Shown in pieces: positions 1-34,809 of a stretch of 34,809 nt of DNA. The notes under the pieces were generated by a model, which was given only the letters and a program-made list of their open reading frames with translations, was not told where the DNA came from and ran no database searches. Where the stretch lies: assembly GCA_028292245.1 (NCBI GenBank), contig JAQGMS010000077.1:1-34809 (forward strand), written 5' to 3'. Position 1 is the first letter of the stretch. Every line of letters starts with the position of its first letter. Source of the stretch: Ramlibacter sp. GTDB lineage: Bacteria > Pseudomonadota > Gammaproteobacteria > Burkholderiales > Burkholderiaceae_C. Both the position numbers and the translations under genes were made by a program.

Positions 1-1
1 C

Positions 2-169
2 GAGTCGGCCGATGAACTGGGCGTGCGGTCCAGCACCGGCTATACGCTTTTCGCGATCCAGACAAATCCCAACCTGACAATGCCCGGGCAGCCTTTGATA
101 ATCAGCAACTCCACGGAAAATGCCGTGGCCCAGCGCCCGCAGGAACTGGTCTTGCTCATCAAGGGCTGA
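2..169 (+). CDS. 3' end of an unrecognised gene upstream of tssL (partial)
   Basis: The frame that opens at the window edge runs 55 codons to a TGA at 167-169. The visible tail ends in PQELVLLIKG and looks beta-rich, with no membrane segment. It lies 27 bases before tssL on the same strand, so it probably belongs to the same type VI secretion operon. In many clusters tssK or tssJ occupies this place, but I cannot match the tail to the usual C-terminus of either, so I give no name. Only the C-terminal end is inside the window. Confidence 0.6.
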   Translation, partial: ESADELGVRSSTGYTLFAIQTNPNLTMPGQPLIISNSTENAVAQRPQELVLLIKG

Positions 170-196
170 GGGCAGGCAACAAGGAAGTACACGATC

Positions 197-955
197 ATGG
201 CCCGCCAGACTGCAGAGAGATCGGACGATGACCATCTCGTCAGGCAGTTCCGCGCCTTCTACGACGAGGTGTCGAAGGCGCACAGCCGTGCACTGGAGAT
301 GCGCGAGACCGATCCCGAAGCAGCCTCGCAGGACCTCGAGCGCCACCTGGTCAACCTGATCGAGCTGCAGACGCTCGAATCCAAGCGCGAAGGCAGCCGT
401 TTCGAGCTCGAAAGCATCGCCGACGCCCGTTACCTCAAGGCCGCCCTGGCCGACGAGATGCTGCTGAACATGCCGTGGATCGGCCGCGAAACCTGGACCT
501 CGCATCTGCTGGAAGCGGCGCTTTTCCGCACCAGTGTCGCGGGCGACCGGGTGTTCGAGCGCATCGAGGAAGTGCTGTCGACCCGCGAGCCCTCGCGCCG
601 CGATATCGCCCGCCTGTACCTGTTCGCGCTGGCCCTGGGCTTCCAGGGCAAGTACCGCGGCATGGGCGAGATCGGGCGGCTGGCCGGGCTGCGCGAGGAG
701 CTGTTCCAGTTCGTCTACCAGCGCCCGGCCGAACTGGCGGGCCGCGACCGCGTGCTCTCGGAGCGGCCCTATGCCAGCACCCTCTCGCACATCGCACCGC
801 GCAAGCTGCCGACCTTGAGCCGCTGGACCGTGGGGTTCCTGCTGGGGCTGGTGGCGCTGCTGGCGATCTCGGAGATGCTCTGGGTCTGGCAGTCGTGGCC
901 GGTACGCCAGGTGCTGGCCACCGGCAAGCTGTCCGCGTCGGAGGCGTCCAAGTGA
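197..955 (+). CDS. tssL: Type VI secretion inner-membrane protein TssL (DotU/ImpK family)
   Basis: The 252-residue protein is the DotU-type partner of TssM in the T6SS membrane complex, with a cytoplasmic helical domain and one C-terminal anchor. Visible family marks are ADEMLLNMPW (85-94) with a following W at 100, the LF.....G..VF stretch (109-120), and LGFQGKYRG (147-155). A hydrophobic segment at about 210-231 is the C-terminal membrane anchor. There is no OmpA-like peptidoglycan-binding extension, so this is the short form, which relies on a separate partner for wall anchoring. The ATG is preceded by AAGGAA about ten bases upstream. tssM follows after 25 bases. Confidence 0.93.
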   Translation: MARQTAERSDDDHLVRQFRAFYDEVSKAHSRALEMRETDPEAASQDLERHLVNLIELQTLESKREGSRFELESIADARYLKAALADEMLLNMPWIGRETWTSHLLEAALFRTSVAGDRVFERIEEVLSTREPSRRDIARLYLFALALGFQGKYRGMGEIGRLAGLREELFQFVYQRPAELAGRDRVLSERPYASTLSHIAPRKLPTLSRWTVGFLLGLVALLAISEMLWVWQSWPVRQVLATGKLSASEASK

Positions 956-980
956 AGCGCAGTTCCAGCCGGAGCCGGCC

Positions 981-3900
981 ATGCTGAAGGACAACCTGTT
1001 CCTGGCCTCGCTCGCGGTATTGATCCTGCTGGTGGTGGCCGTGCTGGGCCTGGTGCTATGGCTGGCGGTGCGGCGGTCCAGCGCGAAAGGCGCGGCCGAC
1101 CCGAAGATGGCGCGGTTGCGCTTCGATTCGCTGCGCAACTCCTTCCGCCAGGCGGTCGAACTGATCGAGGCCAACATCGCCTCCCGCTCGCAGCGCTACA
1201 GCATCCCGTGGGTGCTGGTTCTCAACGAAGGCGGCGGGCAGTTGCCGATCGAGCAATCCGGCGTGGCCAGTGCCCTGAGCACCGAAGCGGCCATGGCGGC
1301 GTCGGCCCAGGGGATTTCCTGGCACTTCTTCGACAAGGGCATCGTGGTCGACATCCAGGGCGCCTACCTGGGTTCGCCCGACGACGAAGACGCCGCCGAG
1401 AAGCCGTGGGATGAATTCCTGGGCTTGTGCCGCAAGTACCGGCCCGAGCGGCCGTTCGACTCGGTGGTGATCACGGTGCCGGCCAGCCTGCTGCTGGACG
1501 GCAAGCCGGACGCGCGGCTCGAGCTTGGCAAGCTGGCCAAGCTCGCGCACCGGCGGCTGTGGCTGGCGCAGAACCGTTTCGCGATGCGCTTTGCGGTGTA
1601 CGTGGTGGTGGCCGGTTGCGAGCAGATCGAGGGCTTCGCCCAGTTCGGCCGGCTGGTGCCCGAGTCGGTGCGCGCCAGCATGCTGGGCTGGTCCTCGCCC
1701 TACGACCTGTCCACTACCTACCAGTCCCAGTGGGTCGACGAGGCGATCAACGCCGTCGTCAAGACCACCACCGACACCAGCGCCGAGCTGTTCGCGCTGA
1801 ACGCCGCCACCGAGGACGCCGGCAAGTTCTTCCTGCTGCCGACGCGCATCGAGTCGGTCCGCGCGCAGCTGCAGCTGTATATCGACGAGCTGATGCGCCC
1901 GAGCGCCTACCACGAGCCTTTCTTCTTTCGCGGCATCTACCTCACCGGCGACAGCAGCGAAGCCGCGCAGAAGTCCCTGGGCGCCGAAGGACTGCCGGCC
2001 TTGGTCGACGCCACCGAGGAGGCGCCCGCGCAAGGCACCCACGAACTGATGTCGCAGTTGATGCGCGAACCGGCTTTCCTGCGCGACCTGTTCGAAAAGA
2101 AGATCTTCCAGGAATACGGCCTGGCCCGTCCGTCGCGCCAGCACCTGACCCGTCCGGCCCTCAGCCGGACCGCGCGCTGGGGCGCGATCGCCGTGCTGGG
2201 CATCTGGTCCATCGGCTTGGTCGTCGCCACCGTGCAACTCGATTCCCGGCATACCGAACTGGCCCGCGCCCTGGCGCAGATCCAGGCCGACGCCGATTTC
2301 CGCGCGCGGTCGGCCGAGCGTGGCGAAGCCATCCCCTCCGACTGGTATCGGCGCAAGGCGCTGGCCCTGCTGGCCGCCATCGAGAAGTTGGGCACCGACA
2401 CGGCGTGGACATTCTTCATGCCGGGGTCGTGGAGCACCTTCGACGACGTCGAGGAGCGCGCGGCCGAGCGGATCGAGCGCGAATTCGGCGAGATCGCCAT
2501 CAACACGCTGCGGCGCGAGCTGTATGCGCGCGCCAGCGAGCTCACGGGCGTGGCGCAGGACAGCAGCACCGGCGAATTGATCATCGGCGGCGAATGCATC
2601 GCCCCGGCGATCGGTGGCGGCTTCGAGCTCGGGCGCAAGCTCTCGCTGGCGCCGGAAGACCTGCCGGAATTCTCGGCGGTGCTCCAGTATCTCGGGTCGG
2701 TGGAGCAGCTGGACCAAGCGATCCAGGCCATGATCCGGCTGCAAAAACCCAGCCAGACCGAAGCGAGCGACCTGCGCCTGCTGGTCAAGTACACGCTGGG
2801 CGCCGAGCTGCCGGGCAACATCTCGCGCAGTCTGCGCTTCTTCCGCGGCAGCCCGACCCCCGGCGGCGGTGCGTCACCGGCGGCCATCAGCGTCGGCCCG
2901 GTGCAGCAAGCGGCGCGCTGCACGCTGACGCGCGGCATGAACGCGCTGGACACGCGCATCTTCGCCAACAACGACCTGCTGGCCACCGAGCAACTCCTGT
3001 CGCGGCAGACAGCGCGCCTGTTCGCGCCCGATTCGGCGGCCCTGCCCTACACCGCAACCGTGGACGGCTACCGCACGGTGCTGGCAACCATCAAGGAGCA
3101 GGAGAACCTGTTCGGGCCGGGCAAGGGTGCCTGGATGCGCCAGCCCACGCTGAACCTCGGCGCCGCCTACGACCGGGTGCTCGCGCGCATCGGGCAGGCG
3201 CGCCTGCTCGGGCCCGACGCGGCCGACCAGGTGCGCCAGCGCGCCTATTTCGCGTTCCAGAGATTCGGCACCGAGTTCGCCACGCGGATCGGCTCGGAGT
3301 CCACATCGGGCGTGACCTGGGTCGAAAAAGAAGGGCACTTCGCGCTGTCGGCCGATCGTGCGGCATTGCGCGACGCGCTCACCGCGCTGCTCAACCAGTC
3401 CTTCATGACGGCGCCGCGCGGGCGCGAGCTGCCCGAATTGCCGGCCCAGGCCACGGTGATCTGGGATGGGCCGCACCTGGACCAGGCGCTGGCGCTGGGC
3501 GAGGTGCGCAAGCGCTTCGTCGCCGAAGGCGTGCCGAAGTTTCCGCTGGCGGCGCGCCACAGTGTCGAAGTGTTCGTGGACTCGCAGCTTGCGAGCCTGG
3601 TGACCGACTACACGGTCGAAGCCATGACCGTCAGCAACCGGCAGGACGCCACCGGCGTGCCGGACGCCGGCGCGTTTGACGCGGCCCGTGCCAGGCTGGC
3701 CAAGGTGCAGTCGCTGCTGGGCGAACTCGGGGCGGGTACTCGCGCCGACAACCTGCGCGCCGTGGTCTCCCACGACTCCATGAACCGGCTGCGGCTGGTC
3801 GACGACAACCTGTCGCGCTCCGAGCTCTATTCGATCCGCGGCCGCGATTTCCGCTGGTGGCAAGGGGACAAGTCCCCGCTGTGGCAGGCCTTCGGCGTGC

Positions 3901-5057
3901 AGGACGGTGCCGCGATGCTCCAATACCTCGGGCAGCAGTTCGGCCGCGCGGAAGCACTGGGGCGGCAAGCCGAGGTCTACATCGGGTCGATGGACCTCAC
4001 GTCCGCTTCCGGCCAGATGGTGCTGCGCTGGCAGGCCATCAACCGCGACCTGGACCGCTACCGCCTGAAGAACCCCAACAGCAGCCTGGGCGGGCTGGAA
4101 CAGTTCCTCGTCACGCTCGGCCCGGACCTGGACCGCTTCAACTGCACCGAGAAGCTCGCCGGCAAGTCGCCGGGCAGCCGCCCCGCCGATTACTTTGCCG
4201 AGCGTCACCTTCAGATCTACAACGCGCTCGCCGCCCGTTGCAACGAGCTGCGCACGCGCGACCAGCAAGACCAGTGGTCGCAGTTCTCGGGCAGCTTCAA
4301 CAAGCTGGTGGCCGGGCGCCAGCCTTTCAGCCAGGCCGTCGTGCGCGACACGCCGGCCGCCGACTTCGAGGACGTCGGCCAGATGCTCAAGACCTATGAC
4401 CGCGTGTCGAAGGCCCTGAAGGAAATGCAACAGAGCGACACGGCGCGCGCGGCGACGCAGGGCGCGCCGGCGCGCCGCTTCGTCGACCAGTTCGAGCGGG
4501 TCAAGGCTTTCCTGAACCCGCTCTATCCGACCGAGGAGGGCGCCGCCGCCGGCTACGACGTGATGGCGGAGTTCCGCGCCAATCAGCAGGCCGAGGTCGA
4601 GGGCAACAAGGTCATCGACTGGACGCTCGAGATGGGTGGGCAGGTGCTGCGCCTGCGCGATCCGCCCAAGGCCCTGCGTTGGGAACCCGGCTCGCCCGTC
4701 ACCCTGACCTTGCGGCTGGCCAAGGACTCCCCGGCCAGCCCGGTCATCGACGTGCACCAGAGCGCGATGCAGGTCGACGGCAAGGCCGTGATGTTCCGCT
4801 TCACCGACCCGTGGGCGCTGCTCACCATGATCCAGCGCCAGCGCGAGCCCGACGGCGGCGCCCGTGCCGACGGCCGCTCGCAATTGCTGCGGATGGAGTT
4901 CCCGCTCTCCGTCGCCTCCGAAGACTCCAAGGCGCCGCCGCTGGAGGCGCGTTCGCGCGTCTACCTGCGGTTGACCCTTTCGCCGGTGGGCAAGAAGACA
5001 CCGCTGTCCTGGCCCGGCATCTTCCCGGTGCGCGCGCCCGAATGGGCCGGTCCCTGA
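981..5057 (+). CDS. tssM: Type VI secretion membrane complex protein TssM (IcmF family), degenerate P-loop
   Basis: The 1358-residue protein is the long IcmF-type component that spans the inner membrane and reaches through the periplasm to the outer-membrane lipoprotein TssJ. One hydrophobic segment lies at about 6-30 and a second at about 399-417; the rest is the large periplasmic region. Where family members carry a Walker A loop of the GxxGxGKT type, this protein has LNEGGGQLPIEQSG (81-94), with no GKT/GKS. The later switch-like motif, usually DTAGRY, reads VDIQGAY (123-129). The nucleotide-binding domain therefore looks inactive. Only one N-terminal membrane segment is visible where many TssM proteins have a hairpin of two. 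Length and placement between tssL and tssA fit TssM well. Confidence 0.92.
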   Translation: MLKDNLFLASLAVLILLVVAVLGLVLWLAVRRSSAKGAADPKMARLRFDSLRNSFRQAVELIEANIASRSQRYSIPWVLVLNEGGGQLPIEQSGVASALSTEAAMAASAQGISWHFFDKGIVVDIQGAYLGSPDDEDAAEKPWDEFLGLCRKYRPERPFDSVVITVPASLLLDGKPDARLELGKLAKLAHRRLWLAQNRFAMRFAVYVVVAGCEQIEGFAQFGRLVPESVRASMLGWSSPYDLSTTYQSQWVDEAINAVVKTTTDTSAELFALNAATEDAGKFFLLPTRIESVRAQLQLYIDELMRPSAYHEPFFFRGIYLTGDSSEAAQKSLGAEGLPALVDATEEAPAQGTHELMSQLMREPAFLRDLFEKKIFQEYGLARPSRQHLTRPALSRTARWGAIAVLGIWSIGLVVATVQLDSRHTELARALAQIQADADFRARSAERGEAIPSDWYRRKALALLAAIEKLGTDTAWTFFMPGSWSTFDDVEERAAERIEREFGEIAINTLRRELYARASELTGVAQDSSTGELIIGGECIAPAIGGGFELGRKLSLAPEDLPEFSAVLQYLGSVEQLDQAIQAMIRLQKPSQTEASDLRLLVKYTLGAELPGNISRSLRFFRGSPTPGGGASPAAISVGPVQQAARCTLTRGMNALDTRIFANNDLLATEQLLSRQTARLFAPDSAALPYTATVDGYRTVLATIKEQENLFGPGKGAWMRQPTLNLGAAYDRVLARIGQARLLGPDAADQVRQRAYFAFQRFGTEFATRIGSESTSGVTWVEKEGHFALSADRAALRDALTALLNQSFMTAPRGRELPELPAQATVIWDGPHLDQALALGEVRKRFVAEGVPKFPLAARHSVEVFVDSQLASLVTDYTVEAMTVSNRQDATGVPDAGAFDAARARLAKVQSLLGELGAGTRADNLRAVVSHDSMNRLRLVDDNLSRSELYSIRGRDFRWWQGDKSPLWQAFGVQDGAAMLQYLGQQFGRAEALGRQAEVYIGSMDLTSASGQMVLRWQAINRDLDRYRLKNPNSSLGGLEQFLVTLGPDLDRFNCTEKLAGKSPGSRPADYFAERHLQIYNALAARCNELRTRDQQDQWSQFSGSFNKLVAGRQPFSQAVVRDTPAADFEDVGQMLKTYDRVSKALKEMQQSDTARAATQGAPARRFVDQFERVKAFLNPLYPTEEGAAAGYDVMAEFRANQQAEVEGNKVIDWTLEMGGQVLRLRDPPKALRWEPGSPVTLTLRLAKDSPASPVIDVHQSAMQVDGKAVMFRFTDPWALLTMIQRQREPDGGARADGRSQLLRMEFPLSVASEDSKAPPLEARSRVYLRLTLSPVGKKTPLSWPGIFPVRAPEWAGP

Positions 5058-5074
5058 GCGCAGACGTCCACACG

Positions 5075-6181
5075 ATGCAACGCGAGTCCTTCGCCCCCGA
5101 CCTCGAACAGATTCTGGCCCCCGTACCCGGCGACGCGCCCTGTGGCCCGTCGGTCCGTTACGACCCGGCTTTCCTGGCGTTGCGCCAGTCGCGCGCGGAA
5201 GACGATGCGAGCTTGCCGATGCGGGAGTGGGAGCGGCCGCTGAAAAAAGCCGACTGGCGTGCCGTCGCCAATGACTGCACCGCGCTGCTGGCAAAGAGCA
5301 AAGACCTGCAGCTGGCCGCGTGGCTGGGGGACGCCTGGGTGCGCCAGCACCAGATCGAGGGATTCATCGCGGGCGCGCAGCTGCTCGACGGCCTGGTCGA
5401 GCGCTACTGGGAAGACCTGCATCCGCAAATCGAGGACGGCGACAGTGAATCGCGGGTTGCGCCGTTCGTCTGGCTGAACGAATCGCTGCCGCTGGTGCTG
5501 CGCCTGCAGGTGCCGCTGTTGTTCCTGCCGGACCGCAAACCGGCCAGCCTGAACCTGGCCGACTGGGACCAGATCATCGTCGCCAACGCCGGGCGCGATC
5601 ATGGCGCCGGGCAGGCGCTGCCCTTCACGCGCGAGCAGCTGGTCGCGCTGGTCGACGCCCGCAACCTGCGCTGGCTGTCGGACATGCAGGAGCGGCTGCA
5701 GGTGGCCCAGGAGAAGTGGGACGCGCTTTCGCGCAGCCTGGATGCGCGGCTGGCGCTGGAAGCGCCCAGCCTGGGCAAGGTGGCCGAAACCTTGCGCAAG
5801 CTTCAGCGCGCCTGTGTCAGCCTGCTGGACGGGCGCGATCCGCGAGCCGTGGCGGCGCCGGCACCGCCACCGGCCCTGCCGATCGAAGAATACGAGGAGC
5901 CTCCGATGCCAGCAGAACCTGCCTCATCTTTCGCCGCGGCGCAGGACGCGCCGCTATCCGCCGGCCCCATCGCGAGCCGTCAGGAGGCCTACCGCATGCT
6001 CGAGGTCGCGGCGGCCTACCTGCAACGAACCGAGCCGCACAGCCCGACGCCCTACCTGGTCAAGCGCGCGGTGACCTGGGGCCAGATGTCGCTGGCCGAC
6101 CTGATGCAGGAAATCCTGCGCGAAGAGGGCGATCTCACGCGCTATTTCTCGCTGCTGGGGCTGACGCCGCCGAGCGAGTGA
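5075..6181 (+). CDS. tssA: Type VI secretion protein TssA (ImpA family)
   Basis: TssA proteins act at the baseplate and sheath during tail-tube assembly. The N-terminal ImpA_N domain is clear: a P.sgD.P.G...RYDP start, then REWERPLKKADWRAV, then SKDLQLAAWLGDAW, then YWEDLHPQ. A proline/alanine-rich linker follows, and a short C-terminal domain carries EPHSPTPYLVKRAVTWGQM near the end, as in short-form TssA proteins. The frame is open far upstream inside tssM. I chose the ATG at 5075 because it places the conserved domain directly at the N-terminus. An ATG at 5042, overlapping the end of tssM by 16 bases, is the alternative; neither has a good ribosome-binding site. The 3' end overlaps the convergent gene on the other strand by 40 bases. 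Confidence 0.92.
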   Translation: MQRESFAPDLEQILAPVPGDAPCGPSVRYDPAFLALRQSRAEDDASLPMREWERPLKKADWRAVANDCTALLAKSKDLQLAAWLGDAWVRQHQIEGFIAGAQLLDGLVERYWEDLHPQIEDGDSESRVAPFVWLNESLPLVLRLQVPLLFLPDRKPASLNLADWDQIIVANAGRDHGAGQALPFTREQLVALVDARNLRWLSDMQERLQVAQEKWDALSRSLDARLALEAPSLGKVAETLRKLQRACVSLLDGRDPRAVAAPAPPPALPIEEYEEPPMPAEPASSFAAAQDAPLSAGPIASRQEAYRMLEVAAAYLQRTEPHSPTPYLVKRAVTWGQMSLADLMQEILREEGDLTRYFSLLGLTPPSE

Positions 6182-6930
6182 GATTCCTGCTCCAGTACCG
6201 CGCCGAATCCCGGCACCGGCCCACTTAGTCCCAGCAAGTCCAGCATGTTGCGTGCGGTGCACGCCGAAGTCGAAGTGACCGCCAGTCCAAGCTGCCTTTG
6301 CGCGGCATCGAGCGCCGGCATCGATTGCATCTGCACACAGGCCGACAACACCACGACGTCGGCATTCGCGGTGTTCAGGCGCCGCACGTCTTCCAGCAGC
6401 CGCATCGGGTCGCGCCGTCCCACTTCGAGGTTGTCGGCGATCTCGAAGCACAGGCGATCCACCACTTCGATGCCCTCGTTCTCGATGTAGGCCACCACCT
6501 TGTCGGTCAGCGGTTTCATGTACGGCGCCATCAGGGATATCTTGCGCGCCTTCAGTTGCTTGAGGCCGTGGATCAGGGCGCCCGCGGACGTCATGACGCG
6601 ACTGCGGGCGCCGTTCTGCTCGACGACCCGCGCGAAGTCCTTCTCGACCTCCCGGTGGTAGCCCAGTCCCTGCGCCATGATCGCCACCAGGCAGGCCGTG
6701 CTCATGACATCGACGCGCGCATCCGCCAATTCGGCGGCACAGCGCAGGCCTTCCTGGTTCATGGCCGCCAGCTCCTCCGGCGTGACGCGGTGCATGCGCA
6801 TGCGCGAACTGTGGAAGGCAAAGCGTTCCGGGTACAGCTGCTCGCGCGCCCGCAGCATGGCCGGAATTTCCGTCTCCATCGTGGTGTTCGAACTGGGCAC
6901 GATCTGGCCGATGCGGATGTACGCCGTCAT
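6142..6930 (-). CDS. Maleate isomerase-family protein (Asp/Glu racemase superfamily)
   Basis: The 262-residue protein resembles maleate cis-trans isomerase (NicE/MaiA) and arylmalonate decarboxylase, cofactor-free enzymes that use a pair of cysteines. The N-terminus has the hallmark RIGQIVPSSNTTMETE (6-21). The two catalytic-type cysteines are C80 (in STACLVA) and C198 (in SACVQMQ), almost exactly the spacing known for maleate isomerase, as is the length. Maleate isomerase converts maleate to fumarate, which would feed a ring-cleavage product into the TCA cycle; a racemase or decarboxylase role is possible. Start: the ATG at 6930 forms an ATGA overlap with the stop of the hydrolase gene; an in-frame ATG at 6954 is less likely. 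It is the last gene of the catabolic operon. Confidence 0.82.
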   Translation of the reverse strand: MTAYIRIGQIVPSSNTTMETEIPAMLRAREQLYPERFAFHSSRMRMHRVTPEELAAMNQEGLRCAAELADARVDVMSTACLVAIMAQGLGYHREVEKDFARVVEQNGARSRVMTSAGALIHGLKQLKARKISLMAPYMKPLTDKVVAYIENEGIEVVDRLCFEIADNLEVGRRDPMRLLEDVRRLNTANADVVVLSACVQMQSMPALDAAQRQLGLAVTSTSACTARNMLDLLGLSGPVPGFGAVLEQESHSLGGVSPSSEK

Positions 6931-8189
6931 GCGAAGTCCTTGGCCCGCAGCCACGCCGCGATCTCACGCGCCGCGGCATAGCGACCGGGCTCCTCATCGG
7001 GTGTGAGCGGCCGGCCGTGATGGTCGCCACGCACTCGCAGGTGTTGCTTGTCGGTGCTGCCGAGCCAGCCGAAGATTTCCCGGATGCTCTGCGGAAACGT
7101 CGTCTGGTCGCCGGTGTATTCCACCAGCAGGGCCGGCAGGTTCACGAAGGGCGCGGTCTTTTCCAGCGCCGCCATCGACGAGATCCCCGACCAGGTGGAA
7201 AGCCACGACTGCGGGCTGCACAGGCGCCCGAACCCGACGGCACCGTAGTTGGAGCCGAGCATGTCGGTACCCCATATCGAGCCGGCGGGACGGTCGGACG
7301 GGTCCAGGCTCAGGTCCAGGCAGCGCAGGTCGGCGTCGGTGCGCCAGACCGTCATGATGGGTGTGTGGGCGGCGCGCGACTGCAGTTCGCGGCTGGCGCC
7401 TGGTGTCTTGAGCGCCTTGCGGGCCTGCTGCCGGGTGGCGATCAGTTCGCGTGCCCGCTCGTCCAGCCGCTGGACGCGCAGACGTTGCGCCGCGCGATAG
7501 CGCTCGATGAACTCCGGGGTATAGCGTGCCTGCCCGCCCTCGGCATAGCCGTTGGCCGGATCGAAGGGGTCGAGCGACGCATCGAGCGACAAGGCGTCGC
7601 CCTCGACGCTGACCGAGGGGTCGATGCAGCCGAGCAGCAAGCGGCCCTGCCCGGGATGCGGCGCGAGATAAACCATCCCGTCCACCATCGGCATGGTCAC
7701 GGCGTCCAGTCCCGTGGGCCGGCCCGTGGGCGATTGCGCAAGCCGGTCGGCGGGCGCCAGCCGGGCCTGCTGCACATAGTAGGAATACAGTCCCGAGCCG
7801 CCCGAGTTGCCGACCAGCACGATCTTTTCGAAACCACGCCCGCGCAGGTGCTCGAGTCCGGCCGCGACGTCGGCCAGCGCCTGTTCATGCTCCAGCCGCA
7901 GGTCGTTGCCCACCGAGCGCGCACCCTGCGCCCAGACCGCGCATCCCGCTTCGACCAATGCCGGCACCAGGTAGTGGCAGCCCAGGAATTCGCGCGGGTG
8001 CATCAGGCACACCGCGGTCCGGGGATTGCCGCGGCAATACAGGGTTCCGTTCACGGGCGCGCCGTCGGCGGTGCGAAGCGGCACGTTCGTGGCCTGCGTA
8101 CCGGCGGGCAGCTGCTGGGGGTACCAGTCGATGCCGAGCGCGGGACGGCGCGGCTTTCTGGTGCCGGGCTCGACGGGGGTTGCTGTCAT
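6927..8189 (-). CDS. Alpha/beta-fold hydrolase of the catabolic operon
   Basis: The 420-residue protein has a serine hydrolase elbow GNSGGSG with S129 as likely nucleophile, after a strand EKIVLV. An acidic residue in VEYTGDQTTFP and the histidine(s) in VRGDHHGRP near the C-terminus would complete the triad. A conserved-looking LMHPREFLG segment (62-70) may form the oxyanion loop. There is no signal peptide, so it acts in the cytoplasm. A large insertion between the nucleophile and the acid would be the lid. The substrate cannot be read from sequence; in this operon a ring-cleavage product, an ester or a CoA thioester are candidates. The start overlaps the TetR stop by 4 bases (8186-8189) and the stop overlaps the maleate-isomerase-like start by 4 bases. 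Confidence 0.82.
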   Translation of the reverse strand: MTATPVEPGTRKPRRPALGIDWYPQQLPAGTQATNVPLRTADGAPVNGTLYCRGNPRTAVCLMHPREFLGCHYLVPALVEAGCAVWAQGARSVGNDLRLEHEQALADVAAGLEHLRGRGFEKIVLVGNSGGSGLYSYYVQQARLAPADRLAQSPTGRPTGLDAVTMPMVDGMVYLAPHPGQGRLLLGCIDPSVSVEGDALSLDASLDPFDPANGYAEGGQARYTPEFIERYRAAQRLRVQRLDERARELIATRQQARKALKTPGASRELQSRAAHTPIMTVWRTDADLRCLDLSLDPSDRPAGSIWGTDMLGSNYGAVGFGRLCSPQSWLSTWSGISSMAALEKTAPFVNLPALLVEYTGDQTTFPQSIREIFGWLGSTDKQHLRVRGDHHGRPLTPDEEPGRYAAAREIAAWLRAKDFA

Positions 8190-8998
8190 TTCTTTGCTCC
8201 GGTGCGGCTTGCGGCAGCCGCTCGGTATCGCCTGCGCTCGAGATCGAGGCCGTTGAGGAACAGGGCCAGGCCGGTCTCGAAAGCCGAAGCGCCGTCCAGC
8301 CGGGAGAAGGTCTTGCTGACGAAATGGGCCGAAGGGTACTGCCGCCGGTCGAGTTCCGCCAGCTTGGAATCGAGGAACCGGGCGTGCTCGCCCGGCCAGC
8401 GGTGCGCGGCGGTGGCCTGCGCGTAGCCGGTGATGAACTCATTCAACAAGTGTGCATAGACACCGGTGCGCGCGGCGTCGAATCCCATGTTGCGCACGGC
8501 GGAGGTGAACTTCTCGAACAGCAGCACGCCATAGTCGGTTTCGCCGGGCTGTACCGCCTGCACCATGCGGAACTTGTTGTGCGAGAGCACATAGGCCGCG
8601 ATGCCGGGGTAGCGCGCGTGCGCGTTGTACACGGCCATGCAGATGGCCTCGAGGTCGCGGCGCCAGTGGCCGTCCAGCTCCGGCCAGCTTTCCACCAGTT
8701 CACGGTAGAAGGCGTTCATCACCCCCGAGGTCAGCGCGTCGCGGCCCTTGAGGTAGTAGTGGATCAGGCCCGGCGTGACATTCAGTTCGTGCGCGGCGCG
8801 CACGATCGACAGTTCGTGCAGGGGAACCTGCCGCGCGAGATTGAGCGCCGTGGCGATGATGGATTCGCGGCTGAACAGGCCCTGGCTGGTGCCGGCCGGA
8901 CGGCCCGGTCCGCGCGCGGCCTGGACGGCCTGCGCGGCGGGCGCGGTGCGCAAGGCGGCGGCGGGACGCGTCGATCTAGGAGCGGCTGTTTTCTTCAT
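8186..8998 (-). CDS. TetR-family transcriptional regulator, likely regulator of this operon
   Basis: The 270-residue protein has a TetR helix-turn-helix at about 45-90 (SIVRAAHELNVTPGLIHYYLKGRDAL), followed by a helical ligand-binding domain. Before the DNA-binding domain there is an unusual arginine/alanine-rich extension of about 40 residues containing RGPGRPAG, which resembles an AT-hook. The gene lies inside the operon it probably controls. The inverted repeat at 15405-15460 is the obvious candidate operator, and the ligand may be the pathway acid or its CoA ester. The ATG at 8998 overlaps the end of the thioesterase gene by 23 bases; the frame is open further upstream but the sequence there is thioesterase coding in another frame. 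Confidence 0.88.
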   Translation of the reverse strand: MKKTAAPRSTRPAAALRTAPAAQAVQAARGPGRPAGTSQGLFSRESIIATALNLARQVPLHELSIVRAAHELNVTPGLIHYYLKGRDALTSGVMNAFYRELVESWPELDGHWRRDLEAICMAVYNAHARYPGIAAYVLSHNKFRMVQAVQPGETDYGVLLFEKFTSAVRNMGFDAARTGVYAHLLNEFITGYAQATAAHRWPGEHARFLDSKLAELDRRQYPSAHFVSKTFSRLDGASAFETGLALFLNGLDLERRRYRAAAASRTGAKK

Positions 8999-9494
8999 GA
9001 GTGCTCTCTTCGGTCGCCAAGGCAGGAGCGGGCCAGCGTCCGCGGTAATCCTCCAGCAGTTCGCGCAGCCGCTCGGGCACGGCGCGCGATTTGCGCTCGG
9101 CGTGGTGCACACAGATCACGACCAGGTGGGCGGCCAGGATTTCCTGGCCGGGGCCGTCGGTGAAATGGATGTCCAGCGCAAAGGTGGTGTTGCGCACCTC
9201 GCGCACGCGCACCGTCATGTCGAACACCTGCTCGGGGTACAGCGAACGCTTGAAATCGAAGGACAGGGCGCGCAACGGCGTATTGAGATCCAGCGCGCGC
9301 AGCTGCTCCTGCAAGGGAGGGCCCAGCAGCGCGCCCAGGAACATCTGGAAGGCGGAGATCGCATACTCGGAAAAGACCGGCGTATAGACCACGCCCGCCG
9401 GGTCGCATTCGCCCCACTTGACGCGGCGCCGCACCACCACCGGCCGCTCGCTGACGAGTTCCTCGCTGAGAAACGGGTTCATCCGGGGGCTCAT
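8976..9494 (-). CDS. Hot-dog acyl-CoA thioesterase (4-hydroxybenzoyl-CoA thioesterase/YbgC type)
   Basis: The 172-residue protein has the hot-dog fold motif WGECDPAGVVYTPVFSEY, with D31 as the catalytic aspartate of the 4-hydroxybenzoyl-CoA thioesterase (Pseudomonas) subfamily. Such enzymes hydrolyse aryl- or acyl-CoA thioesters in the cytoplasm. Together with the CoA/AMP ligase in the same operon this suggests that at least one intermediate is a CoA thioester that is later released. The start ATG at 9494 overlaps the stop of the preceding small gene (ATGA, 9491-9494); a second in-frame ATG lies four codons later. Confidence 0.88.
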   Translation of the reverse strand: MSPRMNPFLSEELVSERPVVVRRRVKWGECDPAGVVYTPVFSEYAISAFQMFLGALLGPPLQEQLRALDLNTPLRALSFDFKRSLYPEQVFDMTVRVREVRNTTFALDIHFTDGPGQEILAAHLVVICVHHAERKSRAVPERLRELLEDYRGRWPAPALATEESTHEENSRS

Positions 9495-9754
9495 GGAGCA
9501 GCTGTCTCGCTGACCAGCCGCAACTCGTGGCGATCATAGGCGGCGATGCGGCCGCGAAAGCCACCGCACAGCGCGCTGTTCCACAGGGCCGGCCCCAGGC
9601 CCAGTTCCTTGCGCACGAATCGCAGCTCATGCGGCGCTTCGATTTTCAGGTAGCCGTTGCCCAGCGCGCTCACCACGCAGCCCGGCGTGGCGCTCGCGCA
9701 CCTGGCCAGCGCCGCGAACTCCGGGAGTTCGAGCACGAAGACGGTGACGGTCAC
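9491..9754 (-). CDS. Small protein of unknown function (87 residues) in the catabolic operon
   Basis: I do not recognise this protein. It starts with GTG at 9754, chosen because an AAGGAG ribosome-binding site sits five bases upstream. The open frame continues upstream to 9832, but that would overlap the VOC gene. The protein is soluble and alpha/beta in appearance, with a HELRFVRKELGLGPALWNSALCGGF core and two or three cysteines that do not form a clear metal site. Its stop overlaps the thioesterase start by 4 bases, so the two are probably translated together. It may be an accessory or subunit-like protein of a neighbouring enzyme; that is inference from position only. Confidence 0.7.
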   Translation of the reverse strand: MTVTVFVLELPEFAALARCASATPGCVVSALGNGYLKIEAPHELRFVRKELGLGPALWNSALCGGFRGRIAAYDRHELRLVSETAAP

Positions 9755-9791
9755 GCGGTCTCCTTCGGGTGCGCCAGGCGCTGGAGGGCGG

Positions 9792-10427
9792 TCATACAGG
9801 GACCGCCCGACGCGGCGCCGGCAGCGCGCCATTGGCGATCATCTCGCCCTTGGCCCGCCACACGCTTTCGATCTTCCGCAGCTTGCCCTCGCCGGCCGCC
9901 AGGCCGCGCGTTTCCTCTTCGATCGCCGCCTGCATCGTCAGTTGGGCATCGCTCGCATCCAGCGGCTTGAGTTCGCGCAGCGGCAGCGTGATCTCGACAA
10001 AGTAGCCGTTGGGGTCGCGGAAATAAAGCGATTCGATCACTTCATGCTCGATCTGGAACAGGATCGGGATCTGCCGCTCCTCCAGCCGCTGCCGCCAGCG
10101 CATCAGCTCTTCGCGCGAGCCAGCCAGCCATGCAGTGTGGATCGCGTCGCTGTCGTACCTGGGCCGGTGCACCAGGTGGTCCGGCTGCTCGTCTCCCAGG
10201 TAGTAGAAGAACGCGATCGTGCTGCCGTTGCCGCTGTCGAAGAAGAAATGCAGGAAGTCCGGGTGATCGGCCGGGCCCCAGCCGCGCGCCGAGATCGCGT
10301 GCACCAGCGGCAGGCCCAGGATGTCGCGGTAGAACTCCACCGTCTCCTTGAGCTTCCAGGTCGGCCGGGCGCTGTGATGCACGCCGTGCAGCTGCGGCGC
10401 GGATTGTTGGGACGGGGTCTCAGGCAT
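9792..10427 (-). CDS. VOC-superfamily metalloenzyme (possible ring-cleavage dioxygenase)
   Basis: The 211-residue protein belongs to the vicinal oxygen chelate superfamily (glyoxalase, extradiol dioxygenase). The metal triad can be read as H17 or H18 at the end of the first strand, H97 (DAIHTAW) and E145 in FRDPNGYFVEI. The helix ETVEFYRDILGLPLV is typical. A charged C-terminal tail of about 60 residues follows the domain. In a dioxygenase operon the simplest role is extradiol cleavage of the diol produced by the ring-hydroxylating enzyme, but VOC enzymes also include isomerases and epimerases. Its start overlaps the end of the ligase gene by 8 bases. Confidence 0.85.
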   Translation of the reverse strand: MPETPSQQSAPQLHGVHHSARPTWKLKETVEFYRDILGLPLVHAISARGWGPADHPDFLHFFFDSGNGSTIAFFYYLGDEQPDHLVHRPRYDSDAIHTAWLAGSREELMRWRQRLEERQIPILFQIEHEVIESLYFRDPNGYFVEITLPLRELKPLDASDAQLTMQAAIEEETRGLAAGEGKLRKIESVWRAKGEMIANGALPAPRRAVPV

Positions 10428-12120
10428 GGTGCATTCCTTCCTTGCGATCGGGCGGACCGGCCGCCTGCAGCTTGGCGCGGATGTCCGCGCGCATCACGGC
10501 CTTGTCGAGTTTGCCGACCTTGGTCAGCGGCAGCGCGTCGGCAAGCTCGACGCGTTCGGGCCATTTGAACCGGGCCAGGCCCAGCTTGCGCAGATGCTCC
10601 CCCAGCGATGCCACGCTGGGCGCGGCCTGGCCGTGCCGCACCACGACATAGATGCAGATGCGTTCGCCCAGCACCTCGTCGGGCATGCCGACCACGGCGC
10701 AGCCGGCGACACTCGGGTGCGTGGACACCGCGTTCTCCACCTCTTCGCAATTGACCTTCTCGTGGCCGCGATCCACCAGGTCCTTGGTGCGCCCGGCGAA
10801 AGCGTAGTAGACCTTGCCCTCGATCTCGCGCCGCAGCATCAGGTCGCCGGTCTTGTAGAAGCCGTCCGGCGTGAACGCCTCGGCGTTGCGCTCAGGCGCG
10901 TCGTAGTAGCCGCTGATGGTGTAGGGGCCCCGGCACTGCATTTCGCCGACCTCGCCCAGGCCGACTTCGCGGGTGCCGCCGGGCTCGACGAGGCGCACCT
11001 CGTCCAGTGGCGACAGCGGCACGCCGGCGGTCCAGTCCAAAGCCTCCCGGGGCGCGTCCAGCGGCGGATACATGTTCATGCCCTCGGACATGCCGAACAT
11101 GCCGATGGCGGGCTTGCCGTATTTCTCGCGCGCCAGCCTGGCGGCGTCCGGCGTCCAGTACATGCGCACGCTGTCCGCCCCGGCCAGTCCCTGGTCGATC
11201 ATCGCGTCGAAGCGCGGGATCAGCGCGCGGATGAAGCCGGCCCAGGTCGGGCGGGCCAGGCGGAACACCTCGCCCCAGGCTTGGGGCGTCATGTCGGTGG
11301 GAACGGCATAGGCCGCGCCCGTGAGCAACGTGGGCAGCCACATGCAGCCCATGGCCGCGTTGTGCATCATCGGCATCGGCATGAACATCACGTCGTCCGG
11401 CGTGAAGCCGAGGAGCTCGGCGCCGCGGCGCGCATTGAGGAGGTATTCGTTCTGCATGCGCGGGATCACCTTGGGAACGCCCGACGTACCGCCAGAAAGC
11501 TGGAACACCGCCACCTGGAACGGGTCGCGCGCGATGGCGCGCACCGCGCCGCGCGCCGCGCCCGGGTCCTGGCCCGCGACCAGATCCTCGAAGCGGGCCA
11601 CGCCGTCTTGGGGGCGACCGCGCAGCGAAATGATGTGGCGCATCTCGGGCAGGCCCTGCCGCATCGACAGCGCGAAGGACGGCAAGTCGAATTTCTCATC
11701 GTCTCCTTGCACGATGTGCACCCGCGCCGCGGTGTGCCGGCCGAGATACGAGATTTCGCTCTCGCGGTGGCCGGCCAGCGTGCACACGGGAATCAGCCCG
11801 GCCTTCAGGCAACCGAGCACCGCCAGGATGAGTTGGGGCGAATTGGCGGACTGGAACAGCACGCGGTCCAGCGGCCGCAGGCCCAGGCCGACCAGCGCGG
11901 CGGCGAACCTGTCGGTGATCTCGTCAAGCTGCGCGTAGCTGATGTTGCCTTCCGCGCTGTACAGGGCGACGCGCCCGCGGTGCCGCTCGAACGAAGCCAC
12001 CAGCGCCTCGACCAGGCTTACTTGGCCCAGCTCGCCGGCGGCGACGTAACGGGCGAGCCGGTCCGCCGGCGCGTAGGTCACGCCGGGCAGGGGCTCACGA
12101 ACGCCGAGCGACGTATTCAT
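10420..12120 (-). CDS. Aryl acid-AMP/CoA ligase (EntE-like, ANL superfamily)
   Basis: The 566-residue protein activates a carboxylic acid as an acyl-adenylate and probably transfers it to CoA. The ATP-binding loop is LSGGTSGVPK (208-217), followed by IPRMQNEY and PMMHNAAM, which closely follow the layout of EntE-type 2,3-dihydroxybenzoate-AMP ligases. Later motifs are FGMSEGMN, FYKTGDL, AGRTKDLVDRGHEKVNCEEVE and the C-terminal LPLTKVGKLDK with the catalytic lysine. With no carrier protein or peptide synthetase nearby and a thioesterase in the operon, formation of an aryl- or alicyclic-acyl-CoA is more likely than siderophore synthesis. The ATG at 12120 overlaps the ferredoxin stop (ATGA); the frame is open further upstream but this start fits the domain. 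Confidence 0.9.
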   Translation of the reverse strand: MNTSLGVREPLPGVTYAPADRLARYVAAGELGQVSLVEALVASFERHRGRVALYSAEGNISYAQLDEITDRFAAALVGLGLRPLDRVLFQSANSPQLILAVLGCLKAGLIPVCTLAGHRESEISYLGRHTAARVHIVQGDDEKFDLPSFALSMRQGLPEMRHIISLRGRPQDGVARFEDLVAGQDPGAARGAVRAIARDPFQVAVFQLSGGTSGVPKVIPRMQNEYLLNARRGAELLGFTPDDVMFMPMPMMHNAAMGCMWLPTLLTGAAYAVPTDMTPQAWGEVFRLARPTWAGFIRALIPRFDAMIDQGLAGADSVRMYWTPDAARLAREKYGKPAIGMFGMSEGMNMYPPLDAPREALDWTAGVPLSPLDEVRLVEPGGTREVGLGEVGEMQCRGPYTISGYYDAPERNAEAFTPDGFYKTGDLMLRREIEGKVYYAFAGRTKDLVDRGHEKVNCEEVENAVSTHPSVAGCAVVGMPDEVLGERICIYVVVRHGQAAPSVASLGEHLRKLGLARFKWPERVELADALPLTKVGKLDKAVMRADIRAKLQAAGPPDRKEGMHHA

Positions 12121-12449
12121 GTGCCTCCATAGGCGACGTTCACCACGCCGTCGACCACGGTCACCGGGTAGGTCTTGAGCGCAACGGAACACGGCGACGC
12201 GCAGGGCTCGCCGGTGGTCACGTCGAAGCAGCCGTTGTGCCAGCTGCACTCCACCACCTTGCCGCGCAGCGTGCCGTCTTCGGACAGCGAAGCCGCGCCG
12301 TGGGTGCAGGCGTCGTCCGTCGCGTAGATTTCGCCTTCGACCTTGTAGAGCGCGATCACCGTGCCGTCCGGCAGGAATTCAGCGCGCATCTCGCCCTCGG
12401 CGATGTCGCCGGCGTCGCACAGGGCCACTGTCTCTGCCATGGAATTCAT
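12117..12449 (-). CDS. Rieske-type [2Fe-2S] ferredoxin
   Basis: The 110-residue protein has the Rieske cluster motif C48-T-H50 and C68-S-W-H71, ligands for a [2Fe-2S] cluster. It would pass electrons from a reductase to the ring-hydroxylating dioxygenase encoded upstream. It resembles the small ferredoxins of biphenyl/naphthalene-type dioxygenases and NirD-like proteins. The ATG at 12449 gives an ATGA overlap with the SnoaL-like gene; an in-frame ATG at 12497 lies inside that gene and is less likely. No ferredoxin reductase gene is found in the window. Confidence 0.92.
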   Translation of the reverse strand: MNSMAETVALCDAGDIAEGEMRAEFLPDGTVIALYKVEGEIYATDDACTHGAASLSEDGTLRGKVVECSWHNGCFDVTTGEPCASPCSVALKTYPVTVVDGVVNVAYGGT

Positions 12450-12871
12450 GCGCGATAGGCGTCGGTCTGCAGCAGCTTGCTGCCGGCCCATCCCCAATAG
12501 ATTCGGTGGGCCTTGATCAGGCCGTTCTCGATCTGCATCACCTCGGCCATGTCGGTCTGGTCGCCGGCCGGCGTCAGCCGCGGGTATTCCCAGATCATCG
12601 TGCGCCCGTCCGTGAAGAAGCTCTGGCGGTAGCGGTCCTTCAGTGCCGGCGTAGTGCGGATGATGATGCCGAAGAAGTTGCGCAGGGCCTCGCGGCCCTC
12701 CACCACGCCGCGCTCGGTCTTGAGCAGCACGTTGACCAGCGGGCTTTCGAGCGTCGCGTCCGGCGCATACAGCGCGAGCACCGCTTCGAGGTCCTTGGTG
12801 GCGAAGGCGTGGGCCCAGGCCTGGTAGATGCGTTCCGCGGCTTCATGGCCGGAAGAAGGGTTCGAGTTCAT
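12446..12871 (-). CDS. SnoaL/NTF2-like protein
   Basis: The 141-residue protein has the NTF2-like cone fold pattern: an N-terminal helix ERIYQAWAHAFATKDLEAVLALYAPDA, a following beta strand with the E..PL turn, and a C-terminal antiparallel sheet with WEYPR and HRIYWGW. Members can be polyketide cyclases, isomerases, dehydratases or subunits of oxygenases. It is encoded between the dioxygenase block and the ferredoxin, so it may catalyse an isomerisation or dehydration in the same pathway. The catalytic residue is not clear from sequence alone. Confidence 0.82.
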   Translation of the reverse strand: MNSNPSSGHEAAERIYQAWAHAFATKDLEAVLALYAPDATLESPLVNVLLKTERGVVEGREALRNFFGIIIRTTPALKDRYRQSFFTDGRTMIWEYPRLTPAGDQTDMAEVMQIENGLIKAHRIYWGWAGSKLLQTDAYRA

Positions 12872-12914
12872 GTTGCTTTCGGATTGATGAAGGGAATGCG
12901 GCGCCGGCCTGGAC

Positions 12915-13541
12915 TCAGCGCCAGCGTGAAAACGCGGCGGGCAACATCAGCTGGCCTTCCAGCGCCGCGATGGCGCCGTCGTGCCGGATGTCGCTCAGCG
13001 CGCCGCTTGCGCCGGACCAGCGCTGGTCGCGCTCGTCCAGCGAAGCGCTGCGAACCACGAACAAGGCTTCGCGCAGCGAACCTGCGCCTTCGAAGGTACG
13101 CGCCTTCAGCTTGGCGACGATCTCGAAATGCCGTTCCAGCGCTGCGCCCAACTGGTCCGCCAGCCGCTCGGCCCCGGCTGCAAGCGGCGCCGCCCGCAAG
13201 ATGATGCGGTCGTAGACGCCGCCGGAGCGCGCCGGGTTGCCTTCGGCCAGATCGCCCGTCATCACCTGCGAATGCTGGTGTTCCAGCAACGGCGTCACCT
13301 TGGCGAAGAAGCGGCCCATCAGCGGGTTGGCGGCCAATTGGGCGCGGGCGGCGGCGCGCGCCTGGCGGCTTTCGTAGCGCCACAGGTGGTGTACCCGGTT
13401 GAGCTCCCCGCTTTCGCTGAACCAGAATCCGCGCAGGTGCGGGGCGAGCAGTTCCAGCACACCTTCGCCGGCGGCGAAGCCGGCCAGGTACTCGGGAAGC
13501 TTGCCAGGGTGCAGGCGATAGCTGCGCGATTCGATGATCAT
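12915..13541 (-). CDS. NIPSNAP-family protein
   Basis: The 208-residue protein begins MIIESRSYRLHPGKLPEY, the hallmark of NIPSNAP dimeric alpha-beta barrel proteins, and contains HHLWRYES and a second half-domain after residue 105 (YDRIILRAAP). NIPSNAP proteins frequently accompany aromatic or xenobiotic degradation genes, but their reaction is mostly unknown. The start overlaps the dioxygenase alpha-subunit stop by 4 bases (13538-13541). A 43-base gap separates it from the SnoaL-like gene. Confidence 0.85.
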   Translation of the reverse strand: MIIESRSYRLHPGKLPEYLAGFAAGEGVLELLAPHLRGFWFSESGELNRVHHLWRYESRQARAAARAQLAANPLMGRFFAKVTPLLEHQHSQVMTGDLAEGNPARSGGVYDRIILRAAPLAAGAERLADQLGAALERHFEIVAKLKARTFEGAGSLREALFVVRSASLDERDQRWSGASGALSDIRHDGAIAALEGQLMLPAAFSRWR

Positions 13542-14848
13542 TGGCGGGCGCCGGGCGGCGGCGGGTCGGCGGGGCCGGCGCGGCCGTCCATGCGCACGCC
13601 CCATTGCCTCCAGAAGGCGCGGATCTGGCCCTCGTCTTCCATCGGCAGCTCGGCGCTGTCGAGGGCGCCCTTGGAGACGTCGTTCCAGCCGGCCTCCTTG
13701 ATGTTGCGGTAGCCGCGCTGGCAGCGCTCCAGCGCCTCGATGTCGTCCGGGGTCGCCAGCCCGCCGGGGCCCAGGAATTCCAGGAAATTGCGCAGCCGGA
13801 TCTTGCGCAGCCAGGCGCTTTCGTCCTTCGGCGCAACGGCCCACGAGCTCACGCTCATCCGGCCGGGCTCGTCCGGGTACATGGTGCGGATCACCAGGCC
13901 GGCCGCATCCACGATCACCAGGTTCGGGAAGACCACCAGGTTGCGGTTCATGTGCGAGATCCGGCGTGCGCGCTCTTCGCCCAGGCGGGACTGCAGCTTG
14001 CCGTAGATGCCATCCATCTCCGCGCGCGACTGCTCGCCCCAGGCCGGCGACCACTTGCCGGCGGGCCGGCCCCAAGGCGCGGAAAACTCCACCACCGCAT
14101 GGCCGTTGCCGAGCTCGCGGCTGACGCCTTCGAGTTTCGGCGGCGGCCCGTTCTTCGGCGCGTTGGGCGTTACGTTGCGCACGTAATCGAAGTACGTGGC
14201 GTGCAGATTGTCGGCGTGGTAGCCGTCGAAGCTGTTTTCGCACAGCAGCTTCCAGTTGGCACGGATCATGTACTCCTGCGAGCCGGAAATGATTTCCAGT
14301 TCGTCTGCCTGGTCGGCCATGCAGTCGATGTACTCGCGTGCGCCGCCCAGGTAGTCGTGCAGCGAAACCGCGTCCTTGTCGAAGCACACGAACCACAGTC
14401 CGCGATAGGACTCCAGGCGCGGCACGGCCACCAGGTCCACGGCGCCCGTGCATTCGAAGTCCGCCGGGTATGCGGCGTGGTGCGGCTGGCGGCGGAACTT
14501 GCCGTCGGCGCTGAACACCCAGCCGTGGTAGATGCACTGGAAATTCTTGGCGATGCCCTGGCGCTCCTGGCACAGCTTGGCGCCGCGATGCGGGCAGCTG
14601 TCCAGGAAGGCGTGGACGACACCCTTGGCGTCGCGGTTGAAGATCACGTCGCGGCCGGCCACGGAACGCGCGACGAAGGCGCCCGGCGCGCGGACCTCCG
14701 ACTCGTGCCCCAGGTAGATCCAGCACCGGTCGAAAATCTCTTCACGCTCGGCTTGCAGGATGGCCTCGGAGGTGAAGGCTCGCCGCGCCACCTGGAACAC
14801 CCCGCGCCCGGCGTCGATGGCGATGTTGTTGCCGCCCATGTATTTCAT
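13538..14848 (-). CDS. Ring-hydroxylating dioxygenase, large (alpha) subunit
   Basis: The 436-residue protein is a Rieske non-haem iron oxygenase. The Rieske ligands are C85-P-H87 and C105-I-Y-H108. The mononuclear iron site reads NWKLLCENSFDGYHADNLH, giving N198, D208, H211 and H216, with a later acidic ligand expected in DDIEALERCQRGY. This is the catalytic alpha subunit that adds both atoms of O2 to an aromatic ring as a cis-diol. The beta subunit is encoded 15 bases upstream and a Rieske ferredoxin downstream, so a multicomponent enzyme is expected. The family includes benzoate, anthranilate, salicylate and biphenyl dioxygenases; the substrate cannot be fixed from sequence. Confidence 0.95.
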   Translation of the reverse strand: MKYMGGNNIAIDAGRGVFQVARRAFTSEAILQAEREEIFDRCWIYLGHESEVRAPGAFVARSVAGRDVIFNRDAKGVVHAFLDSCPHRGAKLCQERQGIAKNFQCIYHGWVFSADGKFRRQPHHAAYPADFECTGAVDLVAVPRLESYRGLWFVCFDKDAVSLHDYLGGAREYIDCMADQADELEIISGSQEYMIRANWKLLCENSFDGYHADNLHATYFDYVRNVTPNAPKNGPPPKLEGVSRELGNGHAVVEFSAPWGRPAGKWSPAWGEQSRAEMDGIYGKLQSRLGEERARRISHMNRNLVVFPNLVIVDAAGLVIRTMYPDEPGRMSVSSWAVAPKDESAWLRKIRLRNFLEFLGPGGLATPDDIEALERCQRGYRNIKEAGWNDVSKGALDSAELPMEDEGQIRAFWRQWGVRMDGRAGPADPPPPGARQ

Positions 14849-14863
14849 CGTCGTGTCCTTCGT

Positions 14864-15355
14864 TCACAGCAGGATGCTGATGCGCCCTTGCTCGTGCAGG
14901 TTGTCGTAGTCCAGCTTGCAGCGCTTCTCGCGGATGCGAAGGCCCTCACCCTCGCGCACCAGCCGGTACTGCGTGCTGCCGATGAAGGTGTCGTTGACGC
15001 CCGAGCGATGCCGGTGGGTCATGAAGACGCAGCGCGCCAGGATCTCACCGGGCTCGACGGCCGGCATCAGGCGCACATTGCTGATGAAGTGCCGGGTCTT
15101 GGAGTGCGGCCACTCGGCATGCGCGTTTCGCTTGTACAGGCGCTTGACGCGCTCGCGCAGCAGGACCGGGTCGTCAGCAATGTAGAACAGCGCGGTCTCG
15201 CTCGACGCGTCGTCGGGCAGGTCGGCCGAGGGAACCAGGTAGCGCCCGTCGGGCGTGAACAGCGCGAGCCATTCCTCGAGCTTCCAGGCGTCCAGCAGGT
15301 CCGCTTCCATGAACAGGAAATCTTCCACTTCCCGATGAATTGTCTCGTTTGTCAT
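14864..15355 (-). CDS. Ring-hydroxylating dioxygenase, small (beta) subunit
   Basis: The 163-residue protein has the beta-subunit fold (NTF2-like), with EVEDFLFMEADLLDAWKLEEWLALFTPDGRYLVPS near the N-terminus and HFISNVRL in the middle. The subunit supports the alpha3-beta3 hexamer and is not itself catalytic. I chose the ATG at 15355 because GGAG lies about seven bases upstream and the conserved N-terminus starts here; an upstream ATG at 15406 would lie in the promoter region. It is the first gene of the twelve-gene minus-strand operon. Confidence 0.92.
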   Translation of the reverse strand: MTNETIHREVEDFLFMEADLLDAWKLEEWLALFTPDGRYLVPSADLPDDASSETALFYIADDPVLLRERVKRLYKRNAHAEWPHSKTRHFISNVRLMPAVEPGEILARCVFMTHRHRSGVNDTFIGSTQYRLVREGEGLRIREKRCKLDYDNLHEQGRISILL

Positions 15356-15395
15356 TGCGCGCTCCGCTTCGAGCTCCAGAGGCTGGCCCAAGGGC

Positions 15396-15425
15396 AATGT
15401 ACCCATTAATTATGAGGCGTGTCAA
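15396..15425 (-). promoter_or_regulatory. Predicted promoter of the catabolic operon
   Basis: On the minus strand a perfect TTGACA box (15425-15420) is followed after 18 bases by TACATT (15401-15396), a 4/6 match to the -10 consensus. The predicted start of transcription is about 35 bases upstream of the beta-subunit ATG at 15355. The -35 box lies inside the inverted repeat. Confidence 0.5.
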
Positions 15426-15460
15426 TATGGGGCGGCCCCCTAATTGACATGCCAATTAAT
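15405..15460. promoter_or_regulatory. Divergent operator: inverted repeat with two outward TTGACA boxes
   Basis: The arms GGCGTGTCAAT (15416-15426) and ATTGACATGCC (15443-15453) are inverted copies with one mismatch, and each is flanked outside by ATTAATT/AATTAAT (15405-15411 and 15454-15460), with a 4-base offset on the left. Each arm contains a perfect TTGACA pointing away from the centre, so both divergent promoters are covered. The right arm alone also reads as an imperfect palindrome ATTGACATGCCAAT. A dimeric regulator, most simply the TetR protein encoded at 8186-8998, would repress both the catabolic operon and the transporter. Confidence 0.7.
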
Positions 15461-15520
15461 TTCGTGCTCAATTGCCGCCATCGCAGGCTTGGCTGCGGAG
15501 CATCAAGCTGGAGACAAACC

Positions 15521-16699
15521 GTGAAGAAAATCCTCATCCCTTCCCTGCTGGCGATCGCCGCATGGGGCGCCTGGACCCTCGCCGCCGCCCAGCCCCAGGA
15601 CAAGATTCGCATCGGCTTCATCGCGGCGATGAGCGGGCCGCTCAGTTCGGTGGGCGCCGAGCAGAAGCGCGGCCTCGACCTGGCGCTGGAGCACCTGGGC
15701 AACAAGGTCGGCGGCGTTCCTGTCGAGGTGGTGGCGGGCGATACCAAGACCAATCCCGGCGCCACTGTGCAGGACCTGTCGCGCCTGCTCGAAAAGGAGA
15801 AGGTGGACGTCGTCACCGGCCTCACGACGTCGGCGGAAATCCTGGCCGCGATCAAGCCGGTCACCGATGCCAGGACCATCCTCATCGGAACCAACGGCGG
15901 GCCGGTCCAGTTGTCGGGCGAGGGCTGCAGCCCCTGGTACTTCAGCGCGGCTTTCCAGAACACCCAGGTAACTGAAGGGGTGGGCGCCTTCATGTCGCAA
16001 AAGGGCGTGAAGAAGGTCTACATGCTGGGCCTGGACTACGAGGCCGGCCGCGAGCACCTGGCCGCGGCCAAGAAGGGCTTCAAGGGCGAAATCGTCGGCG
16101 AGAACTACACGCCCATGGCGCAGGCCGATTTCGCCGGCGACATCGCGCGGGTGCGGGCCTCGGGTGCGGACGCCGTCTTCGCGTTCTATGGCGGCGGCCC
16201 GGCCGTGTCGTTCGTGCGCCAGTGGGCGCAGGCGGGCATGGGCAAGCTGCCGCTGTATTCCAATTTCGCGCTGGCCGACCCGCTGACGCTGCCGGGCCAG
16301 GGCAAAGGCGCCAAAGGCATTTCCATCACCGGCATCTACTTCGCCGACCTGGACAACCCCGAGAACAAGCGATTCGTCGATGCCTTCCGCGCCAAGTACA
16401 GCCGCGACCCATCCGCTTACGCGGCCCAGCAATACGACGCCGTGATGCTGATCGACGCCGCCGCGCGCGAGCTCAAGGGCAACATCCGCAACCCGGACGC
16501 GTTCAGGGCAGCCCTGGCCAAAGCCAATTTCAAGAGCGTGCGGGGCCCCTTCAGGTTCAACAACAACCACATGCCGATCCAGAACACCTACATCGCCGAG
16601 ATCGACGAGCGGGCCGACGGCACGATGTACCTCAAGCCGGGCGGCATCGTCGCGGAAAACGCCAGGGACGAGTTCGCATCCAAATGCGCGATGAAGTGA
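15521..16699 (+). CDS. ABC transporter periplasmic substrate-binding protein (LivJ/LivK type)
   Basis: The 392-residue protein is a type I periplasmic binding protein of the branched-chain amino acid transporter family. A signal peptide is clear (VKKILIP start, hydrophobic core, AAAQ cleavage region around 20-24), followed by DKIRIGFIAAMSGPLSSVG typical of the family. The GTG at 15521 is chosen because GGAG lies seven bases upstream and it gives the signal peptide. Binding proteins of this family located next to degradation operons usually bind aromatic or aliphatic acids rather than leucine. Divergent transcription from the dioxygenase operon supports such a role. Confidence 0.92.
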   Translation: MKKILIPSLLAIAAWGAWTLAAAQPQDKIRIGFIAAMSGPLSSVGAEQKRGLDLALEHLGNKVGGVPVEVVAGDTKTNPGATVQDLSRLLEKEKVDVVTGLTTSAEILAAIKPVTDARTILIGTNGGPVQLSGEGCSPWYFSAAFQNTQVTEGVGAFMSQKGVKKVYMLGLDYEAGREHLAAAKKGFKGEIVGENYTPMAQADFAGDIARVRASGADAVFAFYGGGPAVSFVRQWAQAGMGKLPLYSNFALADPLTLPGQGKGAKGISITGIYFADLDNPENKRFVDAFRAKYSRDPSAYAAQQYDAVMLIDAAARELKGNIRNPDAFRAALAKANFKSVRGPFRFNNNHMPIQNTYIAEIDERADGTMYLKPGGIVAENARDEFASKCAMK

Positions 16700-16732
16700 A
16701 GCCGCGCCGGGCCACTGCGTGAGGGGCCCGGC

Positions 16733-17632
16733 TTGACCACCGCACTGCTGCTCGAGCAGGGCTTCAACGGGATCCAGTTCGGCCTGATTCTCTTCCTCAT
16801 GGCCGTGGGCGTGACGCTCGCCTTCGGGGTGATGAACGTGGTCAATCTCGCGCACGGCTCCATGCTGATGCTCGGCGCCTTCCTGATCGCGGCGGCAACT
16901 GCGCGCATACCGTCGTTCTTCCTTGCGCTCGTGGCGGCCATGGTGGTGCTGGCCGCCGTCGCGGCGGCGCTGGAACGCCTGGTCATGCGCCCGCTCTACC
17001 GCATGAGCCACCTCGACCAGGTGCTGGCCACGTTCGGCTTGTCCATCGCCTTCAACGAGGCCGTCATCATGGTCTGGGGACGCGAGCCCCTGTACGTCTC
17101 GCCCCCGGCCTGGCTCTCCGGCAGCGTGGCCCTCGCGCCCGGCCTCGACTATCCGGCGTGGCGGCTCGCTGTGACCGCGGTAGCCCTGGCCGCGGGCGCC
17201 GCGCTCTGGTGGGTCCTCGCGCGCACCCGGCTGGGCATGCAGATTCGCGCGGGCGCCGAGAAGCGCGACGTGATTGCCGGACTCGGCGTGAACATCCAGC
17301 TGCTGTTCAGCGCCGTGTTCGTCATCAGTGCCATGCTGGCCGCGCTGGCCGGCGTGATGATCGGGCCGTTGCTGTCGATCGAATCGGGCATGGGCGACCC
17401 GCTGCTGGTACTGACGCTGGCGGTGGTGGTGATCGGCGGGCTGGGTTCGCTGCGCGGTGCGCTCGTGGCGTCCCTGTTCATCGGCCTGCTCGACACCTAT
17501 GGGCGGATGTTCTGGCCCAAGCTGCTGGGTGAGGTGGCGGGCAACATCCTGGCCAACGCGGCGGTGTACCTGCTGATGGCGCTGGTGATCGGATGGCGGC
17601 CGACGGGCCTGTTTGGCCGCCATGTCCACTGA
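16733..17632 (+). CDS. Branched-chain-type ABC transporter permease (LivH)
   Basis: The 299-residue inner-membrane protein has multiple hydrophobic segments from LLLEQGFNGIQFGLILFLMAVGVTLAFG onward and the LivH marks GVMNVVNLAHGS and VIGGLGSLRGALVASLFIGLLDTYGR. A TTG start at 16733 with GAGGGG upstream is the only start that keeps the conserved N-terminus. It pairs with the LivM-type permease to form the membrane channel. The gene follows the binding protein after 33 bases and overlaps the next gene by 11 bases. Confidence 0.9.
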   Translation: MTTALLLEQGFNGIQFGLILFLMAVGVTLAFGVMNVVNLAHGSMLMLGAFLIAAATARIPSFFLALVAAMVVLAAVAAALERLVMRPLYRMSHLDQVLATFGLSIAFNEAVIMVWGREPLYVSPPAWLSGSVALAPGLDYPAWRLAVTAVALAAGAALWWVLARTRLGMQIRAGAEKRDVIAGLGVNIQLLFSAVFVISAMLAALAGVMIGPLLSIESGMGDPLLVLTLAVVVIGGLGSLRGALVASLFIGLLDTYGRMFWPKLLGEVAGNILANAAVYLLMALVIGWRPTGLFGRHVH

Positions 17633-18548
17633 GCGGTTTCGGCTCCATCATTTCGTGCTGCTCGCCTTGCTGGCGGCGGCCATTGTCGTGCCCCTGTTCG
17701 GCCAGCCCTATTACACCAAGCTGGTGGCGCGGATTGTGATCTTCGGCCTGGCGGCGATGAGCCTGGACCTGGTGGTGGGCTACGCGGGCCTGGTGAGCCT
17801 GGGCCATGCGGCGTACTTCGGGCTGGGGTGCTACGTGGCGGGCACGCTCCCGATGGCGGGCGTGCAAGGCGTCTTTCTCGTGCTGCCGCTCGCCGCTGTC
17901 GCCGCGGGGCTGCTGGGCCTCGTCACCGGCGCGGTGTCCCTGCGCGCGAGCGGCCTGTACTTCATCTTCATCACATTGGCGTTCGCGCAGATGGCCTACT
18001 ACGTTGCCGCCGGGATGCGTCCCCTGGGCGGCCTGGACGGATTTCGCCTGCCCGCCCCCACCTTGCTTCCGGGCGGCCTGGCATTGAACCAGCCGGCCGT
18101 GTTGCTCTGGTTCTGTCTCGCCCTGTTGCTGGCGGCCTTGTGGCTGGGAGACCGGATCGTGCGGTCTCCGTTCGGGCACGTGCTGCGCGCCGCCCGCGAC
18201 AATCGCCTGAAGCTGGCCGCGGTGGGCCTGCCGGCATACCCCGCCCAGTTGGCGATGTACGCGTTGTCGGCGGCCCTGGCGGGCATCGCGGGCGCCTGCT
18301 ACGCGAACCTGACTGAATTCGTCGCCCCCGCTTCGATGTCGGTGTTTGTCTCGGCCGAGTTCCTGTTCATGGTGATCCTCGGCGGCGCCGGCACGCTGGC
18401 CGGTCCGGTCATCGGCGCACTGGCCTTCGTGGTCCTGGAGCAGCTGCTGTCGGCCTGGAGCGAGCACTGGATGTTCTGGCTGGGCGTGCTGCTGGTGCTG
18501 CGCGTGCTCTTCCTGCATCGCGGCCTGTATGGAGTGATCCGGCGATGA
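17622..18548 (+). CDS. Branched-chain-type ABC transporter permease (LivM)
   Basis: The 308-residue protein is the second permease. It shows hydrophobic helices throughout, the family motif DLVVGYAGLVSLGHAAYFGLG near 45-65, and the loop GRDN-like RAARDNRLKLAAVGLPAYPAQL expected to contact the ATPases. The ATG at 17622 overlaps the livH-like stop; a TTG three codons upstream is a weaker alternative. Its stop overlaps the next ATG (ATGA, 18545-18548). Confidence 0.9.
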   Translation: MSTERFRLHHFVLLALLAAAIVVPLFGQPYYTKLVARIVIFGLAAMSLDLVVGYAGLVSLGHAAYFGLGCYVAGTLPMAGVQGVFLVLPLAAVAAGLLGLVTGAVSLRASGLYFIFITLAFAQMAYYVAAGMRPLGGLDGFRLPAPTLLPGGLALNQPAVLLWFCLALLLAALWLGDRIVRSPFGHVLRAARDNRLKLAAVGLPAYPAQLAMYALSAALAGIAGACYANLTEFVAPASMSVFVSAEFLFMVILGGAGTLAGPVIGALAFVVLEQLLSAWSEHWMFWLGVLLVLRVLFLHRGLYGVIRR

Positions 18549-19291
18549 GCACGCCACTGCTCCAGGTGCGCGGCCTGACCAAGCGGTTCGGCGCGCTCGT
18601 GGTCACCGACGATGTGCACCTCGAGGTGGCGGCGGGAGAAGTGCATGCGGTGATCGGCCCCAATGGCGCGGGCAAGTCCTGCCTGATCGGCCAGATCACC
18701 GGGGAACTGCTGCCGGACCAGGGCAGCGTCTCCTTCAACGGCGCGGCGCTGGACAAATTGCCCGTGCATCGCCGCGCCCAGGCGGGCCTGGTGCGGGCCT
18801 ACCAGGTGCCCCAGCTGTTTGCCTCGTTCACGGTGCGGGGCAACGCGTCGATCCCGGCCATTGCCGCCGAGCGCTGCGAATGGCGCTGGTGGCTTCCCGC
18901 CAGCGATGTAGAGGCTTTGAACAGGAGGTCCGGCGCGGCGTTGGAGATGATGGGTATCGAGCCCTTGGCCGAGCGCCCGAGCGCGGCGCTGGGTCACGGG
19001 GAGAAGCGCGAGCTCGAACTGGCGATGGGATTTGCAACGCAGGCGCAACTGCTGCTGCTCGATGAGCCCCTGGCCGGGCTGGGCCCGGGAGAAAGCGAGC
19101 GCCTGGTCAGGCTGCTGCGCACGCTCAAGGGCCGCTACGCGATGCTGCTGGTGGAGCATGACATGAAGGCGGTCTTCTCGTTGGCCGACCGGGTGTCGGT
19201 GCTGGTGGCCGGACGCATCATCGCGTCGGGCACGCCGGCGCAGATCCAGGGCGATCCGGCCGTGCGCACGGCTTATCTGGGGGGCGCCTGA
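18545..19291 (+). CDS. Branched-chain-type ABC transporter ATP-binding protein (LivG)
   Basis: The 248-residue ATPase has Walker A GPNGAGKS, a signature motif that reads LGHGEKRELELAMG (as in the LivG branch rather than LSGGQ), Walker B LLLLDEPLAGLG and the H-loop LLVEHDM. With LivF it powers import. The start is coupled to livM by a 4-base overlap, and the stop abuts the ATG of livF (TGAATG). Confidence 0.92.
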   Translation: MSTPLLQVRGLTKRFGALVVTDDVHLEVAAGEVHAVIGPNGAGKSCLIGQITGELLPDQGSVSFNGAALDKLPVHRRAQAGLVRAYQVPQLFASFTVRGNASIPAIAAERCEWRWWLPASDVEALNRRSGAALEMMGIEPLAERPSAALGHGEKRELELAMGFATQAQLLLLDEPLAGLGPGESERLVRLLRTLKGRYAMLLVEHDMKAVFSLADRVSVLVAGRIIASGTPAQIQGDPAVRTAYLGGA

Positions 19292-20035
19292 ATGGCGGCG
19301 CACGCGTTGAAGGTTGCGGGCCTGCACGCGGGATATGACAGCGCGCAAGTGCTGTTCGGGGTCGACTTGCAGGTGCGGCAGGGCGAAGGGCTGGCACTGC
19401 TGGGCCGCAACGGCATGGGTAAGAGCACCCTGATCAAGACCATCCTGGGCTTCACGCGGCTGGGGGCGGGGCGCATCGAGGTGGCGGGCATCGACGTGAC
19501 GGGCTGGCCGACGCATCGTGTCGCGCGGGCCGGCATCGGCTGGGTTCCCGAGGGCCGGCAGATCTTCGCGGGGCTGACGGTGCAGGAAAACCTGCTGGTG
19601 GCGGCCCGCAGGGGAGGGCATGGGACACAGTGGACGGTGGACCGGATCCACGGCCTGCTGCCGCGCCTGAAGGAAAGGCGGCGAAATTTCGGCAGCCAGC
19701 TTTCGGGCGGCGAGCAACAGATGCTGGCCATCGCGCGTGCCCTGCTGACGCAGCCGGCTCTCCTGGTGCTGGACGAAGCCACCGAGGGGCTGGCGCCGCT
19801 GATGCGCGCAGAAATATGGTCGATCCTGGAAACCGTCAAGCGCGAGGGCCAGTCGGTCCTGGTCGTCGACCGCGACCTGGAAGCCCTGGCGCGCGTATGC
19901 GACCGCTTCTCGATCCTCGAAAAGGGCCGAGTGGTCCGCGAAGGCGAGGCCCGGGAACTGAAGTCCGATCGACAGCGGATCGAAGACTTGCTCAGCGTTC
20001 CGGGTGTCGAGGTGGAGGACGGCGCGGCGCATTGA
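19292..20035 (+). CDS. Branched-chain-type ABC transporter ATP-binding protein (LivF)
   Basis: The 247-residue ATPase has Walker A GRNGMGKS, the LivF segment GIGWVPEGRQIFAGLTVQENL, signature LSGGEQQ and Walker B LLVLDEATEGLAP. Where the H-loop normally reads VEQ or VEH, this protein has VVDRDLEAL, as occurs in several LivF proteins. It is the last gene of the transporter operon. The stop codon lies three bases before the partial copy of the tRNA-Arg end at 20038. Confidence 0.92.
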   Translation: MAAHALKVAGLHAGYDSAQVLFGVDLQVRQGEGLALLGRNGMGKSTLIKTILGFTRLGAGRIEVAGIDVTGWPTHRVARAGIGWVPEGRQIFAGLTVQENLLVAARRGGHGTQWTVDRIHGLLPRLKERRRNFGSQLSGGEQQMLAIARALLTQPALLVLDEATEGLAPLMRAEIWSILETVKREGQSVLVVDRDLEALARVCDRFSILEKGRVVREGEARELKSDRQRIEDLLSVPGVEVEDGAAH

Positions 20036-20037
20036 TG

Positions 20038-20058
20038 ATGGTGCGGCTGGCGGGATCG
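20038..20058. repeat. Distal att-like direct repeat: copy of the tRNA-Arg 3' end
   Basis: This 21-base stretch repeats the last bases of the tRNA-Arg gene at 21579-21600 in the same orientation. The first 17 bases, ATGGTGCGGCTGGCGGG, are identical, and the last five also match after a one-base deletion of a G. Such a copy is what site-specific insertion at a tRNA 3' end leaves behind. It begins three bases after the livF stop and ends directly at the stop codon of the 404-residue gene. Confidence 0.8.
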
Positions 20059-21273
20059 CTAAGAAGCCATGGTGCTTTCAGTCCCAGACCCTGTTGAGGT
20101 GGAAACTACAGACACTGTGGAAGTCGATGAAAGCGTAGACGACGTTGAAGAGGCGATTGTCGTTCCTGTCGTCGTCAATGGTCCGGTCTCAGCCTTGGTC
20201 ATCGTGACGACCCCTTTGTTGATGTCTAGCGTACCGATCTCTTTCAGCTCCAAATTCACGAGCGTGAGCATTTCCTTACCGTCTTTCGCCGGGCACCCCA
20301 CGACGGGAAAAGCGCCCGCGTGCTCGCGGTACGCGACAACAACCTCGTTGTTCTCTCCTGACTTGTCGTCGACACCAATGACGCGGGTTTTGTAGGCCAG
20401 GGCGTTGGCGTGGCGCGTTGCCAAAATCGTCGGAGCGACTCCGCGAACGCTACCGACCATTGCTCTTCCGTACCGCAGGTGCGCCTTCCCATCACCCATC
20501 GGCACGTTCGCATAGCCAAGCTGCATGTCTGTAGAGGACCCGTATTTGACTCGGGTCATCCGTGCCCGAGATTGCTGGAAAGCTCCATACAAAGAAGATC
20601 CGCGCTTGGTCTTTGCCAGCAGGCTGAGTTCCTCGAAGGCTTGAAGGTCGGCTTCCAATGGCAGGGGCATGAAGAGCACTAGGCCTTCAGCCCTGGCAAA
20701 AAGTTGGGTCCAGATTGGCTTTGTCTTGGTAAGCAGGACGGCCGACAGATCGTGAAGCCCTTGCTCATTTTTGAGCTTGTTCAGGAAATTCTCGGCCTTC
20801 AGCCTGGCCTTGATCCCGTTCAAACTGACGTCGAGATTCACTTGGACCGTCGTGCTTGTCGACCCTGACGAAGTGGAGCTCGTGCTGGAGGGAAGAGGTT
20901 TGAGACTCGTTCCCATCGACAATGGCCGCGCCATGGGAAGCGGTCGATACCCTATCCCTGTAGAAATTGGCTTAGGTCCCACGATTAGGGGGCGAGCCGA
21001 GCTGGTCATGACTTTCGCCGGCGAGGGCATGAGGCCGGCTTTGGTTTCCTCGAAAGAGGGTCGCTGCGGAATTTCGAAGCGGACCATTGACGCGCCAGGA
21101 TTCACGAGTACACGTGCAGTCATCCGACCGTCGTCTAATGCGGCCTGAAAAGTGTCGGCGCGCTCCCAGTGCTTTAGCGCCGCATACCAATGGTCGTGCG
21201 CGATCAGGATCGACTCATCTGACGCATTCTTCCTGATGGCCTCCAGCAAGACCGCTCGCAGTGCTTCCAGCAT
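20059..21273 (-). CDS. Unrecognised 404-residue protein carried by the tRNA-Arg islet
   Basis: I do not recognise this protein. The start ATG at 21273 has GGAG six bases upstream. From the N-terminus one sees a helical segment (1-50), a short beta-like part (52-70), a proline/serine-rich linker (80-142) with a Ser/Thr run at 129-142, a folded region at about 143-355, and a Ser/Thr tail with almost no other residues (365-404). There is no signal peptide and no membrane segment. Part of the folded region (about 268-350, with VGSVRGVAP and AFPVVGCPAKDGKEMLTLVNLE) loosely resembles a GAF-type sensor domain; this is weak. The stop lies exactly at the distal att repeat. Single-gene cargo at a tRNA is often a defence or fitness gene, but nothing in the sequence proves that. 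Confidence 0.75.
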   Translation of the reverse strand: MLEALRAVLLEAIRKNASDESILIAHDHWYAALKHWERADTFQAALDDGRMTARVLVNPGASMVRFEIPQRPSFEETKAGLMPSPAKVMTSSARPLIVGPKPISTGIGYRPLPMARPLSMGTSLKPLPSSTSSTSSGSTSTTVQVNLDVSLNGIKARLKAENFLNKLKNEQGLHDLSAVLLTKTKPIWTQLFARAEGLVLFMPLPLEADLQAFEELSLLAKTKRGSSLYGAFQQSRARMTRVKYGSSTDMQLGYANVPMGDGKAHLRYGRAMVGSVRGVAPTILATRHANALAYKTRVIGVDDKSGENNEVVVAYREHAGAFPVVGCPAKDGKEMLTLVNLELKEIGTLDINKGVVTMTKAETGPLTTTGTTIASSTSSTLSSTSTVSVVSTSTGSGTESTMAS

Positions 21274-21579
21274 TTCTAACTCCCTGGGCGTTTGGCGATT
21301 CTTGGGCGCTTCTCGCGCGAGAACCTGCTCCGAACTTGCCTTTACCCAAACCCATGGTTGGGTAACACGGAACGTTTTACACGGGACTCGACTTTTCCAA
21401 GCGGGTCAGGTCGCCCGAGTCGGCATTTTTGCGCGTTTAAGTAGCGGATGAGGGACGCGGTTGGTGCGCGGCAGAGGGAACGGAGCCTCGGACTTTCAGT
21501 TTCCCGCGCGGGAAACTGGCGGAGGCGTAGCCGACCAGCGGGTTTCAAAGGTGCAATGCGTTGATCTGCAAAGCTAATA
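21274..21579. other. Gene-free leader of the islet with three palindromes
   Basis: I see no convincing gene in these about 300 bases between the islet gene and the tRNA. They contain a 14-base perfect palindrome TTCTCGCGCGAGAA (21310-21323), a hairpin with arms TTACCCAA (21342-21349) and TTGGGTAA (21358-21365), and a 22-base perfect palindrome with arm CAGTTTCCCGC (21497-21518). A weak promoter for the islet gene may be TTGGAA (21400-21395) with TAAAAC (21379-21374) on the minus strand, 15 bases apart. Confidence 0.55.
21497..21518. repeat. 22-base perfect palindrome in the islet leader
   Basis: The arm CAGTTTCCCGC is followed immediately by its exact reverse complement. There is no T-run on either side, so it is not a standard terminator. 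It may be a protein-binding site or a recombination site of the element. Confidence 0.6.
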
Positions 21580-21600
21580 TGGTGCGGCTGGCGGGGATCG
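21579..21600. repeat. Proximal att-like direct repeat at the tRNA-Arg 3' end
   Basis: This is the partner of the copy at 20038-20058 and covers the acceptor-stem and T-arm end of the tRNA gene. Seventeen bases match without change, and the five after the extra G also match. Confidence 0.8.
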
Positions 21601-21655
21601 AACCCACGACCCTTGGCTTCGGAGGCCAATACTCTATCCACTGAGCTACAGCCGC
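21580..21655 (-). tRNA. tRNA-Arg (anticodon CCG)
   Basis: The 76-base minus-strand gene folds as a cloverleaf: acceptor GCGGCTG pairs with CAGCCGC, D-arm AGCTCAGTGGATAGAG, anticodon stem TTGGC/GCCAA with anticodon CCG (21622-21620), T-arm GTGGGTTCGATCCCC, discriminator A and encoded CCA. It reads arginine CGG codons. A GATAAT box on the minus strand at 21682-21677 could be its -10. The 3' end is the insertion site of the neighbouring islet. Confidence 0.96.
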
Positions 21656-21722
21656 ATCGAAAAGACGCGAGTGCGCATTATCCCTGATGCTCGAGGCTGG
21701 CGCGCCGCACGCGCCGCGGCAA

Positions 21723-21750
21723 GGGTCGGACCCGACCCGCCAGCTATAAT
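21723..21750 (+). promoter_or_regulatory. Predicted promoter of the dihaem cytochrome gene with inverted repeat
   Basis: A perfect TATAAT lies at 21745-21750, about 39 bases before the ATG. No good -35 is visible, but its place is occupied by an inverted repeat with arms GGGTCGG (21723-21729) and CCGACCC (21732-21738), which suggests an activator or repressor site. Confidence 0.5.
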
Positions 21751-21788
21751 CAAAGGTTGATTTAAACGCCCCATCATTCGAGGACGCC

Positions 21789-22688
21789 ATGAGCGATAGC
21801 ACGCAGGAAGAAGCCCACACCGGCCCGATCAAGACGCCCCAACAGCTGCTGCTGGCGGTTTTTTTCTCATTTGTCGTTCCCGTGTTCGCCATCATCGGGC
21901 TGGTTGCCTACGTGGTGGCCGAGAACAAGCCGTCCGGCAGCACCCAGGCTGAAAGCCACGCGCTGGGCGGTGTCAGCTCGCAAGACCTCGACAAGGGCGT
22001 GGCCGAGCGCATCCGGAAGGTCGGTAGCGTGGAAATCCGCGACGCCAACCGGCCCTTGAAGAGCGGTGAGGATGTGTTCAAAGCCCAGTGCACTACCTGC
22101 CACACGCCGGGCGCCGCCGGCGCACCGAAGTTCGGCGACGCGGCGGCCTGGGGCGCGCGCATCCGCACCGGTTTCGACTCGCTCGTGCACTCGGCCCTGA
22201 AGGGCAAGGGCGCCATGCCCGCGCAAGGCGGCGGCGATTTCGACGATGTCGAGGTTGCCCGCGCCGTGGCCTACATGGCCAATGCAGGCGGCGCCAAGTT
22301 TGCCGAGCCCAAGGCGCCCACGGCTGCTGCGACAACCGCTGCCGCGTCCAGCGCCGCCACCGTGATGACCGCCGCCACTGCCACTGCCCCTGCCGCCGCA
22401 ATGACGGTCGCTGCCGCTGCGCCGGCCGCCGCGCCTCAGGCTGCTGCCGGCGGCGGCGGCGAAGCTCTCTACAAGCAGGCCTGCTTTGCCTGCCACGCCA
22501 CCGGTGTGGCCAACGCGCCCAAGTTCGGCGACAAGGCCGCCTGGGCTCCGCGAATCAAGGAGGGTGTGCCGGCGCTGGTACAAAGCGCAATCAAGGGCAA
22601 GGGCGTCATGCCGCCCAAAGGCGGCACCAACGCTTCCGAGCCGGAGCTGCGCGCCGCCATCGAATACATGGTGAACGCCGCGAAATAA
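21789..22688 (+). CDS. Membrane-anchored dihaem cytochrome c (cytochrome c5 type)
   Basis: The 299-residue protein has one uncleaved N-terminal membrane segment (about 19-43) and two cytochrome c domains joined by an alanine-rich linker (175-222). Haem sites are CTTCH (101-105) and CFACH (232-236). The axial methionines are probably M143 (KGKGAMPAQGG) and M274 (KGKGVMPPKGG). The two domains are clear duplicates of each other, both with APKFGD.AAW. It would carry electrons on the periplasmic side of the inner membrane, for example to a terminal oxidase. GAGG lies upstream of the ATG, and a strong terminator follows. Confidence 0.93.
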   Translation: MSDSTQEEAHTGPIKTPQQLLLAVFFSFVVPVFAIIGLVAYVVAENKPSGSTQAESHALGGVSSQDLDKGVAERIRKVGSVEIRDANRPLKSGEDVFKAQCTTCHTPGAAGAPKFGDAAAWGARIRTGFDSLVHSALKGKGAMPAQGGGDFDDVEVARAVAYMANAGGAKFAEPKAPTAAATTAAASSAATVMTAATATAPAAAMTVAAAAPAAAPQAAAGGGGEALYKQACFACHATGVANAPKFGDKAAWAPRIKEGVPALVQSAIKGKGVMPPKGGTNASEPELRAAIEYMVNAAK

Positions 22689-22707
22689 AGCGCTTGCCGT
22701 CACAGGC

Positions 22708-22732
22708 AAGGCCGGTCGTTGACCGGCCTTTT
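22708..22732 (+). terminator. Rho-independent terminator after the cytochrome gene
   Basis: A stem with arms AAGGCCGGTC and GACCGGCCTT around a GTT loop is followed by TT(G). It starts 20 bases after the cytochrome stop codon and stands just before the convergent end of the next gene. Confidence 0.85.
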
Positions 22733-22736
22733 GCTT

Positions 22737-23273
22737 TCAGGGCGCCGCGACCTGGCGTTGCGCGGCCGGGCTGAGGACATAGCCGAAGCGCTGCGGCAAC
22801 TCACTGGAAGCCGCCTGTTCCGGCGCCCACAGACCTTCTTCGATCGCATCGGCGGCCTGTGCCACATCCAGCGTATGCACCAAGCCGAAGCCCAGGTCGC
22901 ATTCCAGGTACAGCCGGCCCAGTTCGTCGACGACGCAACGCTGCGGTAGCGCGGCCTGTCCGGTATGGGCCGTCACGCCGTGGCGCGCGCCCAGCCGCCA
23001 GACCAGCGGTGTGAGCTCCAGCTCCACGTAGACGCGCTGCGGGCCATTCTGGAAGAACCACTGGCCCTGCGCATCGCTGTCGTAGTTGCGCTGGATGAAG
23101 TCGACCAGCTTCTCGTGCCGCAGCAGCGAGCCCTTGTTCCGGGCGAAGGGCCCGGCGGCCTGGACCCGATCGTCGCGCATGTACCAGTTGCCGCGCGCAT
23201 CCAGCCCCAGCCAGCCATAGCAGTGCGGAACATTCGGCCATTTGGCGATGGCCTGGCGGACGATGTCATCCAT
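22737..23273 (-). CDS. Conserved protein, DUF2946-like
   Basis: The 178-residue protein starts MDDIVRQAIAKWPNVPHCYGWLGLDARG and contains YMRDD, RHEKLVDFIQRNY and WFFQNGPQRVYVELE. I recall this pattern from DUF2946-type proteins of Burkholderiales, whose function is unknown. There is no signal peptide. The ATG at 23273 begins exactly at the conserved N-terminus; the frame is open upstream, but a start there would run through an intrinsic terminator hairpin. The ribosome-binding site is weak. An intrinsic terminator on the same strand ends about 45 bases upstream of the start codon. Confidence 0.75.
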   Translation of the reverse strand: MDDIVRQAIAKWPNVPHCYGWLGLDARGNWYMRDDRVQAAGPFARNKGSLLRHEKLVDFIQRNYDSDAQGQWFFQNGPQRVYVELELTPLVWRLGARHGVTAHTGQAALPQRCVVDELGRLYLECDLGFGLVHTLDVAQAADAIEEGLWAPEQAASSELPQRFGYVLSPAAQRQVAAP

Positions 23274-23316
23274 GAGGGCTTGATTATCCGCCGCCGGAAT
23301 GCGCTGCCGGCGGCGC

Positions 23317-23348
23317 AAATAAAAAGGCGCCGCAGTGAGCGGCGCCTT
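23317..23348 (-). terminator. Intrinsic terminator on the minus strand with no gene before it
   Basis: On the minus strand, arms AAGGCGCCGC and GCGGCGCCTT around a TCACT loop are followed by TTTTTATTT. The T-run lies on the minus-strand side only. Transcription reaching it must start somewhere between it and amtB. Confidence 0.75.
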
Positions 23349-23468
23349 GTGAGGTGACATCTCGTGGGATGCCTGAAAGATATCTATTTGATGTTCTGGG
23401 GGTTGTCTCCTCGGTCCCTCGCCCTCGCGAACCTCTAGGCCGCTTGCGAGTGGACGGACTCTAACGTG

Positions 23469-23485
23469 TGCACTTCCGTAGTGCA
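23469..23485. promoter_or_regulatory. NtrC-like binding site upstream of amtB
   Basis: The 17 bases TGCACTTCCGTAGTGCA have the layout of NtrC sites (TGCAC-N7-GTGCA), with perfect 6-base arms. The site lies about 130 bases upstream of the sigma-54 promoter, the usual enhancer distance, in front of an ammonium transporter gene, the classic target of NtrC. Confidence 0.75.
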
Positions 23486-23611
23486 TCGGGATTTTCCCGC
23501 CCCGCTTTCGGCGCCCTGCGCTGTTCCGGAAAGTACGCACATGCACCTCCAATTGTTTCGCCTGGTTGCGCTGCGGGCCTTGCTGGTGCGAAAGCAAGGC
23601 TGCTGCGCGTC

Positions 23612-23626
23612 TGGCATGAGTTATGC
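23612..23626 (+). promoter_or_regulatory. Sigma-54 promoter of amtB
   Basis: TGGCATGAGTTATGC has the required GG (-24) and GC (-12) separated by exactly ten bases, and the TGGCA half is perfect. Transcription would start near 23638, about 30 bases before the amtB ATG. Confidence 0.75.
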
Positions 23627-23669
23627 GACGACACCTGCGTTGGGCACTCAAAACAAGGAAGGAAAAATC

Positions 23670-25154
23670 ATGCGGACCGTCGCACGCCATGCCGCGCTGA
23701 TCATCGGACTCTGGCTCGGACTGCTGTCCGCCGCGCAAAGCCAGAGCCCCGCGCCTGCTGCCGCGCCGCCGGCCGCCACTGCGGCGGCCGCGCCCGAAGT
23801 CTCACCCGCCACCGCGTCCGCAGCGGCCTCTGCCCCGGCCGCTGCAGCCACTGTGCCCGCCGATCCCGCACCCGCGCCCGCGGCAGCCAAGCCGGCGCCT
23901 CCCGCACCGCTGACCCGGCCGACCCTGGTGGCGCAAGACACCTTGAACGGCGCCGACACCGCCTGGATGCTGACGTCCACAGCCCTGGTGCTGCTGATGA
24001 CCCTGCCGGGCATCGCGCTGTTCTACGCCGGCATGGTGCGCAAGAAAAGCGTGATCAACACCATGGCCTGTGTTGTCGCGATCACCGGCATGGTCAGCCT
24101 GCTGTGGTTCGCGGTGGGCTATTCCTGGGCGTTCACGCCGGGCAACGGCTTCGTCGGGGGCGGCAGCCGGTTGTGGTTCAGCGGCATGGAATACCTCAAG
24201 GACGCCGGCAAGGTGGTGGTCAGCCATGTCGCGCCCAACGTTCCCGAATCGGTCTACGCGATGTTCCAGCTCACCTTCGCCATCATCACCGCGGCACTGG
24301 TGGTGGGTTCGTTCGTCGAGCGGATGAAGTTCTCCGCCATGCTGTGGTTCATCGCCATGTGGTCCCTGTTCGTCTATGCCCCGGTCGCGCATTGGGTGTG
24401 GGAGCCGGGCGGCTGGCTGGCGCAGATGGGCGCGCTGGATTTTGCCGGCGGCTCGGTGGTGCACATCAACGCCGGCGTTTCCGGGCTGGTCTGCGCCTAT
24501 TTCCTCGGCCCGCGCCGCGGTTACGGCCGCGAGGCCTTCGAGCCGTTCAACCTGGGGCTTACCATGGCCGGCGCCGGCATGCTATGGGTGGGTTGGTTCG
24601 GCTTCAATGCCGGTTCGGCCGTGGCCGCCGACGGCCGAGCCGGCCTGGCGATGGCCGTGACGCACATTGCCGCCGCCGCGGGCGCAATGGCATGGATGTT
24701 CGGCGAATGGGTGATCCGCGGGCGGCCGTCGCTGCTGGGGCTGTGTTCGGGGCTGGTGGCCGGGCTGGTAGCCATCACGCCGGCATCGGGATTCGTGTCG
24801 CCCACTTCGGCGCTGATCATCGGCACGGTTGCGGGCCTTGCCTGCTACTGGGGTGCGACGGCGCTCAAGCGGCTGCTGCGCGCCGATGATTCGCTCGATG
24901 TCTTCGGCGTGCACGGGATCGGCGGCATCGTCGGCTGCCTCATGACCGGGCTGTTCGCCAGCAAGAGCATCTCGGGCGTCGAGGGCAGCTTGCTGGTCCA
25001 GGCCATCGATGCCGGCGCCGTGCTGCTCTACAGCGGCGGCATGACGGCTGTCCTGTTGCTGATCACCAAGGGAATCGTCGGCCTGCGGGTGGACGAGAAC
25101 TCCGAGCTGACCGGCATGGATATTTCGCAGCACCGGGAACGGATCACCGCGTAG
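23670..25154 (+). CDS. amtB: Ammonium transporter AmtB
   Basis: The 494-residue protein has a signal peptide (1-25), a long alanine/proline-rich periplasmic linker (26-85) and then an AmtB-type transporter of about eleven membrane helices. The two pore histidines are H241 (APVAHWVW) and H415 (FGVHGIGG). Other marks are LFYAGMVRKKSV, FVERMKF, DFAGGSVVHINAGV and FGFNAGSA. The C-terminal tail GMDISQHRE is the region contacted by the PII protein GlnK. The ATG follows AAGGAAGG at seven bases. No glnK gene is adjacent in the window, although it commonly precedes amtB. The Ala/Pro-rich linker is longer than usual. Expression under nitrogen limitation is expected from the NtrC site and sigma-54 promoter. 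Confidence 0.95.
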   Translation: MRTVARHAALIIGLWLGLLSAAQSQSPAPAAAPPAATAAAAPEVSPATASAAASAPAAAATVPADPAPAPAAAKPAPPAPLTRPTLVAQDTLNGADTAWMLTSTALVLLMTLPGIALFYAGMVRKKSVINTMACVVAITGMVSLLWFAVGYSWAFTPGNGFVGGGSRLWFSGMEYLKDAGKVVVSHVAPNVPESVYAMFQLTFAIITAALVVGSFVERMKFSAMLWFIAMWSLFVYAPVAHWVWEPGGWLAQMGALDFAGGSVVHINAGVSGLVCAYFLGPRRGYGREAFEPFNLGLTMAGAGMLWVGWFGFNAGSAVAADGRAGLAMAVTHIAAAAGAMAWMFGEWVIRGRPSLLGLCSGLVAGLVAITPASGFVSPTSALIIGTVAGLACYWGATALKRLLRADDSLDVFGVHGIGGIVGCLMTGLFASKSISGVEGSLLVQAIDAGAVLLYSGGMTAVLLLITKGIVGLRVDENSELTGMDISQHRERITA

Positions 25155-25190
25155 CGCCGCCACGCACGCCATCGACCCAAGGAGCCCGCC

Positions 25191-25640
25191 ATGCTGGTCA
25201 GCCAGAAACTCGCCATTGCCGCCCATCTCCACGTCCTGCTCAGGCGCAAGACCGGCCGTGTGACCGACACGGAATGGATGGCCGCCAATCTCGAATACGC
25301 GCTGGAGATCATCCGTTTCACGCGCGCGAAGGCGGCCGAGGACGGTCATCCGGACCTGGTTGAATGGGCCGACAAGCTGGAGCGGGCCGTGCTGGAACCC
25401 AGCCCGGTGCAGCGCACTCCGCTGGCGCAGACCGCCGTGCAACTGCTGCGCGAGCGCTCGCAGAACGCTCACGCCGCCGCGGCGCCGGCGCCGGCGCCGG
25501 TTGCCGACCCCAATTCCACCAGCGGCTTCGGCGCGTCGACCTTCAGCGATACGGGGTTCGCCGATTCGGTGCTGGAGCCGGGCAAGACGCCCAAGCCGCG
25601 CGACCCCAGCGTGCCGCGCTATGTCGGCGGCATCCGCTAA
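25191..25640 (+). CDS. Hypothetical protein downstream of amtB (149 residues)
   Basis: I do not recognise this protein. It has an excellent AAGGAG ribosome-binding site seven bases before the ATG and lies 36 bases after amtB, so it is probably co-transcribed with it. The N-terminal two thirds are helical (LVSQKLAIAAHLHVLLRRKTGRVTDTEWM and a following EYALEIIRFTRAK helix). A low-complexity Ala-Pro stretch and a C-terminal tail ending VPRYVGGIR follow. The protein is soluble. Its 3' end overlaps the convergent gene by 4 bases. Confidence 0.75.
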   Translation: MLVSQKLAIAAHLHVLLRRKTGRVTDTEWMAANLEYALEIIRFTRAKAAEDGHPDLVEWADKLERAVLEPSPVQRTPLAQTAVQLLRERSQNAHAAAAPAPAPVADPNSTSGFGASTFSDTGFADSVLEPGKTPKPRDPSVPRYVGGIR

Positions 25641-27277
25641 CCCGCGTTCGCGCGAGCAGCGTTCAGGATCCAGCCGGCGGCCTTTTCGGCCATCATCAAC
25701 GTCGGCGAATTCGTGTTGCCGCTGGTGATGGTCGGCATCGCGCCGGCGTCGACCACCCGCAGCCCGGCGATACCGCGCACCCGCAACTGCGAATCCAGCA
25801 CCGCCATCGCGTCGCCGTCAGCGCCCATCCGGGTGGTGCCGACCGGATGGAAGATGGTGGTGGCGATGTCGCCGGCCAGCCGCGCCAGCTCGTCGTCGCT
25901 CTCGTATTGCACGCCCGGCTTCCATTCCACCGGCTGGTACTTCGCGAGCGCCGGCTGCGCCACGATGCGGCGCGTCATCCGCAATGAATCAGCGGCCACC
26001 TTGCGGTCCTCGGGCGTGCTCAGGTAGTTCGGGGCGATCGCCGGCGCATCCTCGAACTTGTTGCTGCGGATGCGCACGCTGCCCCGGCTGGTGGGATTGA
26101 GGTTGCAGACGCTGGCGGTGAAGGCGTTGAAGTCGTGCAGCGGCTCGCCGAACGCATCCAGGCTGAGCGGCTGCACGTGGTATTCGATGTTCGGGTAGGG
26201 CATCTCCGGCGAGCTGCGCGTGAAGGCTCCGAGCTGCGAGGGCGCCATGCTCATCGGGCCACTGCGCTTGAACGCGTATTCGATGCCGATCTTCGCCTTG
26301 CCCCACCAGTTGCGAGTGAGTGTGTTCAGCGTGGCGACGCCATCGACCTTGAACACCGCGCGAACCTGCAAGTGGTCCTGCAGGTTCTCGCCCACCCCGG
26401 CAAGCTCGTGCAACAGCGGTATGCCGTGCTGCGCGAGCAACGCGCCCGGCCCGACGCCGGACAGCTGCAGGAGTTGCGGCGAGCCGATGCTGCCGGCGCT
26501 CAGGATCACCTCCGCGGTGGCCGTCACCGTCACCATTTCATGGCCGGTCCACACCTGCGCGCCGGTGCAGCGTTTGCCGCCGTCGGGCTGCTGCTCGATC
26601 ACCAGCCGGCTCGCGTGGGCCGAAGTCCACATCTCGAAGTTGGGACGCCCGTAACAGGTCGGGCGCAGGAAAGCCTTGGCCGTGTTCCAGCGCCACCCGT
26701 TCTTCTGGTTGACCTGGAAATAGCCCACGCCCTCGTTGTCGCCGCGGTTGAAGTCCTCGCTGTGGGGAATGCCGGCTTGCTGTGCGGCGCCGGCGAACGC
26801 ATCCAGGATGTCCCAGCGCAGGCGCTGGCGTTCCACCCGCCACTCGCCGCCCTGGCCGTGCATCGCATCGGCCCCCTTGTAGTAGTCCTCGTGCTTCTTG
26901 AACTGGGGCAGGCAGTTGTCCCAGGTCCAGTTGGCATCGCCGGTCGCGCGCGCCCAGCCGTCGTAGTCGCGCGCCTGGCCGCGCATATAGATCATGCCGT
27001 TGATGCTGGAACTTCCGCCCAGCGTCTTGCCGCGCGGATAGCGCAGCTGCCGCCCATTCAGGCCCGCATCGGGCTCGGTGTTGTAGAGCCAGTCGGTGCG
27101 GGCATTGCCGATGCAATACAGGTACCCCACCGGGATGTGGATCCAGTGGTAGTCGTCGCGCCGGCCCGCTTCCAGCAGCAACACCCGTTTCGAGGGATCG
27201 GCGGAAAGCCGGTTCGCCAGCAGGCAACCCGCCGTTCCCGCACCGATGATCACGTAGTCGAAAGTCGTGTCGCTCAT
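25637..27277 (-). CDS. GMC-family FAD oxidoreductase (choline dehydrogenase-like)
   Basis: The 546-residue flavoenzyme starts with the FAD-binding GAGTAG (12-17) and has LLLEAG, the GMC signature YPRGKTLGGSSSINGM, and the second signature GSIGSPQLLQLSGVG. The active-site pair is H477 (FHPVGTTRMG) and an asparagine in SGNTNSPT near 520. Such enzymes oxidise alcohols to aldehydes. The gene lies 10 bases after the aldehyde dehydrogenase gene in one operon, so an alcohol of the branched-chain or isoprenoid acid type is the likely substrate rather than choline itself. It ends 4 bases inside the convergent gene. Confidence 0.92.
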   Translation of the reverse strand: MSDTTFDYVIIGAGTAGCLLANRLSADPSKRVLLLEAGRRDDYHWIHIPVGYLYCIGNARTDWLYNTEPDAGLNGRQLRYPRGKTLGGSSSINGMIYMRGQARDYDGWARATGDANWTWDNCLPQFKKHEDYYKGADAMHGQGGEWRVERQRLRWDILDAFAGAAQQAGIPHSEDFNRGDNEGVGYFQVNQKNGWRWNTAKAFLRPTCYGRPNFEMWTSAHASRLVIEQQPDGGKRCTGAQVWTGHEMVTVTATAEVILSAGSIGSPQLLQLSGVGPGALLAQHGIPLLHELAGVGENLQDHLQVRAVFKVDGVATLNTLTRNWWGKAKIGIEYAFKRSGPMSMAPSQLGAFTRSSPEMPYPNIEYHVQPLSLDAFGEPLHDFNAFTASVCNLNPTSRGSVRIRSNKFEDAPAIAPNYLSTPEDRKVAADSLRMTRRIVAQPALAKYQPVEWKPGVQYESDDELARLAGDIATTIFHPVGTTRMGADGDAMAVLDSQLRVRGIAGLRVVDAGAMPTITSGNTNSPTLMMAEKAAGWILNAARANAG

Positions 27278-27287
27278 GCAGAGCGCA

Positions 27288-28829
27288 TCACTTCGACGTG
27301 GGCATCACGAACTCGGCGCCCTTGCCGATGCTCTCCGGCCAGCGCTGCATGATCGATTTCTGCTTGGTGTAGAAGCGCACGCCTTCCTCGCCATAGGCAT
27401 GCATGTCGCCGAACAGGCTCTTCTTCCAGCCGCCGAAGCCATGCCAGGCCATCGGCACCGGGATCGGCACGTTGATGCCCACCATCCCGACTTGCACACG
27501 CCGCGAGAATTCCCGCGCCACGTTGCCGTCGCGGGTGAAGCAGGACACGCCGTTGCCATACTCGTGCGAGTTGATCAGCTCGGTCGCCGCGGCCAGGTCC
27601 TTCACGCGCACGCAACCCAGCACCGGGCCGAAGATTTCTTCCTTGTAGATCTTCATGTCCGGCGTGACGTTGTCGAACAGCGTGCCGCCGATCCAGAAAC
27701 CGTTGTCGCAGCCGGCACCGGCTTTCGCCGCCTGGAACTTGCGGCCGTCCACCACCAGCTTGGCACCCTCGGTTTCGCCGTGGCCGATGTAGCCGGTGAT
27801 GCGGCTGGTCGCGGCGGCGCTGACGATCGGCCCCATCTCGGCGTCCAGCTCGGTGCCGTTCTTGATCTTCAGCGCCTTCGTGCGCTCGGTCAGCATCGGC
27901 ATGATCTTGTCGGCCGCGTCACCGACCAGCACGCCCAGCGAGATCGCCATGCAGCGCTCGCCGGCCGAGCCGAAGGCCGAGCCGATCAGCGCATCGACGG
28001 CCTGGTCCATGTCGGCGTCGGGCATCACGACCATGTGGTTCTTGGCGCCGCCCAGCGCCTGCACCCGCTTGCCGTGGCGCGCGCCGGTCTCGTAGATCTT
28101 CTGGGCGATTGCGGTGGAGCCGACGAACGAAATGGCCTTGACGTCCGGATGTTCCAGCAAGGCATCGACGGCGTCCTTGTCGCCCTGCACGACGTTGAAC
28201 ACACCGTCGGGCAAACCGGCCTCCTGCAGCAGCCGCGCCATCATCAGCGAGGCCGAAGGATCGAGCGGGCTGGGCTTGAGGATGAAGCTGTTGCCCGCGG
28301 CGATCGCCACCGGGTACATCCACATCGGCACCATCACCGGGAAGTTGAAGGGGGTGACGCCGGCCACCACGCCCAACGGCTGGCGCATCGTCCAGTTGTC
28401 GATGCCGGTGGAGACCTGGTCGGTGTACTGGCCCTTGAGCAATTGCGGGATGCCGCAGGCGAATTCGACGATGTCGATGCCGCGCGTCACTTCACCTTGC
28501 GCGTCGGTGAACACCTTGCCGTGCTCGGCGGTGATCGCATGGGCCAGTTCGTCGCGATGGCGATTGAGCAGTTCGAGGAACTTGAACATCACGCGCGCGC
28601 GCCGGATCGGCGGCATGTCGGCCCACGCGGGGAAGGCGGCTTGCGCGGACGCGACCGCGGCGCCGACTTCAGCACTGTTGGCCAGGGCGACCTGGCCCGT
28701 GACGGCGCCGGTCGCGGGGTTGAATACGTCGGCTCGCCGGCCGCTCTGGCCGGGAGCGATGCGCCCCCCGATCCAGTGTTCGATGGAAGCCGTCTTCGCG
28801 TTGGAAAGGGATTTGTCCGGGGCGTTCAT
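27288..28829 (-). CDS. mmsA: CoA-acylating methylmalonate-semialdehyde dehydrogenase
   Basis: The 513-residue protein converts methylmalonate semialdehyde (or malonate semialdehyde) to propionyl-CoA (or acetyl-CoA) using NAD and CoA, as in valine and thymine degradation. The [13 protein letters not shown] segment (159-171), the nucleotide-binding FVGSTAIA, and the active-site C293 in [11 protein letters not shown] are typical of MmsA; the RCMA context is specific to this branch of aldehyde dehydrogenases. The ATG at 28829 gives the conserved N-terminus; the frame is open further upstream but the sequence there does not look coding. It is third in the enoyl-CoA hydratase-AtuA-MmsA-GMC operon. 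Confidence 0.93.
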
Positions 28830-28912
28830 GGGAATGCTTTCATGGATGAGACATCGGCACGCGGAGGGCGCCGCGCGCCACCCTCCAGAATAGCGCTTTC
28901 CCGGCGCCGCGT

Positions 28913-30700
28913 TCAGCCTGTGGCCAGCCAGCCGGCGGGAACCCGCACCGGGATCGACAGCAGGATCTGCCCCATCCCTTTGCCGAGCGGGTCGTTGCGC
29001 AGTGACGCCATGCCGCCGCCATCGAGCGCCCGAGTACACAGGAAGTTCATCGCGTGGATGCCGGGAAGGTCGAAGCGCGTGACGGAGCCTTGCACGAGGT
29101 GCGCCAGCCATCCGGCCACCCGCTGTTCGGTGAGCTGTTCGCGCAGCAGCGGCAGCCATTCGGCCCGGCGCGCGATGACGCCGATGTTGGAGCTGTCGCC
29201 CTTGTCGCCGCTGCGCGCCCAGGCCACGCGGATCAGTGGCACCTCGACCATGGCCGTTTGGGGTGAATCTGTTGACCCTTCGACAGGCTCAGGGCGAACG
29301 GGGACAGGGACAGCCGCTTGGCCGGTGGGCACCGTCACCGGCAGCAACTGATCACCGATCACGACCTGCGGCGCAATGCGCTGCTTTTCCAGCAGGAACG
29401 CGAACTGCTTGATGGCGGGCGAAGGGCGCGGCCGGCCATCGGCTCCCGTGGTGCCCGGCGACCAGGACGTTCCGGCCGGTGCGATTTCGCGCGCGAACAG
29501 CTCCAGCGCCGCTTTTTGCGGATGCATCACGGCGACCCGCAGCACGGCTTCGCGCACGTCGGCCGTTCGCGCCTGCGGGCCGAAGTTGCCCTGCTCCGAT
29601 CCGAGCACCTCGATCAACGTGCGGCTGTAGCCGGCCAAGCCCTGCTGGCGGAACAATTCACCGGTCCGTTCCAGGATGGCCTCGCCGGTGCGCCGGGCCT
29701 TGCGCGCCGCGTCGATGCCGACGATGGTCAATTGGGCGCTGCAGCGAAAGCCATCCACATAAGTCGATGACACCTTGTAGCAAGGCCCCGGCGCCAGGCC
29801 TCGCGCGCCTTGCACCCGCACGCGGTGCTCGCCCAGCTGTTCGACGGTCACTGCGCTGAAGTCGCAGGTGACGTCGGGCAACAGGTAGCGCCGCGGATCG
29901 CCGATCTCATAGAGCATCTGCTCGGCGATGACGGCGGTGGAGACCAGGCCGCCAGTGCCCGGTGGCTTGGTGGCCACAAAGCTGCCGTCGGCATGGCATT
30001 CGATGACCGGATAGCCGATGTGCGCCCAGTCGGGCACGGCTTCCCAGTCGGTGTGCAGGCCACCGGTGGCCTGGCAGCCGCATTCGATGATGTGTCCGGC
30101 CAGGCTGCCCGCGGCCAGCCGGTCGTAGTCCCGCGCGTCCCAGCCGAATTCGTGCATCAGCGCGCCGAGCGTCACGGCGCTGTCGACGCAGCGGCCGGTC
30201 ACGACGATCTGTGCCCCGGCATCCAGTGCCTGCTTGACCGGCAAGGCGCCGAGGTAGGCGTTGGCGGTGAGCAGCCGGTCCGGCAGCGCCGCGCCGCTTT
30301 GCATCTCGGTGACGCCCTCTTCGCGCAGCCCGGGAACCAGCGGCATCACGTCGTCGCCCCGGACCACGGCGATCTTCACTCTCAAGCCCTGCTCGGCGGC
30401 GAGTGCGGAGATCGCTTGGGCGCAGGCCTGCGGGTTGACGCCGCCCGCGTTGCTGATCACGCGGATGCCCTGCGCAACGACCTCCTCCAGGATGGCCTTC
30501 ATCGTCACGCCGACGAAATCGGTGGCGTAACCCAGCGCGGGATCCTTGGCGCGGGCCGCCGCGAGGATCGACATCGTGAGTTCCGCCAGGTAGTCGAACA
30601 CCAGGTAATCGACGCCGCCCGATTTCACCAGTTGCGGTGCGCCCACGCTGCTGTCGCCCCAGAAGCCGGAGGCGCCACCGATGCGCACGACCTTGCTCAT
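28913..30700 (-). CDS. AtuA-like protein (DUF1446), acyl-CoA/terpenoid utilisation
   Basis: The 595-residue protein has the AtuA layout: an N-terminal DUF1446 domain ([33 protein letters not shown]) and a C-terminal ferredoxin-like AtuA domain with [17 protein letters not shown]. AtuA belongs to the citronellol/geraniol utilisation locus of Pseudomonas, but its reaction is not settled. The next gene encodes an enoyl-CoA hydratase, as in such loci. Between the two domains (about residues 464-478) sits a short proline-rich insert that is the translation of a dispersed palindromic DNA repeat (see the repeat at 29270-29306). A biotin-dependent carboxylase, part of classical atu loci, is not in the window. 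Confidence 0.88.
29270..29306. repeat. Dispersed REP-like repeat inserted in frame in the AtuA-like gene
   Basis: The core CCTTCGACAGGCTCAGGG is a well-known short palindromic-type repeat of proteobacterial genomes; read on the minus strand in this frame it gives RPEPVEG. The length keeps the reading frame open, and it lies in the linker between two domains. Confidence 0.75.
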
Positions 30701-30719
30701 GAGCCCCGGCTGTCCATGG

Positions 30720-31502
30720 CTAGTTGCCCTTCCACTGCGGCTTGCGCTTCTGCTGGAAGGCCTGCTGGCCTTCCTTGGCGTCTTCGGTGAGCGTGAAAAG
30801 CGCGATCTGGCTTTCGGTGAACGCGGCCGCTTCCTCGAAGCCCATGGCCTCGATCTTCTTCATGGTGTAGAGCCCGCGCCGGATGGCGGCGGGCGATTTG
30901 TCCAGCAGGCGCTGCAGCAACCAATCGAGCTTGGCATCGACATCGTCGTCGACATAGTTGACCAGCCCGTACTCGAGTGCCTGCGCCGCCGTGAGCGGCT
31001 CGCCTGTCAGGCACATCTCGGCCAATTTGCGCCGGGGCACGAGGTGCTGGAGCACCGAAAGGACCTGCGCGGGAAATACGCCAACCTTGACCTCGGGCAG
31101 GCCGAACACCGCATGGGAGGATGCCACCGCCATGTCGCACATCGCCAGCAGCCCCATCCCGCCGGCCATACAGGCGCCGTTGACGCGCGCGATCAGCGGC
31201 AGGGTGCTGGCTTTGGCGCGGCGCAGCAACAGCGCGAGGGGCGCATAGGGTTCTGAATAGTCGGTGGTGAAGGCGTTCGCCGACTGCAGGTCCGCGCCGG
31301 CACAAAACGCCTTGCTGCCGGCGCCGGTGACGACGATGGCGCGCAGCGAGCGGTCGGCCTGGGCCTCGTCCAGGGCACGCCCCATGCCCGCGAGCACGCC
31401 GTGGCTCATCGCGTTGCGGCGTTCTTCCCGCTGGATCGTCAGCCACAGCACGGCGCCGCGCCGTTCAACCAGCAGTTCCGGTGCGTTGGCGGTATCGCTC
31501 AT
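30720..31502 (-). CDS. Enoyl-CoA hydratase/isomerase family protein
   Basis: The 260-residue crotonase-fold protein has FCAGADLQSA with the first oxyanion-hole NH and NGACMAGGMGLLAMCDMAVA with the second. The position of one of the two catalytic glutamates is taken by E after FGLPEVKVGVFP, while the other usual glutamate position reads GG/MG, so the hydratase identity is less certain than the fold. It is the first gene of the operon that continues through the AtuA-like gene, mmsA and the GMC gene. AAGGAA lies upstream of the ATG. Confidence 0.9.
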   Translation of the reverse strand: MSDTANAPELLVERRGAVLWLTIQREERRNAMSHGVLAGMGRALDEAQADRSLRAIVVTGAGSKAFCAGADLQSANAFTTDYSEPYAPLALLLRRAKASTLPLIARVNGACMAGGMGLLAMCDMAVASSHAVFGLPEVKVGVFPAQVLSVLQHLVPRRKLAEMCLTGEPLTAAQALEYGLVNYVDDDVDAKLDWLLQRLLDKSPAAIRRGLYTMKKIEAMGFEEAAAFTESQIALFTLTEDAKEGQQAFQQKRKPQWKGN

Positions 31503-31524
31503 CCCATTTCCTTGTCGTTGCCGC

Positions 31525-31552
31525 TTTATACCCGCGCGGGCAGGGCTGTGCA
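31525..31552 (-). promoter_or_regulatory. Predicted promoter of the enoyl-CoA hydratase operon
   Basis: On the minus strand TGCACA (31552-31547) and TATAAA (31530-31525) are 16 bases apart. The predicted start is about 15 bases before the ATG at 31502, leaving room for the AAGGAA ribosome-binding site. It lies in the 90-base divergent gap with the Mla-like operon. Confidence 0.5.
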
Positions 31553-31592
31553 GTTAGGATGGCGGCTCCACCCTGGACACCCAGCCGCCCTC

Positions 31593-32711
31593 ATGCCGGA
31601 TAACACGCCTCGCATCGAGCAACAGCCTGCGCCGGAAGGGGCGCGCTTGCAGGTGCTGGGCCAATGGACGGCGGCGCAATTTGCCCGCCCTGGGCTGCTC
31701 AAGACATTGCGGGCCGGCCTTGCGGGCGCGACCGGGCAACAGGCGTGGGACCTGACCGCGGCGAATCAGCTCGACCATGTGGGGGCGCAGTTCCTGTGGG
31801 ACCACTGGGGCGGGCAATGGCCCACCCAACTGGAGCTGCTGCCGGCGCAGCGCGCCGTGCTGGAGCGGGTGGCCCGCTTCACCGTACAGCCGCCGCCTCG
31901 CAAGAAGACCAGCTGGATGCAGGCGTACCTGGCGCTGGGCGCCGGGTTGCTGCGGGTCTTCGGCCACCTCAGGTCCTTCGTGCGGCTGATCGGCCAGCTG
32001 GCGCTGAACCTCGGGACGCTGGCGCGGGCGCCGCACGAGGGCCCGTGGCGCGACCTGTCGGGCCACATGTACCGCATCGGCGCCACCGCCCTGCCGATCA
32101 CGGCGCTGGTGGGCTTCCTGATCGGCGTGGTGCTGGCCTACCTCACGTCGCAGCAACTGCGGCAGTTCGGCGCCGACGCCTATATCGTCAACATCCTGGG
32201 CATCGCGTTGATCCGGGAGCTCGGGCCGATGCTGGCCGCGATCCTGATTGCCGGCCGCTCCGGCTCGGCCATCACCGCCCAGATCGGCGTCATGCGGGTC
32301 ACCGACGAGCTCGATGCAATGCGGGTGATGGGCATCTCGCACAGCTTCCGGCTGGTGATGCCGCGGGCGATGGCGCTGGCCGTGGCGATGCCGCTGATCA
32401 GCGTATGGACCACCTTGTGCGCGCTGGCCGGCGGCATGCTGGCCGCCGACATCTCGCTGGGTATCACGCCCACGTTCTTCCTCAATGCGCTGCCGCAGGC
32501 CGTCAGCCCCGGCAACCTGGGCCTGGCCAGCACCAAGTCGGTAGTGTTCGGCATCCTGATCGCGCTGATCGGTTGCCATTTCGGCCTGCGGGTGAAACCC
32601 AACACGCAAAGCCTGGGCGAGGGCACGACGGCTTCGGTCGTGACCTCGATCACCATCGTGATCCTGGTGGACGCGCTGTTCGCCGTGCTGTTCAAGGACG
32701 TCGGGATATGA
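31593..32711 (+). CDS. mlaE: Mla-type phospholipid ABC transporter permease with N-terminal STAS domain
   Basis: The 372-residue protein combines a STAS-like domain (about 10-95, ARLQVLGQWT...AWDLTAANQLDHVGAQFLWDHWGG), equivalent to separate MlaB, with an MlaE permease. The permease hallmark is RELGPMLAAILIAGRSGSAITAQIGVMRVTDELDAMRVMG, the helix that contacts the ATPase. Such transporters move phospholipids between the inner membrane and the outer membrane through the MCE protein. The ATG at 31593 has no good ribosome-binding site, but it gives the STAS domain start; an upstream start is possible. The stop is coupled to the next gene by an ATGA overlap. Confidence 0.93.
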   Translation: MPDNTPRIEQQPAPEGARLQVLGQWTAAQFARPGLLKTLRAGLAGATGQQAWDLTAANQLDHVGAQFLWDHWGGQWPTQLELLPAQRAVLERVARFTVQPPPRKKTSWMQAYLALGAGLLRVFGHLRSFVRLIGQLALNLGTLARAPHEGPWRDLSGHMYRIGATALPITALVGFLIGVVLAYLTSQQLRQFGADAYIVNILGIALIRELGPMLAAILIAGRSGSAITAQIGVMRVTDELDAMRVMGISHSFRLVMPRAMALAVAMPLISVWTTLCALAGGMLAADISLGITPTFFLNALPQAVSPGNLGLASTKSVVFGILIALIGCHFGLRVKPNTQSLGEGTTASVVTSITIVILVDALFAVLFKDVGI

Positions 32712-33535
32712 GGGCGACGCAGCCGACACCCGCCGGCCTGCCGGCCGACGACGCGCCGATGGTCGAAATCCGCAAGCTGTGGACGGTGTTCAGCACGCCG
32801 GAGAAGCGGTTCGTGGTGCATGAGGACCTGGACATGGCCGTGCAGCGCGGTGAAGTGCTGTCGCTGGTCGGCGGTTCCGGCACCGGCAAGACGGTGCTGC
32901 TGCGGCAGATCCTGGGGCTGGAACGGCCGGCCAAGGGCGAAGTCTTCGTGCTGGGGCAGCCGGTGGGGCAAATGAGCCTGAAAGGCGCGGCCAGCCGCAT
33001 CGGCATGCTGTTCCAGCACGGCGCGCTGTTCTCCGCCTTCAGCGTGCTGGAGAACATCGCCTTCCCGCTGCGCGAGCTCAAGACGCTGCCGCCCGCGCTG
33101 GTGCGCGAAGCGGCGATGGTCAAGCTGCAGATGGTGGGCCTGAAGCCCGAGGACGCCGACAAGATGCCCTCGGACCTGTCGGGCGGCATGATCAAGCGGG
33201 CCGCGCTGGCCCGCGCCCTCATCATGGATCCGCCGCTGCTGCTGCTGGACGAGCCCACGGCCGGTCTCGACCCGGAAAGCTCCGACGGCTTCGTCACCTT
33301 GCTGCGCTCGCTGCACCGCGACCTGGAGCTGACGGTGGTCATGGTCACGCACGACCTCGACACGCTGTTCGAGCTTTCCACCCGCATCGCGGTGCTGGCC
33401 GAGCGCCGCGTCATCGTCGCGGCCGCGCCCAAGGACGTGATCGCGTTCCAGCATCCGTTCATCCACGATTTTTTCCTCGGCGAGCGGGGCCAGCGGGCGA
33501 TGGAACTGCTGCGCGAGTATCCGTTTGCGGTGTAA
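32708..33535 (+). CDS. mlaF: Mla-type phospholipid ABC transporter ATP-binding protein
   Basis: The 275-residue ATPase has Walker A GGSGTGKT (55-62), the Q-loop FQHGALFSAF, signature LSGGMIKRAALARAL and Walker B LLLLDEPTAGLDP, followed by the VTHDLDT H-loop. LSGGM is characteristic of the MCE-associated ATPases. The N-terminal extension of about 17 residues is not conserved. The start overlaps the permease stop by 4 bases, and MlaD follows after 12 bases. Confidence 0.94.
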   Translation: MRATQPTPAGLPADDAPMVEIRKLWTVFSTPEKRFVVHEDLDMAVQRGEVLSLVGGSGTGKTVLLRQILGLERPAKGEVFVLGQPVGQMSLKGAASRIGMLFQHGALFSAFSVLENIAFPLRELKTLPPALVREAAMVKLQMVGLKPEDADKMPSDLSGGMIKRAALARALIMDPPLLLLDEPTAGLDPESSDGFVTLLRSLHRDLELTVVMVTHDLDTLFELSTRIAVLAERRVIVAAAPKDVIAFQHPFIHDFFLGERGQRAMELLREYPFAV

Positions 33536-33547
33536 AAAGGAAGCCTT

Positions 33548-34525
33548 ATGGAAAACAAAGCTCATGCGATGGCCGCCGGCATCTTTGTGCTGGTGATCAG
33601 CGCGCTGCTGATCGGACTTGCCGCCTGGCTCTCGCGCGAGACCGGGCAGCGCGACATCTACGAAATCTCCACTCGCGAAACCGTCACCGGCCTGCAGTCG
33701 CAGGCGCCGGTGCGATACCGCGGCGTGGACGTGGGCAAGGTCGCCTCCGTCGGCTTCGACCCCAAGATCCAGGGCAATGTGCTGATGCGCCTGGAAGTCG
33801 ATCGCGCTGCGCCGATGAACCAGGGCACTTTCGCCACGCTCAGCTATCAGGGCGTCACCGGCCTGTCGTTCGTGCAGCTGGACGACACCGGCCAGTCCGC
33901 CGCGCGGCTGGTGCCCAACGATGCCTCGCCGCCACGCATTCCGCTCAGGCCCGGCCTGTTGGCCAAGCTGCAGGAAAAGGGCGAAAAGATCCTGGACCAG
34001 GTCGAGCAGGTGAGCAGCAAATTGAACGTCGTGCTCGGTCCCGACAACCAGAAACGGCTGACCAGCGCGCTGGACAACGTGGGACAGGCCGCGGCCAGCC
34101 TCAGCCAGCTTTCCAGCAGCCTGACTTTCATTCTTGACGCGCAATTGGGCCCGGAGCGGGTCAACATCCCCTCCTTCGTGAAGAACGCGGACGCCGCCGT
34201 CACGTCGCTGCGCAAGACGTCCGACCAGGCCCAGGACGCCGTGGCCGAGTTCGGCAAGACCGCCAGGCGGCTCAACGAGAAGGACGGTCCCATGGATCGC
34301 CTGGCCGATGGCACGCAGGCGCTGTCGCACGCGGCCGACTCGTTCAACTCGGCGACGTTGCCGCGCATCAACCGGGTGACCGAGGATGCCTCGCGGGCCG
34401 TGCGGCAACTCGGACGCACCGCGAACGCCATCACCGACAACCCGCAGTCGCTGATCTTCGGCACGGGGCCGGTTTCGCCGGGTCCCGGCGAAACCGGGTT
34501 CACGGCACCGGGAGCGGGCAAATGA
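33548..34525 (+). CDS. mlaD: MCE-domain lipid-binding protein (MlaD type)
   Basis: The 325-residue protein has one N-terminal membrane anchor (about 8-28) and an MCE domain (about 36-120) with VTGLQSQAPVRYRGVDVGKV. The remainder is a long helical region of the kind that forms the central channel. MlaD collects phospholipid for the MlaEF complex in the periplasm. The C-terminal tail carries an inserted-looking SPGPGETG, encoded by a 25-base palindrome (34471-34495). The ATG has AAGGA upstream. The stop overlaps the next ATG by 4 bases. Confidence 0.93.
   Translation: MENKAHAMAAGIFVLVISALLIGLAAWLSRETGQRDIYEISTRETVTGLQSQAPVRYRGVDVGKVASVGFDPKIQGNVLMRLEVDRAAPMNQGTFATLSYQGVTGLSFVQLDDTGQSAARLVPNDASPPRIPLRPGLLAKLQEKGEKILDQVEQVSSKLNVVLGPDNQKRLTSALDNVGQAAASLSQLSSSLTFILDAQLGPERVNIPSFVKNADAAVTSLRKTSDQAQDAVAEFGKTARRLNEKDGPMDRLADGTQALSHAADSFNSATLPRINRVTEDASRAVRQLGRTANAITDNPQSLIFGTGPVSPGPGETGFTAPGAGK
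34471..34495. repeat. 25-base near-perfect palindrome in the 3' end of mlaD
   Basis: Arms GGTTTCGCCGGG (34471-34482) and CCCGGCGAAACC (34484-34495) surround a single T. It encodes the SPGPGETG tail and has no function as a terminator, having no T-run. It may be another dispersed repeat. Confidence 0.65.
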
Positions 34526-34809
34526 CGCGGCGGCTCGCAACCTTGCTGGGACTGGCCGCGCTTGCGGCCGGCCTGGCCGGCTGTTCGGCCTTGCCGGACA
34601 AGCCGGTGCGCGCCACGCTCTACGACTTCGGGCCGAACGTCCCGGCGGCCGCCGCGCCCGTTGCGGCTCCTGCGCTGGCCGCATTGGTGCTGGCCGATAT
34701 CGAAGCCACCGGCGCGCTGGATGGCAGCGCGATCCTCTATCGGCTGGGCTATGCCGACGAGCATCAATTGCGGCCCTATGCCAACGCCCGCTGGAGCGCA
34801 CCGCCGCCG
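34522..34809 (+). CDS. ABC-transporter auxiliary lipoprotein, PqiC-like (partial)
   Basis: The first 96 codons are in the window. A lipoprotein signal peptide ends with LAGC at the cleavage site (lipobox), followed by SALPDKPVRATLYDFGP and an ADIEATGALDGSAILYRLGYAD segment typical of auxiliary lipoproteins (PqiC/ABC_trans_aux) linked to MCE transporters. The start ATG overlaps the mlaD stop (ATGA). The protein would be anchored to the outer membrane. The C-terminus is beyond the window. Confidence 0.85.
   Translation, partial: MTRRLATLLGLAALAAGLAGCSALPDKPVRATLYDFGPNVPAAAAPVAAPALAALVLADIEATGALDGSAILYRLGYADEHQLRPYANARWSAPPP

Follow-up and report, generated by a model that had tools for sequence, protein, structure and literature searches.

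A 1.5-kb integrase-less islet bracketed by repeats of the tRNA-Arg(CCG) end carries an orphan gene in Ramlibacter sp.

Cis-mobilizable elements (CIMEs), as defined in PMC5704250, are elements in which attL and attR have been kept and the genes for integration and transfer have been lost. Genomic islets, in PMC2704930, are discrete regions of less than 10 kb, and the hallmarks given there for genomic islands include a tRNA gene as insertion site and direct repeats 16-20 bp long.

The sequence analysed here, called the window, is a stretch of 34,809 nucleotides from Ramlibacter sp. that makes up the whole of contig C412 of a draft genome (5.81 Mb, 558 contigs, 85.6% complete). Next to its tRNA-Arg(CCG) gene lies a short islet (Table 1), which is probably a CIME-like genomic islet without integrase, derived from tRNA-directed recombination and carrying an orphan gene. 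By its size, its odd GC content, its position at a tRNA gene and its direct repeats in the range of 16-20 bp, it resembles a genomic islet, although genomic islets are detected by comparison of close strains and the present one was compared only with other species. As in a CIME, att-like repeats of a tRNA end bracket a region devoid of integrase and transfer genes. The islet is, however, very small for such an element (1.5 kb with one gene, CIMEs being usually larger than 1.5 kb), and its excision is putative.

Table 1. Coordinates of the islet, its borders and its components in the window
Feature	Coordinates	Strand	Support
tRNA-Arg(CCG), intact, CCA encoded; presumed proximal attachment site	21580..21655	-	ARAGORN; Rfam RF00005, 69.8 bits
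Proximal copy of the 17-base direct repeat (16 bases of the tRNA 3' end and one base outside it)	21579..21595		
Distal copy of the 17-base direct repeat, two bases past the livF stop	20038..20054		
Islet body, about 1.5 kb, 56.9% GC (GC measured on 20055-21579)	20055..21578		
Orphan gene P0001, 404 aa; Ser/Thr-rich at residues 128-145 and 358-404	20059..21273	-	no family match
Non-coding stretch from gene start to tRNA, about 300 bp; probable promoter and putative former att-arm region	21274..21578		
Palindrome of 22 bases, perfect, CAGTTTCCCGCGCGGGAAACTG; might serve as an operator or as a recombinase-arm site	21497..21518		

An earlier note, made from the letters of this DNA, had described a 17-base identical repeat of the tRNA-Arg(CCG) end, and both copies of this repeat, ATGGTGCGGCTGGCGGG, were confirmed. 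Sixteen of these bases are tRNA sequence, from the CCA end through the acceptor stem to the start of the T arm, and the seventeenth lies outside the tRNA. Beyond the distal copy, the match to the tRNA resumes after a one-base gap (GGG vs. GGGG in the tRNA); this extension had also been noted, although it amounts to four further bases (ATCG) and not to five as claimed. The one-base difference in the distal copy hints that the islet is of some age. On the other side of that copy lies the livF stop codon (20033-20035), and livF and the islet gene thus both end at the repeat.

In the whole 5.81-Mb genome, the exact 16-base tRNA end occurs at two sites, which are the two islet borders. When one mismatch is allowed, nine further places are found genome-wide, including another tRNA-Arg-like end on contig C449; elsewhere in the window, a one-mismatch copy lies at 14478-14493. 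The 3' side of the tRNA was also scanned at 50 loci of relatives (690,266 bases, one strand), where two exact 16-mers, both in genome G081, and a single one-mismatch copy were found; two of these loci (L134 and L136) are anchored at partial tRNA copies and have indirect weight, and four (L040, L125, L128 and L137) are shorter than 300 bases each and have little weight. The repeat is more than chance. Its shortness and the one-mismatch copy within the window would suit a different origin without an attachment site, in which the 1.5 kb arrived by illegitimate recombination and the copy of the tRNA end arose by chance or from a small duplication. We hold this to be very unlikely, because the two exact 16-mers of the genome lie only 1.5 kb apart and coincide with a break in composition.

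This break is pronounced. The lower GC content that had been claimed for the 1.5 kb between the repeats is borne out, with 56.9% against 67.2% for the window, and the islet value is below that of each of 1332 windows of 1525 bp from the same stretch. Neither the ORF list of the islet nor the family searches gave an integrase between the repeats, in agreement with the earlier note, and transfer genes are likewise absent. The islet contains only one gene-like ORF, which has no family match, and beside it a 125-aa antisense frame (ORF cut-off 120 aa). As for the stretch between gene and tRNA, no consensus sigma-70 promoter was found in it. In 8 of 50 relatives, a palindrome or stem-loop (arms of 9 bases or longer) is found no more than 400 bp away from the tRNA, so the palindrome at this place is not special in itself.

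The only gene of the islet, P0001, had been presented as unrecognised, with its stop codon directly at the distal repeat. Four bases separate the two, and the 404-aa product has no family in any library searched: zero matches were obtained in Pfam, PHROGs, PADLOC, NCBIfam and PDB sequences. No known defence family in PADLOC or Pfam is matched by it, and the islet is not assigned to the anti-phage defence islets. Serine and threonine account for 13 of 18 residues at positions 128-145 and for 28 of 47 at positions 358-404. The GC content at third codon positions is 0.657, vs. 0.81-0.91 in six other genes of the window.

Searches at the genome level gave the same picture. Zero relatives were found with peptide patterns in genome and viral contigs, or in 60 other genomes (36 of the same genus and 24 of the same order); phages and plasmids gave no convincing match, with one plasmid hit at E = 4. 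Among 399 genomes of the order, only the genome of the window gave a convincing match, with weak matches in 18 others. With residues 145-352, the own genome was again the only convincing match in 399 genomes of the family (weak in 4 others) and in 369 genomes of the class (weak in 1 other), while 58 other genomes of the genus gave zero matches, not even weak ones. Eight of the 20 rows of weak order-level matches were examined (L089-L092, L094, L096, L102 and L105). In three of them (L089, L091 and L094), rejected as relatives, the 44-50 matching residues lie, as judged by eye, inside TPR-like ORFs. Five weak rows from the family and class searches, including L160, were judged to be chance. Of the minus-strand matches L092, L094, L102, L160 and L164, three (L094, L102 and L160) were read on the proper strand.

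Such a lack of relatives in every library searched, together with a single-sequence AlphaFold model that is unusable (mean pLDDT 33.4, computed without alignment), is what would be expected if the ORF were not a gene and the islet consisted of non-coding debris. This is extremely unlikely: the longest ATG-initiated ORF in 500 dinucleotide shuffles reaches 311 aa vs. the 404 aa of P0001, the GC contents at the three codon positions (0.56/0.49/0.66) are those of coding DNA, and a GGGAG motif, read by eye, precedes the ATG. P0001 is a candidate gene for some accessory role that is as yet undescribed. That it could be an accessory protein of host-phage conflict is a guess, made with low confidence.

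A tRNA-cytochrome c query matched 60 of 60 genomes of the genus, that of the window included; among these genomes, the tRNA is not always complete in the assembly or adjoining the cytochrome gene. The loci of 20 relatives, up to 12 kb each, were fetched. In G033, the counterpart of window 8-6181 (77% identity), with its type VI secretion genes, ends 26 bp from the tRNA, and about 15.4 kb present at the tRNA in the window, i.e. a 13.9-kb block plus the islet, is absent. The 13.9-kb block (window 6182-20036), which separates the type VI secretion genes from the repeat, carries genes for a Rieske oxygenase, a TetR-type regulator and liv transport. No copy of the tRNA end was found at its far end, near 6182. 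When its part 6182-13500 was compared with 58 other genomes at E 1e-100, it matched only G020 and G031, partly and on other contigs. Rieske-type genes also occur in G002, at 11.5-13.2 kb from the tRNA and with 45-50% identity. Elsewhere in the window (25637-31499), Pfam identifies GMC oxidoreductase, aldehyde dehydrogenase, AtuA-family and enoyl-CoA hydratase genes, which perhaps form a degradation cluster of the acyclic-terpene type.

A parallel to the window is found in G034 (L034 7012-11485), where a substrate-binding protein gene and four liv genes stand at the tRNA in the same order and orientation. There, the stop codon of the livF-like gene is 579 bp from the tRNA, vs. 2 bases between livF and the repeat in the window. 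The five proteins of this liv operon are 33-53% identical to those of the window (livF 53%, livG 49%), and the 11 best-matching liv loci elsewhere in the genus reach 46-51% for livF and 45-48% for livG. Judging from these sequences, the G034 operon may be a distant counterpart of that of the window; a separate acquisition is as possible, since the protein identities are low compared with the 78% DNA identity of the cytochrome gene next to the tRNA. Genes of these five kinds are also found in G063, about 4.9 kb from the tRNA.

In G034, the islet gene is absent, and so is the tRNA-end repeat within 12 kb. The 579-bp spacer does not resemble the islet beyond chance: its score was reached by 162 of 500 shuffles. 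Since operon and spacer are too different, G034 is an islet-free parallel and does not provide a clean empty site; the empty site with one repeat copy that the earlier note had proposed to look for was not met with in a clean form. Further out from the tRNA, no exact copy of its end was found in 40 kb of G025 or in 20 kb of G081 and G034, where one one-mismatch copy, in G034, was seen. At E 1e-8, no counterpart of the islet gene was seen in any of the 49 loci of relatives longer than 50 bases, of which 43 extend over at least 5 kb. The opposite outcome, namely that most relatives would have the gene at this place, had been named as a refutation; it did not occur, the gene being absent from all the relatives searched. 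The 3' side of tRNA-Arg(CCG) is variable in the genus.

Other insertions exist at this same tRNA. G081 (L043 4680-12072) contains two tandem integrase-less stretches of 6.9 kb and 0.5 kb at its tRNA-Arg(CCG), with copies of the tRNA end 6885 and 7392 bases away (16/16 in both, 22/24 and 21/24 over the longer match). The 6.9-kb stretch includes a gene with an AbiJ N-terminal domain (AbiJ_NTD4; 5654-6700, minus strand) and several ORFs without Pfam family; no integrase was found with Pfam among nine ORFs of G081, and the three integrase-family matches of this genome are all far from the tRNA locus. The proximal and middle flanks are related (90% over 72 nt, 84% over about 90 nt). Part of tRNA-Arg(CCG) is also copied in G018 (C224 59902-59955, L134; 45 nt), where the contig has four integrase-family matches, and in G076 (C141 12959-13007, L165; 49 nt). 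Both copies are probable far ends of larger integrated elements. In G072, the contig ends inside the tRNA after 50 nt. Two candidates were set aside: a 42-nt tRNA copy in G032, which is an inverted repeat near a contig end and looks like an assembly artefact, and G025, where the 30 bases beside the tRNA that are common to G081 may be the native tRNA trailer.

The islet thus has in common with the insertions of G018, G076 and G081 the tRNA-Arg(CCG) target and a partial tRNA copy, although no sequence common to the islet was found in any of the three. Its repeat (17 bases, 21 with the gap) is short compared with the 45 and 49 nt of G018 and G076, which speaks against the reading preferred here, as do the failure to find a clean empty site or an integrase of matching specificity and the draft state of the genome. 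Nevertheless, tRNA-Arg(CCG) is a recurrent insertion target in the genus. Alternative cargo between tRNA-end repeats, which the earlier note had suggested looking for, does exist in G081. As to its remark that such places are hot spots for defence or fitness genes, the variable site with another cargo is upheld and the defence cargo is not: since the islet gene matches no defence family, the suggestion of defence comes only from the AbiJ-domain gene of G081.

The islet DNA itself was searched for in 399 genomes of the family, in phages and in plasmids, and no sister islet was recognised. Thirty-one other genomes of the family match it over some 22-56 bases, at E 2.4e-6 or weaker, and these matches were taken for chance (ORFs were listed for one of them, L066). 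Nor was a parent ICE or IME, or a related element, found in these collections or, through the palindrome, in viral and genome contigs.

The compact ends of the islet, with four bases between the P0001 stop and the distal repeat, and the two G081 stretches with their related flanks, as if they had one recombinase in common, raise the possibility that a non-autonomous islet integrated as it is, with another element providing the integrase in trans and the palindrome-bearing stretch by the tRNA being the recognition region. The nine integrase-family matches in the genome of the window (G000) also speak for this. We consider it unlikely, because the collections just named did not yield any recognisable sister islet of the same DNA, the inner 20 bases of the palindrome have zero exact matches in viral_contigs or genome_contigs, and no tRNA-Arg(CCG) is found beside the integrase matches in the eight loci of about 3.5 kb, out of nine, that were scanned. 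The resemblance between the islet flank and the G077 flank, equalled in 4 of 2000 shuffles and the best of 46 relatives compared, is weak and not convincing.

The earlier proposal to look for an integrase that uses this tRNA led to none that could be pinned down beside it. A strict active-site motif scan of 20 relatives' loci, which is weak evidence, found none. The recombinase at the start of the G018 contig was rejected as the integrase of this tRNA, since its family also occurs on stretches in which no tRNA was found (G000, G034 and G072) and its motif looks like that of integron integrases. The members of this tyrosine recombinase family, 65-76% identical, are on G000:C260 (L152), G018:C224 (L151), G034:C45 (L153) and G072:C140 (L154). 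They may be integron integrases.

We infer site-specific recombination as the origin of the islet. Under the preferred reading, an element with a tyrosine recombinase would once have entered tRNA-Arg(CCG) at its 3' end. This would have restored the end of the tRNA and left a second copy of it at the distal border, and the integrase would then have been lost by trimming. The remnant, 1.5 kb long, would comprise a single accessory gene, whose family is undescribed, and the upstream region of that gene, about 300 bp. Without a recombinase of its own, such an islet could leave only if one of matching specificity acted in trans. The earlier note had left the choice between mobilisation in trans and trimming; the foreign-looking, repeat-bracketed, integrase-less islet at a variable site stands, and the two routes are inseparable with these data, trimming being in our judgement the more likely.

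A bolder and quite unlikely reading is that the 1.5 kb are a complete non-autonomous mobile unit, made of one gene of an entirely new protein family and a short palindrome-bearing recognition region and moved in trans into tRNA-Arg(CCG). This tRNA would then be a hot spot that further integrase-less stretches, including the one with an AbiJ-domain gene, have settled as well. As it stands, the islet adds a very small example to the integrase-less tRNA islets, a kind already described, and marks tRNA-Arg(CCG) as a repeated insertion site in the genus. Should other species hold different single-gene cargos here, this would be a simple place to seek new defence or fitness genes.
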